DNA of 64,000 bases from Paraburkholderia caballeronis (lineage in GTDB: Bacteria; Pseudomonadota; Gammaproteobacteria; Burkholderiales; Burkholderiaceae): positions 2,046,001-2,110,000 of the forward strand of contig NZ_FNSR01000001.1 of NCBI RefSeq assembly GCF_900104845.1. The letters are read 5' to 3'. This document shows positions 1-64,000 of this stretch, in pieces. Each line of letters begins with the position of its first letter. The stretch's first letter is position 1. The notes under the pieces were generated by a model. The model was not told where the DNA came from, did not search any database, and was given only the letters and a program-made list of their open reading frames with translations. A program made the position numbers and the translations under genes.

Positions 1-9
1 ACCCAATAA

Positions 10-21
10 TCTGAATTCAGA
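10..21. promoter_or_regulatory. Palindromic operator, site 1 (TCTGAATTCAGA)
   Basis: A 12-bp perfect palindrome lies about 70 bp ahead of the aldolase gene. It directly follows AATAAT (5-10), a plausible -10 hexamer. The same core, CTGAATTCAG, recurs at 11747 and 11956, each time inside a promoter region. I infer an operator for the GntR protein encoded at 6403; the link to that regulator is not shown by the sequence. Confidence 0.6.
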
Positions 22-92
22 ATTTTTTGTGACGTGCCGATCGAGGCACGCTACCCGTTCAGATCGTCGACCGTCGTCCAGCCACCTATCCG

Positions 93-857
93 ATGCAAAA
101 CAGTCCTGAAGTTCACGACCTGCCGAATCCCAAGACCTTGCACGCTCTGTTCGCCGCCCGGCGGCGTCTGTCGTGCGCGTGGTTTTCGGTCGGCAGCGCG
201 ACCCTGTTCGAGATCGGCGTCGCCGCGCGGCCCGACCTCGCGGTGATCGATCGCCAGCACGGCCTGTGGGACCGCGCGTCGATGGAAGCCGCGATCGGGC
301 TCGCACGTTATCAACTGCCGGTCGTCGTGCGGGTTGCCGAGAATTCCGCGCATGCGATCGCCGAGGCGCTCGATGCGGGCGCGGCGTCCGTGCTCGTGCC
401 GCTCGTCGAAAGCGCGGAAGAGGCGAAGCGCGCCGTCTCGCACGGGCGTTATCCGCCGTTCGGCGCGCGCTCGGGCGGCGGCGTGCGGCCGTTGCTCGCC
501 GGCCCCGCGGCGATGAAGGCCGACGGCGAACGCGTGTCGATCGGCGTGATGATCGAGACGGTGGCGGGCGTCGAGCAGGTCGAGTCGATTGCGGCGGTGG
601 AAGGTCTCGGTTATCTGTTCGTCGGCACCGGCGACCTCGCGCTGTCGCGCGGCGACGCGCCCGGCGCGATCGCGCGCGACTGCGAACGCATCCTCGCCGC
701 CGCGCACGCTCGCGGTCTGCCGTGCGGGATCTTCACCGGCGACGAGGCCGATGCGCGCGCGCAACTGGCGCACGGCTTCGACTTCGCGGTCGCGGCCAAC
801 GACATCGACGTGGTGCGCGGCGGTTTCGAGCGCGCGGTCGCCGCGCTGCGCGCATGA
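93..857 (+). CDS. HpcH/HpaI-family class II aldolase
   Basis: 254 residues, the usual length for HpaI-type aldolases, which reversibly split 4-hydroxy-2-oxoacids into pyruvate (or a related oxoacid) and an aldehyde using a divalent metal. The catalytic His (H56 in IDRQHG) and Arg (R80 in VVVRV) are visible, as are the metal ligands E155 (IETVAG) and D181 (GTGDLALS). The residue before the His is Gln where E. coli HpaI has Glu, and the Arg-Gly loop is a divergent Gly-rich segment at 124-133, so the substrate probably differs from HpaI. It is the first gene of an operon with a FAD dehydrogenase and a peptide-type ABC transporter, behind the CTGAATTCAG operator. Cytoplasmic. Confidence 0.88.
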   Translation: MQNSPEVHDLPNPKTLHALFAARRRLSCAWFSVGSATLFEIGVAARPDLAVIDRQHGLWDRASMEAAIGLARYQLPVVVRVAENSAHAIAEALDAGAASVLVPLVESAEEAKRAVSHGRYPPFGARSGGGVRPLLAGPAAMKADGERVSIGVMIETVAGVEQVESIAAVEGLGYLFVGTGDLALSRGDAPGAIARDCERILAAAHARGLPCGIFTGDEADARAQLAHGFDFAVAANDIDVVRGGFERAVAALRA

Positions 858-867
858 GGGGCGAACG

Positions 868-2334
868 ATGAGCGAAGTTTCCAGCGGCGCGGTTCCGGCG
901 GCGCAAGGTTCGCCGGCCGACCTCGTCAGGCAGTTGCTCGACGCGCTCGGCGCGGACCTCGTGACGGCCGGCGCCGACCTCGGCACGCGCCGCCACTGCG
1001 ACTGGAGCGGCACGCCGGGCGCGGACCCGGTCGCGCTGATCCGGCCGCGCTCGACCGCCGACGTGTCGCGCGCGCTTGCGCTGTGCCACCGGCTCGGCCA
1101 GCCGGTCGTGATCCAGGGCGGGCTGACCGGCCTCGCGGGCGGCGCGAACCTGCGCGGCGGGGAAGTGGCGTTGAGCCTCGAACGGATGAGCGCGATCGAG
1201 GAGGTCGATCCGGTGTCCGGCACGATCACCGTGCAGGCGGGCGCGATCCTGCAACGCGTGCAGGAGGCCGCCGACGCGGCCGGCATGATGTTTCCGCTCG
1301 ATCTGGGCGCGCGCGGCAGCTGCACGATCGGCGGCAACCTCGCGACGAACGCGGGCGGCAACCGCGTGATCCGCTACGGGATGGCGCGCGAGCAGGTGCT
1401 CGGCATCGAGGCCGTGCTCGCGGACGGCACCGTGATCGGCGACATGCACAAGATGGTGAAGAACAACAGCGGCTACGACCTGAAGCAGTTGCTGGTCGGC
1501 AGCGAAGGCACGCTCGCGGTCATCACGCGGGCGACGCTGAAGCTCGCGCCGCGCCCGGCCGGGCTGCTGACCGCGTGGTGCGGGCTGCCCGACTATGCGT
1601 CGGTCACGCGGCTGCTGCACTACGCGCGCGCGCATCTGTCCGGCGGCGTGTCGGCGTTCGAGGTGATGTGGCCGAGTTATTACGACTACGTGCTCGAACA
1701 CGTGCGCGGGCTGCGCGCGCCGCTCGACACGCGCCATGCGTATTACGTGCTGCTCGAAAGCCCGGCGTCGGACGCGGAGCGCGACGCCGCCGGCTTCGAG
1801 GACGTGCTGGGCGAGATGCTCTCGGAAGGCGTGGTCGAGAACGCCTCGATCGCCAGCTCGAACGCGGACGCCGCGCGTTTCTGGGCGGTGCGCGACGCGC
1901 CGGCCGAGTTCCCGGTGCTGATGCCGGGGCTGATCGGCTTCGACATCGGTTTTTCGACCGCCGACATCGGCGCGGTCGCCGCGCAGTGCGAAACGATGCT
2001 GCACGCACGCTGGCCGGACATGACGACGCTGGTGTACGGCCATCTCGGCGACGGCAACCTGCACGTGATCGCGCATCTCGACGACGCGCCGCCCGACCTC
2101 GCGGAGCAGGTCGACGAGGCCGTCTACGACCTGACGCGCGCATGGCGCGGCTCGGTGTCCGCCGAGCACGGCATCGGCAGCAAGAAGCGCGCATACCTCG
2201 GCCATACGCGCGACGCCGGCGCGCGCCACGCGATGCACGCGATCAAGCGCGCGCTCGATCCGGCCAACCTGCTGAATCCGGGCAAGGTGCTCGAACCTGT
2301 TTCTCCGTCTGTCGATCTTCCGGGAGCGTCGTGA
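868..2334 (+). CDS. FAD-binding oxidoreductase, GlcD / D-2-hydroxyacid dehydrogenase type
   Basis: 488 residues from ATG 868, ten bases after the aldolase stop; an in-frame extension to 589 only overlaps the aldolase. It has the N-terminal PCMH-type FAD domain (about 55-235, with a GGNLATNAGGN stretch binding the cofactor) and a C-terminal FAD-oxidase domain with GHLGDGNLH and SAEHGIGSKK, both hallmarks of the GlcD/D-lactate/D-2-hydroxyglutarate dehydrogenase family. Such enzymes oxidise D-2-hydroxyacids to 2-oxoacids. Next to an HpaI-type aldolase it could make a 2-oxoacid for cleavage, or process a cleavage product; the order is inference. Confidence 0.88.
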   Translation: MSEVSSGAVPAAQGSPADLVRQLLDALGADLVTAGADLGTRRHCDWSGTPGADPVALIRPRSTADVSRALALCHRLGQPVVIQGGLTGLAGGANLRGGEVALSLERMSAIEEVDPVSGTITVQAGAILQRVQEAADAAGMMFPLDLGARGSCTIGGNLATNAGGNRVIRYGMAREQVLGIEAVLADGTVIGDMHKMVKNNSGYDLKQLLVGSEGTLAVITRATLKLAPRPAGLLTAWCGLPDYASVTRLLHYARAHLSGGVSAFEVMWPSYYDYVLEHVRGLRAPLDTRHAYYVLLESPASDAERDAAGFEDVLGEMLSEGVVENASIASSNADAARFWAVRDAPAEFPVLMPGLIGFDIGFSTADIGAVAAQCETMLHARWPDMTTLVYGHLGDGNLHVIAHLDDAPPDLAEQVDEAVYDLTRAWRGSVSAEHGIGSKKRAYLGHTRDAGARHAMHAIKRALDPANLLNPGKVLEPVSPSVDLPGAS

Positions 2335-3353
2335 TGCTGCGGCTCATTTCCACTGTCCTGTTGCGCCGGCTGGCGGCGGCGATTCCCACGCTGCTGATGC
2401 TGTCGCTGATCGTGTTCGTCGTGCTGCGGCTGATTCCGGCCGATCCGCTCGCGATGATGCTGCCGCCGAACGCGACGCCCGCCGACGCGGCCGCGCTGCG
2501 CCATCAACTGGGCCTCGACAAGCCGATTCCCGCGCAGTTCGGCATCTGGCTCGTGAACGCGCTGCATGGCGACTTCGGCGCGTCGATCTCGTTCCAGCAG
2601 CCGGTCGCGACGCTGATCGGCTCGACGCTGCCCGCGACGCTCGAACTGTGCCTGACCGCGCTCGCGCTGTCGCTCGTCATCAGCGTGCCGGGCGGCGTGC
2701 TCGCGTACTCGGTGGTCGAGCGGCGCGCCGAATTCCCGGTCGGGCTCGGCGTGGTGCTGATGCAGTCGGTGCCGTCGTTCCTGTGGGCGCTGCTGCTGAT
2801 CGCGCTGTTCGGCGTGTGGCTGCCGCTGCTGCCGTTCTCCGGCCGCGTCGGCGACGGCATTCCGATGCCGCACCTGACCGGCTTCCTGCTGGTGGACTTC
2901 GTGCTGAAGGGCGAATGGAGCGACTGGCTGAGCGCGGCGAGCCATCTCGTGCTGCCGTCGCTCGCGCTCGCGTTCGGCTTCGCGCCGCTCGTGATCCGCG
3001 TGCTGCGCTCCAGCCTGCTCGACCAGCGCAACGAGTCGTACGTCGGCGTCGCGCGGCTGCGCGGGCTGTCCGAGCGCCGCATCCTGTGGCGTCACATGCT
3101 GAAGAACGCCGCGCTGCCGGCGCTGACGATGATCGGCGTGCAGTTCGGTTTCCTGCTCGGCGGCGCGCTGCTCGTCGAGATGATCTTTTCGTTTCCCGGT
3201 GTCGGCAACCTGATGGTGCAGGCCGTGCGCAACAACGATCTGGTGCTGATCCAGGGCATCGCGGTCGTGTTCTGCGCACTGATGCTTGTCATCAACGCGG
3301 TCGTCGACACGCTGTACGTGATCATGAATCCGCGCCTGCGCAAGGCCGCGTGA
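2334..3353 (+). CDS. ABC transporter permease, DppB/OppB type
   Basis: 339-residue inner-membrane permease whose ATG shares one base with the preceding stop (TGATG); GTG at 2331 is an in-frame alternative. The N-terminal segment, the RVLRSSLLD loop and the EMIFSFPGVGNL stretch match DppB-type permeases (BPD_transp_1), with about six membrane segments. It forms the channel with the next gene and is driven by the fused ATPase at 4372. The operon lacks a binding protein; the family-5 protein at 13343, behind the same operator, is the natural candidate. Confidence 0.92.
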   Translation: MLRLISTVLLRRLAAAIPTLLMLSLIVFVVLRLIPADPLAMMLPPNATPADAAALRHQLGLDKPIPAQFGIWLVNALHGDFGASISFQQPVATLIGSTLPATLELCLTALALSLVISVPGGVLAYSVVERRAEFPVGLGVVLMQSVPSFLWALLLIALFGVWLPLLPFSGRVGDGIPMPHLTGFLLVDFVLKGEWSDWLSAASHLVLPSLALAFGFAPLVIRVLRSSLLDQRNESYVGVARLRGLSERRILWRHMLKNAALPALTMIGVQFGFLLGGALLVEMIFSFPGVGNLMVQAVRNNDLVLIQGIAVVFCALMLVINAVVDTLYVIMNPRLRKAA

Positions 3354-3370
3354 GCGATCGGAGCCTGCCC

Positions 3371-4369
3371 ATGTCCACGACCCCCACGACTTCCCCATCG
3401 CCTTTTTCGTCCAAGCCCGACCCCGAGACCCCGATGCCGCGCGATTCCGTGTCCGCCGAACCGGCCGAACCCACCGTTGCCGCCGGCCTTGCCGCCAGTC
3501 CGGCGCGGCGCGCGCGCCCGCGCATCGGGCGCAACCTGCGTTCGCTGAACCTGTGGCTCGGCGGCGCGATCGTGCTCGGCGTGGTGTTCTGCGCGCTGTT
3601 CGCGCCGTGGCTCGCGCCGCACGATCCGCTCGACCAGGACCTGCTGCACATGCTGACGCCGCCCGCGTGGATGAGCGGCGGCGACGCGGCGTTCCCGCTC
3701 GGCACCGACAGCCTCGGCCGCGACGTGCTGTCCCGGCTGCTGTACGGCAGCCGCGTCGCGCTGACGGTCGCGGTGATCGCGGCGTTCGGCGCGGGCCTCG
3801 TCGGCAGCGTGCTCGCGATCCTCGCCGGCTACTTCGGCGGCTGGGTCGATCGCGCCATCAGCTACCTCGTCGACCTGTGGATGTCGTTTCCGCCGGTGGT
3901 GCTGTCGCTGGTGCTGATGGTGAGCCTCGGCGTGGGCATCGACAACGTGATCCTGTCGATCGTGCTGGTGGACTGGACCCGCTTCTGCCGCGTGGTCCGC
4001 TCCGAGGTGATGGTGGTGCGCCAGCGCGACTACGTGCTCGCCGCGCAGCTGCTGAACCTGTCGCATCTGCGCATCATGCTGCGCGAGATCGTGCCGGCCG
4101 CGCTGCCGCTGATGATCACGCTGTTCTCGCTCGAAATGGGCGTCGCGATTACCGTCGAGGCGCTGCTCAGCTTCATCGGCCTCAGCGTGCCGGCCAACGT
4201 GACCGCGTGGGGCGTGATGATCGCGGACGCGCGCGTGTCGATGCACGAGGCGCCGACCGGGCTGCTGTTCCCGATGCTCGCGATCGTGATTACGGTGCTC
4301 GGCTGCAATCTGCTCGGCGACGGCCTGCGCGTCGCGCTCGATCCGCGCATGCGCGGCAGGGGGGAATGA
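3371..4369 (+). CDS. ABC transporter permease, DppC/OppC type
   Basis: 332 residues. An unusually long, Pro/Ser/Ala-rich cytoplasmic leader of about 55 residues precedes the first membrane segment; starting at the internal ATG 3434 would shorten it. The DppC signature HPLGTDSLGRDVLSR-like segment (FPLGTDSLGRDVLSR) is present, followed by the BPD_transp_1 domain with EALLSFIGLSVP near the end. It begins 17 bases after dppB-like and ends three bases before the ATPase start. Partner of the DppB-type permease. Confidence 0.92.
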   Translation: MSTTPTTSPSPFSSKPDPETPMPRDSVSAEPAEPTVAAGLAASPARRARPRIGRNLRSLNLWLGGAIVLGVVFCALFAPWLAPHDPLDQDLLHMLTPPAWMSGGDAAFPLGTDSLGRDVLSRLLYGSRVALTVAVIAAFGAGLVGSVLAILAGYFGGWVDRAISYLVDLWMSFPPVVLSLVLMVSLGVGIDNVILSIVLVDWTRFCRVVRSEVMVVRQRDYVLAAQLLNLSHLRIMLREIVPAALPLMITLFSLEMGVAITVEALLSFIGLSVPANVTAWGVMIADARVSMHEAPTGLLFPMLAIVITVLGCNLLGDGLRVALDPRMRGRGE

Positions 4370-4371
4370 CG

Positions 4372-6270
4372 ATGTACGGACTTCTTCACGAGGCGGCCAT
4401 TGATGGCGACGCCGCCGAACCGGTCCTCGCGCTCGACGGCGTGACGCTGACCGCGACCTTCGGCGCGCAGCCGGTCGCCGCGCTGCGCAACCTGCGGCTG
4501 TCGATCGGGCGCGGCAAGGTGCTCGGCGTCGTCGGCGAATCCGGCGCGGGCAAGAGCATGCTCGGGCGGCTGATCTCCGGCCTGCTGCCGGCGGGCTTCG
4601 ACGTGACGTCGGGTTCGATGCGCTTCGGCGGCCGCGACCTGCTGGCGATGCCGGCGCGCGAGCGCCGTGCGCTGCTCGGCCGGCAGATCGCGTTCGTGCC
4701 GCAGGAGCCGCTGACGGCGCTCGATCCGCTGTGGACGATCGGCCGCGCGTTCGACGAACACCTCGCGCGCATCGGCGTGCCGCCCGGCGAGCGCGCCGCG
4801 ACCGCGCTGCACGCGCTCGAATCCGTGCAGTTGCCGGTGCCGCAGCAGATGCTCGGGCGTTATCCGCATCAGCTGTCGGGCGGCCAGTGCCAGCGCGTGC
4901 TGATCGCGATGGCGTTCGCGAGCAACCCGGCGCTGCTGATCGCGGACGAACCGACCACCGCGCTCGACGTGCTGACGCAGACGCGCGTGATGACGATGCT
5001 CGCGGACCAGCAGCGCGAGCACGGCAGCGCGGTGCTGCTGATTACCCACGACCTGCGGCTGGCCGCGCACGTCTGCGACGAGATCGCGGTGATGTATGCG
5101 GGCGACCTGGTCGAATACGGCCCGGCGCGCGACGTGCTCGACGCGCCGCGCCATCCGTACACGCGCGCGCTCAAGTACGCGACGCCGGACCTGCAGGGGC
5201 CGCGCCGCCGGTTGCCGGTGCTGCCGCATCAGATGCCGGGGTTGTCCGCGCTCGCGGGGATCGCCGGCTGCCGGTTCGCGCCGCGCTGCCCGGTCGGCGA
5301 CCGCGCGTGCGCGGCGTCGCAGGCGGAGCGGGTCGCGCCGGACGGCCATCGCGTCGCGTGCGTCGACGCGTGCGAACACGCGGCCGTGAGCGACGACGAC
5401 ACGCCGTTGCCGCCGCTGCCGACGGCCATCGACGGCGAGCGGCCGGTCGCGGAGCTGCGCGAGGCGTCGCTCGTCTACACGAGCCGCAACGGGCTGTTCG
5501 GGCGCGGCAAGACGACGTTCGAAGCGGTCAAGCCGCTGTCGCTGCGGATCTTTCCCGGCGAGTTCGTCGGCATCGTCGGCGAGAGCGGCAGCGGCAAGAC
5601 GTCGGTCGCGCGGCTGCTGATGGGCATCGAGCCGCCGACCGACGGGCGCGTGCTGATCGGCGGCGAGGACGTGACGCATGGCGAGGTCGCGCGCGTGAGA
5701 CGCGCGCGCGAGCAGGTGCAGATCATCTTCCAGGACCCGCAGTCGGCGCTGAACCCGCGCCGCACGGTCGAGCGGCTGCTGACCCAGGCGCTGGAGGCCG
5801 CGGGCCTGCCGCCGCTGGACGTCGCCGCGCGGCTCGCGCGCGCGCAGGCCGTGCAGCGCGACGTCGGGCTGCCGGCCGACACGCTCGGCCGGTTCCCGAC
5901 CCAGCTGTCGGGCGGCCAGAAGCAGCGCGTGAACATCGGCCGCGCGTTGTGCGCGGCGCCGCAACTGATCGTCGCCGACGAGATCGTGTCGGGCCTCGAC
6001 GTGTCGGTGCAGGCGCAGATCCTGAACCTGCTGCTCGAACTGCGCCGCGAACGCCAGATCGCGCTGCTGCTGATCTCGCACGATCTCGCGGTGGTGCGTT
6101 ACCTGTGCAGCCGCGTGCTGGTGATGCGGCGCGGCGAGATCGTCGAACACGGCGCGACCGAGGACGTGTTCGCGTCGCCGCGCCATCCGTACACGAAGGC
6201 GCTGATCGACGCGGTGCCCGGCGACGCCGGCGTGCCGTGGCCGCCCGCGCCGCTGGAGGCGGCCGCGTAG
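4372..6270 (+). CDS. Fused double ATP-binding protein of the Dpp-type ABC transporter
   Basis: 632 residues holding two complete ABC ATPases, equivalent to DppD plus DppF in one chain. The first half has Walker A GESGAGKS, signature LSGGQCQ and Walker B LLIADEPT; the second has GESGSGKT, LSGGQKQ and LIVADEIVSGLD. Each half ends in the oligopeptide-type tail with HPYT; the first also has a CRFAPRC cysteine motif. ATG 4372 is chosen because the AGGGGGGA ribosome site ends about seven bases before it; ATG 4366 overlaps the previous stop but has no spacing. In the second half the usual Glu-Pro-Thr after the Walker B Asp is Glu-Ile-Val; the catalytic Glu is kept. Confidence 0.92.
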   Translation: MYGLLHEAAIDGDAAEPVLALDGVTLTATFGAQPVAALRNLRLSIGRGKVLGVVGESGAGKSMLGRLISGLLPAGFDVTSGSMRFGGRDLLAMPARERRALLGRQIAFVPQEPLTALDPLWTIGRAFDEHLARIGVPPGERAATALHALESVQLPVPQQMLGRYPHQLSGGQCQRVLIAMAFASNPALLIADEPTTALDVLTQTRVMTMLADQQREHGSAVLLITHDLRLAAHVCDEIAVMYAGDLVEYGPARDVLDAPRHPYTRALKYATPDLQGPRRRLPVLPHQMPGLSALAGIAGCRFAPRCPVGDRACAASQAERVAPDGHRVACVDACEHAAVSDDDTPLPPLPTAIDGERPVAELREASLVYTSRNGLFGRGKTTFEAVKPLSLRIFPGEFVGIVGESGSGKTSVARLLMGIEPPTDGRVLIGGEDVTHGEVARVRRAREQVQIIFQDPQSALNPRRTVERLLTQALEAAGLPPLDVAARLARAQAVQRDVGLPADTLGRFPTQLSGGQKQRVNIGRALCAAPQLIVADEIVSGLDVSVQAQILNLLLELRRERQIALLLISHDLAVVRYLCSRVLVMRRGEIVEHGATEDVFASPRHPYTKALIDAVPGDAGVPWPPAPLEAAA

Positions 6271-6325
6271 ACAGGGCGGCCCGCGCAGGGCGACCCGCGC
6301 CGGCGGGCGGGCCGGGCGCGGGCAC

Positions 6326-6346
6326 TACAATAAGCGGTTGCAACCG
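6326..6346 (+). promoter_or_regulatory. Candidate gntR promoter with CGGTTGCAACCG palindrome
   Basis: TACAAT (6326-6331) resembles a -10 hexamer and is followed after three bases by the perfect 12-bp palindrome CGGTTGCAACCG (6335-6346). This is 57 bp ahead of the gntR start. The position suits an autoregulatory operator, but the motif differs from the CTGAATTCAG sites. No convincing -35 is visible. Confidence 0.35.
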
Positions 6347-6402
6347 GCGGCCGCCGCGACGGCGGAACAGCAACCGGGAAAAGCATTGAACGGGAGAACA
6401 TC

Positions 6403-7095
6403 ATGACCACCGCCGAACCGACGGCCATCAAGCAACCGCGGCGCACGGCGCTGCGCCAGACGACGCTGATGGAGTCGGTCTATCAGGAGATCCTGGCGCG
6501 GCTGCAGTCGGGGCAGATCGGTCCCGACGACCGCGTGCTCGACTACGAGATCGCGAAGGAATTCGAATGCACGCGGATGCCGGTGCGCCAGGCGCTGCTG
6601 CGGCTCGTCAACGAGGGGTATCTGGTCGGCACGACGCGTGGTTTCGTCACGCCGGTGCTGACCGGCGAGGACGTGCGCGAGATCTTCGACGTGCGCCGCC
6701 TGCTCGAACCGAGCGCGGCGGCCGGCGCGGCCGCGGTGCTCACCGACGAGCAGATGGCCGCGATGAGCGCCGCGTACCGTAAATGCCGGCGCGGTTTCGA
6801 ACGCAAGGACATCGCGCTGATGACCGAAGCGAACGTCGAGTTCCGCGGCATCTGGCTCGAAGGCGTGCTGAATTCGCGGCTGAAAGGCACGATCCTGCGC
6901 TTCGCGGACCACGCGCGCCAGGTGCGGCACGGCACGATGACGAAACCCGGCACGCTGGAGCTGATCGTCGACGGAATGCAGGCGCTGCTGAAGGGCTTCA
7001 TGGAGCGCGACCCGGTGCAGGTGCGCGCGGCGACGCTCGCGTTCATCGACGACGCCGAGCAGCAGTATTTCCTGACCGTGGACGACGCAACCTGA
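6403..7095 (+). CDS. GntR-family transcriptional regulator (FCD/FadR-type)
   Basis: 230 residues. The N-terminal winged helix (about 20-85, with VYQEILARLQSG and EIAKEFECTRMPVRQAL) is a GntR DNA-binding domain; the helical C-terminal region (about 95-225) is an FCD-type ligand domain with metal/ligand His and Arg residues such as HARQVRHG. GGGAGAA lies a few bases before the ATG. The thiolase-like gene overlaps its stop by one base, so both are cotranscribed. It is the only regulator inside Region A and so the best candidate for binding CTGAATTCAG. Effector unknown, likely an acid or CoA ester of the pathway. Confidence 0.9.
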   Translation: MTTAEPTAIKQPRRTALRQTTLMESVYQEILARLQSGQIGPDDRVLDYEIAKEFECTRMPVRQALLRLVNEGYLVGTTRGFVTPVLTGEDVREIFDVRRLLEPSAAAGAAAVLTDEQMAAMSAAYRKCRRGFERKDIALMTEANVEFRGIWLEGVLNSRLKGTILRFADHARQVRHGTMTKPGTLELIVDGMQALLKGFMERDPVQVRAATLAFIDDAEQQYFLTVDDAT

Positions 7096-8300
7096 TGGCC
7101 GTCCGACCCGGCGCGGCGATGCAGGACTTCGCGGGCGTGGCGATCGTCGCCGCCGTCGAAGTGCCGTACCGCCGCCATCCGCCGCCCGGCACCACGACGG
7201 CGGGCCTGCTCGCCGCGGCGCTGACCGATGCGCTCGGCGCGGCCGGGCTCGATGCAAACGAGGTGGACGGGCTCGGCGTCGCGTCGTTCACGCTGCCGCC
7301 CGATCACGCGATCGACTTCGCATGGCGCGCGGGACTGCGGGTGCGCTGGTGCATGGACGACTGCCACGGCGGCGCGAGCGGCGTGAACCTGCTTCAGCAC
7401 GCGGCGCGCGCGATCCAGTCCGGCGACGCGGAAATCGTCGTGCTCGTCAGCGGCGATCATTTCGAGGCCGCCGATTTCACTGCGCTCGTCGAGAACTACA
7501 ACGCGACCACGCGCGCGTTTCTGCGGCCGCTGCGCACCGGCGGCCCGAATCCGCTGTTCGCGATGCTGACGCAGCGCCAGATGGCGGCCACCGGCCTCAC
7601 GCGCGACGACTATGCGGCGCTGTGCATCGCGCAGCGCGACTGGGCTGTGCGCAACCCGCGCGCGGTCTATCGCGAGGCGCTCACGCGCGACGCGTATTTC
7701 GCCGCGCCGATGGTGGCCGAGCCGCTGTGCCGCCTCGATTGCGTACCGGTCGTGTCCGGCGCGAACGCGCTCGTGCTCGCGCCGGCGACGCATCGTTGCG
7801 CGCGCGCGGCGCCGGTGGCGATCCGCGCGCTGCGCGCGTCGTACAACTTCGATCAGCAGCACGGCGACGGTCTCGTGACCGGTCTCGCGTCGATTCGCGA
7901 CGCGCTGTGGCGCGACGCGCGGTTGTCGCCGCAACAGATGGATATCGTGTCCGTCTACGACGACTATCCGGCGATGATCGTCGCGCAGCTTGCGGACCTC
8001 GGTTTTGCCGATGGCGAGAGTGGCGACGGTTTGCGCTCGCTGATTCACGACCGCATTGCACCGCGCGAACTAGCCGTCAATCCGTCCGGCGGCCAGTTGT
8101 CGGTCGGGCAGGCGGGCGCGGCGGGCGGCATGCACGGTCTCGTCGAGGCGGTCGCGCAGTTGCGCGGCGAGGCGGGCGAACGGCAGGTCGAGGGCGCGCG
8201 GTTCGCGGTCGTCAGCGGTTATGGGATGGTGCAGTACCGCTACGGAATGTGCGCGAACGCGGTCGTGCTGGAACGCGGGGAGGGGCCATGGCGGCGTTGA
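7095..8300 (+). CDS. Thiolase-superfamily protein, probably not a classical thiolase
   Basis: 401 residues starting at the ATG that shares a base with the gntR stop. The fold signatures of SCP2-type thiolase-like proteins are recognisable: a DDCHGGASG segment where the nucleophilic Cys normally sits, and NPSGG near residue 330. The catalytic GHP motif that usually follows NPSGG reads GQA, and the late CxG motif is CAN, so the His and second Cys expected of a true thiolase are missing. With its DUF35 partner it resembles the thiolase-like/Zn-ribbon pairs seen in sterol and acyl-CoA side-chain catabolism, where the dimer acts as an aldolase or acyl-CoA binding unit. Exact reaction unknown. Confidence 0.75.
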   Translation: MAVRPGAAMQDFAGVAIVAAVEVPYRRHPPPGTTTAGLLAAALTDALGAAGLDANEVDGLGVASFTLPPDHAIDFAWRAGLRVRWCMDDCHGGASGVNLLQHAARAIQSGDAEIVVLVSGDHFEAADFTALVENYNATTRAFLRPLRTGGPNPLFAMLTQRQMAATGLTRDDYAALCIAQRDWAVRNPRAVYREALTRDAYFAAPMVAEPLCRLDCVPVVSGANALVLAPATHRCARAAPVAIRALRASYNFDQQHGDGLVTGLASIRDALWRDARLSPQQMDIVSVYDDYPAMIVAQLADLGFADGESGDGLRSLIHDRIAPRELAVNPSGGQLSVGQAGAAGGMHGLVEAVAQLRGEAGERQVEGARFAVVSGYGMVQYRYGMCANAVVLERGEGPWRR

Positions 8301-8590
8301 CCGTGTTCGAATGCGCCGCGTGCGGCCACCGCGAGTTTCCGCGGCCGCTGCTGTGTCCCGCCTGTGGCGGGATGCAGTTCGTCGCAGCGGATGCGGGCCG
8401 CGGACGCGTCGAGGAAGTCACGGCGCTGCATCGGCGGTCCGCTGACGGCGACGAACTCGCGTGGCTCGCGACCGTGCTCACTGGCGCGGGACCGCGCGTG
8501 ATCGCGCGGCTCGACGATGCGCCCGGGCAGGGCGCTGTCGTCGCGCTGCGGATCGACGCCGACGGCGCGATCCGCGCGGAGCCGGTCTAG
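8288..8590 (+). CDS. DUF35-type Zn-ribbon / OB-fold protein, thiolase partner
   Basis: 100 residues, overlapping the thiolase-like gene by 13 bp, with GGGGAGGGG just before its ATG. Four cysteines in CAACGH and CPACGG form a rubredoxin-like Zn ribbon at residues 9-27, followed by a short OB fold. DUF35 proteins bind thiolase-like partners and shape acyl-CoA binding; the overlapping gene order fits an obligate complex with the upstream product. Confidence 0.82.
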   Translation: MAALTVFECAACGHREFPRPLLCPACGGMQFVAADAGRGRVEEVTALHRRSADGDELAWLATVLTGAGPRVIARLDDAPGQGAVVALRIDADGAIRAEPV

Positions 8591-8854
8591 CGGCGGTGCG
8601 TCCGTAGCGGCGATGACCGGCGTCGTGTGCGAAGGCGGCCGGATCGGGCCGGGGAATCGGGACGATAGGCGCGATATCGACACGGTAGCGGCACGATATC
8701 GGCATGGCACGCGTAGGCGCCGCCGTCCGCTTCTCCCGGCGACGGCTTGCTTGCCGTCATCTTCGCAAGCCCGTTTTTCAGCGGTCGGCGGCGACCGCGA
8801 ACCTACCACGATCGCCGCCGGCAGCGGCCGCACGCGACGCGGCCCGCCGCCCGC
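8591..8854. other. Convergent intergenic region with hairpin and paired CGATATCG sites
   Basis: 264 bp between the plus-strand DUF35 gene and the minus-strand ligase. It contains two copies of the palindrome CGATATCG (8672-8679 and 8694-8701) exactly 22 bp apart, a 6-bp hairpin GACGGC/GCCGTC (8741-8758) and a 7-bp hairpin GCGGTCG/CGACCGC with a four-base loop (8781-8798). The hairpins may end transcription, though neither has a following T-run in the right direction. No coding sequence is apparent. Confidence 0.4.
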
Positions 8855-10513
8855 TCAATGCGTCGCCACGCGCCGCTTGAATTCGCGCAGATCGAAGCAC
8901 AGCGGCGCGTTCAACGGATCGTTGCCGAGCGCCGCGAGTTGCGTCTTCTGCACCTTGTTGGTCGACGTGACCGGCAGCGTTTCGACGAACGATACGTAAC
9001 CGGGCGCCTTGAAATACGCGAGCCGGTCGAGACACCACGCCTGCAACGCGCGCGCCGTCTGCGCGTCGCGCGCCACGCCCGGCGACACGATCACGCAGGC
9101 CATCACTTCCTCGTCGCGCAGCGGATCGGGCGCGGCGATCACCGCCGTCTGCCGCACGTCCGGATGATCGAGCAGGCACGCTTCGACCTCCAGCGCGGCG
9201 ATGTTCTCGCCGGAGCGGCGAATCACGTTCTTCTGCCGGTCCACGAAATGCAGGCTGCCGTCGTCGCCTTCGCGCACGACGTCGCCGGTATGGAACCAGC
9301 CGCCGCGCCACGCTGCTTCGGTGGTGGCCTCGTCCTTCAGATACCCGCGAAAGAAACCGAGCCTCGGTTCGGCGCCCGCGCGGCGCACCAGCAGATGGCC
9401 GGGCGTGCCGCGCGGCACGTCGCGATCGTGCTCGTCCACCAGCCGCACTTCGATCTCCGGGCGCGGGCGGCCGAAGCAGCGCGAGCCGACGTGCCGCGGC
9501 TCGCGGCTCGACGCGATCACCGCGCCGCCGCCGGTCTCGGTCATCGCCCAGCCCTCGATCAGCGGGAAGCCGAAACGCTGTTCGAACACGAGTTGATGGC
9601 GTGGATCGACGTTCGCGCCGTAGCCGAACCGCACGTGGTGCGGCGGCGACCCGCCGTCGAGCGACAGCAGGATCGCCGGCATCACGCCGAGGTAATGGAC
9701 GATCGTCGCGCCGCTCGCGGCGACGTCAGCCCACCAGTCGCGCGGATGGAAGCGGTCGAGCTGGATCACGCAGCCGCCGGACAGCACCATCGCCATCGTC
9801 GAGCACGCGAGCGCGTTCATGTGAAAGAGCGGCAGCGGCGTAATCAGCCGCTCGACGCCGGGCCGCACTTCGCACAGGCCGCCTTCGCTGAGATACAGCT
9901 CGCCGATCGACACGAAGTAGCGGTTGTCGAGGATGCAGCCCTTCGGCTTGCCGGTCGTGCCCGACGTGTAGAGGATCGCGCATTCGTCGTCGAGGCTCGC
10001 GCGATGCGAGCCGTCCGTCGCGACGTCGGCCGCGCGCGGCAGCGGCCCGGCTTCGGCGTCGGCAACAGCGAGCGGCACTTGCAGGTCCGGCGTGTCGAGC
10101 GCCGCGCGCAACAGCGGCAGCGTGCGTTCGACGCCGACCGCGAGCGCGATCTCGCTGTGCTGCGCGACATAGGCGATCTCGTGCGGCCGCGAGTCGGGAT
10201 TCAGCGGCACCACGCCGACGCCGAGCGCGTTCAGCGCGAAGAAATGGAAGAAGAACGCCGGCCGGTTTTCGAGCAGCAGCGCGACGCGCATGCCCGCGCG
10301 ATAACCCGCTTCGCGATAGCGCACGATCTGCCGCTCGATCTCCGCGAGCGTCTGCGCGTAGGTGAGCGTCAACGCGTCGGAGGCATCGTCGGCGGACGCC
10401 GCGTAACGGCGCTGCGCGGAAGCCGGAATGTGCAGGAAGTCGTGATGCGGATGACGGGCCGCGGTTCGGGCGAAGGCTGCGTAAGGCGAAACAGGTCGAC
10501 TATCGGAAATCAT
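8855..10513 (-). CDS. AMP-forming acyl-CoA ligase (FadD-like)
   Basis: 552 residues, the full length of an ANL-superfamily ligase that activates a carboxylic acid to its CoA ester with ATP. The P-loop-like YTSGTTGKPKG, the GWAMTETGGG segment, HTGDVVREGDDG (ADP/AMP binding), the KNVIRRSGENIAA hinge and the C-terminal TSTNKVQK with the catalytic Lys are all present. It lies 91 bp downstream of the flavin monooxygenase gene on the same strand and probably shares its promoter. Activation of a ring-cleavage or amide-cleavage acid is a reasonable role, since a thiolase-like pair is encoded nearby. Substrate not predictable. Confidence 0.9.
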   Translation of the reverse strand: MISDSRPVSPYAAFARTAARHPHHDFLHIPASAQRRYAASADDASDALTLTYAQTLAEIERQIVRYREAGYRAGMRVALLLENRPAFFFHFFALNALGVGVVPLNPDSRPHEIAYVAQHSEIALAVGVERTLPLLRAALDTPDLQVPLAVADAEAGPLPRAADVATDGSHRASLDDECAILYTSGTTGKPKGCILDNRYFVSIGELYLSEGGLCEVRPGVERLITPLPLFHMNALACSTMAMVLSGGCVIQLDRFHPRDWWADVAASGATIVHYLGVMPAILLSLDGGSPPHHVRFGYGANVDPRHQLVFEQRFGFPLIEGWAMTETGGGAVIASSREPRHVGSRCFGRPRPEIEVRLVDEHDRDVPRGTPGHLLVRRAGAEPRLGFFRGYLKDEATTEAAWRGGWFHTGDVVREGDDGSLHFVDRQKNVIRRSGENIAALEVEACLLDHPDVRQTAVIAAPDPLRDEEVMACVIVSPGVARDAQTARALQAWCLDRLAYFKAPGYVSFVETLPVTSTNKVQKTQLAALGNDPLNAPLCFDLREFKRRVATH

Positions 10514-10580
10514 GGCGAACGGAAATCGAAGATTGACGGGCGCGGCGGCGTGCGCCGCCGGCCCGGGTCGGAAAGAACGG

Positions 10581-10611
10581 GATCAAGCGGGGATCAAGCG
10601 ACGATCAAGCG
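10581..10611. repeat. Three 11-bp tandem repeats containing GATCAAGCG
   Basis: GATCAAGCG begins at 10581, 10592 and 10603, a period of 11 bp. The third copy contains the TGA stop codon (minus strand) of the flavin monooxygenase gene, so the array looks like a duplication of the end of that gene into the spacer before the ligase. Confidence 0.6.
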
Positions 10612-11705
10612 GCGCGCAAGCCGGCTTCACGCATCAGCGGCAGCACGCGCTCGCAGAAGAATGGCAGTTCGTCCGCGTAGTTGACGAACGACAGCGCCGC
10701 GCCGGCGAAGCCGCAGGCGTGCATCGCGGCGAGCCGCCCGACGATCTGCTCCGGCGTGCCGACGAGCGGAAAACTGCCGGTGCCGGCCGCAAAGCGTTGC
10801 CGGTACTCGATGAACGCGCGGTCCTCATGGCTGCTGCTGAAGCCTTTTTTCTGCCGCACGTGATAGTCGAGCGCGGCTTCGTCGGTGTATTCGACGGAAT
10901 AGCGGTGGTAGTAGTCGAGCGCCTCCTGTTCGGTCGCGCGGCAGACCACGTGCGCGACGGTATAGACGCCCAGTTCGCGGCCCGCCTGCGCGCCGCGCTC
11001 GCGGATGTCACGCACGTGCTCGCGGCCCGCGTCGAGGTCGGTGAACGTCGTGAACAGGTAATCGCAGTGACGCGCGGCGAAGTCGCGGCCCGGCGCGCCG
11101 AACGCGGCGTTCATCGTGACCGGGCGCGGGCTCTGCAACGAGACCGGCCGCGAAATCGCGCCCTTCAGCCGGTAGAACTCGCCGTCGAAGTCGAACGGTT
11201 CCGCGCTCGTGTAGAGCCGCGTCAGGATCTCGCTCCACTCGGCGGCCTGACGGTACGCGTCGTGTTCCAGCGTGACGCCGAACATGTCGAATTCATCCGG
11301 ATTCCAGCCGCACACGATGTTCAGTCCCGCGCGGCCGTGGCTCACGTGATCGATCGTGGCCAGCGCCTTTGCCGCATAGACCGGATGCACGAGCGGCACA
11401 TGCACGGTCGAGAACAGCGCGATGCGCCGGGTGAGCGCGGCCAGCGCCGCCGCGAACGTGAACGTCTCGAACGAATGCTCGCGCACGTGCGTCGTGCCGC
11501 CGAAGCCGCGCCAGCGCGCGATCGGCAGGAAAAAGTCGAGTCCGCCGGTATCGGCGGCGATGGCCGCGCGCTGCACGTCGTCCCAGCCGGCGCGCCACTG
11601 CTCGGGCACCGTCGTGAAGGTCAGGCCGCGGTCGGCGTTCGCGGCGAACACGCCGACCTTGAACGGATGCGGGTCGCGCATCGGGTTGGCGGGGGCAGGC
11701 GTCAC
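10605..11705 (-). CDS. LLM-class flavin-dependent monooxygenase, RutA-like
   Basis: 366 residues from GTG 11705, which has an AGAGAGG ribosome site eight bases upstream; a longer TTG start at 11741 would run into the operator. The bacterial-luciferase-like barrel shows RWRGFGG, the ATIDHVSHGRAGLN strand and CGWNPDEF, closely following RutA, the pyrimidine ring-opening oxygenase. RutA-group enzymes use FMN-peroxide chemistry to break C-N or similar bonds and need a separate flavin reductase. None is adjacent; the flavin reductase at 40367 is far away. The neighbouring acyl-CoA ligase and the short amidase in Region B suit an amide or N-heterocycle substrate, which is inference. Confidence 0.85.
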   Translation of the reverse strand: MTPAPANPMRDPHPFKVGVFAANADRGLTFTTVPEQWRAGWDDVQRAAIAADTGGLDFFLPIARWRGFGGTTHVREHSFETFTFAAALAALTRRIALFSTVHVPLVHPVYAAKALATIDHVSHGRAGLNIVCGWNPDEFDMFGVTLEHDAYRQAAEWSEILTRLYTSAEPFDFDGEFYRLKGAISRPVSLQSPRPVTMNAAFGAPGRDFAARHCDYLFTTFTDLDAGREHVRDIRERGAQAGRELGVYTVAHVVCRATEQEALDYYHRYSVEYTDEAALDYHVRQKKGFSSSHEDRAFIEYRQRFAAGTGSFPLVGTPEQIVGRLAAMHACGFAGAALSFVNYADELPFFCERVLPLMREAGLRAA

Positions 11706-11746
11706 AGGGGCGGCCTCTCTGGCGATGGATTGTCGATACAAGGATA

Positions 11747-11756
11747 CTGAATTCAG
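11747..11756. promoter_or_regulatory. Palindromic operator, site 2 (CTGAATTCAG)
   Basis: The 10-bp core sits between the -35 (TTGACA, 11772-11767) and -10 (CAGTAT, 11749-11744) of the minus-strand monooxygenase promoter and overlaps the -10. Binding here would block RNA polymerase. Flanks are less symmetrical than at sites 1 and 3. Confidence 0.6.
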
Positions 11757-11954
11757 AAAATTGTCGTGTCAAGCTGCTCGACGGGAGTCGTGGTGAAGCA
11801 ATCCGTTCATCCGGTGCAAGGTTCGCCGCCGACGCTCGCAAAAAAGGCGAGGAGAAAAAGCGGTCAACTTGCGATGCAGCATGGAAGTGGGGTTTTTCAT
11901 TACCAGTGCACACAATTTTGACGCGTTCTTGACGTGGGTTTTTTACTCCCATAA

Positions 11955-11966
11955 TCTGAATTCAGA
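11955..11966. promoter_or_regulatory. Palindromic operator, site 3 (TCTGAATTCAGA)
   Basis: Identical to site 1 over the whole 12-bp palindrome and over the flanking ATAAT and AAT. It abuts the candidate -10 CATAAT (11950-11955) of the porin operon, 130 bp before the porin start. The conserved arrangement of -10 plus operator at sites 1 and 3 supports one repressor controlling both operons. Confidence 0.62.
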
Positions 11967-12095
11967 ATGTTGATTGAGGTGAACATTCTGGCGTCAGGAT
12001 GACCGTCTTGGAGCGGTGCCCCGACGCACGCAGCAGGGTGAAGTCCCATTGATAAACCAGTCGCTCAACCCTTCGACCGCTTAACGGAATCCCAC

Positions 12096-13217
12096 GTGAA
12101 AACTCCTCTTGTCACCGCCTCGCTCGCCGCGCTTTGCGCGAGCGGCTCTGTCTGGGCTCAAAGCAGCGTTACGTTGTACGGCATCATCGACGAAGGCCTG
12201 ACCTTCTCGAACAATCAGCTTGGCGAAAAATCCTGGCAGATGCAAAGCGGCATCTCGCAGGGCAGCCGCTGGGGCCTGCTCGGCTCCGAGGATCTCGGCG
12301 GCGGGCTGTCCGCGGTCTTCCGGCTCGAAAACGGCTTCGACATCAATTCGGGCAAGCTGCTGCAACAGGGCCGCGAGTTCGGCCGCGGCGCGTACGTCGG
12401 GCTGTCGAGCAACACCTACGGCACGCTGACGTTCGGCCGCCAGAACGAACTGATGGGCGACTACGTCGGCCAGTACACCGCGAACGGCAACTGGGGCATT
12501 TTGTTCCCGCACCCGGGCGACCTCGACAACACCGGCATCGACTACCGGGTGAACAACGCGGTGCGCTATGCGTCGCCGGTGATTCACGGCGTGCAGGCCG
12601 GCGCGGTGTACGGGTTCGGCAACGTGGCGGGCGAGCTGAACCGCGACGCGGTCAAGTCGTTCGGGCTCAAGTATTCGGGCGGCCCGCTCGCGCTCGCGGC
12701 CGCGTTCACGACGATCGACCACCCGGCCGAGGCGGTGCCGGAAGGGGTGTGGACGTCGACCAACGCGATCGACGGCAACTACGGCCTCGCGGCGTCGAAG
12801 TACCAGTCGTTCGGCTTCGCGGGGCAGTACACGTTCGGCGCCGCGAAGGTCGCGGCGATCTACACGAACACGCGTTTCATGGGCCTCGACCCGACGGTCG
12901 GCGCGAACATCGGCGGCCACGTGACGTTCCAGATCTTCGAACTGGTGGCCGGTTATTTCATCACCCCCGCGCTGCAGCTGGGCACCGGCTACAGCTACAC
13001 CGAAGGCAACGTGTCGGCCACGTCGCAGAAGCCGAAGTACCACAACGTCGATGCGATCGCCGACTACTTCCTGTCGAAGCGCACCGACGCGTATCTGCAG
13101 GCGACGTGGATGCACGCGGCCGGCGACGCGCAGTACGCCGATCTCGCGCCGGTGCTGCAACGCTCCAGCACGTCGAACCAGATCGAAGTGCGGCTGGGGC
13201 TGCGCCATCGATTCTGA
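12096..13217 (+). CDS. Outer-membrane general porin (Gram-negative porin family)
   Basis: 373 residues beginning at GTG 12096. A cleavable signal peptide ends at VWAQ (residue 22), followed by SSVTLYGIIDEGL, the first strand of Burkholderiales trimeric porins; GLRHRF ends the barrel with the expected C-terminal Phe. RWGLLGSEDLGGGLSAVFRLE is the typical second hairpin region. It probably lets the pathway substrate through the outer membrane, since it leads an operon with a periplasmic binding protein and lies behind operator site 3. Confidence 0.93.
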   Translation: MKTPLVTASLAALCASGSVWAQSSVTLYGIIDEGLTFSNNQLGEKSWQMQSGISQGSRWGLLGSEDLGGGLSAVFRLENGFDINSGKLLQQGREFGRGAYVGLSSNTYGTLTFGRQNELMGDYVGQYTANGNWGILFPHPGDLDNTGIDYRVNNAVRYASPVIHGVQAGAVYGFGNVAGELNRDAVKSFGLKYSGGPLALAAAFTTIDHPAEAVPEGVWTSTNAIDGNYGLAASKYQSFGFAGQYTFGAAKVAAIYTNTRFMGLDPTVGANIGGHVTFQIFELVAGYFITPALQLGTGYSYTEGNVSATSQKPKYHNVDAIADYFLSKRTDAYLQATWMHAAGDAQYADLAPVLQRSSTSNQIEVRLGLRHRF

Positions 13218-13342
13218 CCACTGATAATCGGATTTCCCGGGCCGGCTGTCCGCATGATGTTGTCCGCATCGGCGGGCGGCGGCCCTTCGTACCTTTTTGC
13301 GTATCTTCAACCGGCGCGCGCGCCGGCCTCACAGGAGGATAG

Positions 13343-14899
13343 ATGGACAGTTACGAGATCGACATGAAGCGCCGCCAGCTGCTGCTGGGCGCGCTCGCGG
13401 CCGGCGCGGGCGGGCTGCTGCCGTGGGAGCGGGCGCTCGCGCAGGGCCATCCGGCCGACCAGGTTCTGAACATCGCGTACATCTCGGACGTGCCGACGTG
13501 GGACCCGACGGCGATCACCGTGCCGCAGGCGCAGTCCATCTACACGACGGTGTTCGATTCGCCGCTGCGTTATTCGCCGAAGCTCGTGCTCGAAGGGCGC
13601 CAGATCTCCGCATGGAAGTGGCAGGACAAGAACGCGCAGCGCCTCGAAGTGACGCTGCGCGACGACATCCTGTTTCACGACGGCTCGAAGCTGACGACCG
13701 CCGACCTGAAGTACAGCCTGCACGACCGGCCGTCGGCCGATCACAAGCTCGCGGTCGGCGGGATGTTCCAGACGCTGAAGGACGTCGAGATCGTGTCGCC
13801 GACGCGCGCGGTGCTGGTTTACAGCAAGCCGACGCCGGCCGCGCCGATCTATCTCGCGTTTCTCGCGGGTTACATCGTGCCGAAGGCGTACATCGAGAAG
13901 GTCGGCATGGACGGTTTCCTCGCGAAGCCGGTCGGCGCGGGTCCGTACCGGCTGGTCGACTATCAGCGCGGCTCGCGCATCGTGCTGGAGGCATTCGACA
14001 AGTACTGGGGCGGCACGCCGGCGATCCGCCACGTGACGTTCGAGGTCGCGACCGAGCCGTCGGCGCGCGTCGCCGCGGTGGAGTCGGGCCGCGCGGGCGT
14101 CGCCGTGCAGATTCCGCTGCGCGAGGCGCAGCGGCTCGCGAGCGTGCCCGGCATTACGACGAAGATCTATCCGTACAGCGAGATCTACATGCTGCGGATG
14201 CCGAACTACGTGAAGCCGTTCGACGACGAGAACGTGCGCGCGGCGATGCATTATGCGATCGACACCGCCGCGTTGTCGAAGGCGTTTTACGGCGGCATCG
14301 CGCGGCCGCTGTCGGTGACGGCGACGCCGGGCTCGGCGGCCGACGTGCCGGGCTTCAGGTTTCCGTACGATCCGCAGCGCGCGATCGCCGCGCTCGCGAA
14401 GTCCGGCTACGGGCCGAACAAGCCGGTCCGCGTGCCGTTCCTGACGACGAACGGCACCTTCCCGAGCGACTACGACATGGCGCGCGCGATCGCCGGCATG
14501 TGGCAGCGCGTCGGCATCCAGGCGGACCTCACGCAGACCACGATGGCGAAGGTGATCAGCGAAATCCAGGCGACCAAGATGAGCGGCGTGCTGCTGTACA
14601 GCTGGGCCAACGCGACCGGCGACCCCGAGAACTACACCGGGCGCATTCTCGATCCGCGGCTGCGCTTTTCCGCATGGAAGGACGACGCGCTCGCGCCGCG
14701 CGTCGAGGCGCTGATGACCGAGGTGGACGAGGACAAGCGGATGGCCGGTTATCGCGCGCTGAGCCAGGAGGCGTCGGAGAAGTCGTGGGTCGTGCCGCTG
14801 CTGCAGGCGGTCACGACGATTGCGTACCGCTCGGACGTCGACGTCAAGATTTTCGACAGCGGCTACATCCTGCCGGTCGACTACAGGCTCAAGGGATGA
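13343..14899 (+). CDS. Periplasmic substrate-binding protein, family 5 (peptide/Dpp type)
   Basis: 518 residues with an N-terminal export signal containing KRRQLLLGALAAG, a twin-arginine-like pattern, and AxA cleavage near ERALAQ. The mature protein has the family-5 features VFDSPLRYSP and the VTLRDDILFHDGSKLTTADLKYS segment found in DppA/OppA-like proteins. GGAGG precedes the ATG. The matching permeases and ATPase are 7-11 kb upstream behind an identical operator, so this is likely the binding component of that transporter. Ligand may be a small modified amide or acid rather than a peptide. Confidence 0.9.
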   Translation: MDSYEIDMKRRQLLLGALAAGAGGLLPWERALAQGHPADQVLNIAYISDVPTWDPTAITVPQAQSIYTTVFDSPLRYSPKLVLEGRQISAWKWQDKNAQRLEVTLRDDILFHDGSKLTTADLKYSLHDRPSADHKLAVGGMFQTLKDVEIVSPTRAVLVYSKPTPAAPIYLAFLAGYIVPKAYIEKVGMDGFLAKPVGAGPYRLVDYQRGSRIVLEAFDKYWGGTPAIRHVTFEVATEPSARVAAVESGRAGVAVQIPLREAQRLASVPGITTKIYPYSEIYMLRMPNYVKPFDDENVRAAMHYAIDTAALSKAFYGGIARPLSVTATPGSAADVPGFRFPYDPQRAIAALAKSGYGPNKPVRVPFLTTNGTFPSDYDMARAIAGMWQRVGIQADLTQTTMAKVISEIQATKMSGVLLYSWANATGDPENYTGRILDPRLRFSAWKDDALAPRVEALMTEVDEDKRMAGYRALSQEASEKSWVVPLLQAVTTIAYRSDVDVKIFDSGYILPVDYRLKG

Positions 14900-14923
14900 C
14901 CGGTTTTCGTGGAGACACATGCG

Positions 14924-15649
14924 ATGCGGATTGAAGATTCGATTGCCTTCGTGTCGGGGGCGAACCGCGGCGTCGGCGCGGGGTTCGTCGCCGGGCTGCT
15001 CGCGCGGGGCGCGCGCAAGGTGTACGCCGGGATGCGCGACGCCGATGCCGCGCGCTTCGACGACCCGCGCGTGGTGCCAGTGCCGCTCGACGTCACGGCG
15101 CCGGCGCAGGTGGCGCAGGCCGCCGCATTGGCCGGCGACGTCACGCTGCTGATCAACAACGCCGGCATCAACCGGCTCGAACGCGTGGCCGGGCCGCGCG
15201 ACCCGGGCGCCGCGCGCGCCGAGATGGAGGTGAACTATTTCGGCACGCTGGAGATGTGCCGCGCGTTCGCGCCGGCGCTGACGCGCAACGGCGGCGCGCT
15301 CGTCAACATGCTGTCGATTCTCGCGCGGGTCGCGCTGCCGTCGATGGGCTCGTTATGCGCGTCGAAGGCCGCCGCGCTGCGGATGACCGAGGGCGTGCGC
15401 GCGGAACTGGCCGGGCGCGGCGTGCGCGTGCTGGCCGTGCTGCCCGGCGCGATCGACACCGACATGAGCCGCGATTTTCCGCCGCCGAAACTGGCGGTCG
15501 CGGAGGTCGTCGATGCGGTATTCTCGGCGCTCGAAGCGGACCCGGGCGGCGCGGACGACGTCTATGTCGGCGCGATGGCCGAGGGCGTCGCGGCGGGGCT
15601 CGCCGCCGACCGCGCCGCCGTGCTCGCGCAGTTCGCGGCTTATCTGTAA
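14924..15649 (+). CDS. SDR-family protein lacking the catalytic tyrosine
   Basis: 241 residues from ATG 14924 (GGAGA eight bases upstream; GTG 14909 is in frame). It has the Rossmann SGANRGVG nucleotide motif and LLINNAGIN. Ser131 is in the usual place, but the YxxxK motif reads LCASK, with Leu144 where the catalytic Tyr belongs and Lys148 kept. Without that Tyr the normal hydride-transfer mechanism is impaired, so it may be a binding protein, a dehydratase-like variant or an SDR using another acid. It is cotranscribed with the binding protein and the hydrolase, with 23-24 bp gaps. Confidence 0.82.
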   Translation: MRIEDSIAFVSGANRGVGAGFVAGLLARGARKVYAGMRDADAARFDDPRVVPVPLDVTAPAQVAQAAALAGDVTLLINNAGINRLERVAGPRDPGAARAEMEVNYFGTLEMCRAFAPALTRNGGALVNMLSILARVALPSMGSLCASKAAALRMTEGVRAELAGRGVRVLAVLPGAIDTDMSRDFPPPKLAVAEVVDAVFSALEADPGGADDVYVGAMAEGVAAGLAADRAAVLAQFAAYL

Positions 15650-15672
15650 CGACTTTTCGCCAGGAGACAACG

Positions 15673-16911
15673 ATGAGCGGTCAAACAATCCAGGTGGCTG
15701 CGCGCGACGGCGGCAGCTTTTCGGCTTATCTCGCGAAACCCGCGCAGGGGTCCGGGCCGGGCCTCGTGCTGTTGCAGGAGATCTTCGGAATCAACGGCTT
15801 CATGAAGGCGATGGCCGACCGGTACGCGGAAGAGGGTTACGTCGTGCTGGTGCCGGACCTGTTCTGGCGGATGAAGCCGGGCGTCGTGCTCGGTTACGGC
15901 GACGCCGATTTCGCGCAGGCGCTCGACTATCACGACCGCTTCGACGAGAAGCTGGCGATCGACGACGTCGCCGCGACGCTCGACGCGGTGCGCGCGCTGC
16001 CGGAGCAGGCGGGCAAGGTCGGCGTGATCGGCTATTGCCTCGGCGGCCGGCTCGCGATGCTGACCGCCGCGCGCACCGACGTGGACTGCGCGATCAGCTA
16101 TTACGGCGTGAACCTGCAGAATCATCTCGACGAAGCGGCCACGGTCCGCTGCCCGATGATGTTCCACTTCCCCGAGAACGATGCGTTCTGCCCGGCCGAC
16201 GCGCGCGAGCGGATCATCGCCGCGTTCGCTTCGCATCCGGCGGCCGAGTGTTATGTGTATCCGGGCTGCGATCACGCGTTCGCGACGCCCGAGCGCCCGC
16301 AGTTCGACAAACCCGCCGCGCTGATGGCGTATTCGCGCACGATGGCGATGCTGCGCAAGGTGCTCGGCCCCGTGCACGACCTCAACGAGCTGTGGGAAAA
16401 ACACTGCTATTACGAGTTCGCGACGCGCGACGTCGACGCGATCATGCCGACGATGGTCGCGCAGCCGTACGTGAACCACGTTCCGACGATGACGGGCGGC
16501 GTCGGTCACGATCAGCTGAAGCGTTTCTACAAGTACCACTTCGTCGATTCGAACCCGGCCGACACGCGGCTGATTCCGATCTCGCGCACGATCGGCGCGG
16601 ACCGCATCGTCGACGAGTTCGTGTTCTGCGCGACCCACGACCGCGAGATCGACTGGCTGCTGCCCGGCCTCGCGCCGACCGGCAAATACTTCGAGGTGCC
16701 GATGCTCGCGGTGGTGTGCTTCCGCGGCGACAAGCTGTACAACGAGCACATCTACTGGGACCAGGCGTCGGTGCTCGTGCAGATTGGCGTGCTCGATCCG
16801 GCCGGACTGCCGGTTGCGGGCATTCAGACCGCGAAGAAGATGATCGACGAGACGCTGCCGAGCAACACGCTGATGCCGAACTGGGCGTCGAGCGAAGGCA
16901 AGCCGATCTGA
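15673..16911 (+). CDS. Dienelactone hydrolase fused to a SnoaL-like domain
   Basis: 412 residues, against about 230-240 for a stand-alone dienelactone hydrolase. Residues 1-240 form the alpha/beta hydrolase with the DLH triad: Cys122 in GYCLGG, Asp170 in PENDAF and His201 in GCDHAF. Residues from about 250 to 412 resemble an NTF2/SnoaL-like domain (LWEKHCYYEFATRDVDAIMP at its start). DLHs open enol lactones in modified ortho cleavage of aromatics; the extra domain could bind or isomerise the lactone. Last gene of the porin operon, followed by a hairpin. Confidence 0.87.
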   Translation: MSGQTIQVAARDGGSFSAYLAKPAQGSGPGLVLLQEIFGINGFMKAMADRYAEEGYVVLVPDLFWRMKPGVVLGYGDADFAQALDYHDRFDEKLAIDDVAATLDAVRALPEQAGKVGVIGYCLGGRLAMLTAARTDVDCAISYYGVNLQNHLDEAATVRCPMMFHFPENDAFCPADARERIIAAFASHPAAECYVYPGCDHAFATPERPQFDKPAALMAYSRTMAMLRKVLGPVHDLNELWEKHCYYEFATRDVDAIMPTMVAQPYVNHVPTMTGGVGHDQLKRFYKYHFVDSNPADTRLIPISRTIGADRIVDEFVFCATHDREIDWLLPGLAPTGKYFEVPMLAVVCFRGDKLYNEHIYWDQASVLVQIGVLDPAGLPVAGIQTAKKMIDETLPSNTLMPNWASSEGKPI

Positions 16912-16925
16912 TCGAGGGGAGAGCG

Positions 16926-16951
16926 GCCGCCTCATGCAATGACGAGGCGGC
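16926..16951. terminator. Hairpin between convergent operons
   Basis: Perfect 8-bp stem GCCGCCTC/GAGGCGGC with a ten-base loop, 15 bp after the hydrolase-SnoaL stop and 48 bp beyond the stop of the minus-strand SDR gene. It could serve both directions. No clear T-run follows, so its strength is uncertain. Confidence 0.5.
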
Positions 16952-16999
16952 TGCGCCTGGCCGGCGACGCTTCGGCGCGCCGCCGGTCAAGCGCTGGAA

Positions 17000-17743
17000 T
17001 CAACGCATGAAAAGCCCGCCGTTGACGTCCCAGCATGCGCCGGTCGTGAACCACGCGTGCTCGGCCGCGAGCAGCACGGCGACGTCCGCGACGTAGTCGG
17101 CGCTGCCGAGGCGGCCGGCCGGAATGCCGGCGACCAGCTTGTCCAGCAGGTCGGCCGGCACGCTGTCGTGGACGATGGGCAGATCCATCGGCCCCGGCGA
17201 GATCGCATTCACGGTGACGCCTTGCGCGGCGAGGTCGCGCGCGAACACCTTCGTCAGATTGAGCACGCCGGCCTTCGACGCGGCGTAGTGCGCGCCGGTC
17301 GCGGTGCCGCCGTTCTGCCCCGCGAGCGACGCGATGTTCACGATCCGGCCGCCGCCGTGCGCGGCGAAATACCGGCCGAACACCTGGCAGCCGAACAGCA
17401 CGCTGCGCAGGTTCACGTCGATTGCGCGGTCGAACTGCTCGGCGGTCACGTCCATCACCGGCACGACTTCCGAGCGGCCCGCGTTGTTGACGAGCGCATC
17501 GATGCGCTGCCACGCGGCGAGGATCGCATCGCGAGCCGTCTCGAACGCGGCCTTGCTGCACACGTCGAGTTCGAGCGCGAGCGCGCGCGAGCCGTCGGGA
17601 CTCAGTTCGGCGGCGACGTCGCGCGCCATGTCGATACGGACGTCGCCGAGCGCGACGCGATAACCGGCAGCAAAAAAACGCCGCGCGAGCGCCGCGCCGA
17701 GCCCTTGCGCCGCGCCCGTCACCAGCACGACACGGTCCGTCAT
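17000..17743 (-). CDS. SDR-family oxidoreductase (FabG-like)
   Basis: 247 residues with the complete classical SDR set: TGAAQGLG for NAD(P), NNAG, a catalytic Ser in NIASLAG, and Tyr and Lys in HYAASKAG. Asp is present at the end of the second strand (ALGDVRID), which favours NAD. Its start overlaps the amidase stop by four bases (ATGA), so it is the last gene of the Rieske dioxygenase operon. By position it matches IacE of the indole-acetate pathway; a dehydrogenase acting on a ring diol or alcohol is a fair inference. Confidence 0.88.
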   Translation of the reverse strand: MTDRVVLVTGAAQGLGAALARRFFAAGYRVALGDVRIDMARDVAAELSPDGSRALALELDVCSKAAFETARDAILAAWQRIDALVNNAGRSEVVPVMDVTAEQFDRAIDVNLRSVLFGCQVFGRYFAAHGGGRIVNIASLAGQNGGTATGAHYAASKAGVLNLTKVFARDLAAQGVTVNAISPGPMDLPIVHDSVPADLLDKLVAGIPAGRLGSADYVADVAVLLAAEHAWFTTGACWDVNGGLFMR

Positions 17744-18882
17744 GCAAGCGTCTCCTGGGCCGCGAGCGCCGTCTCGAACTGCGCGGCGAGCGCGCAGACG
17801 AGTTCGTCGGCACCCTTGCGGGCGACGATCTGCAAACCCGCAACGAGCGGCGACCCCGCGATCGGCAGCGGCAGGCTGATCGCCGGATGGCCGCTCAGGT
17901 TGAACGGCCGGATCAGCGACGACATCGCGATCACCGACGTGCCGCTGCGCGCGGCGTCGAGCGTGATCGGCAGCGCCGGCAGCGTCGGCAGCACGATTGC
18001 ATCGACGCTGTCGAGCACGCGGTCCACCTCGGCGGTGAAATCGCGGCGCACGGACTCGGCGGCCTCAAGATCGGCGGGCGTCGTCAGCGAGGCGTGGCGC
18101 AGGCGCGCGTCGAGATCGGGGCCGAGCTTGCCGGTCTCGATCAGATGGCCGAACGCGCGCCACGTTTCCGCGTTGATTACGACGAGCCCCGCGTCGAACG
18201 CCGCGCGCAGACGCGGCAGCTCGACGTCGCGCGCGGCGAAGCCGGCAAGCGACGGCGCGCGCGCGACCGCGTCGCGGATCTCGCGCAGCGCATCGACCGC
18301 GACGATGCCGATTTTCGCGGCGCTCAGCGGCGTGGCCGCGGCGATCTCGTCGAAGCCCGGCGCGATGGCAGCCATCACGTCCGTCAGCGTGGTCATGTCG
18401 CGCGCGAACGGGCCGACGCAATCGAGCGTCGACACCAGCGGCGCGACGCCGTGGCGCGACACGCGGCCGAACGTCGGTTTCATGCCGATCACGCCGCAGC
18501 ACGCGGCGGGGCCGCGCACGGAGCCGCCCGTGTCGGTGCCGAGCGCCGCGCAGGTCAGGTGCAGGCCGACCGCCGCCGCCGAGCCGCTCGACGAGCCGCC
18601 GGGAATACGGGTCTCGTCCTGCGGATTCTCCGGCGTGCCGGTGTAGTCGTTGATGCCCGTCATGCCGAATGCCAGCTCGTGCATGTTGGTTTTGCCGACC
18701 ACGCGCCAGCCCGCTTCGAGCAGCCGTTCGACCACTTCCGCGTGCGCGGCGGCCGGCGGCGCGTTGGCGAGCGCGCGGCTGCCGGCGGTGGTCGGATAAC
18801 CGGCGACGTCGATGCTGTCCTTGATCGCGATGCTCGGGCCGTCGGCGTCGCCGAGCGAAAACTCGCTGATGAACTCGTTCAT
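17740..18882 (-). CDS. Amidase-signature family hydrolase, short form
   Basis: 380 residues from ATG 18882. The Ser-cisSer-Lys triad is visible: Lys21 in IKDSID, the cis-Ser in GGSSSGS (97-98) and the nucleophile Ser121 in GTDTGGSVRG. Most amidase-signature enzymes carry 50-80 residues before the catalytic Lys; here there are only 20, and the neighbouring gene ends six bases upstream, so this is a real short form. It hydrolyses an amide in the pathway; IacH of the iac cluster is a similar amidase. Overlaps the SDR by ATGA. Confidence 0.86.
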   Translation of the reverse strand: MNEFISEFSLGDADGPSIAIKDSIDVAGYPTTAGSRALANAPPAAAHAEVVERLLEAGWRVVGKTNMHELAFGMTGINDYTGTPENPQDETRIPGGSSSGSAAAVGLHLTCAALGTDTGGSVRGPAACCGVIGMKPTFGRVSRHGVAPLVSTLDCVGPFARDMTTLTDVMAAIAPGFDEIAAATPLSAAKIGIVAVDALREIRDAVARAPSLAGFAARDVELPRLRAAFDAGLVVINAETWRAFGHLIETGKLGPDLDARLRHASLTTPADLEAAESVRRDFTAEVDRVLDSVDAIVLPTLPALPITLDAARSGTSVIAMSSLIRPFNLSGHPAISLPLPIAGSPLVAGLQIVARKGADELVCALAAQFETALAAQETLA

Positions 18883-18887
18883 GGCAG

Positions 18888-19430
18888 TCAGGTTTCGGTG
18901 GGGGAGGGAACGACTTGCCACGGCGCGTCGAACAGGCGCCGGGTCCGGAAATGCCGGATCAGCCATGCGCCCGAGGTTGCGCACGGCACGAAGTCCACGT
19001 CGATTCGCGCGGCGATCAGTTCCGCGCTGCCCGCGACATAACCGGACGCTTGGAGCATCAACCAGCGGCCGCTCGCGTGCGTCGCGTCGGCGGCCACGTC
19101 GATCCGCTCCGCGCTCAGGAAATGCGTGTTGACCGAGAAGTGCTGCGTCGGCGGCAGATAACGCGTCAGCATTGCGAGAATCGCGTCGCGCCCTTCGAGC
19201 CGGCCGAACTTGCTCTCGTAGAGCGGGCCGACGCCTTCCCATACGGCGTCGTCAGCGAACAGCGACGCGAGCGTCTCGTCCGCGAACCCGCCGGCCGGCA
19301 CGTCGCACAGCGCCATATAACGCACCATGGTCCGCTGCACCGCGCGTTCCGCTTCGAGCGCAACCACGCGGCGCAGCAGTTCCGCGTACGCGGCGGCCGG
19401 CGAATCCGGCGCGGAAGCAGGGGGCTTCAC
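18888..19430 (-). CDS. SnoaL/NTF2-like protein in the Rieske operon
   Basis: 180 residues starting at GTG 19430, which overlaps the preceding stop as GTGA. A helix with RTMVRYMALCD is followed by an alpha+beta cone typical of NTF2/SnoaL-like proteins (LFADDAVWEGVG, YESKFGRLEGRDAI, HFSVNTHFLSAERI, GRWLMLQASGY). The family includes dioxygenase beta subunits, ketosteroid isomerases and cyclases; no catalytic role can be assigned. A protein of this kind (IacI) also occurs in iac clusters. Confidence 0.75.
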   Translation of the reverse strand: MKPPASAPDSPAAAYAELLRRVVALEAERAVQRTMVRYMALCDVPAGGFADETLASLFADDAVWEGVGPLYESKFGRLEGRDAILAMLTRYLPPTQHFSVNTHFLSAERIDVAADATHASGRWLMLQASGYVAGSAELIAARIDVDFVPCATSGAWLIRHFRTRRLFDAPWQVVPSPTET

Positions 19431-19792
19431 GACGCCTCCGGCACGCGCAGCGCGCGGCCGACGCGCGCCTCGATCTTGCCGTAGCGCCACAGGCTGTAGT
19501 CGCCGACCGGGGTCGTGCGATACAGGTTGCAGACTGCGGCGACGGCGTCGAGGTCGGCCACGTCGGCCATGATGTAGAAGGTCCAGGGCGCGCCGCCGGA
19601 CGCGCCGACGGCGAGCCGGTCGTCGTCCATGATGCCGAGCACGCGGACGCCTTCCATCGCCTCGACCGCCGAAAGCATCGCGCCATAGGCCTGCCACACC
19701 GCGCCGGTTTCGCCGCGCGGCAGGTCGAAGAAATTCTGCGTCACGCCGCAGCAGAACAGCACGCGCAGCGGCAGCGTCGCGGTGTCAGCCAT
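19427..19792 (-). CDS. EthD/IacB-like small alpha-beta barrel protein
   Basis: 121 residues from ATG 19792, with GGAGAG upstream; an in-frame ATG at 19834 is less likely. The pattern FFCCG-type strand, DLPRGETGAVWQAYGAM, a long middle strand and DYSLWRYGKIEARVGRAL suggests a dimeric ferredoxin-like barrel, as in EthD and in IacB of the iac cluster. Function not established for the family. It sits between the dioxygenase beta subunit and the SnoaL-like gene, 58 bp after the former and overlapping the latter by four bases. Confidence 0.65.
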   Translation of the reverse strand: MADTATLPLRVLFCCGVTQNFFDLPRGETGAVWQAYGAMLSAVEAMEGVRVLGIMDDDRLAVGASGGAPWTFYIMADVADLDAVAAVCNLYRTTPVGDYSLWRYGKIEARVGRALRVPEAS

Positions 19793-19850
19793 GAGAGGGC
19801 TCTCCAGTTGTCGCGCCGTCTTGCGCACGCCCATGAGCGGGCGTGCAAAG

Positions 19851-20357
19851 TCAGAGCAGGAATCCGATCGCGTTCAGCGTATCGGTCGAGTCGATCAGAC
19901 GGACCACCTTCTGCACGATGCGCGGCTCGTCGTCCGACAGGTCGAGCCGGTGTTCGAGGTCCGCCGCGAACAGCGTCGGGGTGCCGCGCTTGTACGCGAC
20001 GACCACCTGCGCGGAACGCACCGTGACCAGCGCGCTGTTCCCGTCGTCGCTTTCGTCGAGCGCGAAGCGCGACACGGTTCGTATCGTGCGCGCCGCATCC
20101 GACACCGACGGCGAGTAACCCGCGAGCATCCGCTGCACGCGCAGCTCGCGCATCGCGTGGTCATCGTAGGCGTAGTTCAGCGTGGCCGCGAAGTCGGTCG
20201 CGTGCGGATCGATCGGCACCACGTAGTGGCCCGCGCCGGACCACAGTCCGAGCCAGCGGCCATAGTCCTTGCGGTCGAGCAGTTCCGCCTCGCGCCAGAT
20301 GAACTGCATCGCGCGCACGAGCGTCGGCTGCGCGAGCATCGTTTCGATGTCGTTCAC
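19851..20357 (-). CDS. Rieske ring-hydroxylating dioxygenase, beta subunit
   Basis: 168 residues from GTG 20357, overlapping the alpha-subunit stop as GTGA. Size and sequence (FIWREAELLDRKDYGRWLGLW near the start, ELRVQRMLAGYSPSVSDAARTIR in the middle) match the SnoaL-fold beta subunit that stabilises alpha3beta3 dioxygenases. No redox centre is expected. Equivalent to IacD if the cluster is iac-like. Confidence 0.9.
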   Translation of the reverse strand: MNDIETMLAQPTLVRAMQFIWREAELLDRKDYGRWLGLWSGAGHYVVPIDPHATDFAATLNYAYDDHAMRELRVQRMLAGYSPSVSDAARTIRTVSRFALDESDDGNSALVTVRSAQVVVAYKRGTPTLFAADLEHRLDLSDDEPRIVQKVVRLIDSTDTLNAIGFLL

Positions 20358-21649
20358 GATTGCGGCTCCATCATCAGCTTCCATTGCGCATACGCGGCGC
20401 GCATCCCGGTTTCGTCGGTGGCGTGCGCGGTCTTCTGGCCGTCCGGCGCGGTGGTCTCTCGGTTCAGCCCGCGGTTCACGAGGATCGGCACGTCGGGGCC
20501 GGCATACGAGCCGCGCTGCACGCGCTCCCACGCTTCCGCGTCGTCCGGGCTGCCGAAGCCGAGCGGCCCCTGGAAGTGTTCATGCACGCGCAGGCGCACC
20601 TGGTTCGCCTCCTCGGGACCGCCGTCCATGCCGAGCGCGACGTGGCGGATCTCCGTTTCGTCGACCGAGATCGGCCGCAGCACGCGAAAGAACGACATCG
20701 ACAGCGCCAGGTTCGGAAACAGGTTCACGTTGAAGCCGACGCCCATCAGCGAGCGCACGATGCGCCGCACTTCGTCGGGCGCATACGACTTCGCGAGCGA
20801 CGCGGCGAGCGCCTCGTGACGCACCGGAAGCGGCGCGCCGTTGTCGTCGTCGAGATCGATCAGTTCCGGCATCAGCACCGCGACGCTGTGGCCGTTGCCG
20901 AGCGAACGGCAGAACGCGCCGTCGCTCGTCATGAAGCTGGTGATCGCGGCCGCGGTTTCGTCGTCGATGGTCTTCATCCACGACTTGTGGACCACCGGGA
21001 AGTGATAGAGATCGGTCGTGTTCTCCAGCTGGATTTTCCAGTTGCCCTTGAAGCGGAAGCGGTGCTCGCCGTTCACCTTGACCGGATAACCGGCGCCCTG
21101 TTTCATGAACAGGTCGATCCACGGTTTCGCGCCGCCGAGGAAGTCTTCGAGCGGCTCGATCGTCGGGTTGAAGCTCGCGAAGATCAGCCCCTGATAGATG
21201 CCGACGCGCAGCGAGCGCAGCGGCAGTTCGCGCTTGTCCGCGATGCCTTCGTAGCCGTCGCCATACGGCAGCGCGCGCAGCGCGCCGTCGAGGCCGTAGC
21301 TCCAGCTATGGTACGGACACGTGAAGCCGCGCGCGTTGCCCTTGTGCTGCTCGCAGACCGTCGCCGCGCGATGGCGGCAGCGGTTTTCGAGCACGTTGAC
21401 CGAGCCGTCGCGATCGCGCACGACGATCACCGGCTGACGGCCGATCACCGTGGTGCGGAAGTCGCCGGGGTTCGGCAACTCGCTTTCGTGCGCGACCCAG
21501 ATCCAGGTCTGATAGAAGATCCGGTCGAGTTCCGTTTCGAACAGCGCCGGATCGTTGTACAGCGAAGGCATCACGCGGTCGGGTTCGACCCGCGTGCGCA
21601 GCGCGCTCGTGTCGATGGCCTGACAGGGCGGCTGAAGGATGTCGCTCAT
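20354..21649 (-). CDS. Rieske ring-hydroxylating dioxygenase, alpha subunit
   Basis: 431 residues from ATG 21649. The Rieske 2Fe-2S ligands are Cys91/His93 and Cys111/His114 (CRH and CPYH). The mononuclear iron site shows Asp213, His216 and His221 in a DLYHFPVVH arrangement. It is the catalytic subunit for cis-dihydroxylation or oxygenation of an aromatic ring, using electrons from the reductase at 22698. It leads a six-gene minus-strand operon (alpha, beta, EthD-like, SnoaL-like, amidase, SDR) transcribed away from the LysR gene. IacC-like is the best specific guess; benzoate- or anthranilate-type enzymes are alternatives. Confidence 0.93.
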   Translation of the reverse strand: MSDILQPPCQAIDTSALRTRVEPDRVMPSLYNDPALFETELDRIFYQTWIWVAHESELPNPGDFRTTVIGRQPVIVVRDRDGSVNVLENRCRHRAATVCEQHKGNARGFTCPYHSWSYGLDGALRALPYGDGYEGIADKRELPLRSLRVGIYQGLIFASFNPTIEPLEDFLGGAKPWIDLFMKQGAGYPVKVNGEHRFRFKGNWKIQLENTTDLYHFPVVHKSWMKTIDDETAAAITSFMTSDGAFCRSLGNGHSVAVLMPELIDLDDDNGAPLPVRHEALAASLAKSYAPDEVRRIVRSLMGVGFNVNLFPNLALSMSFFRVLRPISVDETEIRHVALGMDGGPEEANQVRLRVHEHFQGPLGFGSPDDAEAWERVQRGSYAGPDVPILVNRGLNRETTAPDGQKTAHATDETGMRAAYAQWKLMMEPQS

Positions 21650-21715
21650 CGGTGACCTTTGTGGGGAAAGAGTTTGTGCGCCTGACGATGGATGCAGTGT
21701 CGGCCGCGGCTTCGA

Positions 21716-21726
21716 ATCGGTCAAAT
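21716..21726. promoter_or_regulatory. Shared motif ATCGGTCAAAT in the dioxygenase-lysR spacer
   Basis: The 11-mer ATCGGTCAAAT lies in the 116-bp divergent spacer. A 9/11 match, ATTGGTCAGAT, occurs on the minus strand at 23762-23752 ahead of the reductase gene. This is a candidate site for the LysR protein at 21766. Confidence 0.35.
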
Positions 21727-21765
21727 TCATCTAAAATCAGTCCCTCCATCAATACGGCAAATGAC

Positions 21766-22701
21766 ATGACGTCGCTCGACCACGTCGATCTGAATCTGCT
21801 GCGGGTGTTCAACGCGATCATCGAGGAGCGCAGTCTCACGCGGGCCGGACAGCGTCTCGCGCTGTCGCAGCCCGCGGTCAGTTATGCGCTGGGCCGGCTG
21901 CGCACGCTGTTCGACGATCCGCTGTTCATCCGCACGCGTGTCGGCATGCAGCCCACGCCGATCGCGCTGGAACTGTCGGGAATCGTCGGCCGCGCGCTCG
22001 ACACGGTGCGCGAGGCGCTGCGTTACGCAGAGCGGTTCGATCCCGCCGTGAGCACGCGGACCTTCCGGCTGTCGTTATCGGATGCGGGGGAGCTGGCGTA
22101 TCTGCCGCCGATCTGCGAGGCGCTGCACCGGCTCGCGCCGAACGTGCGGCTGCGCATCGAGCCGACGCCGGTCGAGCAGATCGAGGAGGCATTGCGGGTG
22201 AGCCGTCTCGACTTCGCGATCGGCAACCTGCCGGAACTGGCCGCGCATACGCGGCACCGGCTGCTGTTCGACGAAACTTACGTATGCATGACGCGCAAGC
22301 GCCGCGGTCTGCCGCGCGGGCCGCGGATCGACCTGGCGTCGTTCACGGCCGCGACCCACGTGCAGGTGCTGTCCGTCGAGCACAGCCATCATGCGCTGGA
22401 GGATGCGTTTCGCGCGCATGGAGTCGGCCGCAATACGGTGCTCGAACTGCCGCACTTCGTGGCGCTGCCGAGCGTGCTCGCGGTGACCGGTTATTACGCG
22501 ACGCTGCCGCGCCGGCTCGCGCAGATTTTCAACCGCGATGGGGAATTCCGGATCTACGAACTGCCGGTCGAACTGCCCGGCGCGTCCGTGACGATGCACT
22601 GGCACGAGAACTTCGACGGCGACGAAGGCAACGTGTGGCTGCGCGAACTGATGACCGACATCGTCCGCACGTTCGACCGGCAACTGGGCAAACGCGCCTA
22701 G
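21766..22701 (+). CDS. LysR-family regulator of the Rieske operon
   Basis: 311 residues from ATG 21766. The N-terminal helix-turn-helix (LLRVFNAIIEERSLTRAGQRLALSQPAVSYALGRLR) is of NodD/PcaQ type and the rest is a LysR substrate-binding domain. It is divergent from the dioxygenase operon, the standard layout for a LysR activator of an aromatic pathway, and its last bases overlap the convergent reductase stop in a shared CTAG. Known iac clusters more often use MarR-type IacR, so the regulator differs. Confidence 0.9.
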   Translation: MTSLDHVDLNLLRVFNAIIEERSLTRAGQRLALSQPAVSYALGRLRTLFDDPLFIRTRVGMQPTPIALELSGIVGRALDTVREALRYAERFDPAVSTRTFRLSLSDAGELAYLPPICEALHRLAPNVRLRIEPTPVEQIEEALRVSRLDFAIGNLPELAAHTRHRLLFDETYVCMTRKRRGLPRGPRIDLASFTAATHVQVLSVEHSHHALEDAFRAHGVGRNTVLELPHFVALPSVLAVTGYYATLPRRLAQIFNRDGEFRIYELPVELPGASVTMHWHENFDGDEGNVWLRELMTDIVRTFDRQLGKRA

Positions 22702-23678
22702 AGGTCGAGCACGAGAAGAGGGGAGCGCGAGCGGGACACGCAGCAGCAGATCGTCTTGCCGCCCGCGCGTTCGGCCTGGCTCAGGCAATGGTCGCGATGG
22801 TCGGGCTCGCCGTCGACCACGTCGATCATGCAGGTGCCGCAGACGCCTTCGCCGCACGACGTGTCGATTTCGACGCCGATCGACGCGAGCGCGTCGACGA
22901 TCGAGATGCCGGGGTTCACGCGCACGGTTTGGCCGCTGCGGGCGAGGCGGATGTCGAAGGTGCTGGCGTTGGCCGTTGCGTCGGGCGCTTCGGTGCGATC
23001 CGCTTCGGCCGAGAAGCGTTCGAAATGCACGGCGTCGGTTGGGACATGGCGGCTGGCCGTGTCGATCACCTGATCCATGAACGGGCCTGGGCCGCAGGTG
23101 TAGACGTGCGCGTCCGCTTCGCATGGCGCGAGGATGCCGGCGAGCGTCGTGTCGAGGTCGGCGGGTTCGACGCCGCAGTGGAGCCGCAGACGTTCGCCGA
23201 ATGGAGATTGGGTCAGCAGCGGCAGGAACGCCGCGTGGGCCTCGCTGCGCACGAAATAATGCAGGACGAACGGCGCGCCGTCGCGGACCAGTTGGTACGC
23301 CATGCTGACGAGCGGCGTCACGCCGATGCCCGCGCCGACCAGCACGTGCGAACCGGCCTGCGGGGCGAGGCGAAAGCGGTTGCGCGGTGCGCCGATGACC
23401 AGCTGCGTGCCGACTTCGACGTGGTCGTGCAGCGCGCTCGACCCGCCTCGCGACGCGGGTTCGCGCTTGACGGCGAACACGTGACGGCGGGTGTCGTCGG
23501 GGTCGCCGCACAGCGAGTATTGCCGCACGATGCCGGACGGGCCGGTGACGTCGATATGCGCGCCGGCTTCGTACGCGTCGAACGGCGCGCCGTCGATGCG
23601 GGATACGACGAACGAGCGGATACCGGGAGCTTCGTCGCGGATGGCGTCGACGCGGACGGGATGAAGCGATGATTTCAT
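22698..23678 (-). CDS. Dioxygenase reductase, FMN/NAD plus C-terminal 2Fe-2S (VanB/PDR type)
   Basis: 326 residues from ATG 23678. Residues 1-105 form the flavin domain (RQYSL at 52-56), 110-230 the NAD domain (GAGIGVTP, CGPGPF), and 240-326 a plant-type ferredoxin with Cys275, Cys280, Cys283 and Cys298. This order is that of phthalate dioxygenase reductase, VanB and IacF. It would pass electrons from NADH to the Rieske alpha subunit. It is a separate minus-strand unit convergent with lysR, not part of the dioxygenase operon, but shares an upstream motif with it. Confidence 0.9.
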   Translation of the reverse strand: MKSSLHPVRVDAIRDEAPGIRSFVVSRIDGAPFDAYEAGAHIDVTGPSGIVRQYSLCGDPDDTRRHVFAVKREPASRGGSSALHDHVEVGTQLVIGAPRNRFRLAPQAGSHVLVGAGIGVTPLVSMAYQLVRDGAPFVLHYFVRSEAHAAFLPLLTQSPFGERLRLHCGVEPADLDTTLAGILAPCEADAHVYTCGPGPFMDQVIDTASRHVPTDAVHFERFSAEADRTEAPDATANASTFDIRLARSGQTVRVNPGISIVDALASIGVEIDTSCGEGVCGTCMIDVVDGEPDHRDHCLSQAERAGGKTICCCVSRSRSPLLVLDL

Positions 23679-24021
23679 GGGCGTGGAGACGGCGTAGGTC
23701 GGTGCGTGGACTGATTGCTGGACGCGTGGCGAGCATACGGGCCATCGGTGCATCTGACCAATCGATAATAAAAGGCTTGGGGTATTGGTGAGGTTTATAG
23801 CGGGGGGGCTGCGGATTCGGTGCTGCGTTGGACCTTCGGACCTGGCGGGTCGGCAGGCTACCTTGGTGATGGGAATTCCTGGTCTGCTTGCGTGATTTTA
23901 CATAAGATAAATTATCAACGTTAAGTCTGTAGGTCCCAAATAGAAATGTCGGGTTTCCGCTAAATAGAAATGTCGTGTTTTAGGTAGTTTGAGCGCCGGA
24001 CATCCGCTCTGGGAGCCGGCG
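23679..24021. other. Reductase promoter region and left end of the IS
   Basis: 343 bp without a gene. Near 23752-23762 is the TGACCAAT motif shared with the dioxygenase promoter. From about 23890 the DNA becomes AT-rich, and at 23938 the IS terminal repeats start. The ISNCY-type element therefore lies about 260 bp upstream of the reductase start. Confidence 0.5.
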
Positions 24022-25484
24022 ATGAACGCGACTGGGACGATCACGATGACGATGCGCGAGGTGGACAGGTTCAAGGTCATCCAGGCGGTAACGGAGGCGC
24101 GGCTCAAGCCTGGCCAGGCCGCCGTGCGGCTCGGGCTGAGCGTGCGACAGGTCGAGCGGCTGGTGCTGCGCTATCAGGCCGCTGGCGTGGCGGGACTGGT
24201 ATCGGGCAAGCGTGGCCGTCCCGGCAACCACCAGCTGCCGCCCGGCAAGGCGCAGCGTGCGCTGGCGCTGATCCGCGAGCGCTACCCGGATTTTGGGCCG
24301 ACGCTGGCCTGCGAGAAGCTGCGGGAGTGTCACGGCATCGGACTGGCGGTCGAGACGGTGCGTACGCTGATGCGGGCAGCCGGGCTGTGGATTCCGCGCA
24401 GGGAGCGTCCGCCGAAGGTCTACCAGCCGCGCAACCGACGTGCGTGCCTGGGCGAACTGATCCAGATCGACGGCAGCGATCACCGCTGGTTCGAGGACCG
24501 GGCGCCCGCCTGTACGCTGCTGGTGTTCATCGATGACGCGACCGGGCGCCTGATGGAGCTGCACTTCACGGCCACCGAGTCGACCTTCAGTTACTTTGAG
24601 GCGCTGGCGAAGTATCTGAAGGTGCACGGCAAGCCCGTCGCGTTCTATAGCGACAAGGCCAGCGTCTTCTATGTGAAGCAGCGCTCGCAGACGGCGGGCA
24701 AAGGCGTCACGCAGTTTGGCCGCGCCCTGTACGAACTGAACATCGACGCATTCTGTGCGAACACGAGCCAGGCCAAGGGCCGTGTGGAGCGCGCCAACCT
24801 GACGTTGCAGGACCGGCTGGTGAAGGAGTTGCGCTTGCGTGGGATCAGCACGCGGGAGGCGGCCAACGCTTATGCGCCCTCCTTCATCGCCGACTTCAAC
24901 CGGCGTTTCGGCCGGCTACCGAAGAGCGATTACGACGCGCACCGGCCGCTGCGTGCTGACGAGGATCTGCGGCAGATCCTCGCGTATCGCGTGCCACGCA
25001 AAGTCTCCAATGCGCTGACCGTGCAGTACGACCGCGTGATGTATCTGCTCGATGACACGCCCGTTAGTCGCGGGCTGATGCATGAATACGTCGAGGTCGT
25101 TGAATACCCCGATAGCGTCATCGAGGTCCAGGCCAGTGGTGTGACGCTACCGTACCGGCAATACGATCGCATCGCACGTGTCGATCAGGGCGCCGAGGTC
25201 GAGAACAAGCGGCTCGCGAGCGTGCTGGAGGTGGCCCGTTGCGTACAGGCGATGCGTGACGATCGCTGGGCGGCGGGCTCGCCCTCACGCACCCATTGCG
25301 GTGAAGAGGTTCGCGCGAAGAAAGCGCTTGTCGGGCTGAAGAAACAGCGCGCCATTGACGTTGCCGACATCAATCATGCTGTTCTGGACGTCAGTGCCAA
25401 AACAAGGCGGGAACGGGGGGCGGCTGCGCCGCCCAACCCGGAAACATAAGAAAAAGCACACCAAAACCCGACATTTCTATTTAG
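23938..25484 (+). mobile_element. Complete ISNCY-like insertion sequence
   Basis: The left end carries two direct copies of AAATAGAAATGTCGKGTTT, at 23938-23956 and 23962-23980. The right end at about 25464-25484 holds the inverse copy AAACCCGACATTTCTATTT. The transposase gene fills the inside. These motifs define the ends only approximately; no target duplication is obvious by eye. It appears intact and could still move. Confidence 0.75.
24022..25449 (+). CDS. ISNCY-family DDE transposase
   Basis: 475 residues from ATG 24022 (TTG 23989 is in frame). An N-terminal helix-turn-helix (about 10-55: DRFKVIQAVTE, GLSVRQVERLVLRY) is followed by an rve-type integrase core with Asp150 (QIDGSDH), Asp211 (SDKASVF) and Glu256 (AKGRVERANLTL). 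No frameshift or stop interrupts it. The family is annotated as ISNCY or Mu/IS481-related transposase in Burkholderiales. Confidence 0.9.
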   Translation: MNATGTITMTMREVDRFKVIQAVTEARLKPGQAAVRLGLSVRQVERLVLRYQAAGVAGLVSGKRGRPGNHQLPPGKAQRALALIRERYPDFGPTLACEKLRECHGIGLAVETVRTLMRAAGLWIPRRERPPKVYQPRNRRACLGELIQIDGSDHRWFEDRAPACTLLVFIDDATGRLMELHFTATESTFSYFEALAKYLKVHGKPVAFYSDKASVFYVKQRSQTAGKGVTQFGRALYELNIDAFCANTSQAKGRVERANLTLQDRLVKELRLRGISTREAANAYAPSFIADFNRRFGRLPKSDYDAHRPLRADEDLRQILAYRVPRKVSNALTVQYDRVMYLLDDTPVSRGLMHEYVEVVEYPDSVIEVQASGVTLPYRQYDRIARVDQGAEVENKRLASVLEVARCVQAMRDDRWAAGSPSRTHCGEEVRAKKALVGLKKQRAIDVADINHAVLDVSAKTRRERGAAAPPNPET

Positions 25485-25490
25485 CTGGAG

Positions 25491-25956
25491 GCACGACATT
25501 TGAACTTGGCGGAGACATCGCATGTTGCGGCAAAGCTGTAATGTCGTACCTGGGCAAAGCCGAAACGTCGCATGTCATGCTGGCTGACCTTTGATGGGAG
25601 GCTCGCATGACGACATCCGGGACGATCACCATGACGATGCGCGAGGTAGACCGGCTCAGGACAATCCAGTCGCTGGCCGATGGGCTGCTGATGACGTGGC
25701 AGGCCGCTGAGCGGCTCCATCTGAGCCGGCGCCAGGTTGAGCGGCTGACCGTGCGCTATCGCAGCCAGGGCGCGTCGGGACTGCTGTCACGGCATCGTGG
25801 GCATCCGAGCAACTACCAGTTGGCAGACGGCGTGGCCGAGCGCGCGTTGAACCTGATTCGGGATTGTTACCCGGACAGCGAGCCGGCCGGCTGATGGCGC
25901 TGTGCTTCACGACGACCGCATCGACCGTCAGCTACTTCGAAGCGATGCAAAGAAAG
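25491..25956 (+). mobile_element. Remnant of a second, related IS
   Basis: Degenerate end motifs (CGACATTT near 25494, AATGTCG near 25541, AAACGTCG near 25563) precede a broken transposase gene of the same family. Homology stops within about ten bases of the stop codon of the citrate-synthase-like gene, so the right part of the element is lost. Confidence 0.6.
25607..25954 (+). pseudogene. Internally deleted ISNCY-type transposase fragment
   Basis: The first 93 codons (25607-25885) parallel residues 1-93 of the intact transposase: GTITMTMREVDR, LHLSRRQVERLTVRYR, LIRDCYPD. Then the frame stops, and a different frame resumes with GRLMALCFTTTASTVSYFEAM, which matches residues 175-194 of the intact copy. 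About 80 codons, including the first catalytic Asp, are deleted, and everything after residue 195 is missing. It cannot make an active enzyme; a 95-residue DNA-binding peptide could still be translated. Confidence 0.8.
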
Positions 25957-26778
25957 TCAGTCATCCCCAGCATACGTATAACCCACCGCCGGCGGCAATG
26001 GTCCCTTGATGCGGCCGCCCTGCTGCTTCTGCTCCCACGCATGAGCAAGAATTCCAACCGACCGCGACAGGATGAAGAGCCCGCGCGCCAGCGGCGGAGC
26101 AAAGTTCAGTTCGCCATACACCACGGCGGTGGCGCCGTCGATGTTCATCGGAATCCGCGTGCCGGTGCGCTGCTCCAGCGCGCGTTCGACGAGGCGTCCC
26201 ACCCGTGCGTAACGCCCGGTCGCAGCCCCCGCCTCGACGGCGTCCTCGACCAGCGCCAGCAGCCGCACCGAGCGGGGATCGACAGGATGAAACCGGTGCC
26301 CGAAACCGGGAATCATCTTGCCGTGCGCGGCGACGAACGCGTCGAGCGCGGCATGGACCGCCGCTTCGAGTTCGAGCCCATCGTTCGCTCTCGCCAGCAC
26401 GTCGGCGTAGAGTTGCAGGCATTGTTCGCCCGCGCCGCCGTGAACGCCGTCGAGCACATTGATCGCGGACGCCATGGCCGCGTTGAGCGGCGCGCCGCAC
26501 GTCACGGCCATCCGCGCGATGGCGATCGACGGCGCCTGCGGCCCGTGATCGACCGCCGCCACCAGCGCGGCCTCCAGCAGCGCAAGCTCCGCCGGCGTGG
26601 GCTCGTCGTCGCGCAACATCAACCAGACCATGCGCGCGTACCCCGCGTGACCGATCAGCGTCTCGATCGGACGCCCCTTGATCCGGATCTCGCCCGGCCG
26701 GATGTCGATGATCCGCGTGGTCCACCAACGCTTCGTCTCGGCCAGCAGATCGGCCGCCTTCCCTGCCCATGTCGTCAT
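25957..26778 (-). CDS. Citrate-synthase-family protein (citryl-CoA lyase-like), catalytically complete
   Basis: 273 residues from ATG 26778, shorter than citrate synthase (about 430) and in the range of proteins annotated as citryl-CoA lyase. The three catalytic positions are recognisable: His113 in VHGGAGE, His161 in PGFGHRF and Asp214 in MNIDGA. It could run a (retro-)Claisen/aldol step on an acyl-CoA such as citryl-CoA to acetyl-CoA and an oxoacid. It is the last gene of the minus-strand CaiB/EtfAB/TctAB block and overlaps the CoA-transferase stop by ATGA. Its stop lies a few bases from the IS remnant, so any further downstream genes were probably removed. Confidence 0.82.
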   Translation of the reverse strand: MTTWAGKAADLLAETKRWWTTRIIDIRPGEIRIKGRPIETLIGHAGYARMVWLMLRDDEPTPAELALLEAALVAAVDHGPQAPSIAIARMAVTCGAPLNAAMASAINVLDGVHGGAGEQCLQLYADVLARANDGLELEAAVHAALDAFVAAHGKMIPGFGHRFHPVDPRSVRLLALVEDAVEAGAATGRYARVGRLVERALEQRTGTRIPMNIDGATAVVYGELNFAPPLARGLFILSRSVGILAHAWEQKQQGGRIKGPLPPAVGYTYAGDD

Positions 26779-27983
26779 AACGTTCCGTCCTCGCGCCAGC
26801 GCGCCACCTCTTCCCGGCTGAACCCCGCTTCGAGCAGGACGGCCTCCGTATGCGCGCCCAGTTCCGGCGGTCCGAGTTCGACCGATTGCGGCTTGCCGTC
26901 GACATGAAAGCCGCTGCGGGTCACGGTGATGGGATCGCCGGACGGCGAAGCCGTTGCCGGCACGGTCATCGTCAGGTTGCGGTGAGCCACCTGGGGCTGC
27001 GCGAGCGCCTCCTCGACGCTCAGCACCGGCCCCGCCGGCACGCCGGCCTCGTTCAGCCGCGCCTCCCACCACAGCGCATCGTGCGCCGACAGATGGCGCT
27101 CGATTTCCGTCGTGAGCGCGACGCGGTTCAGCTTTCGCGCTTCGCGCTCCGCGAAGCGGGGATCGGCCGCCAGCGCGTCCGCGCCGAGCACGCGGCATAA
27201 CGCTTCGAACTGTTCCTGCTTGTTGGCGGCGATATTGAGCAAGCCCCGCCCGGTGCGAAACGCGCCGGACGGACTGGCGGTGAAATTGTCGTTGCCCATC
27301 GGCACCGGGCTGCGCCCCGCGATCAACTGGTTCGACACGATCCAGCCCATCGTGACGATCGCGGAATCGAGCATCGAAACGTCGATGAAGCTGCCCTCGC
27401 CGTCGCGCTGGCGCCGCACGAGGGCGGCGGCGATCGCAAACGCGGCGGTGATGCCGCCTATCGTGTCGCAGACCGGATAACCGACGCGCAACGGCGCGGA
27501 GTAGCGGTCGCCGGTGATGCTCATCACGCCGGACCGGCCCTGGATGATCTGGTCGTAGGCCGGCGCGGTCGCCAGCGGCCCGCCTTGTCCGTAGCCCGAA
27601 ATGGAGCAGTACACGAGGGTCGGCCGGACCTCCTTCAACGCCGCGTAGTCGAGGCCGAGCCGGGCCATCACGCCGGGCCGGTAGTTTTCGAGCACCACGT
27701 CCGCTTCGGCCACCAGCCGCCGGAAAATCGCCTTGCCGGCTTCGCGCTTGAGATTCAGCGTCATCGAACGCTTGCCGGCGTTCTGCGCGAGAAACGACGT
27801 TCCCATGCCGCGCCGGTTCAGCGCGGGATCGGCGCCCAGCTGGCGGGCCAGGTCGCCGGTCCCCGGCGTTTCGATCTTGATCACCTCGGCGCCGAGCAAC
27901 GCCAGCTGATAGCCGGCGAACGGCCCGGCGAGCACGTTGGTCAGGTCGAGCACCCTGACGCCCGTCAGCAAGTTACCGCTCAT
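26775..27983 (-). CDS. CaiB/BaiF-type (family III) CoA transferase
   Basis: 402 residues, full length for the family. It begins with the nucleotide/CoA-fold segment VRVLDLTNVLAGPFAGYQLALLGAEVIKIE and has the catalytic Asp144 in APAYDQIIQG, which forms the acyl anhydride intermediate. AAGGGGA precedes the ATG. Family III enzymes move CoA between carboxylic acids, for instance succinyl-CoA to itaconate, benzylsuccinate or carnitine. With a citrate-synthase-like lyase and TctAB, activation of a tri- or dicarboxylate is plausible. Confidence 0.92.
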   Translation of the reverse strand: MSGNLLTGVRVLDLTNVLAGPFAGYQLALLGAEVIKIETPGTGDLARQLGADPALNRRGMGTSFLAQNAGKRSMTLNLKREAGKAIFRRLVAEADVVLENYRPGVMARLGLDYAALKEVRPTLVYCSISGYGQGGPLATAPAYDQIIQGRSGVMSITGDRYSAPLRVGYPVCDTIGGITAAFAIAAALVRRQRDGEGSFIDVSMLDSAIVTMGWIVSNQLIAGRSPVPMGNDNFTASPSGAFRTGRGLLNIAANKQEQFEALCRVLGADALAADPRFAEREARKLNRVALTTEIERHLSAHDALWWEARLNEAGVPAGPVLSVEEALAQPQVAHRNLTMTVPATASPSGDPITVTRSGFHVDGKPQSVELGPPELGAHTEAVLLEAGFSREEVARWREDGTL

Positions 27984-28055
27984 CGTGTCCCCTTGTTCTG
28001 CTTCTGATCGTCATCCGGAAACCGGCTGACGTCTGCCGCTGTCGCGGCGCCGTGG

Positions 28056-28991
28056 CTACAACGCGCCGACCAGTTCCGGGACCGCCTGGAACAGGTCCGC
28101 GACCAGCCCATAATCGGCCACGCCGAAGATCGGGGCTTCCGCATCCTTGTTGATGGCCACGATCACGCCCGAGTCCTTCATGCCCGCCAGATGCTGGATC
28201 GCGCCGGAAATGCCCACGGCCACGTAAAGCTCCGGCGCCACGATCTTGCCGGTCTGTCCCACCTGGCTGTCGTTCGACGCGAACCCCGCGTCCACCGCCG
28301 CGCGCGATGCGCCCAGCGCCGCGCCCAGCCGGTCGGCCAGCGGCTCCAGCACCTGCCGGTAGTGTTCCGCGCTGCCGAGCCCGCGCCCGCCGGACACGAC
28401 GATGCGCGCCGAAGCGAGTTCAGGTCGCTCCGAAACCGTCAGCGTGCGGCTCACGAACGACGACAGCCCGCTGTCGGGGGCCGCGTCGATCGCGACGACC
28501 GGCGCCGGCTCGCCGTCGGTCCGAACCGGATCGAAGCTCGTCGGCCGCACCGTAAGCACTTTCTGCGCGTCGCAGGATTCGATCGTCGCAATCGCATTGC
28601 CCGCATAAATGGGCCGTCGAAACGTCGATGGCCCGTCGATCGCGATGACATCGCTCACCTGCGCCACGTCGAGTCGCGCCGCAATGCGCGGCGCGACGTT
28701 CTTGCCGTAGGCGGTCGACGGCGCGACGACGTGCGTATAGTCCGGCGCGATCGCCATGACCGTTCGCTCGACGTTTTCCGCCAGCCCCTGCGCCAGTTGC
28801 GGCGCGTCCGCAAGCAGCACTTTCGCCACGCCGCGCGCCCGCGCGGCCATGTCGGCGGCAGCGCGCGCATCGCAGCCCGCGACGAGGACATGAACGTCCC
28901 CGCCGATCGCCTGCGCTGCCGCAATACAGCTCAGCGTCGCCGGATGAAGCGCGCTGTTGTCGTGATCCGCAATCACCAGAACCGTCATCAT
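28056..28991 (-). CDS. etfA: Electron transfer flavoprotein alpha subunit
   Basis: 311 residues, normal length. The N-terminal ETF domain is followed by the C-terminal FAD domain with [51 protein letters not shown] and [19 protein letters not shown]. It accepts electrons from acyl-CoA dehydrogenases and passes them to ETF-ubiquinone oxidoreductase. The only acyl-CoA dehydrogenase in the window is at 46719; a dedicated ETF pair in a catabolic cluster implies a flavin dehydrogenation step. Genomes of this kind also have a housekeeping ETF, so this is probably a paralogue. Confidence 0.95.
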
Positions 28992-28998
28992 CTTCTCC

Positions 28999-29748
28999 TC
29001 ACAGCACCCGGGCTTCGGCTCGCAGACGCTCGACCAGCGACTGGACGTCCGGCACCCTGATCCCCGCGTTGCGCGGCGGCGGCTCGGTCACCGCCAGCAC
29101 TTTCAGACGCGGCGTCACGTCGACACCAAGCTCCGCCGGCGTCAAGACTTCCAGCGGCTTCTTCTTCGCTTTCATGATGTTCGGCAGCGTGACGTAGCGC
29201 GGCTCGTTCAGCCGGAGATCGACCGTGATGACCGCCGGCAAACGCAGCGCCACGGTTTCCGCGCCGCCGTCCACCTCCCGCGAAACGACGGCCTGGCCGT
29301 CGGCGATCTGCAAGGCCGATGCGAACGTCGCCTGCGGCAGCCCCGCCATCGCCGCCAGCATCTGGCCGGTCTGGCTCGCGTCGTCGTCGATCGCCTGCTT
29401 GCCGGTGAAGACGAGTTGCGGCCGTTCCCTTGCGACGATCGCGTTCAGCAGTTTCGCTACCGCCAGCGGCTGCAATTCCGGCGCCGACTCGATGCGCACG
29501 CCTCTATCCGCGCCGATGGCCATCGCCGCGCGCAGCGTTTCCTCGCATGGCGCGGGACCGCACGACACGGCGATCACCTCCGTCGCAACGCCCTGCTCCT
29601 TCAACCGTACGGCCGCCTCCACCGCGATCTCGTCAAAGGGATTCATGGACATCTTCGCGCTCGACAGGTCGACGCCGCTGCCGTCGGCCCTGACCCGCAC
29701 TTTCACGCTGTAATCGAGTACCCGCTTGACTGCCACTACGATCTTCAT
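28999..29748 (-). CDS. etfB: Electron transfer flavoprotein beta subunit
   Basis: 249 residues from ATG 29748 ([12 protein letters not shown], the standard EtfB start); a longer frame to 29832 runs through repeats and is rejected. The AMP-binding region contains [17 protein letters not shown] and a [22 protein letters not shown] stretch, the EtfB signature near residue 185-205. It ends seven bases before etfA and forms the heterodimer with it. Cytoplasmic. Confidence 0.95.
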
Positions 29749-29784
29749 GATCCTCGTTCCCGTTGGTTTGGCGCGCATTGGCGG

Positions 29785-29819
29785 CGTATTGACGTATTGA
29801 CGTGGCGTATTGCCGTATT
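29785..29819. repeat. Short repeats of CGTATTG upstream of etfB
   Basis: CGTATT occurs at 29785, 29793, 29806 and 29814, two pairs each with an 8-bp period, within the 112-bp tctA-etfB spacer. The same heptamer-like core is arrayed at 59961-59996 in another gene. It could be a slippage-prone site or a species-specific repeat. Confidence 0.6.
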
Positions 29820-29860
29820 GGCCGGCCGGCACCGCCCGGCCACCATGCGCGCCCGTGATG

Positions 29861-31426
29861 TCATCCGCGGCATTCCTGGCCGTTCGCCGGCGAAGCGGGA
29901 TGCGCGTCCGCAGCCGGCGGGCGGTTCCTGCGCCTGCGCATCGCGCCGTAAATGGCGAACCCGATCTGCGCGACGATGAACAGAATCGAAATGCTCATGA
30001 ACGCGGCGCTGATCGGACGCTGGAAAAAGACCGTCAGATCGCCGCGCGACAGCAGAAGCGACCGGCGGAAGTTCTCCTCGACGAGCGGCCCCAGCACGAA
30101 CCCGAGCATGATGGGCGCGACCGGAAAGTCGAGCGCAAGCAGGATCGCGCCGATCACCCCGAACACCAGCACCTCGCCGACTTCGAACAGGCTGTTGTTG
30201 GTGCTGTACACGCCGACGGCGATGAAGAACAGCGCCGCGGGATGCAGGTAGCGGTACGGCACCTGAAGGAGCTTCACCCACACGCCGATCAGCGGCACGT
30301 TCAGCAGCACGAGCAGCACGTTGCCGACCCAGAAGCTCGCAATCAACCCCCAGAAAAGGTCGGCGTGCTCGGTGATCAGTTGCGGCCCGGGCTGGATGCC
30401 CTGGATCAGCAGCGCCCCGAGAATCAGCGCCATCACCGGATCGCCGGGAATGCCGAGGCTCATCGTCGGAATGAAGTCCACCTGGGTCTTCGAATGCGAC
30501 GCGGCTTCCGGCGCCGCCACGCCCTCCAGCGCGCCGTGGCCGAAACGTTCCGGCGTCCGGGAGATCTTTTTCTCCACCGCATACGCGAGGAAGGTGGTGA
30601 TCGTCGGCCCCGTGCCGGGCATCGCGCCGAACAGGGCGCCCATCAGCGTGCCGCGCACCATCGGGGCCACCGCCACCTTGAGTTCCTTCCGGCTCGGCCG
30701 CATGTCGCGCAGGCTCATCTTCACGCTGCTCCCCGCCACCTGCATGCGGTTCACGTTGCGCAGGAATTCCGCCACGCCGAACAGCCCGAGCGCCAGCGCG
30801 ACGAGTTCGATGCCGTCCGCCAGCTGGTAAAAGCCGAGCGTGTAGCGCAGCGTGCCGGTGTTGACGTCGGTCCCGACGGTTCCGAGCAGCAGCCCGAGGA
30901 GCGTCATCGAGATGCCTTTCAGCGGCGATCCCCGGGACATGGTGCCGCCGGCCAGCAGACCGAGCAGCATGATCGAGAACAGCTCCGCCGGGCCGAACTT
31001 GAACGCGACCTTCACGAGCAGCGGCGAAGCGAAGATCATGATGATGATGCCGACCGACGCTGCGAAGAACGACGAGATGATCGTGACGCTGAGCGCGGTC
31101 CCGCCTTTGCCCTGCCGGGTCAACGGATAACCGTCGAGACAGGTCACCGCGTGCGGCGGATGACAGGGCAGATTCAGCAGGATCGCCCCGATCGCGCCGC
31201 CGTATTGCGACCCGTAGAAAATGCCCGCCAGCATCAGCACGGCAGCGATCGGGTGCATCGTATAGGTCAGGGGCAGCAGGATCGAGATGGCCGACAGCGG
31301 CCCCATGCCGGGCAGCACGCCGATCAGGTTGCCGACCAGCACGCCGAAAAACGACCACATCAGGTTCTGAAGCTGGAACGCGACGCCGAAGCCGTGCCAC
31401 AAATCAATCAGGGATTGTCCGATCAT
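29861..31426 (-). CDS. tctA: Tripartite tricarboxylate transporter, large permease TctA
   Basis: 521 residues with about 12 membrane segments. The TctA signatures [20 protein letters not shown] and [25 protein letters not shown] are present, as is [17 protein letters not shown]. It moves a carboxylate driven by the proton or sodium gradient, using a TctC protein for capture. It starts three bases after tctB. No tctC is adjacent; TctC-type genes lie at 36155 and 42812. Confidence 0.95.
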
Positions 31427-31429
31427 CGC

Positions 31430-31894
31430 TTAGCCCCACGAAAACAGCGGAAACTGCAACTGGAGCGCCCACCAGAAGACCACGACCGCCAGCACCGTCA
31501 TCGAGACGGCGAGGGTCAACGCGCTCTTCCATGTGTTCCCGCGGTCGCCCATTGCGGAAATGAACACGACGGCCAGCGTCGCCGGCACGAGGCCGCCGTA
31601 TTTGCCCACGACGACGAAGGCGGCAATGCCCGCCAGGATGCACGCCCATGCCTTCCATTCCGGCGGCAGCCGCGCCTCCTTCTCCCGCGGCGTCGACAGA
31701 CGCGTCACCACCACGATGGCCGCCCCGATGACGGCCATCAGGACGCCCAGCGCAACCGGAAAAAACCCCGGCCCCATCGCCGTCAACGTACCGACGTTGT
31801 ACGACATGCCCCGTGCCATCGCGCCGAGCCCGGTCACGACCATCAACCCGCCCGCCAGATACTCCTTGCGGTTACCGCCTGCCAGCTTCTGCAT
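31430..31894 (-). CDS. tctB: Tripartite tricarboxylate transporter, small membrane subunit TctB
   Basis: 154 residues from ATG 31894, with about four hydrophobic segments and the typical MGPGFFPVALGVLMAVIGAAIVV stretch near residue 45. It pairs with TctA and is poorly conserved in general, so the assignment rests on topology, this motif and gene order. The upstream 233 bp contain the terminator of the porin gene. Confidence 0.88.
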   Translation of the reverse strand: MQKLAGGNRKEYLAGGLMVVTGLGAMARGMSYNVGTLTAMGPGFFPVALGVLMAVIGAAIVVVTRLSTPREKEARLPPEWKAWACILAGIAAFVVVGKYGGLVPATLAVVFISAMGDRGNTWKSALTLAVSMTVLAVVVFWWALQLQFPLFSWG

Positions 31895-32090
31895 GACTGC
31901 GTCTCCTCCTGGTTCTTTCGGCCACACCACCGTGCGCCCCGGACGAGCCGGGGTCCTCTTCGCGCGCGGCACACCGCTGCACGCTCCGAAGCCCTGCCCG
32001 ACGCGCGGGAATCACGTGGAAACGTTGCTATGCGCCCGCTTCCCTGTCAATGCATTCCCGCGCCGGATAGTCCGATCGCCCGGCCATCCG

Positions 32091-32120
32091 GGCGGCATGC
32101 GCAGCAACACGCATGCCGCC
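32091..32120. terminator. 11-bp hairpin after the porin gene
   Basis: A perfect 11-bp inverted repeat (GGCGGCATGCG / CGCATGCCGCC) with an eight-base loop lies eight bases past the minus-strand porin stop. There is no T-run on the porin side, but the position and stem strength suit transcription termination. Confidence 0.55.
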
Positions 32121-32127
32121 GGCGCGC

Positions 32128-33225
32128 CTAGAAGCGCGTACGCAGACTCAACCCCGCGCCGAAGTTGTTGCGCGCGCCGGCGAAGCTGATCGGCGCGTTC
32201 AGATCGTTCACCGAAGCGCCGCTCAGGTGCGTGTGATCCATCTCCAGATACACGTCCGTGCGTTTGCTGAGCAGGTAGTCGGCGACGCCGTAGACGGTCT
32301 GGATCGTTCCGTTTCCGCCGGGCGTGACGTTGTGCGCGTAGTCGTACGAGTACGACAGCGTGAACACCAGGTCCGCGGCGGGTTGCCAGGTGGCGCCCAC
32401 ATGAACGTTCAGATCGTTACGGGCTTTCGTCTGCGGACCGGCCGCCGTCGTCAGGTTGTTGATGATCCCGGTGTTGGCGAGCGCGCCGCCGCTGTTGGCC
32501 GCCGCCACCGCGAAGCCGGCATCGCGCCGCGCATCGAGGCCGTACAGATACAGTCCGAACGGACCATACGTGTACAGCGTGCCGACCGAGCCTACCACGA
32601 GCTTGTGCCCCTGCGCATCCTTCGACTCGGCACCGGCCACGCCGACCTTGCCGCCGTTGAACGCGTAAATCGCGGAGCCCGCGGTCGTGCTGCCCGAACT
32701 GTTGCTGCCGGGCTGACCGCCGAGCGAACGCTGCAGCTTCAGCGCCACCGGACCGAACTGGTTGTCGTACTCGACGGTGTCGTCGAAGCGGCTACCCGTG
32801 AAGAACAGCGACCACTCCGTCGCAGGCAGGTTGCCTCCGCCGATCGGGTCGAAGGTGAACGCGAAGAAGCTATAGACCGCGCCATATTGCCGGCCGAGCT
32901 TCAGCGTGCCGAAACGGTCGCTCTGCAGGCCGACCCACGCGAACCGTCCGAACAGTTGCTGCTGCTGGTCGGACTTGCCGGTCGCGATGTTGTATCCCGA
33001 CTCCAGATTGAAGATCGCACTCAGCCCGCCGCCGAGATCCTCCGAACCGCGGAGCCCCCACCGGTTGCCGTTGATCGCGCCTTCGCTCATCGAAAGCGCA
33101 TTGCCGTTTCCGCCCGTCTGGAACCGTACCGCTTCGTCGATCAGGCCGTACAGCGTCACGCTGCTCTGCGCATGGCAGGCGGTTGCCGCCGCCATCATGG
33201 CCGCGGCGATAGTCAGCTTTCTCAA
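32128..33225 (-). CDS. Outer-membrane general porin
   Basis: 365 residues starting at TTG 33225, with GAGGAG five bases upstream. Signal peptide up to CHAQ (residue 20), then SSVTLYGLIDEAVRF; RWGLRGSEDLGGGLSAIFNLESGY and the terminal LSLRTRF are typical of Burkholderiales trimeric porins. It stands next to tctB and may admit the carboxylate that TctAB imports. Monocistronic judging by the hairpin behind it. Confidence 0.93.
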   Translation of the reverse strand: MRKLTIAAAMMAAATACHAQSSVTLYGLIDEAVRFQTGGNGNALSMSEGAINGNRWGLRGSEDLGGGLSAIFNLESGYNIATGKSDQQQQLFGRFAWVGLQSDRFGTLKLGRQYGAVYSFFAFTFDPIGGGNLPATEWSLFFTGSRFDDTVEYDNQFGPVALKLQRSLGGQPGSNSSGSTTAGSAIYAFNGGKVGVAGAESKDAQGHKLVVGSVGTLYTYGPFGLYLYGLDARRDAGFAVAAANSGGALANTGIINNLTTAAGPQTKARNDLNVHVGATWQPAADLVFTLSYSYDYAHNVTPGGNGTIQTVYGVADYLLSKRTDVYLEMDHTHLSGASVNDLNAPISFAGARNNFGAGLSLRTRF

Positions 33226-33557
33226 GATGTCTCCTCATTTAAGTATTTTCTTGACGACACGTGATGAGTCTCCGGCCCCGGGGTCTCCTCGTCCCGGCAT
33301 CCGAAACCATCTTCTTCAACGCACTTCTATCTATTCGTAGTAGTGCATATCATGGTGACGACAGCGGCCGCGTCGAATCCGGTTCGCAGGGAAAGCGCCG
33401 CCGCAAACCGTCGCGGTCCTCGCAGCCGTTTCGGAAAACGCGTCAGCGGCTATGGGTTGCGAGCGCGCTTACCCGTTATCGACTTCGCCGGCTTGAGTTT
33501 AAATACCCCTTGCGCAGCGAGTAAGGCGTCACGCATCAATTCATCTTTGACAACTCG
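33226..33557. other. Porin leader and intergenic DNA
   Basis: 332 bp between the minus-strand porin start and the 3' end of the aldolase gene. Apart from the porin ribosome site (GAGGAG at 33236-33231) and AT-rich patches such as TTTAAATA near 33498, I see no gene, repeat or strong promoter. Confidence 0.4.
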
Positions 33558-34358
33558 TCACGGACGGCCCGCGCCGCGCAACGCCTCCATCTCCGCGAGT
33601 GCAGCAGCCGCGGCCTTGCGCATGAGCCCCTGGTCCGACGACACGATAAAAGCCGTCGCGCCGCTGGCCTGAAACGTCGGCGCTTCCCGCGCGTCGCCGA
33701 CCATGACGCAAACGGGCTTGCCGACCGCACGGGCCGCGCCGGAAATCCGCTCGACAGCGGCCAGCACCGCCGGCGCGCCGGCGGACGGCGCACCGAGCGC
33801 GACGGCGAGGTCCGCCCGCCCGACAAACACCGCGTCCAGCCCCTCCACCGCCACGATTGCGTCGATCTCGTCGAGCGCCTCCGGATCTTCGATCATCGCG
33901 ATCACCGTCGTGCGGGCGTCCTGCCGCCCCACGCTCTGCTGCATCGGCGCGCTGCCATAACCGCCGGCACGCGGCGCACCGGAATAACCGCGCCGTCCGG
34001 GCCGGAAACGGCACATCCGGACCACTTCAGCTGCCCGCGAGGCCGAGTTCACGTGGGGGACGAGGACACCCTCGGCGCCGCAGTCGAGCGCCGTGCCGAT
34101 CTCCGGGGCGGTTCCGCCGGCGACCCGCACGAGCGCGGGGATGTCCGTCGCATGGGCCGCCAGCATGGCCACGTCGATTGCGCCACGGTCGAAAGCGGCA
34201 TGTTCCGCGTCGATGACGACGAAGTCGTACCGCAACTGACCGAGCAGTTCGATCGCATGCGACGTTGGCGTCTTGATGAAAGTGCCGACCAGAAAATCTC
34301 CCGAAGCAAGACGCGCACGGAAAGACGGTGCATTCTCGCTGCTGTGTCGTTCTGACAT
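33558..34358 (-). CDS. HpcH/HpaI-family aldolase of the sugar-acid cluster
   Basis: 266 residues from ATG 34358. All HpaI class II aldolase residues are visible: His53 in IDAEHAAFD, Arg78 in LVRVAGG, Glu157 in MIEDPEA and Asp183 in VGRADLA. It splits 2-oxo-3-deoxy or 4-hydroxy-2-oxo acids to pyruvate plus an aldehyde. Following two enolase-superfamily dehydratases on the same strand, it probably cleaves their product, as 2-keto-3-deoxy-rhamnonate or 2-keto-3-deoxy-glucarate aldolases do. More conventional at the active site than the aldolase at 93. Confidence 0.9.
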   Translation of the reverse strand: MSERHSSENAPSFRARLASGDFLVGTFIKTPTSHAIELLGQLRYDFVVIDAEHAAFDRGAIDVAMLAAHATDIPALVRVAGGTAPEIGTALDCGAEGVLVPHVNSASRAAEVVRMCRFRPGRRGYSGAPRAGGYGSAPMQQSVGRQDARTTVIAMIEDPEALDEIDAIVAVEGLDAVFVGRADLAVALGAPSAGAPAVLAAVERISGAARAVGKPVCVMVGDAREAPTFQASGATAFIVSSDQGLMRKAAAAALAEMEALRGAGRP

Positions 34359-34471
34359 GATTTGGATACCGAAATGTATGAAACAGGGCTCCGCACGAAT
34401 CGTGCGAAGCGGCGATGGCCGTGCAAACCAGTTTCTCTCTCGCGCAACCTCCCCCGCTGCTGACCGCCGTG

Positions 34472-35650
34472 CTAACGGCGCGCCGGCGGATAGGCCCGCA
34501 CCGCTTCCTCGTTGATCCCGGTGCCCCAGCCCGGCCGGTCGGACAGAACCAGCACACCGTCTTCGATGACCGGCGGATGAGTCACGAATTCGCGAGCCCA
34601 CGGCACATGGTCGACGTCGATCTCCATGATCCTCAGGTTGGGAACCGCCGCCGCGAACTGCGCGCTGATGCATTCCCCGAGGCAACCGCCGTAACTATGT
34701 GTCGCGACATTGACGTCGTAGCTGTCCGCGAGGCTGGCCATCTTGACCGCCTCCAGAAAGCCGTTCCAGTTCACGTCGATGATCGCCACGTCGACCGCCT
34801 GCAGGTCCAGGTAAGACCGCAATGCCCGGCGGCCGTAGACGGCTTCGCACGACGCAACCGGACAGTGGCCCGCGCGCCGCACGGCCGCCAGCGCAGCCGG
34901 CTCGGGCAGGTCGATTTCAAGCCACGTCAGATCGTGCGGCGCGACCGCCCGCGCGATCTGCCATGCGCCTTCAGGCCGGAAATGACAGTTCGCGTCGAGC
35001 ATCAGCATGACGTCGTTTCCGGCGCCTTCGCGAAACGCGGCGAGCAGTTGATCGACCGACTGCAGCACCTGCCGGTCGACATTCAGCTCGGGAAAACCCG
35101 GCGACCAGCCGAACCCGGGACCGAAGCTGCGCAACTGCCCCTGGTCGTCCAGCAGGATGCTCGCCTTCAGCGCGCCGAATCCGCGCTGCCGGACCTCAGC
35201 GCCAAGCCGGACGATGTCGTCGAGCGTGCGAACCGGCTCGACGCCCAGCACCTGCGCATGACGCAGCCGGTAGCTGCCGCAATGCGACCAGTACAGCGGA
35301 ATGCGCGTGCGGACCTGGCCGCCGAACAGCGCGGACACGGGCACGCCCAGCGCGTGCGCCTTGACGTCGAAGAGCGCGTTGAGCAGCGCGGCGACGGCCT
35401 GGCTGTTGAGCCCGCCCGGCGCCTGCCGAGTGCGCGCGCGCAGCAGCGCGTCGATTTGCTCGATCTGCCGGGGATCCGCGCCGACCAGCAGGCGTCCGAG
35501 CCCTTCGATGACCGCGGTCAGCCCCGCGTTTCCCGCATCGGTCCGGTACTCGGACCAGCCCACGAGCCCTTCGTCCGTCGACAGCTTGACGAACGAGATC
35601 GTGTACCAGCCGGCATCGGCATGCAGGGTTTCCAGTGCGGTGATTTTCAT
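34472..35650 (-). CDS. Mandelate racemase / muconate lactonising (enolase superfamily) enzyme 1
   Basis: 392 residues with the capping domain and TIM barrel. Metal ligands Asp219 (LDANCHF), Glu245 (LEIDLPEP) and Glu269 (SCEAVYG) are visible, plus Lys162 (KAS), Asp292 (IIDVNWNG) and His318 (ATHSYGG), a Lys/His-Asp general base set of the mandelate racemase subgroup. Such enzymes dehydrate sugar acids to 2-keto-3-deoxy acids. A 113-bp gap leads to the aldolase, and 10 bp separates it from the SnoaL-like gene. Confidence 0.88.
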   Translation of the reverse strand: MKITALETLHADAGWYTISFVKLSTDEGLVGWSEYRTDAGNAGLTAVIEGLGRLLVGADPRQIEQIDALLRARTRQAPGGLNSQAVAALLNALFDVKAHALGVPVSALFGGQVRTRIPLYWSHCGSYRLRHAQVLGVEPVRTLDDIVRLGAEVRQRGFGALKASILLDDQGQLRSFGPGFGWSPGFPELNVDRQVLQSVDQLLAAFREGAGNDVMLMLDANCHFRPEGAWQIARAVAPHDLTWLEIDLPEPAALAAVRRAGHCPVASCEAVYGRRALRSYLDLQAVDVAIIDVNWNGFLEAVKMASLADSYDVNVATHSYGGCLGECISAQFAAAVPNLRIMEIDVDHVPWAREFVTHPPVIEDGVLVLSDRPGWGTGINEEAVRAYPPARR

Positions 35651-35660
35651 CGCGTCGCGC

Positions 35661-36104
35661 TCAGGCCGTCGTGGCCTTTTCTCCCTTGAACAGCGCGTCG
35701 ATCCGGCGGTACGCGATCTGCCAGCGGCCGTCCGCCGCGCGTTCGCACCGGTCCGTCACGTCGGCGATCAGGATCGGCGGCTCCGACGGCAGCACCGGCT
35801 GCCCGTCGGCCGCATGGAGCAGCAGCACCCAGCGCGCGGTGGCACTGCGCTCGCCGATTTCCGACACGCGCAGGTTGCAGACCAGATGCCTCGATACGCG
35901 CTCGCCGCGAGCGTGACGGTCGGTGTAGAACGCCTGGATGGCCGCGCGTCCTTCGCGGGTGCGTCCGGCGCTGCTTTCGAACACGCCCTGCTCCGTGTAG
36001 AACGCGTGCGCGGTGCGCCCCCAGTTGTGGTCGACGTCGTGCCAGTAATCGGCCAGCAGCGCGTCGATTTCCATCCTGATCGCCAGCGGTGAAGACAGTT
36101 CCAT
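35661..36104 (-). CDS. SnoaL/NTF2-like protein in the sugar-acid cluster
   Basis: 147 residues from ATG 36104. The start (IRMEIDALLADYWHDVDHN) and the later pattern HAFYTEQGVFESSAGRTREGRAAIQAFY, HLVCNLRVSEIGERSATARW are those of SnoaL_4-type NTF2-like proteins. No catalytic residues can be named. It lies between the TctC gene and dehydratase 1 and is probably cotranscribed; it may bind or isomerise an intermediate. Confidence 0.78.
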   Translation of the reverse strand: MELSSPLAIRMEIDALLADYWHDVDHNWGRTAHAFYTEQGVFESSAGRTREGRAAIQAFYTDRHARGERVSRHLVCNLRVSEIGERSATARWVLLLHAADGQPVLPSEPPILIADVTDRCERAADGRWQIAYRRIDALFKGEKATTA

Positions 36105-36154
36105 ACGTATTCCCTCGATCGGTGTGGTCGGTTCGACTGTCGGTCGCGCGCGGG

Positions 36155-37120
36155 TCATTTCACGTGCAGGTTGGCGCGGACCACCACGGGCGCCCATGTC
36201 TGGCCCTCGGTGTCCATGAACTTCTGGAATGCCACGTAATCCTGCCGGAACGGAATCGCGCCCACGTTCGCGAGGCGCTGCCGGGTTTCCGGCTGATCCA
36301 GCGCCGCGCTCACCGCGTCGCTCAACACCTTGAGCACCGCCGGCGGCGTGCCGGCGGGCGCCACGAGGCCGTACCACGCCGAGCGGGCGAGTTCCGGATA
36401 ACCCTGCTCGGTGACCGTCGGCACGTCGGGCAACGACGGGATGCGCGCCGGCGAAGTCACCGCGAGCGCCCGCAGCTTGTCGCCCTTCACGAACGGCAGG
36501 CCCGAGGCCACCGAATCGGAAATCAGCCCGACGTAACCGCCCACCACGGCGGTCACCGCCGGCGCCTGGCCGGGGTACGGCACGGAAAGCAGCTTCAACT
36601 GCTGGTTCTGGTCGAGCATCGCCATTTCGACGTCCGTGATGATGCCGATGCCGCCGCTCGCATAACTCAGTTTGCCGGGCTGGCTGTGCGCGTAGTCGAC
36701 CAGCTCGTGAAGGTTGTGAACCGGCACGGCCGGATTGGCGAGGATCAGCAGCGGCGACGTGCTCCAGCCCGCGACGGCCACCAGATCCTTGTGCGCATCG
36801 AAACCCGGATGCGCCCAGACAGTCGGGTTGATGACCGTCGCCGCCGTGGCGAGCAGCAGCGTATAACCGTCAGGCTCCGCATGAGCGACATAGGTCGTGC
36901 CGATGTTGCCGCCGGCGCCCGCGCGGTTCTCGACGACGATCGGCTGGTGCAGGCGCGCGCCGACGCTCGCGGCGATCAGCCGGCCTTGCACGTCGCCGCC
37001 GCCGCCCGGCGAAAACGGGACGATCAGCCGGATGGGCTTCTCCGGATAAGCGGCCAGCACCGGAGTGCTGAACGCCGCGACAGCCCATGCCATTGCCAAT
37101 ACACGTCTCCACTTTTTCAT
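36155..37120 (-). CDS. TctC/Bug-family periplasmic binding protein 1
   Basis: 321 residues from ATG 37120 (AGGAAAG upstream). A signal peptide ends at about residue 24 (PVLAAYP), then KPIRLIVPFSPGGGGDVQGR, the Bug-family start that forms the carboxylate-binding loop; ENRAGAGGNIGTTYVA is a second signature. It captures a carboxylated ligand in the periplasm. With no TctAB beside it, it may feed the TctAB at 29861 or another transporter. In the same operon as both dehydratases, so a sugar acid is a likely ligand. Confidence 0.92.
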   Translation of the reverse strand: MKKWRRVLAMAWAVAAFSTPVLAAYPEKPIRLIVPFSPGGGGDVQGRLIAASVGARLHQPIVVENRAGAGGNIGTTYVAHAEPDGYTLLLATAATVINPTVWAHPGFDAHKDLVAVAGWSTSPLLILANPAVPVHNLHELVDYAHSQPGKLSYASGGIGIITDVEMAMLDQNQQLKLLSVPYPGQAPAVTAVVGGYVGLISDSVASGLPFVKGDKLRALAVTSPARIPSLPDVPTVTEQGYPELARSAWYGLVAPAGTPPAVLKVLSDAVSAALDQPETRQRLANVGAIPFRQDYVAFQKFMDTEGQTWAPVVVRANLHVK

Positions 37121-37134
37121 TCGTGCTTTCCTGT

Positions 37135-38229
37135 TCAGGTTGAGTGATTTTCGAGGATCGCGAGGTTCGGCTCGATGCCCAGCCCTGGCGCCTGGGGCAC
37201 GGCGAACCGGCCTTCGCGTGGCACGGTCCCCGCATCGAACGGCCCTTCTTCGAGGTCGTAAAACAGATGTTCGATCCATGCGCCGGGCGCGAGCGCCGCG
37301 CAGACATGGATCGTCGCCAGCAGGCCCGGTCCGAAGTACGGCGAATGCGGCGTCACCAGCACGCCGTGGCGGGCCGCGCAGGCCGCGATCCGGCACAGCG
37401 CCGCGATTCCGCCGAGCTTGGTCACGCTCGGCTGAACGAAATCCAGCGCGTGGCCTGCGATCAGGCGTTCGAGGTCGCCAACCGACGCCGCGTTCTCCCC
37501 GGCGGCGACCGGCACCGACGTGCTGTCGCGCAACGCCGCGAGCGTCGCGTGGTCGTCCGGCGGCCAGATCGGCTCTTCGAGCCAGCGCACGTCGAACGCC
37601 GCCATCGCCCGGCTCGCCGCGCGCGCCTGCGACAGGTCCCACGCGCAATTGACGTCGACCATCAGCGGGGTGCGGGTGGGCCTGAGCACCCCGGCCGCCG
37701 CGCCGATCGCCGCCAGGTCGACTTCGTGCAGCTTGACGGCCGCATAACCGCGGGACAACGCTTCCCGGCACTCGCTCGCGACCACCTCGGGCGCGTGATA
37801 GCGGATCAGGCTCGCGTAGGCCGGCAACGACGTCGCGGCGTGGCTCGCGATCAGCGCGTGAACCGGCTTGCCCGCCGCCTTGCCGCGCAGGTCCCACAGC
37901 GCGATGTCCAGTCCGCTCAGCGCGTAGACCACGGGACCGCTCGCGCCGAGCAGATGCAGCGTCCGTTCGAGACCCGGCAGCAAGCCGTCGTCGAGCACGT
38001 CCTGTCCGGCGCAGCGGGGGGCGACGATCTGCGTCAACGCTTCGAGCGTCGTGGATGCCACGCCGAAGTGGCCGAACGCTTCGCCCCAGCCGGTCAGTCC
38101 TTCGTCGGTATCGACGCGCACCAGCACGGTTTCGTGCCAGGGCCGGGAAACCGTGCCGCCGAGCAGCACGGCTTCGCGATGATGAATGCGCTGCCGGTAG
38201 ACCAGTCCGCTGACCTTGGTGATTCGCAT
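37135..38229 (-). CDS. Mandelate racemase / muconate lactonising (enolase superfamily) enzyme 2
   Basis: 364 residues, first gene of the minus-strand sugar-acid operon. The barrel shows Lys166-x-His168 (KLHE), Asp192 (VDVNCAW), Glu218 (LEEPIW), Glu245 (GEN) and His295 (TPHS). The KxH pattern is used by some acid-sugar dehydratases in place of KxK. The Asp that normally pairs with the His is not at its usual place (FVQPSVTKLGG). It differs from enzyme 1 and may act on another epimer. A 14-bp gap leads to the TctC gene. Confidence 0.88.
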   Translation of the reverse strand: MRITKVSGLVYRQRIHHREAVLLGGTVSRPWHETVLVRVDTDEGLTGWGEAFGHFGVASTTLEALTQIVAPRCAGQDVLDDGLLPGLERTLHLLGASGPVVYALSGLDIALWDLRGKAAGKPVHALIASHAATSLPAYASLIRYHAPEVVASECREALSRGYAAVKLHEVDLAAIGAAAGVLRPTRTPLMVDVNCAWDLSQARAASRAMAAFDVRWLEEPIWPPDDHATLAALRDSTSVPVAAGENAASVGDLERLIAGHALDFVQPSVTKLGGIAALCRIAACAARHGVLVTPHSPYFGPGLLATIHVCAALAPGAWIEHLFYDLEEGPFDAGTVPREGRFAVPQAPGLGIEPNLAILENHST

Positions 38230-38499
38230 GGGGTAAATACCTGCTCCGGTTGCTCACGGGGGCCGGCAACGGCGCGGACCAACCGCGGCGCCGGGCATTT
38301 CGATGGAGCCCAGTATAGCGACGGGAAGCCCCGGAACCGGGACCCGCGTGCCGGGATTTCGCGCTCCGAAAAATCGGTATCGCGCGCTGTACCCGCCCCA
38401 CGGCCGCGCGTACATTTTGCCCCGTCGCCCGCCGGCAAACGCCGGCGCGAAATCGCGACAGCGCGGCCTTTCCCCTTCCCCATCCGAGCCGGAGTCAGC

Positions 38500-39351
38500 A
38501 TGCCCACACCCGTTCGCCCAGTCAGTTACACCCGCTACGACGAGATCGACCCCCAGCAAACCGGACCCGACGGCACGCGAACCTGGATCGCGCGCGGCGC
38601 CAATTTCGTGGTGACCGTGTCGCGCGTTCGCGCCGGCTCGGTGCTGTCGCGCGAGAACCATCCGGACGAGTACATGGTGCTGCTGCCGGACACCGCCGCC
38701 ACGCTGGACGCGGCGGACGCGCACGTCGAGGCCGCGGCCCAGACGCTCGCGATCATGCCGCCCGGCGCCAGCGCCGTGACGGCCCGCGACGACGGCCTGA
38801 TCGTGCGGATCTTCTCGAACGAGGCGGCCGACCTGCTCGCGCTCGCGTCGAACGGCGAGCTGTACGCGGACGGCGCGCCGGACGTCGCCGCGCTCGTCCC
38901 GTGGCCGTCGCCGCCGGACGGTTTCCGGATCCGCGTCTATCCGCTCGCCGAGCATGTCCGCCCCGACGTCAACGCACGCGTATTCCGCTCGTCGAACCTG
39001 ATGCTCAACATCCTCAACGTCCGCGAAACCCCGCGCGACACGAGCCGGCTCAGCCCTCACGCGCACGGCGACTTCGAGCAGGGCTCGCTCGCGCTGTCGG
39101 GCGCCTATGTGCATCACTGCCGTTATCCGTGGGGACCCGATCTGCGCACGTGGCGCGACGACGAGCACACGCAGATCGGCAGCCCTTCGCTGATGGTGGT
39201 CCCGCCCGGCGTGGTCCATACCAGCATGAACGTCGGCAGCGAACCGGGCTGGCTGATCGACATCTTCGCGCCGCCGCGGGCGGATTTTTCGGCGCGTCCC
39301 GATTTCGTGCGGAATGCGGCCGAATATCCGATGCCGCCGGTCAATCCCTGA
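38500..39351 (+). CDS. Bicupin-like protein of unknown function
   Basis: 283 residues from ATG 38500, with GGAG six bases upstream. Two cupin-like halves can be seen: an N-terminal one with GSVLSRENHPDEYMVLLPD and a C-terminal one with SPHAHGDFEQGSLALSGAY and PPGVVHTS, whose His and Glu residues could bind a metal. It is divergent from dehydratase 2 across 270 bp and precedes an IclR gene by 69 bp. It may be a sugar-acid isomerase or dioxygenase; I cannot name it. Confidence 0.7.
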   Translation: MPTPVRPVSYTRYDEIDPQQTGPDGTRTWIARGANFVVTVSRVRAGSVLSRENHPDEYMVLLPDTAATLDAADAHVEAAAQTLAIMPPGASAVTARDDGLIVRIFSNEAADLLALASNGELYADGAPDVAALVPWPSPPDGFRIRVYPLAEHVRPDVNARVFRSSNLMLNILNVRETPRDTSRLSPHAHGDFEQGSLALSGAYVHHCRYPWGPDLRTWRDDEHTQIGSPSLMVVPPGVVHTSMNVGSEPGWLIDIFAPPRADFSARPDFVRNAAEYPMPPVNP

Positions 39352-39420
39352 CCCCGGCCAGGGTGGCACCCAATTCCCGGCAGGCGGACATGTCGCGATA
39401 GTGGTTCCTTTGGTCGGAGC

Positions 39421-40326
39421 ATGTCCATGGCGTCCTTTCCCCCGGTACAGTCCGTCGTGCGCGCGATGCAGTTGCTACAGGCCCTCAATACCCGGCCCGT
39501 TTCCACCATCGACGTGTTGCACAAGCAGACGGGCATCCCCAAGCCGTCGCTGGTCCGGCTGCTGCAGACCTTCGCCGAAATCGGGGTCGTGCGTCATGCG
39601 CCCCAGCACGGCGCCTATCTGCTGACTTCCCGGGTGTGCTCGCTCGCGTCCGGCTATCACGGCGAACCGAAGGTGGTCGAGGCATCGGCCCCGCTGCTCG
39701 ACGATCTGACGAAGCGCATCAAATGGCCGGCCGCCCTCGCGATGTACGAAGACAATGCCGTGTTCGTCCGCTACAGCACCATTCCGATTTCGCCGCTCGC
39801 GCTGCTGCATTCGACCATCGACATGCGGCTCAGCCTCGTGAGCCGCGCGCTCGGCCGCGCGTACCTCGCGTTCTGCGACAACGACGAACAGGATTTCCTG
39901 CTGACCGCGCTGCAATCGTCGAAGTATCCGGAGGACCACTGCGCACAGGACGCCGACTCGATCCGCCGCGTGCTGGACGAGGTTCGCCGCGACGGTTATG
40001 CGAAGCGCGACCCCGGCGTGCGGCCGGTCTCGCACACGATCGCGGTGCCGGTGCTGTATGCGAACCGGGTTCAGGCGTCGATCGGCATTACGTTCTTTGC
40101 GTCGACCCTGTCGGTGCCGCAGGCCGTCGAACGTTATCTGGACGACCTGCTCGACACCGCCGACCGCATCGCGGCCGCGCTGTCGCAGATGCAGCCGTCG
40201 TCGTCCCCCAGCCGGCGCGATAGCCGCAGCGCAGCGGCCAGCACGCCCCGCGTCCTGCGCGACAGATCGGCCGGCGAACCGGCCGGGCGCGCCGTCGCGC
40301 TCGCCGAACACGAGCCGCTATGCTGA
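39421..40326 (+). CDS. IclR-family transcriptional regulator
   Basis: 301 residues. The winged helix (about 8-65: VVRAMQLLQALNTRPVSTIDVL, TGIPKPSLVRLLQTF) and the effector domain with SRALGRAYLAF and PVLYANRVQASIGITF follow the IclR/MhpR pattern. A roughly 50-residue polar Ser/Arg tail beyond residue 250 is not part of the fold. GGAGC precedes ATG 39421; ATG 39427 is in frame. It stands at the edge of the sugar-acid operon and is the obvious candidate regulator of it. Confidence 0.9.
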   Translation: MSMASFPPVQSVVRAMQLLQALNTRPVSTIDVLHKQTGIPKPSLVRLLQTFAEIGVVRHAPQHGAYLLTSRVCSLASGYHGEPKVVEASAPLLDDLTKRIKWPAALAMYEDNAVFVRYSTIPISPLALLHSTIDMRLSLVSRALGRAYLAFCDNDEQDFLLTALQSSKYPEDHCAQDADSIRRVLDEVRRDGYAKRDPGVRPVSHTIAVPVLYANRVQASIGITFFASTLSVPQAVERYLDDLLDTADRIAAALSQMQPSSSPSRRDSRSAAASTPRVLRDRSAGEPAGRAVALAEHEPLC

Positions 40327-40366
40327 AGCGAAAGCGGCCCGCTCCCCCTTGAACAACGGAAGCCCC

Positions 40367-41041
40367 ATGGCCGATTTCCTGACCGTTTCCACCGCCGGCC
40401 TCGACGCGCCGGATGCGTACCGCCTGCTGACCGGCGCGGTGGTGCCGCGCCCGATTGCGTGGATCACCACGCTCGGTCCGAACGGCGTGTCGAATGCCGC
40501 GCCTTTCAGCTCATACAACTTCATTGCGCACAGTCCGCCGATGGTGGCCGTCAACATCGCGCTGCGCGACGGCGAACTCAAGGACACGGCGCGCAACATA
40601 CGCGCGACCGGCGAGTTCGTGATCAACGTGGTGACCGCCGACACGCTCGACCTGATGCACGAGTGCGGCGCGGAATTCGGCCCGGAAGTGAGCGAGCCGG
40701 AGCGGCTGAACATCGCGCTCCTTCCCGGGCAGTTCGTCGGCGCGCCGCGCATCGCGGCGTCGCCGGTCCACATGGAATGCCGGCTCGACCGCTGGATTCC
40801 GCTGGGACAAGGCATCAACACGCTGTACATCGGCGAGGTGCTCGCCTTTCACCTGTCCACCGACGTCTACGACGGACGTCACATCGACAGCGCGCGGCTG
40901 CGTCCCGTCGCGCGGCTCGGCGGCCCGCACTACGCGCTGATCGACAACATCGTGTCGAGGGCGGCGCGCCACACGGGCGCCAGGCCGCGCCATACCCACG
41001 TCCGTCCGCCCGCGTCCGCGGACGACACCGGCCGTTCATAA
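40367..41041 (+). CDS. Flavin reductase-like, FMN-binding split-barrel protein
   Basis: 224 residues from ATG 40367. The split-barrel core has YRLLTGAVVPRPIAWITT, NAAPFSSYNFIAHSPPMVAVN and KDTARNIRATGEFVINVV, the flavin reductase/DIM6 type signature. Members reduce FMN or FAD with NAD(P)H for two-component monooxygenases, or act as flavin-dependent oxidoreductases. It follows iclR by 40 bp and precedes lysR by 24 bp. Partner unknown; the LLM monooxygenase at 10605 is the only flavin monooxygenase in the window but is remote. Confidence 0.82.
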   Translation: MADFLTVSTAGLDAPDAYRLLTGAVVPRPIAWITTLGPNGVSNAAPFSSYNFIAHSPPMVAVNIALRDGELKDTARNIRATGEFVINVVTADTLDLMHECGAEFGPEVSEPERLNIALLPGQFVGAPRIAASPVHMECRLDRWIPLGQGINTLYIGEVLAFHLSTDVYDGRHIDSARLRPVARLGGPHYALIDNIVSRAARHTGARPRHTHVRPPASADDTGRS

Positions 41042-41065
41042 CCACGTCCAGCGGGAAATCGCACC

Positions 41066-42058
41066 ATGAGTTGCAGCGAAGACAAGCTCAGTTCCATCAT
41101 CGTGCTGGTCCGGGTCGCGGAGTGCAGCAGCTTCACCGAGGCGGCGTTCCGGCTCGGCATGTCGGCGTCGGGCGTCAGCCGCGCGATCGCGCGCCTCGAA
41201 AAGCGGCTCGGGGTTCATCTCGTCAAGCGCACGACCCGCGGGCTCAGTCTGACCGACGAAGGCGTGGTGTACGTGGAACGCTGCCGGCTCGTGCTGGCCG
41301 AGCTGGAGGACGCCGATGCGCACATCATGAATCAGCGCAGTTCGCCGAGCGGCGTCACGCACGTGCAGATGCCGCCGGCCTTCGCGCGCAAGGTCGTGCT
41401 GCCGGCGCTGCCGCAGTTTCTGGAGCGCAACCCGGATCTGCAGGTCGAAGTGGAACTGAGCGGCAGGACGCCCGACCTGGCCGAAGAGTCGATCGACGTC
41501 GCGCTGCGCTTCGGCCATCCGCGCGATTCGCGCATCGTCGCGCGCAAGCTCTGCCATATCGCGAGCGTCGTCTGCGCGTCGCCACGCTACCTCGAACGTC
41601 ACGGCGCGCCGGCGACCCTCGACGACCTGACGCGCCACCGCTGCCTCACGTTCGTGAATCCGCGCACCGGACGGCACGATCAATGGTCGTTCGTCGACGG
41701 CGGCCACACGCGATCGGTGCCGGTCCGCCAGGTGCTCAGCTCGAACGACATGCAGACGCTCGTCGATGCGGCCGTCGCGGGGTCCGGGATCGTGAACGTC
41801 GCCGACATCAACATCACGGACGAAATCGCGTCAGGCAGGCTGGTCCCCGTGCTGACGGATTACGTGCCGACGCACTACCCGCTTTATCTGCTCTATTTGC
41901 CGAACCGGCATCTGACCCGGCGCGTGCGCTGCTTCATCGACTTCATCGTCGACCTGCTGCAAACCGACCCGGCGCGGCCGTGCGTCGACGCGACGGCCCG
42001 CGCGGCAGCGGGTTATACGCCCGCGCGCCGCGTCGGGCCGCTTCATTCCGTGTCGTAA
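41066..42058 (+). CDS. LysR-family regulator next to the acyl-CoA cluster
   Basis: 330 residues. N-terminal helix-turn-helix (AECSSFTEAAFRLGMSASGVSRAIARLEKRLG) and LysR ligand domain of the AaeR/DhcR-like kind, with a 25-residue basic tail. GGGAAA precedes the ATG. Its last 16 bases overlap the 3' end of the convergent crotonase gene. It could govern either the minus-strand acyl-CoA operon or its own neighbours; no divergent partner is present, so the target is not certain. Confidence 0.9.
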   Translation: MSCSEDKLSSIIVLVRVAECSSFTEAAFRLGMSASGVSRAIARLEKRLGVHLVKRTTRGLSLTDEGVVYVERCRLVLAELEDADAHIMNQRSSPSGVTHVQMPPAFARKVVLPALPQFLERNPDLQVEVELSGRTPDLAEESIDVALRFGHPRDSRIVARKLCHIASVVCASPRYLERHGAPATLDDLTRHRCLTFVNPRTGRHDQWSFVDGGHTRSVPVRQVLSSNDMQTLVDAAVAGSGIVNVADINITDEIASGRLVPVLTDYVPTHYPLYLLYLPNRHLTRRVRCFIDFIVDLLQTDPARPCVDATARAAAGYTPARRVGPLHSVS

Positions 42059-42792
42059 CAATCCAGCGCGCGGGACAGCGCGTCGACCCATGCGTCGCCG
42101 CGCGCCGCGCGCATCAGCGACCGCGTGCGGCTCATGATCGTGCGCGGCACGCCGGCGATGGTCTGCGCCCAGCCGTCGGTCTCCTGCGCGAGCCGCTCGG
42201 CTGGAACGACGGCCGTGGCCCAGCCGCGGCCCAGCGCGTCGGCGGCGGACACCGGCGTGCCGCGCGCCAGCAGTTCGAACGCGGCGAGCCGCCCGACGCA
42301 ATGCGTGAGCAGCGGCGTCACCATGTACGGCGCGATGCCTTTCGAGAGTTCCGGGAACGCGAGGCTCGCCTGCCCGGCCATCACGACGACGTCGCCGCAC
42401 AGCGCGAGCACGGCGCCCGCGCCGACCGCCGGGCCGTTGACCCCCACCACGACCGGCACGGCCAGGCCGGCGAGGCGCAACTGCACGCTCGCCAGGAGTT
42501 CGAGCCGGTTGCGCGCCGCGGACGGATCGCGCCGGCCCTCCATCTCGCGCAGGTCGACGCCGGCGCAGAACACGTTGCCCGCGCCGGTCAGCACGACCGC
42601 GTTGACCGACGCGTCCTGCTCCACGCCGGCCAGCACGGTGGACAGCGCGTCGAGCAGCCGCGTATCCAGCGCATTGCGTTTCGACGGCCGGTTGAGCACG
42701 ATCCGCAACACCGGACCGTGCCGCTCGCTGACCAGCGCCGGCTCGTCGCCGGCCTCGACCGGCGGACCGGATGACGCCGTGGTCTGACTCAC
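42043..42792 (-). CDS. Enoyl-CoA hydratase/isomerase family protein with one catalytic Glu missing
   Basis: 249 residues starting at GTG 42792 with GGAGG upstream. The crotonase core has SKRNALDTRLL, FCAGVDLREM for the oxyanion hole, and VVVGVNGPAVGAGAVLAL. At the first catalytic position (GxGxE in hydratases) it has Val, while the second Glu in LAFPELSKG is kept. A single Glu favours isomerase, or another crotonase chemistry, over plain hydration. Last gene of the operon, 19 bp after the TctC gene. Confidence 0.87.
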   Translation of the reverse strand: MSQTTASSGPPVEAGDEPALVSERHGPVLRIVLNRPSKRNALDTRLLDALSTVLAGVEQDASVNAVVLTGAGNVFCAGVDLREMEGRRDPSAARNRLELLASVQLRLAGLAVPVVVGVNGPAVGAGAVLALCGDVVVMAGQASLAFPELSKGIAPYMVTPLLTHCVGRLAAFELLARGTPVSAADALGRGWATAVVPAERLAQETDGWAQTIAGVPRTIMSRTRSLMRAARGDAWVDALSRALDCYDTE

Positions 42793-42811
42793 GATACGCG
42801 TGCCTCCAGGG

Positions 42812-43783
42812 TCAACTGATGCGGATGTCGGCCGCCTTGATGACCTTCGCCCATTTCTGCGACTCGGCCAACATCATCTGGCGGTACTGGTCCGGCGTGC
42901 TGCCCTGGGCGATGGCGCCCTGCAGGCCGATCTTCTGCTTCACGTCCGGCATCGCCAGCACCTTGACGAGGCCGGCGCGAAACTTGTCGGTGATGCCCTG
43001 CGGCGTGTTCTGCGGCGCGACGATGCCGTAGTCCGATTCGACCAGCAGTCCGGGCTGGCCCAGTTCGGCCGTGGTCGGCACGCTGGGGATCTGCGGCACG
43101 CGCTCCGGCATGCACACGGCCAGAATCCTGATGCCGTGCGAGACGAACGGCAGCAGGCCCGACAGATCGGAGCACAGCAGCTGGATCTCGTTGCTCATCA
43201 GCGCCGTCACGGCGGGGGCCGCGCCGGTATACGGCACGTGCACGATGTTGATGCCGGTGAGCTGCCGCAGCAGTTCGGCGCCGAGGTGCGGCGTCGTTCC
43301 CACGCCCGCGGAGCCGTAATTGAGCTGCCCCGGCTTGCTCTTTGCCAGCGCGAGCAGTTCGCCGAACGTATTGACCTTCAGCGATTCGTTGACCGCGACG
43401 ACCTGCGGCACGCGCCCGACGAGGCTCACGTAGTTGATCTGCGACGCGGTGTAAGGCAGTTTCTGCAACTGGGGCAACGCGGTGATCGCGCCGGGAACGC
43501 CGAACCCGAACACGGAGCCGTCCGGCGCGGCCTTGATCACGTAATAAAGGCCGATCGATCCGCCCGCCCCACCCTTGTTCTCGACGATCACGGGCTGGCC
43601 CAGTTCGTCGCCCAGTTTCGCGGACACGACCCGCGCGAGTCCGTCCACCGGACCGCCGGGCGGATACGGCACAACCAGTCGAACCGGCCGCCTCGGCCAG
43701 TCGTCGTCGGCGCGGGCCGCCGGACTCAGGATGGCCGCGCCGGCCATGCCCGCCAGGGCCGTCACGAAGTGGCGTCTCAACAT
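42812..43783 (-). CDS. TctC/Bug-family periplasmic binding protein 2
   Basis: 323 residues from ATG 43783 with a signal peptide ending near ARADD (residues 24-27). RPVRLVVPYPPGGPVDGLARVV and ENKGGAGGSIGLYYVIKAAPDG are Bug-family ligand-loop signatures. It is embedded in an acyl-CoA degradation operon, so its ligand is likely the acid that operon degrades. It may work with TctAB at 29861, whose own cluster lacks a TctC. Confidence 0.92.
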   Translation of the reverse strand: MLRRHFVTALAGMAGAAILSPAARADDDWPRRPVRLVVPYPPGGPVDGLARVVSAKLGDELGQPVIVENKGGAGGSIGLYYVIKAAPDGSVFGFGVPGAITALPQLQKLPYTASQINYVSLVGRVPQVVAVNESLKVNTFGELLALAKSKPGQLNYGSAGVGTTPHLGAELLRQLTGINIVHVPYTGAAPAVTALMSNEIQLLCSDLSGLLPFVSHGIRILAVCMPERVPQIPSVPTTAELGQPGLLVESDYGIVAPQNTPQGITDKFRAGLVKVLAMPDVKQKIGLQGAIAQGSTPDQYRQMMLAESQKWAKVIKAADIRIS

Positions 43784-43827
43784 CGTTGTCTCCTTTTGTT
43801 TTTGCCGCACTGTTGCACGGTTGCCGC

Positions 43828-44646
43828 TTATTTCGCGCCGTCTTCCGGCTCCGCCGCGCGCAACGCTTTGGACCACTGCGCATCGTAATCGGCGGGACGC
43901 TTTTCGAGGAACGAGGAAAATCCCTCCTGCCACTCCTGCGGGTCCAGGGCTTCGAGCAGCGCGTCGATGCCCGCCCAGTCGTCGGGCGCCGTGCGCCCGA
44001 GGCGGCGCTTGACGGCCGCCACCGCGTTGGGCGGACAGGCCGCGATCTGCTGCGCGAGTTCGAGCGCGCGATCGACCAGTTCGGCACCGTCCACGATCTG
44101 GTTGACGAGGCCGATCGACTTCGCTTCTTCCACGTCGAAACGCCGCCGCGTCAGGATCAGTTCGAGCGCCTTGCGACGGCCGACGATCTCCGGTAGACGC
44201 ACCAGCGCGGTCCTCGGCAGCACGCCGAGGCCGAGTTCGGGCATCGCGAAGCGCGCGTTTCCGGAAGCCAGCACGAGGTCCGCGGACAGCAGCAGTTCGA
44301 TGCCGCCGCCGAGCGCCAGCCCATCGACAGCGGCGATGACGGGGCGAGGGTCGTCGATCAGCGCGCGGAACAGCACGAGCGGCGTCAATGCGTCCGGCGC
44401 GGCCTTGCCCGGGTACAGCCAGTCGCCGTTGAGCATCTCGCGGATATCCGCGCCCGCGCAGAAATTGCCGATGCCCGACGCGATCACGAGCGCCCGCGCG
44501 CCGCTTGCGCGGCTGCGCCGGATGGCATCGAGCATCGCCTGCACCTGGCGCGTCGACAGCGCGTTGCGATGCGCTTCGTCGTGCATGGCGATCAGCGCCG
44601 CATGGCCGTGCATCGACAGGCTGACGCCTTCCAGGGGACCGCTCAT
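43828..44646 (-). CDS. Enoyl-CoA hydratase with complete active site
   Basis: 272 residues. The oxyanion hole FCAGADIREML and both catalytic glutamates (GGGIELLLSAD and FAMPELGLG) are present, so a true enoyl-CoA hydratase is likely. Its start overlaps the synthetase stop by ATGA. It would hydrate the enoyl-CoA made by the dehydrogenase at 46719. The C-terminal region, including FSSFLEKRPADYDAQW, is like that of crotonases acting on branched or functionalised acyl-CoA. Confidence 0.9.
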   Translation of the reverse strand: MSGPLEGVSLSMHGHAALIAMHDEAHRNALSTRQVQAMLDAIRRSRASGARALVIASGIGNFCAGADIREMLNGDWLYPGKAAPDALTPLVLFRALIDDPRPVIAAVDGLALGGGIELLLSADLVLASGNARFAMPELGLGVLPRTALVRLPEIVGRRKALELILTRRRFDVEEAKSIGLVNQIVDGAELVDRALELAQQIAACPPNAVAAVKRRLGRTAPDDWAGIDALLEALDPQEWQEGFSSFLEKRPADYDAQWSKALRAAEPEDGAK

Positions 44647-46697
44647 CGCTCCTCCCTGCCCGCTGTGCCGGCCACCCGGGTGACCGACGCGTCCACCGCA
44701 CGCGCTTCTCCGCGGCTGACGGTGACGGGATTCATCTCGATCTGGACCACGTCGTCGTTATCGATAAAGCAGCGGGCCAGCCGGTCCAGCAGAGCGACGG
44801 CCGCGTCGAAGCCGGACGCGCCGCGCCGCCCTTCGTGCAGGATCGCGCCGATCGTCGTGCGCTTCAGCGCGCGCGCGAAGGCGGCCGCCGACGCCGGCAG
44901 CGGGACGAACTGGACGTCGCCGAGCGCTTCGGTCCAGATGCCGCCGGAGCCCGTCATCAGCAGCGGCCCGAACACGGGATGCACGAACACGCTCGCGATC
45001 AGTTCGAGACCCGGCCGGAACTGGCTGAGGATCAGCGACGCGCCTTCGCGCCGCAGACGTTCGGCGGCGTCGGCCAGTTCGTCGGCATTGCGGATGTCCA
45101 GCACCACGCCGCCGCTGTCCGAGATATGCGTCTCGGACACGTCCTGCTTGAGCACGACCGGATAACCCAGCGATGCCGCCGCTTGCGCCACGCCATCGGA
45201 CTGCACGGCGGCAAAACGCGCGACCGGCACGCCGTTGCGTTGCAGGAAGGCCATGCTGTCGCCTTCGCTGAGCGTCACGGCATTGCTCCCGGCGTTCGCG
45301 GTCCGCGCTGGCCGGCGCAGCGGTGCTTCGTCGACGCTTGCCGCCCTCATCGCCCGGAAGCAGCGCACCAGCAGATTGGCGCTGCGAAACACCGGGATGC
45401 CGGCCTGGGCCAGAATCCCCGGCGATTCCGCGTCGTAGCTGCCGCCGGTCCACAGCAGCACCAGCGGGCGGCCGATCGCGGGCGTGAGCGCCGCGAGGCT
45501 CTGGCAGGTCGCCCGGTAGTCCGCCGCCGCGGTGATGATCGGCACGATCGTCGTGACGGACGGATCGTCGGACAGAATCCGGATCGTGTGGTCCTGCAAC
45601 GTGGGGTCGACGTAACCCTGGGTCGTCAGATCGACGGGGTTCTGCACCGCGATGAACTCGGGCAGCACCTCGCGCAGCCGTCGTTGCGTGGTCTCGGCGA
45701 GCGGCGCGAAGCGCATGCCCGACAGATCCACCTGGTCGGAGAACAGCACCACGTTGCCGCCGGAGACGGACAGCGCCGCGATGTCGTCGCCGTTCGCCGC
45801 CGTAATGCCCCGCCGCAGCAGGCTCGTACAGCCGACCGCCTCGTCGAGATCGTCCACGAACACGAGGCCGGCGTGCTGCGCACAGTCGCGCGCCACCCGG
45901 TAGTCGCCCGCGAGCGACCCCGTATGCGACTTCGCCATCGCCACGCCGGTCTCGCCCCGGCCGACCTTCAACAGCACCACCGGCTTCACGAGCCCGCGCC
46001 GCTCCACGACCTCGACCAGCTGCGCGACGATCGCATCGCTTTCGATCAGCATCACGACCACACGGGTCTTCGCATCGTCGAAGAAAAACTCCAGCAGGTC
46101 GGCAAACGAGACGCCCGCGGCATTGCCGCTCATCACCAGATAGCTGAGGTCGATGCCGGCCTGCGCCATGAACCACGACGCCGAATACGCAAGGCCGCCG
46201 CTCTGCGAGACGATCGCCACGTCACCGCTGTCCGACTGATGCTCCAGGGTCGGCACGCTCGTCGCGAACAGGCCGTCCACGAGGTTCGCGAAACCCATCG
46301 AGTTCGGTCCGAGAAACGTCATCTCGCCCGCCGCGTCGACCAGTTCCGCCTGCAGCCGGCTGCCCTCCTCGCCCAGCTCGGCGTAACCGGCGGCGATGAT
46401 CGTCGCCGAGCGCACGCCCAGCCGGCGGCAGTCGGCGAGCACTTGCGGCACCTGGTCGGCCGGCAGCGCGATCACGCAATGTTCGACCGGCTCGCCGATC
46501 GCGTCGAGCGACGGGTAGCAGCGCAGGCCGAACAGTTCCTCCGCGCGCGGGTTCACAGGAAAGATCCGGCCGCTGTAGCGCCCGCGCGCCATGGTGGACA
46601 GAATGCGGCCGGAGACTTTCTTGACGGAGGACGACGCGCCGACGATCGCAATCGAGCGGGGACACAGCAGGGTCTGGACAGGGTTCGGATTTTTCAT
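44643..46697 (-). CDS. NDP-forming acyl-CoA synthetase (acetate-CoA ligase family)
   Basis: 684 residues from ATG 46697; a GTG at 46712 would add five residues and leave six bases to the dehydrogenase stop. Domain order is CoA-binding Rossmann (SIAIVGASSS near the start), two succinyl-CoA ligase-like domains with the phosphohistidine in KSHTGSLAGD near residue 260, and a C-terminal ATP-grasp domain (VLKQDVSETHISDSGGV). It joins an acid to CoA at the cost of one ATP or GTP phosphate bond. It provides an activation step alternative to the CaiB transferase of Region C. Confidence 0.9.
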   Translation of the reverse strand: MKNPNPVQTLLCPRSIAIVGASSSVKKVSGRILSTMARGRYSGRIFPVNPRAEELFGLRCYPSLDAIGEPVEHCVIALPADQVPQVLADCRRLGVRSATIIAAGYAELGEEGSRLQAELVDAAGEMTFLGPNSMGFANLVDGLFATSVPTLEHQSDSGDVAIVSQSGGLAYSASWFMAQAGIDLSYLVMSGNAAGVSFADLLEFFFDDAKTRVVVMLIESDAIVAQLVEVVERRGLVKPVVLLKVGRGETGVAMAKSHTGSLAGDYRVARDCAQHAGLVFVDDLDEAVGCTSLLRRGITAANGDDIAALSVSGGNVVLFSDQVDLSGMRFAPLAETTQRRLREVLPEFIAVQNPVDLTTQGYVDPTLQDHTIRILSDDPSVTTIVPIITAAADYRATCQSLAALTPAIGRPLVLLWTGGSYDAESPGILAQAGIPVFRSANLLVRCFRAMRAASVDEAPLRRPARTANAGSNAVTLSEGDSMAFLQRNGVPVARFAAVQSDGVAQAAASLGYPVVLKQDVSETHISDSGGVVLDIRNADELADAAERLRREGASLILSQFRPGLELIASVFVHPVFGPLLMTGSGGIWTEALGDVQFVPLPASAAAFARALKRTTIGAILHEGRRGASGFDAAVALLDRLARCFIDNDDVVQIEMNPVTVSRGEARAVDASVTRVAGTAGREER

Positions 46698-46718
46698 GGT
46701 GGATTCGGTCACGGCCGG

Positions 46719-47861
46719 TTAACCGAGAAGGTTTCTGGCGATCTGGAGGCGGTGCATTTCCGACGTGCCTTCGCCGATCCGGAACGCCCGCGCGTCGCGA
46801 TACATCCGCTCGACCGGCAGGTCGCACACGTAACCCGCGCCGCCGAAGATCTGCACGACCCGGTCCGCGACCCGGCCGACCATTTCGCTGCCGTACAGCT
46901 TCGAGCGCGACGCCGCGATCCGCACGAGCCGGTCGCCGTTGTCGGCCAGCGTGGCCGCGTGATAGGTCAGCAGACGCGCGGCCTGCAATTCCACTTCCGA
47001 ATCCGCGAGCATGAACTGGATCGCCTGGTGCTCGCCGATCGGCTTGCCGAACGTGACGCGCTGCGTCGCGTAATCGACGGCCAGTTCGAGCAGTTCGGCC
47101 GCCATCCCGACATAGCGGCCCGAGTACTGGATGCGGGTCGAGTTGATCGTCGCCATGATGCAGTCGAAGCCTTCGCCGACCTTGCCCAGCACGTGCGCGT
47201 CGCTCGCCTCGTAGTCGTCGAGCGAGAACACGCTGAGCGAGCTGCCGTGCCAGCCCATCTTCTTCAGCGTGCGCAGGTAGTGGAACGCCGGGCTCTTGCA
47301 GTCGACGATGAACATCGTGTAACGCGAGCGCAACGGCGCGTCCGGGTCCGTCACGGCGAGCAGGATCACGTAGTCCGCCGTCTTCGCGCTCGAAATGAAC
47401 TGCTTGGTGCCGTTCAAAATCCATTTGTCTCCGTCGCGCCGCGCACGCGTCGCGACCCGGCCGAAATCGGAGCCGGCGTCGGGTTCCGTGATCGCATAGG
47501 CCAGCAGCTTGTCGGCCTTCAGGATCGGATCGAGGAACCACTCGCGCTGCTCGGGGTTCACGAACCGCAGGCTGCCCGGCAGATAACCGAGCGTGGCGGC
47601 GAGCGGAATCGTCGTGCGCCCGAGTTCTTCGCCGATCACGGCCTGCGCCAGCGCGCCCAGGCCGCCGCCGCCCAGCGCCTCGGGCAGGTTGTGCCCATAC
47701 AGGCCGAGTTCGACGGACAGCTTGCGCAATTGCCGGTCGACCGCCGGGTCGACTTCGTCCGCTTCGTCGACCTGACGTTCGAGCGGTCTCAGGTTTCGAT
47801 CGACAAACTGCTTGACGGTTTGCCGGATCATCTCCAGTTCGTGAGGCAACGTGAAATCCAT
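46719..47861 (-). CDS. Acyl-CoA dehydrogenase
   Basis: 380 residues, normal length. FAD-site segments AYAITEPDAGSD, the KWILNGTKQFIS strand, and the C-terminal QIFGGAGYVCDLPVERMYRDARAFRIGEGTSEMHRLQIARNLLG are all present; the catalytic base is probably the Glu of GEGTSE. It makes an alpha,beta-double bond in an acyl-CoA and passes electrons to ETF. EtfAB at 28056-29748 is the only ETF here. Short acidic N-terminal half and many polar contacts suggest a functionalised rather than a fatty acyl substrate, but this is weak. Confidence 0.93.
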   Translation of the reverse strand: MDFTLPHELEMIRQTVKQFVDRNLRPLERQVDEADEVDPAVDRQLRKLSVELGLYGHNLPEALGGGGLGALAQAVIGEELGRTTIPLAATLGYLPGSLRFVNPEQREWFLDPILKADKLLAYAITEPDAGSDFGRVATRARRDGDKWILNGTKQFISSAKTADYVILLAVTDPDAPLRSRYTMFIVDCKSPAFHYLRTLKKMGWHGSSLSVFSLDDYEASDAHVLGKVGEGFDCIMATINSTRIQYSGRYVGMAAELLELAVDYATQRVTFGKPIGEHQAIQFMLADSEVELQAARLLTYHAATLADNGDRLVRIAASRSKLYGSEMVGRVADRVVQIFGGAGYVCDLPVERMYRDARAFRIGEGTSEMHRLQIARNLLG

Positions 47862-47942
47862 ACGACCCTTTGGTTTGCAGATGAAGGAGCCCGCCGACGC
47901 GGGCGCGCCGGTCCGGGCAGCGTTGAGGTTTTTGCTGGCTTT

Positions 47943-48716
47943 CTAGCGATGTTTTTTCGGTTCCGGCGCGACGTAGGGAATGCTGTCCCGCGCCGCCTTG
48001 CGCAACGCGCGCACGGAATCGGTCTGCTGCTCTTCCTGTACGTGGGCGAGCAGCCCGCCCGCACGCGAGATGACCGCGAGGCCGCGCATGATGTCCGGCT
48101 CGAAGCCCATTTCGAGAAGCAGTGCGCCGATCATGCCGGTGGCGTTGATCGTCAAATGCTTCTGGTAGATGCGATCGACCACGGCCGACAGGGTCAGCAG
48201 GAATTCGACGTAACGGCCGGCGAGGCCGGATTCGCGCGCGATGTCGAGCAGCCGCGGCGTGCGCGGATCGTCGGGCTTGTGATGCGGGTGTCCGAAGCCG
48301 GGCACCGGCGCGCGGCGCTCGCGGTAGTCGCGGACGAGCCGCTCGCAGTAGTCGGCGGCCGGCTCGCCCGACGCCACGCCGAGCTTCAGCAGTCTGGCGC
48401 AGTCCTCCATCGTGCCGGCGAACACGTTGCCGACCGTCACGAGCCCGGCGGTCATCGCAACCTGCACTTCGGACGGCACGCTGTGCGCGGCCAGCCGCGC
48501 GATGAGCGCCGACGGCGTGAGGCCGTGCTCCATCAGCGTCACCAGCACGGCGTCGAGCGCCTTCGTTTCGGCCGGCGTCGGGAAACGGTCGCGCAGCAGA
48601 AAGAAAACCATCTCGGTATAACTATGCTTGCCGATCAACTCGTCAACGAGGTCGTAGCCCCGGATTTCGATCCGGTCGATCAGCACGTTGGCGATGTGGG
48701 TTTGCGCGTCGGACAT
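47943..48716 (-). CDS. Citrate-synthase-family protein lacking key catalytic residues
   Basis: 257 residues, homologous over its length to the 273-residue protein at 25957. PGFGHPHHK keeps one catalytic His (His143), but the first His is Phe99 (NVFAGTMED in place of VHGGAGE) and the Asp position reads TINATG. With two of three catalytic residues replaced, it probably does not perform normal citrate synthase or citryl-CoA lyase chemistry. It could be a binding subunit or use another mechanism. First gene of the minus-strand acyl-CoA operon, 81 bp before the dehydrogenase. Confidence 0.82.
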   Translation of the reverse strand: MSDAQTHIANVLIDRIEIRGYDLVDELIGKHSYTEMVFFLLRDRFPTPAETKALDAVLVTLMEHGLTPSALIARLAAHSVPSEVQVAMTAGLVTVGNVFAGTMEDCARLLKLGVASGEPAADYCERLVRDYRERRAPVPGFGHPHHKPDDPRTPRLLDIARESGLAGRYVEFLLTLSAVVDRIYQKHLTINATGMIGALLLEMGFEPDIMRGLAVISRAGGLLAHVQEEQQTDSVRALRKAARDSIPYVAPEPKKHR

Positions 48717-49138
48717 GGTGTAAAAAGGCTGGACGTGAAGGTCTGCGGAAGACCGCAGCGGGAATGGGCCGGATGCGGTGCCCTGGGAAGGATGTCTCGT
48801 TCGTCGTAATTTGAATCGAGTGTAAGCAGCGCCGGCAGCGCCGGAAAGCGGCTGCCGATCAATTCAGCTGTGACAACAAATCAACGGGAGTTGGGGCGTT
48901 TCCCGCGGCCGGCATGGGCTGGCGTGGCCGCATTGACGGTTGATCTTGCGAGATCCTTTCCGGGGACCACCGGATGTCGCCTGCCGGGAGCAAGGCTCCA
49001 CGGATTCAGTCGCGCCGCAACATGCGCGATGGCGTCGAACGGCCACGCACGAGCCGCTGGATCGGCTATCTAAAACGGCTCATTGCAGATAGATTGCGAT
49101 CACCATATAATTGACCTATCGAATCGGCGGAGAGCTTC
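48717..49138. other. Divergent regulatory region
   Basis: 422 bp between the minus-strand citrate-synthase-like gene and tetR. It must contain the promoter of the acyl-CoA operon, for which I see no clear hexamers, and the tetR promoter described at 49066-49111. GCCGGCAGCGCCGG-type repeats near 48831 are simple GC-rich sequence. No gene is apparent. Confidence 0.4.
49066..49111 (+). promoter_or_regulatory. tetR promoter with inverted repeat CTATCT-N15-AGATAG
   Basis: TTGCAG (49083-49088) and a consensus TATAAT (49106-49111) are 17 bp apart, 28 bp before the tetR start. The inverted repeat CTATCT (49066-49071) / AGATAG (49087-49092) overlaps the -35, a layout common for TetR self-repression. 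That this is the TetR operator is inference. Confidence 0.55.
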
Positions 49139-49735
49139 ATGAGGGTCAGTCGCGCGCAGGCGGAAGAGAATCGGCAGGCGGTCATCGAGTCGGCCGGCCA
49201 GTTATTCCGTCAACATGGTTTCGACGGGGTCGGCTTGAACGATCTGATGGGGGCTGTGGGCCTCACCCAGGGCGGGTTCTACAAACAGTTCAAGTCGAAA
49301 GACGACCTGGCGGTTCAGGCCTGCGACCGCGTTCTGGCGGTCAGCGCGGAACGATTGACCCGCATGGTCGACGACAGCGGCGATGATCCGCTGGCCGCCA
49401 TAGTCAGCCAGTATCTGTCGTGCACCCATCGCGACCGGATCGGTGAAGGCTGCATCTTCCCCGCACTCGGCACCGATGCCGCACGGCATAGTCCGGAATT
49501 GATCCGAAGTTTCGAAGCCGGCATCCGGTCGTATCTGAAGGTCCTCGACCGTGCCGCGGAGGCTTCGTCCCCGGACAGGCCAGAGAAGGACCCCACCGTC
49601 GTGCTCTCGACGATGGTGGGCGCCCTTTTGTTGTCCCGCCTCGTCGAAGACGAAGCGCTTTCCCGCCGGATACTCGATGCGGCGACGCGCAGCCTTATCG
49701 GGGGCAATGACAGTCCCGAAGCGGACGCCCGTTAA
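49139..49735 (+). CDS. TetR-family transcriptional regulator
   Basis: 198 residues. The N-terminal HTH (AGQLFRQHGFDGVGLNDLMGAVGLTQGGFYKQFKSKDDL) is standard TetR; the ligand domain has CIFPALGTDAARHSPELI, seen in TetR proteins controlling electrophile or quinone response oxidoreductases (NemR/YcdC-like). GGAGAG precedes the ATG. It stands ahead of an aldo-keto reductase and an NmrA-like reductase on the same strand, which it probably represses. Confidence 0.92.
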   Translation: MRVSRAQAEENRQAVIESAGQLFRQHGFDGVGLNDLMGAVGLTQGGFYKQFKSKDDLAVQACDRVLAVSAERLTRMVDDSGDDPLAAIVSQYLSCTHRDRIGEGCIFPALGTDAARHSPELIRSFEAGIRSYLKVLDRAAEASSPDRPEKDPTVVLSTMVGALLLSRLVEDEALSRRILDAATRSLIGGNDSPEADAR

Positions 49736-49873
49736 CTCTCGGGGCTGACTGCTCGGCCCAGGAAATACGGCCCAATACAGGTTCGCCATTCTTGACGGCG
49801 TGCCGCACGCCGGCCCATCGACGCGCTCGAATTCGCGTCGAGCCTCTATCCTTTATAGTAAGGAATGCCACTC

Positions 49874-50920
49874 ATGCGTTATAGACTTTTCGGAAAACAT
49901 ACCGGCCTCCGGGTATCGGAGCTGGTGCTGGGCGCGGGCAGTTTCGGCACGCGCTGGGGCCATGGCGCCGAACCCGACGAGGCCCGTCGCATCTTCGACG
50001 CCTACGCGGATGCCGGCGGCAACTTCATCGACACGGCCAACGGCTACCAGTTTGGTCAGTCGGAAGAAATCCTGGGCGAACTGCTGGCCGGTCGGCGCGA
50101 CGAGTTTGTCCTGGCCACGAAATTCACGATGCGGACGGACAACACCTCCGGGCTTCTCGTCACGGGGAATAGCCGCAAGGCAATGGTTGCGTCGGTGGAG
50201 GCGAGCTTGAAGCGGCTCAAGACCGACCGGATCGATCTCTACTGGGCGCACGTGTCCGATGGCGTCACGCCCGTCGAAGAGATCGTGCGCGGTTTCGACG
50301 ATCTCGTCCGGGCCGGAAAGATTCTGTATGCCGGGCTGTCCGATTTCCCGGCGTGGCGGGTAGCGCGAGCCGCGACGATCGCCGAGCTGCGCGGCGCGGC
50401 GCCCATCGCGGGGCTTCAGGTCGAGCACAGTCTCGTCGAACGCAGCACCGAACAGGAACTGCTCCCGGCCGGCCACGCGCTCGGCCTCGGTGTCGTCGCG
50501 TGGTCGCCGCTGGGCGGCGGCATGCTGACCGGCAAATATCGTCACGGTGAAAAAGGCCGCGCGGAAGGTTTCGGCGGCAGGGTGTTTCAGGCCGAAAACT
50601 CGCCGCAGCGCACGGCCGTCCTCGACACGCTGATCGCCATCGCGCAGGATGCCGGCGTCACGCCGGGCGAAATCGCCATCGCATGGGTCGCGGCCAAGGG
50701 TTCGCTTCCGATCATCGGGCCGCGCACACTGGCGCAACTCGAAAACAATCTCGCTGCCGCGAACGTGACACTGTCGCCACAACAGATTGCACGTCTCGAC
50801 GAAGTGAGCGCGATCCCGTTTGGCTTTCCCTACACCGTCATCAACGATCCTGAAACCCGCCAGTTGTACACGGGCGGCAAAGCCGATCAGTTCGACGCCC
50901 CTTCCAGAATCGTTGCTTGA
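49874..50920 (+). CDS. Aldo/keto reductase
   Basis: 348 residues from ATG 49874: AAGGA ends nine bases before it, whereas ATG 49865 abuts that site. TIM-barrel enzyme with the tetrad Asp53 (FIDTAN), Tyr58, Lys83 (ATKF) and His126 (WAHVSD), and the NADPH-site segment LPIIGPRTLAQLENNL near residue 280. It belongs to the YhdN/Tas-like group that reduces aldehydes and ketones. Twelve bp separate it from the next reductase. TATAGT at 49854 could be a local -10. Confidence 0.92.
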   Translation: MRYRLFGKHTGLRVSELVLGAGSFGTRWGHGAEPDEARRIFDAYADAGGNFIDTANGYQFGQSEEILGELLAGRRDEFVLATKFTMRTDNTSGLLVTGNSRKAMVASVEASLKRLKTDRIDLYWAHVSDGVTPVEEIVRGFDDLVRAGKILYAGLSDFPAWRVARAATIAELRGAAPIAGLQVEHSLVERSTEQELLPAGHALGLGVVAWSPLGGGMLTGKYRHGEKGRAEGFGGRVFQAENSPQRTAVLDTLIAIAQDAGVTPGEIAIAWVAAKGSLPIIGPRTLAQLENNLAAANVTLSPQQIARLDEVSAIPFGFPYTVINDPETRQLYTGGKADQFDAPSRIVA

Positions 50921-50931
50921 GGAGCGATGCA

Positions 50932-51795
50932 ATGACCAGAATTCTCGTTACCGGCGCGACCGGCGGCCTGGGCAGCCAGGTGGTCGAATTCCTGCTCGAT
51001 CGTGTTCCCGCCCGCGATATCGTCGCGCTGGCTCGCGATCCCGCAAGGCTGCCGTCGTTCGCGGCACGAGGCGTAGAGATCCGGACCGGGGACTATCTGG
51101 ACCCCGCGTCGCTTGAGCGCGCCTTCGCGGGCGTGGACAAATTGCTGCTCGTATCGGCCCGAGCCTTCACCGATGCCTTTACGCAGCATGCGAACGTGGT
51201 CGAGGCGGCAAAGCGGGTCGGCGTGCGCCATCTGCACTATGTCTCGCTCCAGAAAGCCGAAGGCAGCACGTTCGAAATCCCGGCGGTGACGCAATGGGAG
51301 CGGGAAACCGAGGCGCTGTTGCAGACCTCGGGGCTCGATGTGACGATCCTGCGCAACACGATGTATTTCGACACCCTGCCTTTCGGCAAGAGCGTGACCG
51401 AAGCCGGCATCCGGGTGCCCGCCGGCCGGGGCCGCGGAGCCTTTGCCAGCCGGCGCGACCTTGCGGAAGGCGCCGCCGCTGCGTTGTGCGGCGACGGTCA
51501 TGAAGGCAAGCGCTATACGCTCGGTGGTAGCGAAGCCGTCGATATGGCCGATATCGCGGCGGCGATGTCCGAAGCGGGCGGACAAGCGATCGACTATCGC
51601 GAAGTGCCGGTCGCCGAATTCATCGAGGCGCGCATCGAGGAAGGATTTCCCGAACCGGTGGCCGAGTTTGCCGCCGCCTGGTTTCAGGCCATCGCGGCGG
51701 GTGAATTTTCCGAGGTCACGGGAGACCTGGAGCGTCTTATCGGGCGTCCGCCTCAATCGGCGCGAGATTTCTATCGTGCCTCGCATCGCGCCTGA
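50932..51795 (+). CDS. NmrA-like NAD(P)H-binding reductase (QOR2 type)
   Basis: 287 residues from ATG 50932 with GGAG upstream. Nucleotide motif TGATGGLGSQ at the start, LARDPARLPSFAARGVEIRTGDYLDPASLERAF for cofactor choice, and the extended-SDR segment TSGLDVTILRNTMYFDTLPF. No YxxxK motif, as expected for NmrA/QOR2-like proteins, which reduce quinones or sense redox state. Together with the aldo/keto reductase and tetR it makes a small detoxification cassette. Confidence 0.9.
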   Translation: MTRILVTGATGGLGSQVVEFLLDRVPARDIVALARDPARLPSFAARGVEIRTGDYLDPASLERAFAGVDKLLLVSARAFTDAFTQHANVVEAAKRVGVRHLHYVSLQKAEGSTFEIPAVTQWERETEALLQTSGLDVTILRNTMYFDTLPFGKSVTEAGIRVPAGRGRGAFASRRDLAEGAAAALCGDGHEGKRYTLGGSEAVDMADIAAAMSEAGGQAIDYREVPVAEFIEARIEEGFPEPVAEFAAAWFQAIAAGEFSEVTGDLERLIGRPPQSARDFYRASHRA

Positions 51796-51959
51796 TCGGC
51801 GTTCAATGTGCCGATCACGGCGAGCATAACCATGATCGGCACACGTCTCGATGTTCTGGTCGTCTCGCGGCCGGCGCAACAGCGCAGCAGAGCATTTCGG
51901 CTGGTTCTCCGGCTTCGAGCGGCATGTCCCAGGATGCCCTCGTCTGCGCCCCGGCAGCA

Positions 51960-52154
51960 TCAGCCGCTTTTACGTCCCGACCCAAAGCGCACCGCTACCC
52001 AAACAGGCATAACGAGGGCGATCCACGCCGCCACATGCCAGATCCCGCTACCCAGCAGCGCCGACAACAGCCCAAAGACCGTCGTCGCCGCCAGAACGAG
52101 CGGAATACGCCATACCCGGTAAAACGCCGCAGCCCGATCTGTCCGCGCTCGCAT
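51960..52154 (-). CDS. Small two-helix membrane protein
   Basis: 64 residues: a basic N-terminus, then two hydrophobic helices (about 17-33 and 38-55) joined by a short loop with GSGIWHV, and a basic tail. The pattern is that of small inner-membrane proteins often encoded next to PepSY or TonB-receptor genes in proteobacteria. Here it lies about 0.9 kb beyond the PepSY gene on the same strand, separated from it by an AT-rich insert. Function unknown. Confidence 0.6.
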   Translation of the reverse strand: MRARTDRAAAFYRVWRIPLVLAATTVFGLLSALLGSGIWHVAAWIALVMPVWVAVRFGSGRKSG

Positions 52155-52526
52155 TCGTCAATTTTTGCTGAAAAATAAAATTGTATAGCGGTTATCCTGA
52201 TTTCATTGGATTTTCTCGCGTACCTTTCGTTCTTCCAGCGAAATTTGTATAGCCATCACATTGATTTTAAATGATAAAAGTAAGAAAAGACCATGCGCTT
52301 TTGTAGGATCTGTCGCTTGCCGGGAATTTCTCACATGTCGGAAAGTTGCCCAGCGCCCATTCCAGATCAAAGGTGAATGGAAAAATGGGGGGCAAAATAA
52401 AACATTTTGCTTCGCGGCTACGCCAGCGTGGGTTCGCTCTGTTTTCGACGGAGGGCCGCGCACGCACGGGGTATCCCGAATTGGGCATGCGTGCCGGACG
52501 GTGAGTCCGTCGCAGACTATTCCGTC
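52155..52526. other. AT-rich DNA with direct repeat TTGTATAGC
   Basis: 372 bp with much lower GC than the surroundings. TTGTATAGC occurs at 52182-52190 and 52246-52254, each followed after about seven bases by TGATTT. No tRNA or convincing gene is seen. Probably the left part of a small horizontally acquired insert that extends to about 53040. Confidence 0.5.
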
Positions 52527-52895
52527 ATGGACCCTATCAAGAAATTTAGCTCGTTCCACGATTGGTATTTAACGGGAATTTCTACGGACCTTGATGCAGG
52601 CGTCGTTGAACTTGCATTGATGTTCGACAACAAGAAGGACCGTGCTCGCGCCCGGTTCCAAGGTGCGACGCGCTGCCTTGTGACGGATTTTCTCATTCAA
52701 AACATCATCTACGACTTGAAAGTGCTCACTGATTTTGAGTCATCTGATTACAAACTCGCTCTCGATGCGCTCGAAAAGTCGTATTTCGGGAAAGAAAACC
52801 GACCTAATAAGGCCATCGCATCCGTAAGAGCCACAATAGGCGCTGAGTTGCTTATTGAATTCGATACAGTGAATATTGTCGTTGACCCGCAGTGA
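52527..52895 (+). CDS. Orphan hypothetical protein in an AT-rich insert
   Basis: 122 residues from ATG 52527; the open frame extends upstream to 52407, but that part reads as low-complexity Arg/Ala and is unlikely. Codon use is AT-richer than its neighbours. The sequence is acidic at its end (IEFDTVNIVVD), starts MDPIKKFSSFHDWYL, and has no membrane segment or recognised motif. Small acidic proteins in such islands are often immunity or antitoxin proteins, but no toxin gene is adjacent. Probably horizontally acquired. Confidence 0.6.
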   Translation: MDPIKKFSSFHDWYLTGISTDLDAGVVELALMFDNKKDRARARFQGATRCLVTDFLIQNIIYDLKVLTDFESSDYKLALDALEKSYFGKENRPNKAIASVRATIGAELLIEFDTVNIVVDPQ

Positions 52896-53040
52896 CGAGC
52901 GCACAGCTTGGCGGCGCTTGCCTACATGGCAATCATGACGCTGTGTGCAGCGAAGTCGGATTTTGACGCGGGAGTCGGCGCGGCACGCGTGCTATACAAG
53001 TTTGTTTTTTTGTACCATACAACTCTATTTTGTCTCAACA

Positions 53041-54237
53041 TCAATCCCGTTCCCTGTCGCCCACCCGCCGCGTCGCCGGCGCCTGTCCGGATTCCGGCGC
53101 ACCGGCGAGTCGTCTGTATCGTTCGGCGCGAGCCTTGTGCCGTGCGATCCACAGGTACACCCCGCTGCCCAGGATCGCTATCGTCATGACATCCAGCAAC
53201 GCCCAGATAATCTTGAGAGGAAGCCCCGCGTAGTCGCCGAAATGCAGCGGCCTCGCAGTCAGCAACGTGGTCAGATACCAGGGCAGCGACGGTTTTGCCG
53301 TCATGCGTCCCGTTCGCGCATCCACCAGCACCGGCGTGGCGAGTTGCGAGGTCAGCGGCGTATCGCCGTGAGTCCAGATCAGGTAATGGTATGGGCTGCC
53401 CAGCCGGCCGTCCGGAAACCGGATGCTGCGCACGGTTTTTCCCGGCTCCGCGCGCAACGCCGTTTCGTAGGCCGCCTGTACCGAGCCGGGACGCGAAGGC
53501 ATCGGCTGATTCCGGTACGCCGCCAGCAGCGCGCCGAGTTCGGTGTTGCGCCAGACGTCGTACAGCGGCGTCGAAAGCTGGTTGATGATGCCGGTCGCGC
53601 CGACGCACAACACCCAAGCCACGGTCACGATGCCCAGCAGGTTATGAAGATCGAGCCAGCGGATGCGCGCCGGCCGGTCGTGGCGCACCGTGCCGAATGG
53701 CAGTTTCTTCATGAACGGACCGTACAGCGCCACGCCGGACACCGTCGCGATCACGAATAGCAACGCCATGGCGGCGAGAAACAGTTCGCCGGGCAGTCCG
53801 GCGAACCAGTCCGTGTGCAGCCTGAACATCAGGCCGATCCACAACGGCGACGTGTGTTCGCCGGATCGTGCGGCGTGAATCACCCGCCCGCTGCGCGCGT
53901 CGAAACGCACCACGTGATCGAGGCCGCGCGCCGCGTCATACGACGGGCCGAGCCCCATCCAGATCTGGCCGCTGTCGTCCTCGATGCTCAGCCAGCGCAC
54001 CGTTTCGCCCGGAAAAACGCCGCCCGTCCCGACGGCGGAGGCGACGAGCCGGTCGAGATCGACGAGCGGCGTGTCCGCGGACAGCGCGGCCGCCGGCGGA
54101 TCGCCGCGCCAGTGTTCGCTGATCTCGTCGAGAAAGATGAGCGGCAGGCCGGTGAGGCAGACGATCAGCAGAAACAGCGTGCAGACGAGGCTGCTCCACG
54201 TATGCAGCCGCAGCCAGAGGCGCGTCGAAGGAGCCAT
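53041..54237 (-). CDS. PepSY-associated transmembrane protein of the iron operon
   Basis: 398 residues. Membrane segments near residues 12-36, 140-170, 200-225 and 350-372 flank periplasmic PepSY-like domains. Conserved membrane-edge His residues (RLHTW, FRLHTDW, LDLHNLLG, HFGDYAG) are typical of PepSY_TM proteins proposed to bind haem and reduce ferric siderophores. It follows the TonB receptor by 18 bp, so likely completes iron release at the inner membrane. Confidence 0.9.
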   Translation of the reverse strand: MAPSTRLWLRLHTWSSLVCTLFLLIVCLTGLPLIFLDEISEHWRGDPPAAALSADTPLVDLDRLVASAVGTGGVFPGETVRWLSIEDDSGQIWMGLGPSYDAARGLDHVVRFDARSGRVIHAARSGEHTSPLWIGLMFRLHTDWFAGLPGELFLAAMALLFVIATVSGVALYGPFMKKLPFGTVRHDRPARIRWLDLHNLLGIVTVAWVLCVGATGIINQLSTPLYDVWRNTELGALLAAYRNQPMPSRPGSVQAAYETALRAEPGKTVRSIRFPDGRLGSPYHYLIWTHGDTPLTSQLATPVLVDARTGRMTAKPSLPWYLTTLLTARPLHFGDYAGLPLKIIWALLDVMTIAILGSGVYLWIARHKARAERYRRLAGAPESGQAPATRRVGDRERD

Positions 54238-54255
54238 GAGCGGAGCGCGCCGTGC

Positions 54256-56643
54256 TTACAGTGCGAGGCTGACCGACACGAGGAACGTGCGCGGGCGGCT
54301 TTGCATGACGAACCCTTGCCCGCCGATCCAGTAGCTCCGGTTCGTCAGGTTCTCGACGTTGAAGCGAAACGCGGTCTGATGACCGGCAATCACGGTCTGG
54401 TAGCGCACCCCTGCGTCGTAGCGCGTCCATGCCGGCACAGACTGCTGGTTGCCGGCGTCGATGTATTCGGACCCGGTGTAGATCACGCGTCCGCTGACGG
54501 TCAAGCCGGGCAGGAAAAACGGATCCCATTCCGCGCCGAGGTTCAGCTGGAACCTCGCGGTGCCGGTCACGCGCTTGCCGTCGTTGGCGCCGTTGGCGGT
54601 GCTCGTCTGACGCGCATCCATCAGCGCCGCGCCGCCGAGCAGACGCACGCCGCGCGCAATCTCGCCATACGTGTTCAGTTCGAGGCCTCTGGTTCTCTGT
54701 TCGCCGTTGACGCCGTAGGTGAGATCGTCGGCCTGCGCGTTGGGGGTGGTGATCTGATACGCGCTCAATGTGGTCATGAAGCGGCCGAAATCGTATTTCG
54801 CGCCTATTTCATACTGCTTCGACACGAACGGCGCAAAGCTCTGCCCCGCGTTGCTGTAGCCGACGGGAGCCTGTCCGCCCTGTTGCAGACCTTCGATGTA
54901 ATTCGCGTACAGCGACAGGTCCTCGGTCGCGCGCAGGTTCAGGCCCACGGCCGGCGTGAGCGCGGTCTTGTCGTAGTTCGAGGTCTGGACGCCGGTCGTC
55001 GAATAGTTCTTCGCGCTGACGCCCTGCTCGCGCAGGCCGACCGTGAGTTGCACGCGATCGTGCAGCACGGACATCGTGTCGGCGAACGCGATGCCATACA
55101 GTTCGGTTTCCGTGGTGCGAGGCACGTTGTCCGAATCCGCAAGCCCGGCGATGCCCGGCTGCGGGATGAACACCGGGTGATACAGGTTCGTATAGGTGGT
55201 TTCGAGCGTCGTCGCGACAATGCCGTTGTTCTCGCGCAGGCCCGACAGCGCAAACGACCAGTTGTGTTTGACCGGCCCCGTTTGCAGCGTGCCGCGCACG
55301 CCTGTTTCACCCGAAATCGTGTTGCGATACAGCGGCCAGTAGACCTGGTTCTGGCCGACGGCGCCGGCGCTGTTCATCAAAAAGGAGTTCGCGAATAGCT
55401 GCTCCTCGCGAAACTCCGAGCCGCCGATCGCCGCATACGCGGTCATGTCGGGCGTGATGTCCACTTCGCCGCGCGCGGTGGCGAACGTGGTGCGCGTGTT
55501 GTCGTACGACCACGCGTTCTGCCAGTTCGACTTCGGGTCGGACGGCGGCGCGGGAATCCTGAAGGTGCTGCTGTACATGTACAGCGTGCGCGCCGGCGAA
55601 TCGTTGTCGTTCTCCCGATAGCCGAAGTTCGTCGACAGGCGCACGTGGTTGTCGGGGCTGCGCCAGTCCATCGCCAGGGTGGCCGTGCCGACCCTGCGCG
55701 ACTGGTTGTCCGCCTCGGTGTCGCCATCGCGGTAAGCGCCGTTGAAACGGATGCCGAACTGCCGGTCGTCGCCGAAGCGCCGGCCGACGTCGACGCTGCC
55801 GCCGAACTGGCCGCCGATATAACCGAACGACACCTGCGCCAGTGGATCCTCCAGCGCCCGCTTCGGCACCTGATTGATATATGCGCCGACCCCGCCGATC
55901 GGCCCGAGTCCGTTGAGCAGCGCGTTCGCGCCGATCAGCACCTCGATGCGTTCGATCGATTCGATCCCCGGCGTCCCGATGCCGTACAGGCCGTCGTACG
56001 CGATATCGAGCTGCGACACCTTGTTGCCGCGAATGGTGAAGTCGGTCGAGCCGTCGTTGTCGGGATAAAGAATGCGCACCGACGGATTGTTCGCCAGCAC
56101 GTCCGTGACGGAATACGCCTGCTGGTCCTGGATGAGCTGTCGCGTGTAGCTGACCGTGTTGAACGGCGTGTCCATCACGTCGCGGTTGCCGAGCAGACCG
56201 ACGCGTCCGCCGGTCGCGACTTGCCCGCCGGCGTACGGAACGGGCAACGCGTTCGGGCCGCTCGCCTGACCGTTCACTTTCACCGCGGGCAACACCGCGC
56301 CTTCGGCCGCCGACGTATCGACGCTGGCCGCGCGCAGCACGTAGCTGCCGCGGATGGCGCCGGGCGCCGCGTCGAGACCGCTGCCCGCGAGAATGGCCGA
56401 GAAACCGGCGGCGAGCGGGTAATCGCCATGCAGCCCCGGACTGGCGCGGCCGGCGGTCAGTTTGCTGTCGATGGTGAGCAGCACGTTCGCTTCGCTCGCA
56501 TAGCGGTTGAGCACCTGATCGAGCGTGCCGGCCGGAATGTCGTAGTGGCGGACGCCCGCGGATAGCGGTGCGGCGAGCGCCATGGCGGGCGCGAGCGCGA
56601 GGCAGCACAACAACGTGCGCGGTGGCGTGAAGCGGTGGTTCAT
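54256..56643 (-). CDS. TonB-dependent siderophore receptor with signalling domain
   Basis: 795 residues: signal peptide to about 25, a secretin/TonB short N-terminal (STN) domain at about 30-105 (YDIPAGTLDQVLNRYASEAN), plug domain about 150-270 (TRQLIQDQQAYSVTDVLANNPSVRI, IERIEVLIGANALLNG) and a 22-strand barrel. The STN domain marks it as a transducer that signals to the FecR-type protein encoded upstream. It ends in Leu, not the usual aromatic residue, which may weaken BAM recognition. Fe-siderophore uptake is likely; the siderophore is unknown. Confidence 0.93.
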   Translation of the reverse strand: MNHRFTPPRTLLCCLALAPAMALAAPLSAGVRHYDIPAGTLDQVLNRYASEANVLLTIDSKLTAGRASPGLHGDYPLAAGFSAILAGSGLDAAPGAIRGSYVLRAASVDTSAAEGAVLPAVKVNGQASGPNALPVPYAGGQVATGGRVGLLGNRDVMDTPFNTVSYTRQLIQDQQAYSVTDVLANNPSVRILYPDNDGSTDFTIRGNKVSQLDIAYDGLYGIGTPGIESIERIEVLIGANALLNGLGPIGGVGAYINQVPKRALEDPLAQVSFGYIGGQFGGSVDVGRRFGDDRQFGIRFNGAYRDGDTEADNQSRRVGTATLAMDWRSPDNHVRLSTNFGYRENDNDSPARTLYMYSSTFRIPAPPSDPKSNWQNAWSYDNTRTTFATARGEVDITPDMTAYAAIGGSEFREEQLFANSFLMNSAGAVGQNQVYWPLYRNTISGETGVRGTLQTGPVKHNWSFALSGLRENNGIVATTLETTYTNLYHPVFIPQPGIAGLADSDNVPRTTETELYGIAFADTMSVLHDRVQLTVGLREQGVSAKNYSTTGVQTSNYDKTALTPAVGLNLRATEDLSLYANYIEGLQQGGQAPVGYSNAGQSFAPFVSKQYEIGAKYDFGRFMTTLSAYQITTPNAQADDLTYGVNGEQRTRGLELNTYGEIARGVRLLGGAALMDARQTSTANGANDGKRVTGTARFQLNLGAEWDPFFLPGLTVSGRVIYTGSEYIDAGNQQSVPAWTRYDAGVRYQTVIAGHQTAFRFNVENLTNRSYWIGGQGFVMQSRPRTFLVSVSLAL

Positions 56644-56759
56644 TCCCGGTGTTCCTTTCTTGTTCGAGTGGATCGACAGTGCTTTCCTGGTATCCCGAAC
56701 GAGAAAGAAAAAGTGCTACCCGACGACGAAAAAAATCGGTGCGCGGGCAAAGCCGTGGG

Positions 56760-57746
56760 TCAGTCCGGCCGGACCGTCACCCAGTAGCGCGTCGCGTAGT
56801 GAATGCGAACCGGCAGCGCCTGCTGCAGCGACGCGAGCGCGCGGTCGGTATCGGCCAGCGGAAAAACACCGGAGACGCGCAACGCGGCCACGGCGGGGTC
56901 GGTCCGGACGAAGCCGCTGCGATACCGGCCGAGTTCGCGGACAAACGCGTCGAGGCGCATCTGCTCGACCACCAGCTGGCCGCGTGTCCAGCTGGCCGAG
57001 CCGGCGTCGACGGGCGACAGCGCGTTCACGCGATCGGCGAAGAAGGAGGTGCTCTGGCCGGCCTCGACGCGCAACGCCTGCGTCGCGTGAGCGGGAAGCA
57101 CGGACACGGCGCCCTCGTGCACCGCGACATAGGACAGCGCGTCGCCCTGTCTGACCGTGAAGCGGGTGCCGAGCGCCTGCACCGAACCCTGCGCCGTTTC
57201 GACGATGAACGCGCGGTACACGGCGGACGTCTCGTGAGCGGTGGCGACGTAGATCTCGCCGGAGCGGAGCAAGACGCGACGCTCGCTGGCGGTGAAGCGC
57301 ACGTCGAGCGCCGTGCCGGTGTTCATCATCAGATGCGTACCGTCGGCGAGCACCAGGTTCCGCTGCTCGCCGGTCGCCGTGCGATAGTCGGCCGTCCAGT
57401 CGCGCCACGGCAGGCCGTCGCTTGCGGCCCACGTCAGCGCGCCCGCTCCGCCCGCGAAGACCAGCGAGCGCAGCACCGCGCGACGCCGCGCCCGCAGGCG
57501 CGCGCCCCGCAAGGTCGGCGCGGCGAGGCTCGCGGGCACGGCGCCGAGGCGCTCGTCGAGGGATTGCACGCGTTGCCATGCCGCCTCGTGCGCGGGATTC
57601 GCGCGCCGCCAGCGTTCGCACGCCTCGTGTTCGTCGCGGCTCGCTTCGCCGGACCATAGCGTGACGAGCCATTGCAACGCTTCAGCGAGGATGGCATCGC
57701 CTTCCGGTTGTACCGACGCGGACGACGGATTCAGACGAGGGCTCAT
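56760..57746 (-). CDS. FecR-type anti-sigma / sigma-regulator
   Basis: 328 residues from ATG 57746, overlapping the sigma-factor stop by ATGA. An N-terminal DUF4880 segment (ALQWLVTLWSGEASRDEHEACERWRRANPAHEAAWQRV), a single membrane helix near 85-105, and a periplasmic FecR domain (YRTATGEQRNLVLADGTHLMMNTGT, RVLLRSGEIYVAT). It relays receptor occupancy to the sigma factor. Its last 100 residues resemble the STN-binding region. Confidence 0.92.
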   Translation of the reverse strand: MSPRLNPSSASVQPEGDAILAEALQWLVTLWSGEASRDEHEACERWRRANPAHEAAWQRVQSLDERLGAVPASLAAPTLRGARLRARRRAVLRSLVFAGGAGALTWAASDGLPWRDWTADYRTATGEQRNLVLADGTHLMMNTGTALDVRFTASERRVLLRSGEIYVATAHETSAVYRAFIVETAQGSVQALGTRFTVRQGDALSYVAVHEGAVSVLPAHATQALRVEAGQSTSFFADRVNALSPVDAGSASWTRGQLVVEQMRLDAFVRELGRYRSGFVRTDPAVAALRVSGVFPLADTDRALASLQQALPVRIHYATRYWVTVRPD

Positions 57747-58249
57747 CCCGCGAACGTGGAAAAGCACGCGAGCGCGGCCTTCAGCATGTACTTGCGCACG
57801 CTGGCCACCGAAACGTTCAGCTTGACGGCGATATCGGAATACGTCAGGCCGTCGAAGCGCGACAGCAGAAACGTCTCGCGTACCTTCGGCGGCAGCGACG
57901 CGAGCGCGGCGTCGATTTCAGCCAGCGTCTCGATCACGATGGCCTGCTGTTCCGCCGACGGCCACAGATCCTCCGGCATCAGCGCGAGCGAATCCCGGAA
58001 CGCTGCTTCGATCTGCCTGCGCCGGTACAGGTCGACGACCAGTCCGCGCGCGATCTGCATGAGATACGCGCGCGACTCTTCCGGCTGCGGCAGCCGGCGC
58101 GACGCGATCAGGCGGACGTAGGTGTCGTGGGCGAGGTCCGCGGCCTCGAAGCTGCAGCCCAGCTTGCGCCTGAGCCAGCCATGCAGCCACGCATGATGAT
58201 TCACATAGAGAGAATGGACGACATCCGTCCCGGAAGCAGACATAACCAT
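57743..58249 (-). CDS. FecI-type ECF sigma factor
   Basis: 168 residues (ATG 58243 is a second possible start). Sigma region 2 (FEAADLAHDTYVRLIA, AYLMQIARGLVVDLYRRRQ) and region 4 (LPPKVRETFLLSRFDGLTYSDIAVKLNVSVASVRKYM) follow FecI/PupI. It directs transcription of the receptor operon when FecR signals. A Fur-like site lies upstream. Confidence 0.93.
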   Translation of the reverse strand: MVMSASGTDVVHSLYVNHHAWLHGWLRRKLGCSFEAADLAHDTYVRLIASRRLPQPEESRAYLMQIARGLVVDLYRRRQIEAAFRDSLALMPEDLWPSAEQQAIVIETLAEIDAALASLPPKVRETFLLSRFDGLTYSDIAVKLNVSVASVRKYMLKAALACFSTFAG

Positions 58250-58281
58250 GCCCAGCGCCGATCGATGAGGGCCTCATTGTA

Positions 58282-58302
58282 AATGAGAATTAATTCTATT
58301 TC
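58282..58302. promoter_or_regulatory. Candidate Fur box upstream of the sigma-factor gene
   Basis: AATGAGAATTAATTCTATTTC contains the 12-bp palindrome AGAATTAATTCT (58286-58297) in an AT-rich patch, 33 bp before the sigma start. It matches the Fur consensus in its GAGAAT half and partly in the other. Iron repression of the sigma gene would agree with the gene content. Confidence 0.55.
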
Positions 58303-58394
58303 TACATTTCGGGGCGACGTGTCGTGGCTCAAGCACCGTCTGCCTGGCGAGGAAAAGGAAATATCGATGGATGCCTGCCCGGTTGCGCTCGCGT

Positions 58395-58426
58395 GAGCAG
58401 GGCGTCGCCATTGCGGCGCCCTGCTC
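58395..58426. terminator. 10-bp hairpin after the porin gene
   Basis: Perfect 10-bp stem GAGCAGGGCG/CGCCCTGCTC with a 12-base loop, 15 bp beyond the minus-strand porin stop and between it and the sigma-factor promoter. No T-run follows on the porin side. Confidence 0.5.
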
Positions 58427-58440
58427 CGCCTCAAGCGCGG

Positions 58441-59658
58441 CTAGAACCGATGCACGATGCCGACGGCCAGCCCGACCATGCTGGGCGACGACGAAGGCGT
58501 CGAGTTGAAGCCGTCGCCGATCGTCGCCGTCGCGTTGATAATCGATTTGCCGTCCGTGCCGAGCGTCTTGCCGTTCGCGCGCTGATACGCCTCCACCGCA
58601 TACAGGCCAGTGCGCTTGGACAGCGCGTAATACTGGGACAGATTGAACTGCTGATACTGTGCGGCACTCGTGATGCCGTTGGCCCTCGACGCGCGCGTGT
58701 AGCTGTAGCCCGTCGCGAAGTCCCAGGCGGCCGCCGGCTTCCAGTGCAGCACGACGCCGCCCGTGTTCCAGACCGCCTGATCGCGGAACGACGACCCGAC
58801 GCCCGGGATGTACTGCACGTTCGTATAGGTCGCCGTGATGTCGAACTGGCTGTTGAACGTATACCCCGCGCCGACCGCAAAGCGCTGCTGCGCCTGCGCC
58901 GTCTGGTAGCCGTTGGTCACGGCCGACACGCCGGCCTGCGCGCCGGCGTTCGACGTCGTCGAGTCGACCCCGAACGGGCCGCCGCCTGACGTCGAGTTGT
59001 TGATCCGCGAGAAGCCCACCGCGAAACCGAGCGGCCCCTGCGAATACTGGATCCCCGTGGCCCACGTCGAGCCCCGGTTGATGCTGCCCGGCACGCCCGC
59101 AAGCGAATACGAGCCGCTGAACTTGAAGCCGTACAGTTTCGGCGACGTGTAAACCAGCGTATTGTTCGCGCGATAGATCGTATCCAGGCCATCCAGATCG
59201 CCCGGGTGAGCGCCGAAGAAACCGGTGAGCCAGTTCACAGGGCTGTACGGCAACAGCATCTGCACATACGACGCATACTGGCGGCCCGCCGTGAGCGTGC
59301 CGTACCTGTCGTTCGTCATCCCGACGAATGCCTGGCGGCTGAACATCAGGCCGCTTGTCGCCATCGCGCCGTTGGCGGGACTAAAACCCTGTTCGAGCGT
59401 GAAGATCGCCTTCGTGCCGCCGCCCAGGTCTTCCGCGCCCGTCAGGCCAAAGCGGCTGCCCAGCCAGACGCCGGTGAGCATCTTGACCGCCGAGCGGCCG
59501 CCCGACGTCGATCCGAGCGTCGTCGCACTCGATTGATAACCGATGCCGTTATCGACCACGCCGTACAGGGTCACCGTGCTCTGCGCGAAGGCTGGAAGCG
59601 CGACGAACACCGCTGCGCCGGCCAGTGCCGCTTTAACTTCCGGGAAGTGCTTTTTCAT
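58441..59658 (-). CDS. Outer-membrane general porin
   Basis: 405 residues from ATG 59658, for which AAGGA has seven-base spacing; ATG 59664 is too close. Signal peptide to about residue 24 (PAFAQ), then STVTLYGVVDNGIGY, SRFGLTGAEDLGGGTKAIFTLEQGF, and a terminal VGIVHRF. Typical Burkholderiales porin. It stands alone between the iron operon and the Liv-type system; substrate unknown. Confidence 0.93.
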   Translation of the reverse strand: MKKHFPEVKAALAGAAVFVALPAFAQSTVTLYGVVDNGIGYQSSATTLGSTSGGRSAVKMLTGVWLGSRFGLTGAEDLGGGTKAIFTLEQGFSPANGAMATSGLMFSRQAFVGMTNDRYGTLTAGRQYASYVQMLLPYSPVNWLTGFFGAHPGDLDGLDTIYRANNTLVYTSPKLYGFKFSGSYSLAGVPGSINRGSTWATGIQYSQGPLGFAVGFSRINNSTSGGGPFGVDSTTSNAGAQAGVSAVTNGYQTAQAQQRFAVGAGYTFNSQFDITATYTNVQYIPGVGSSFRDQAVWNTGGVVLHWKPAAAWDFATGYSYTRASRANGITSAAQYQQFNLSQYYALSKRTGLYAVEAYQRANGKTLGTDGKSIINATATIGDGFNSTPSSSPSMVGLAVGIVHRF

Positions 59659-59954
59659 CTCCATGTCCTTTTTATGTTTGAATGAATTCCAGGCGTTGGG
59701 TATTACAGGTCGTAGAAAAGCAGCACACTGCCTCCGACAGTGCGCACCGGTTAAAAAATTCGATAACGTCAGGGATAAAAAATTAATACGTCCGCTTGAC
59801 GAACTCGACTATCAGATTCGAAATGACATGCGCTCGCCTTCCTCGACTGGCGTCAACCTGCCGGTGAAAAGCCATGAGGCCGGCAATCCGCCGCGTCGAT
59901 GGCGGCGAATCGGCGCGTCTTTTCCCGCCTGCCCGGCAACGCCGGCGAATCAGA

Positions 59955-60938
59955 TCACCTGGGCGTATTGCGCGTATTGGGCGTATTGGGCGTGTTTAGA
60001 GGCCGGACAATGCGACCGTTCAAAAAACCCTGCACATCTTCCAGAACGCCCTGGTAAATGAGCCGGTAGTTTTCCTCCGTCACGTATCCGATATGCGGAG
60101 CGAGCACCACGTTGTCGAGCGCAAGGAACGGATGATTCGCCGGCAGCGGCTCGACATCGAACACATCGAGCGCCGCACCCGCGATGCGGTTTCCGCGCAA
60201 CGCGCCGAGCAGCGCCGTCTCGTCGGCGATCGGGCCGCGCGACGTATTGACCAGATACGCGCTGGGTTTCATCAACCCGAACTCGCGCTCGCCCAGCAAA
60301 CCGCGCGTGCGGTCCGACAACTTGAGATGGATCGATATCACGTCGGATCGCGTCAATAGCTCGTCCAGTTCGACGCGCTGCGCCCCCGCGGCCTGCGCCG
60401 CCTCGGCCGTCAGACGATGGCTCCAGCCCAATACGTTCATGCCGAGCATGTTTCCGTAACCCGCCATCTGCCGCCCCAGATTGCCGAGCCCAAGCACGCC
60501 GAGCGTCTTGCCGTGCAGGCCGACACCGAGCTTCGTCTGCCAGCGCCCCGCGCGCATCGCGCGTTCGTCCTGCGGCATCCAGCGCGTGACGGCGATCATC
60601 ATGCCGAGCGCCAGTTCCGCGGCCGGGGTGCCGAGATCGTCGGTGCCGCAGACCTGGATGCCGCGCTCCGTTGCCGCGTCGATATCGACGGCGGCATTCC
60701 ACATCGCCGCCGTGATCAGCAGCCTGAGATTCGGCAAGCGTTCGATCAGCGCGCGCGGCACGCGGGTGCGCTCGCGCATCAGGAACACGGCGTCGAACGG
60801 ATGCAGCCGCTCGGCAAGCGCCTCGACCGAATCGAGATGATCCTGAAACGCCTCCACGGTAGCGTGCGGTTTCAGCGCGTCCCACTCGGCCATCCGCATG
60901 GCGACGCCCTGGTAATCGTCAAGTAATGCGACTCTCAT
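59955..60938 (-). CDS. D-2-hydroxyacid dehydrogenase family protein
   Basis: 327 residues. NAD-binding motif GLGNLGRQMAG, the VISIHLKLSDRTRGLLG strand, and the catalytic Arg (NTSRGPIADE), Glu (DVEPLP) and His (APHIGYVTEE) are in order. It reduces 2-oxoacids or oxidises D-2-hydroxyacids with NAD(H). The C-terminus ends in three or four NTP/NTR repeats encoded by a 9-bp tandem array, which are likely outside the fold. It follows the Liv permease by 27 bp and may process its cargo. Confidence 0.92.
   Translation of the reverse strand: MRVALLDDYQGVAMRMAEWDALKPHATVEAFQDHLDSVEALAERLHPFDAVFLMRERTRVPRALIERLPNLRLLITAAMWNAAVDIDAATERGIQVCGTDDLGTPAAELALGMMIAVTRWMPQDERAMRAGRWQTKLGVGLHGKTLGVLGLGNLGRQMAGYGNMLGMNVLGWSHRLTAEAAQAAGAQRVELDELLTRSDVISIHLKLSDRTRGLLGEREFGLMKPSAYLVNTSRGPIADETALLGALRGNRIAGAALDVFDVEPLPANHPFLALDNVVLAPHIGYVTEENYRLIYQGVLEDVQGFLNGRIVRPLNTPNTPNTRNTPR
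59961..59996. repeat. Four 9-bp tandem repeats (GGGCGTATT) in a gene end
   Basis: GGGCGTATT, GCGCGTATT, GGGCGTATT and GGGCGTGTT stand head to tail at the 3' end of the dehydrogenase gene. On the coding strand each unit gives Asn-Thr-Pro or a near variant. Copy change would add or remove three residues with no frameshift. CGTATTG repeats also occur at 29785. Confidence 0.75.
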
Positions 60939-60965
60939 TACGAAGAAACCTCGTCGGTGAAGACT

Positions 60966-62870
60966 CTATTGATCGGAGGAAGAAACGGCTTCGGACGGTT
61001 CCTGGAACCGGGGCTTCGAACGCTCGGACCACGCCTGTTTCCTCGCGAGCACGCGATGCAGCACCTCCCCGAGAATGCCGCGGCGAAACAGCATCACGAC
61101 GACCACGAACGTCACGCCGAGCACCAGATTCCCGCTGTCGGTGATGGTGCTCAACTGATCGCGCAGGAACAGCACGACACCCGCGCCGAGCATCGGCCCG
61201 TACACCGTCCCCGCGCCGCCGAGCAGCGTCATCATGATCGGCTCGCCGGACGCCCGCCAGTACACGGATTCGAGACCGACGAATTCGTGCGCAAGCGCGA
61301 ACAGGCCGCCCGCGACGCTGATGACGAACGCCGACAGCACATACGCGCGCAAACGCAGCCCGCGCACGTCGTACCCGATGCTGAGCATCCGTCGCTCGCT
61401 GTCGCGCGCGCCCGCGAGGGACAGCCCGAACGGCGAGCGGATGATCCTGAACACGAACGCAACGGTCAGCGCGACGACGACGAGCGCGAAGTAATAGAAC
61501 GCGACCTGGTTATGCAGGCTCAGCCCGAACAACGATCCGCGCGTGATGCCGTGCAGTCCGTCCTCGCCGCCCGTATAGGCCGGCGACTGGTTGACGACGA
61601 AATAAACGATCTCCGCGAGCGCGAACGTCACCATCGAAAAGTAGATGCCCTGCTTACGGGTGATCAACGTGCCGAATGCGAACGCAACGAGCGTGCTGAC
61701 CGAGATGCCAGCGACCAGGCCGATCCACATCGGGAAATGCAGCTTCGCGATGAAGATGCCGGTCAGGTACGCGCTCGCGCCCCACCACGCCGCCTGCCCG
61801 AACGACAGCAGTCCGCCGAACGAGAACAGCAGGTCGAAACCGAGCGCGCACAGGCCCCACAGCACGATGTCGCACGCCAGCACCGGATAGATGAGCCACG
61901 GCAGCACGATGCCCACCAGCAGCGCCACGAGTTTCGCCTGCCAGCTCATCACGACCCGGCGGGGGCCGGCATCGATGGGCGTGTAGTGCAGCGGAAAATG
62001 CGCGACATCGACGCCGCGGAAGATGCCGCCGGGCCGCACGATCAATACGACGATCATCACGATGTACGTGGCGGCCGTCGCGACGGGCGGGTACCAGATC
62101 GCCGCCAGCGTCGAAATCACGCCGACGAGAAAACCCATCACCACCGACCCGACAATCGAGCCGAGTCCGCCCGCGACGACGACGGCAAAGGTCGTCGCGA
62201 TCATCTCCTGCCCCATGAACGGAGAGATGTTTTTCAGCGGCGAAGCGAGCACGCCAGCCAGCGCCGCGAGCCCAGCCGAAAACGCGAACACGCCGGACAC
62301 CAGCAGCGGCACGCGCACGCCGAAGCAGCGCAGCAGGTTCGGCCGTTCGGTGCCCGCCCTGACGAGCGCGCCCAGACGCGTGCGCTCCAGCATGAACCAG
62401 GTCCCGCCGCAGATCACGAGCGACGCGACCAGCACGAAGAAGCGGTACTTCGGGTAGATCACGAAGCCGAGATTGACGGCGCCCGCGAGGCTCTGCGGAA
62501 CGAGAAAAGGCGCGCCCTGCACGGCGAAGAAATGCCGCATCGCGTCTTCGATGATCAACGTCAGCCCGAATGTGAGCAGCAGGTTGTACGACGGATCGGC
62601 CTTGTACAGATGGCGCAGAAAGAGCCGCTCCAGCACGAGGCCGAACAGGCCGATCACAAGCGGTCCGACGATCAGCGCGGCCCACAACGAAAGACCGAAC
62701 TGCGAGCCGAGCACGAACGCGATGAACGCGCCGAGCATGTAGAGCGCGCCGTGCGCGAAGTTCACGACGCGCATCATGCCGAATATGACGCTCAGCCCGA
62801 GGCTCATCATCGCAATGAACCCGCCGTTGACGAGGCCGTTGAAGAGTTGCAGCACGTAGTATTGAGTCAC
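60966..62870 (-). CDS. Fused LivH-LivM branched-chain-type ABC permease
   Basis: 634 residues from GTG 62870 (GAGGCA upstream), about the sum of LivH and LivM. Residues 1-290 are LivH-like (SLGLSVIFGMMRVVNFAHGALYMLGAF) and about 320-610 LivM-like (FDLLFSFGGLLSFGQAAWWGASAYLTG, GARDSERRMLSIGYDV). It forms the whole membrane channel in one chain. The ATPases LivG/LivF are not in the window and may lie upstream beyond the right edge. Cargo is likely an amino acid, urea or aromatic acid. Confidence 0.93.
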   Translation of the reverse strand: MTQYYVLQLFNGLVNGGFIAMMSLGLSVIFGMMRVVNFAHGALYMLGAFIAFVLGSQFGLSLWAALIVGPLVIGLFGLVLERLFLRHLYKADPSYNLLLTFGLTLIIEDAMRHFFAVQGAPFLVPQSLAGAVNLGFVIYPKYRFFVLVASLVICGGTWFMLERTRLGALVRAGTERPNLLRCFGVRVPLLVSGVFAFSAGLAALAGVLASPLKNISPFMGQEMIATTFAVVVAGGLGSIVGSVVMGFLVGVISTLAAIWYPPVATAATYIVMIVVLIVRPGGIFRGVDVAHFPLHYTPIDAGPRRVVMSWQAKLVALLVGIVLPWLIYPVLACDIVLWGLCALGFDLLFSFGGLLSFGQAAWWGASAYLTGIFIAKLHFPMWIGLVAGISVSTLVAFAFGTLITRKQGIYFSMVTFALAEIVYFVVNQSPAYTGGEDGLHGITRGSLFGLSLHNQVAFYYFALVVVALTVAFVFRIIRSPFGLSLAGARDSERRMLSIGYDVRGLRLRAYVLSAFVISVAGGLFALAHEFVGLESVYWRASGEPIMMTLLGGAGTVYGPMLGAGVVLFLRDQLSTITDSGNLVLGVTFVVVVMLFRRGILGEVLHRVLARKQAWSERSKPRFQEPSEAVSSSDQ

Positions 62871-62906
62871 GATTGCCTCATCACGGATGCGTTGTAAGGG
62901 TCTGCA

Positions 62907-64000
62907 CTACCAGTCGTGCTTGCAGGTGCTGGCCGAAGCGGGCATGAACGCCTCGTCGCCCGGAACCGTCATGAGCACCTTGAACACGTCGTCCGGCCCC
63001 TTGACTTCCTGCGGGTTCTTGACCTGCTCCAGATACATGTCGTGGACGACGATATGGTCGGCCTTGCGCCACGTCGCGTGGCGAGCGAAGAAGTCGTCGA
63101 ACGTCGAGCCTTCGAGCGCCGTCGCAATACGGTCGGGGTCGTCGCTACCGGTGCGCTTCACGGCTTCGAGGACTTGCGTCACCGCCGAGTAGTTGCCCGC
63201 ATGCAGGCTGCCCGGCGTAAAGCCGAATCGTTTCTTGAAGCGCGTCGCCCATTCGCTCGCGCGGGTGTCCATGTTCCAGTACCACGGGTCGGCGAGAATC
63301 GCACCGGACCATGCCGGCAGCCCGAGCGCGGCCACGTCGCTCAGGTTCATCTGTCCCGGCACCATGCGGATGCTTCCGTTCATCAGGCCGAACTCGCCCG
63401 CCTGCTTGGTGGCGTTGCGCAGGTCCTGGCCCGATTCGAGAATGCCGATCGCGTCCGCTTTCGACGCCTGCGCCTTGAGCAGGTAGCTGGAAAAATCGTC
63501 GTTGGGGAACGGCACCAGATCGTTGCCCACCACTTCCCCGCCGGCTGCCTTGGCCGCGCGGCTGAACTGCTCAAGCAGCGAATGGCCGAATGCATAGTCG
63601 GCCGTGATGAAATACCAGCGCTTCGACCCGAGCTTCGTCACGCGAGTCGCGGCGAGATTGGCGAGCGCATAGGTATCCCAGGCGTAGTGCCACGCATACC
63701 GGGTGCAGTACCTGTTGGTCAACTCCGTGGTTCCGGGGCTCACGAACGTTGTCGTGACCTTGTACTGCTTCGCGAGCTTGGCGACTTCGATCGCGGCAGC
63801 CGAGCCCGTCACGTCGGTGATCAGATTCACGCCCTGCGTTTCGATCAGCTCGCGCGCCTTGTTGACCGTGATGCCGACGTCGAGCTTGTTGTCCAGCACG
63901 ATCATGCGAATCGGCACCCCGTTCACTTTTCCGCCGAAATCGTCGATCGCCATCTTCACGGCATCCACCGAGCCCTTGCCCGAGGTGTCCGAATAAACCG
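62907..64000 (-). CDS. Branched-chain-type periplasmic binding protein, 5' end outside the window
   Basis: Partial: at least 364 residues read without a stop to the right edge, the last visible codons giving VYSDTSGKGSVDAVKMAI, a typical early segment of Leu/Ile/Val-type binding proteins (YSD.SGKGS). An apparent GTG start at 63968 is therefore internal; the true start and signal peptide lie past 64000. The body has ADYAFGHSLLEQFSRAAKAAGGEVVG and PGTTELTN, common in proteins that bind aromatic acids or amides. Two Cys in its last residues (ASTCKHDW) are unusual. It precedes the fused permease by 36 bp. Confidence 0.9.
   Translation of the reverse strand, partial: VYSDTSGKGSVDAVKMAIDDFGGKVNGVPIRMIVLDNKLDVGITVNKARELIETQGVNLITDVTGSAAAIEVAKLAKQYKVTTTFVSPGTTELTNRYCTRYAWHYAWDTYALANLAATRVTKLGSKRWYFITADYAFGHSLLEQFSRAAKAAGGEVVGNDLVPFPNDDFSSYLLKAQASKADAIGILESGQDLRNATKQAGEFGLMNGSIRMVPGQMNLSDVAALGLPAWSGAILADPWYWNMDTRASEWATRFKKRFGFTPGSLHAGNYSAVTQVLEAVKRTGSDDPDRIATALEGSTFDDFFARHATWRKADHIVVHDMYLEQVKNPQEVKGPDDVFKVLMTVPGDEAFMPASASTCKHDW

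Follow-up and report, generated by a model that had tools for sequence, protein, structure and literature searches.

The Agrobacterium fabrum protein Atu1419 has been described as an FCD repressor of the VanR group that controls hydroxycinnamate degradation (PMC7797058). Its palindromes are reported there to be 10 bp long and lie over the -10 box or between the -35 and -10 boxes, two of them 190 bp apart; its recognition-helix arginine reads the guanine at position 3 of the 10-mer, and its effector domain carries Zn. In this work we have analysed a 64,000-nt stretch of Paraburkholderia caballeronis (the window), whose protein encoded at 6403..7095 (plus strand) is, like Atu1419, an FCD-type GntR regulator. 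Similarly, the 10-bp core of the palindrome studied here lies over the -10 box and has its guanine at position 3, the counterpart of the Atu1419 arginine is R58, and the paired sites D and E are separated by 209 bp. By analogy with Atu1419 and with FadR, we infer that R58 contacts this guanine. The two systems differ in the palindrome itself, which for Atu1419 is ATGTATACAT with a GT/AC core and here is CTGAATTCAG, in their target genes, and in the effector domain, where, by a profile alignment to 7xp0, two of the positions of the three metal-binding histidines look changed in the window protein (R148 and F214).

A broader comparison is offered by PMC4494728, in which the GntR operators are, as here, even-length palindromes with the guanine at the same position, and in which arginine at position 38 and proline at position 40 of the HTH are found, as in the window protein. 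Proline 40 is stated there to avoid G or C beside the guanine; here that base is T. In contrast to the consensus of that source, the window operator has no GT/AC dinucleotides, and HTH position 28 (ungapped numbering) holds a tyrosine instead of the frequent arginine. The core reads CTGA/TCAG, not the usual TKGT/ACMA, and this departure from the FadR-subfamily consensus speaks against the explanation we favour. Since the consensus is usual but not universal in that subfamily, and exceptions to it are listed in PMC4494728, a non-canonical core does not exclude family membership. Both domains of the protein score above their cut-offs, the N-terminal GntR winged helix-turn-helix with 40.6 bits against 27 (PF00392) and the C-terminal FCD domain with 61.5 bits against 24.3 (PF07729). 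Across 44 aligned rows its recognition helix is nearly invariant, and R58 is invariant. The best NCBIfam match is PhnR of Burkholderia (TIGR03338), at 62 bits, far under the equivalog cut-off of 271.5, and membership in that group was ruled out. By profile, the best solved relative is E. coli McbR (PDB 4p9f; 57.9 bits over the winged helix-turn-helix and the start of the FCD domain). This protein likewise has an arginine at the R148 position and is only distantly related to the window protein. E. coli McbR regulates other genes. Among the matches listed, literature searches with the 10-mer CTGAATTCAG gave no title on a GntR operator, and searches with TGAATTCA and GntR nothing on the subject by title; subscription papers are mostly outside the coverage of both searches, and we do not claim absence from print.

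An exact search recovers the core CTGAATTCAG where the original prediction had placed it, at 11-20, 11747-11756 and 11956-11965, with no further exact copy in the 64,000 nt and no additional place when one mismatch is allowed. By chance, 0.04 exact copies would be expected in the window, and at least three were reached in 0 of 100 shuffles, whereas the one-mismatch expectation is 0.77 and three were reached in 5 of 100; the signal is therefore carried by the exact copies. The 7.1-Mb genome holds seven exact copies, five of them inside 17.1 kb and the remaining two inside open reading frames. The occurrences of CTGAATTCAG at these places are not due to chance, and in this genome the system is one compact contiguous locus, not the dispersed regulon with three promoters first envisaged. 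The statement that no other copy stands at a promoter holds within the window and fails just upstream of it, where two extra copies with the same 14-mer lie at C1:2040858 (about -5142) and C1:2045386 (about -614), so that there are five sites in 17.1 kb; an imperfect sixth precedes the FMN dehydrogenase. Of these two upstream sites, site A belongs to the promoter of a class II aldolase and site B to that of a 155-aa protein with no family match, for which an SRPBCC identity was dropped as the Pfam match is absent. Two near-matches elsewhere (C1:1617098 and C1:2138251; L006, L007) were set aside, homologues of the cluster proteins being absent within about 5 kb.

Site C (7..22, plus strand) comprises a -10 box TAATCT at 7-12 and the operator ATCTGAATTCAGAA at 9-22, with its -35 box TTGACG falling shortly before position 1, at about -16 to -11, on the same strand. 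Behind it lie, all on the plus strand, a HpcH/HpaI-family aldolase, the first gene of operon C (93..857; PF03328, 79.6 bits), a GlcD-like FAD-linked oxidase (913..2334; PF02913, PF01565), ABC importer permeases of the DppB/NikB (2400..3353; PF00528) and DppC/NikC (3500..4369; PF00528) types and a double importer ATPase (4414..6270; two PF00005 and two oligo_HPY domains), the start codons of the last four being provisional. The gntR gene, for the proposed repressor, follows, and then a thiolase-like protein (7095..8300, plus strand; PF22691) with a small zinc-ribbon-like partner (8288..8590, plus strand; a weak zf-ChsH2 match under the cut-off). On the minus strand, the promoter of site D (11744..11772) has its -35 box TTGACA at 11772-11767, a 17-bp spacer and the -10 box CAGTAT at 11749-11744, which its core overlaps; the earlier placement of this site between TTGACA and the -10 box was correct. 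It would serve a luciferase-like, SfnG/RutA-like flavin monooxygenase, the first gene of operon D (10605..11741, minus strand; PF00296, under both the SfnG and the RutA cut-offs of NCBIfam), and an AMP-forming acyl-CoA ligase, the second (8855..10513, minus strand; PF00501). The promoter of site E (11929..11967, plus strand) has TTGACG at 11929-11934, a 17-bp spacer and TAATCT at 11952-11957, with the operator at 11954-11967. Sites C and E are, as predicted, identical, and across the 18-mer ATAATCTGAATTCAGAAT; they had been thought to follow a -10-like (A/C)ATAAT, but, counting 17 bp from the conserved TTGACG, the -10 box is TAATCT, two bases downstream and overlapped by the palindrome. Operon E runs on the plus strand from a porin (12096..13217; PF13609) through an importer solute-binding protein (SBP_bac_5, 13343..14899; PF00496) and a short-chain dehydrogenase (14909..15649; PF00106) to a dienelactone-hydrolase-family protein with a weak SnoaL-like tail (15643..16911; PF01738). 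Family searches yield enzyme classes only for the cluster enzymes, and an amino-acid-derived or aromatic substrate is our guess from the genes of distant relatives.

The association of the palindrome with gntR was followed in 398 Burkholderiaceae genomes, of which 30 encode a protein closely related to the GntR/FCD regulator of the window and 368 do not. The promoter-flanked 18-mer occurs in 19 of the 398, all among the 30 and none among the 368, while the bare 14-mer is found in 25 of the 30 (it is absent from five) and in 10 of the others, counts that are not independent because many of these genomes are close kin. The ten copies in genomes without gntR show that the palindrome also arises by chance. 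Across nine loci, the longest stretches without any change in the region between operons D and E are two of 17 nt each, and these are the operators. In relatives with 57-67% GntR identity the recognition helix has been kept, and in most cases the site too, with most other genes exchanged, and in distant relatives the site often stands directly before gntR. Where relatives were examined, their site A proved imperfect. One genome (G056) carries an additional site at a second, unlinked target locus, seen there only; in two others (G086 and G379) the 14-mer is on a different contig from gntR, with no site in the vicinity of gntR in the latter. Conservation of the motif before orthologous operons, set beforehand as a test, was examined and found, and comparative genomics lends good support both to a single repressor acting on all three units and to the protein at 6403 in that role. 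Given the co-occurrence of site and gntR, and a recognition helix, and usually a site, kept at about 60% identity, the GntR protein is very probably the repressor. The sites could instead be bound by an unlinked regulator, for instance another of the 31 FCD matches of this genome, as the departure from the canonical family operator might suggest; the co-occurrence with the cluster's own gntR across the 398 genomes, and the fact that several distant relatives have the site immediately ahead of gntR, make this improbable.

The promoter geometry bears on the sign of the regulation. Across the home cluster together with 13 related loci, which were retrieved via GntR itself and 12 of which belong, by contig position, to genomes of the 398 set and so are not independent of it, all 43 exact cores lie at either of two invariable distances from a -35 box of the TTGAC type and, with a 17-bp spacer, overlap the -10 box of the predicted promoter, the palindrome lying on either side of that box in two promoter types. 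Some FCD proteins activate, as indicated for CitO and in a statement on FadR, and the GntR protein might bind the sites and activate, or both activate and repress. A protein bound over the -10 box, as at 43 of 43 sites, should hinder the polymerase, and we give activation slightly less credit than an unlinked regulator.

A LysR-type protein encoded inside the cluster, upstream of the window (-4254 to -3295), might bind the palindrome in place of GntR, and it also occurs in the Paraburkholderia and Caballeronia clusters that reach that far (L018, L020, L022, L026, L111-L115). Its homologue was, however, not found in the stretches of L027-L030, all with the site, of which some may end too early, nor, within the limits of the stretch ends, in L091, L092, L095, L097, L098, L100, L101, L105, L106 and L110, which also have the site; in L096 and L103 the LysR matches reach only 43% and 41%. 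The usual LysR site is T-N11-A, which the palindrome does not resemble. With linkage to the motif missing in those loci, though some stretches end early, LysR as the binder was rejected, as a somewhat poorer candidate still. That the palindrome is a mere promoter element or a chance repeat with no dedicated regulator is hardly credible: it does overlap promoter elements, but the shuffling result, the clustering of the genomic copies, its position on either side of the -10 box and its mismatched copies in L026, where the catabolic genes are broken, all argue against it.

Repression by GntR is thus the reading we retain: the repressor of GntR type that the cluster itself encodes very probably docks on the palindrome, and we consider it highly likely, on sequence grounds, that TTCTGAATTCAGAA (core CTGAATTCAG) is the operator from which the GntR/FCD protein of 6403-7095, released by an inducer, controls five promoters. 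We infer binding, repression, operon extents, inducer release and the nature of the inducer, alongside the sites, promoter geometry, conservation, gntR co-occurrence and recognition-helix conservation that the sequences show. Without inducer, a GntR dimer, or a dimer of dimers, would occupy the palindrome over each -10 box and block RNA polymerase at operon C (aldolase, oxidase, importer and gntR), likewise at operon D (monooxygenase and ligase) and operon E (porin, binding protein, dehydrogenase and hydrolase), and also at promoters A and B upstream. The inducer, probably an organic acid, would be the compound delivered by the importer or a breakdown product of it, and by releasing the repressor would induce uptake and catabolism together. 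Because gntR stands last in operon C, separated from the ATPase gene by 132 bp, it would be autoregulated, and the GntR protein probably represses its own operon.

A wider reading, which we put forward tentatively and think somewhat doubtful, is that this protein belongs to an FCD-GntR clade whose operator is fixed and non-canonical (CTGA/TCAG, where TKGT/ACMA is usual) and whose effector pocket has probably lost the usual metal site. Such a clade would have been re-used across Burkholderiaceae for differing gene sets (an importer and oxygenases here; elsewhere an amino-acid permease, a kynureninase-like enzyme and an indolepyruvate oxidoreductase), with rigid operator/promoter geometry in the closer relatives, and its proteins, as tetramers, may join paired sites by looping the DNA. 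In divergent regions, the distances within such pairs are 208-209, 420-422, 147-148, 189 and 162 bp, or, at 10.5 bp per turn, 19.8-19.9, 40.0-40.2, 14.0-14.1, 18.0 and 15.4 turns; four of these five classes are near whole turns, which are too few for a claim of looping. For sites B and C the separation of 565-655 bp is off whole turns except in part (53.8, 59.3, 62.4).

As a system, this is very probably an ordinary local catabolic repressor, defining a new GntR-controlled regulon as the comparison of sequences portrays it. It ties a regulator to an exact operator and to some twenty co-located genes for uptake and breakdown, so that the substrate could be traced with a simple reporter, and the operator can be used at once in regulon annotation of Paraburkholderia and Caballeronia. 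The site, which is well conserved, is also an exception to the rule that GntR operators have a GT/AC core, and natural variants of the recognition helix could test which residue reads which base. If the wider clade reading is true, the operator would mark breakdown pathways for related, perhaps amino-acid-derived, compounds.

An exact scan confirmed the palindrome CTGAATTCAG at window positions 11, 11747 and 11956 (n=3; sites C, D and E), and a scan of the window allowing one mismatch revealed no fourth place. A 14-mer scan of the home genome (7.1 Mb, three contigs), of which the window covers C1:2046001-2110000, located two further identical sites directly upstream of the window, at C1:2040858 and C1:2045386 (sites A and B), and the proposed set of three promoters is thus enlarged to five exact sites. 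The exact 10-mer CTGAATTCAG occurs seven times genome-wide; five of these copies lie inside 17.1 kb, so that the regulon is local in this genome rather than dispersed, and the remaining two fall outside the cluster, within open reading frames. Elsewhere in the window there is a short 9-bp tandem repeat of 3.8 copies (59960-59993).

Site A is flanked on its left by the gene of an FMN-dependent hydroxyacid dehydrogenase (-6498 to -5269, minus strand; negative numbers count upstream of the window start) and on its right by that of a class II aldolase (-5109 to -4321), beyond which are encoded a LysR protein (-4254 to -3295, minus strand), an HsaA-like flavin monooxygenase (ending at -2013) and an HpaC-like flavin reductase (-2009 to -1476). 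An EthD-type protein is coded on the minus strand from about -1395, left of site B, and a 155-aa protein that matches no Pfam family between sites B and C. To the right of site C follow, in order, an HpcH aldolase, a GlcD-like oxidase, a peptide/nickel-type ABC importer and the GntR/FCD protein (6403-7095, plus strand), then a thiolase-like protein and its small zinc-ribbon-like partner. An acyl-CoA ligase and an SfnG/RutA-like monooxygenase are on the minus strand, left of sites D and E, and a porin, a solute-binding protein, a short-chain dehydrogenase and a dienelactone-hydrolase-family protein are right of site E. The importer genes are split, with permeases and ATPase behind site C and the binding protein behind site E, and one operator would unite them. 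Neither the LysR gene nor the monooxygenase/reductase pair of the home locus has an exact site before it. A half-perfect copy, GAATTCAGAATTA, stands before the divergent FMN dehydrogenase gene in the home genome (L005 10750-10762, at about -5251 to -5239, outside the window) and also in Paraburkholderia silvatlantica. Also outside the window, and upstream of the cluster by a few kb, is a sigma-54 (RpoN) gene (L005 5577-7292, minus strand).

Promoter geometry was analysed for every exact core of the home cluster and of 13 loci found via the GntR protein, 12 of which contain an exact core (L026 has none). With TTGAC or T-any-GACA accepted as the -35 pattern, each of the 43 cores has one of just two distances to a predicted -35 box. 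In 34 the arrangement is TTGACG-N17-TAATCT (or TATTCT, TACTCT) and the palindrome begins within the final two bases of the -10; two of these -35 boxes differ, being TGGACA at site A and TTGACT in L030. The other nine, all site D, show TTGACA-N17-CAGTAT, where the end of the palindrome overlaps the first three -10 bases. The -10 of the original prediction, (A/C)ATAAT, was two bases off the predicted TAATCT. Judged from sequence, a protein bound at these predicted positions should block the polymerase.

Conserved sites precede orthologous genes in Caballeronia, in Robbsia and in P. silvatlantica, which is the closest of the relatives found to carry this cluster (GntR 93% identical); in Herbaspirillum they do so for fewer target genes. 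The monooxygenase gene is behind site D in the home genome, L019, L021 and L023-L025; in L018, L020 and L022 no luciferase-like monooxygenase gene was found between the ligase and site D, which is retained directly before the ligase gene. Across nine loci aligned in the D/E intergenic region, the two operators form the longest invariant runs (17 nt each), followed by one run of 8 nt and by both -35 boxes (7 nt each). The operator is likewise the longest invariant run at site B (12 nt, 9 rows) and site C (14 nt, 11 rows). Site A is weaker in three relatives examined (GTGAATTCAG in L112 and L113, GTGAATACAG in L111). In L026 (1-20687), from a symbiont MAG, oxidase, importer and ligase matches are in pieces and the operators carry mismatches, and gntR is uninterrupted despite the broken catabolic genes.

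Among 398 Burkholderiaceae genomes, 30 encode a protein related to this GntR protein (E <= 1e-40), and all 19 genomes with the promoter-flanked 18-mer ATAWTCTGAATTCAGAAT fall among them. The palindrome alone, WTCTGAATTCAGAW, is present in 35 genomes (25/30 with gntR vs 10/368 without). The Fisher values for the 18-mer and the 14-mer, 4e-25 and 8e-27, are not real probabilities, since close kin abound and 12 of the 13 GntR-found loci match genomes of the set by contig position. Five gntR genomes lack the 14-mer: in G213 and G330 an exact core lies between the aldolase gene and gntR, the cores of G397 and G023 carry one mismatch each, and G337 is the same contig position as the broken L026 cluster, from which its site decay was read. 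In two of the 25 genomes the 14-mer and gntR are on different contigs; in G086 both are near contig ends, and in G379 the 14-mer is within an open frame and no site was detected in the 19 kb around gntR. Seven of the ten palindrome genomes without gntR were inspected; within about 5 kb close homologues of the cluster were absent, and two distant matches (23% and 25% identity) were all that was seen.

A stronger argument than genome counts is that the site stays with gntR while other genes change. Around the genes of GntR relatives with 57-67% identity, most home-cluster genes were not found; what these loci usually share is gntR, the palindrome, an HpcH aldolase and a distant porin, and L096 and L107 additionally retain monooxygenase (73%), EthD and oxidase genes. 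The palindrome is directly before gntR in L091, L103, L105 and L106. Selected neighbours were identified in L091, L092, L096, L103 and L110. They vary from locus to locus and comprise genes for an amino acid permease, for aminotransferases, for a kynureninase-like enzyme, for an indolepyruvate-oxidoreductase-type pair and for a cyclase; the loci may be uncharacterised amino-acid-type breakdown clusters. Genome G056 has a second locus (L099, C1:218000-236000), on another contig than gntR and with no gntR adjoining, whose sites at 7747 and 10186 precede binding-protein/EthD and porin genes in a set coding for a binding protein, EthD, a 155-aa protein and a porin.

Conservation and co-occurrence support well, without proving it, the proposal that one GntR protein represses these operons; its binding is putative. 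In Paraburkholderia and Caballeronia the cluster comes with a LysR gene; none was found in the stretches retrieved for L027-L030 and for most distant loci. The GntR recognition helix is nearly invariant in 44 rows, in which some genomes are represented more than once. Threonine replaces both M59 and P60 in a single row, L089 (G379, no nearby site), and M59 alone in L090, where a site is present.

The best precedent by analogy is Atu1419, described in PMC7797058 as an FCD repressor of hydroxycinnamate degradation whose 10-bp palindromes overlap the -10 or sit between -35 and -10, whose recognition-helix arginine reads guanine 3, and whose tetramer loops a palindrome pair 190 bp apart. Our palindrome likewise carries a guanine at position 3, for which the GntR protein has a matching arginine, R58, and sites D and E (11747-11965) are 209 bp, or 19.9 helical turns, apart, close to the Atu1419 spacing. 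The distances within further site pairs often approximate whole helical turns, in numbers too few for a test. The FadR-subfamily consensus in PMC4494728 is TKGT/ACMA, from which our palindrome differs by an A for the T of GT. According to the same paper, proline at HTH position 40 avoids G/C beside the guanine and arginine at position 28 prefers it; by ungapped numbering from its Table 1 these positions are P60 and Y48, and the base beside the guanine here is T. In a profile alignment to 7xp0, R148 and F214 occupy the positions of histidines, so that the metal site which many FCD domains have may be lost here. Free GntR protein would be expected to repress the target promoters until released by an organic acid of the pathway. 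The system is of a known kind, an FCD-type catabolic repressor, probably autoregulated, with a non-canonical operator.
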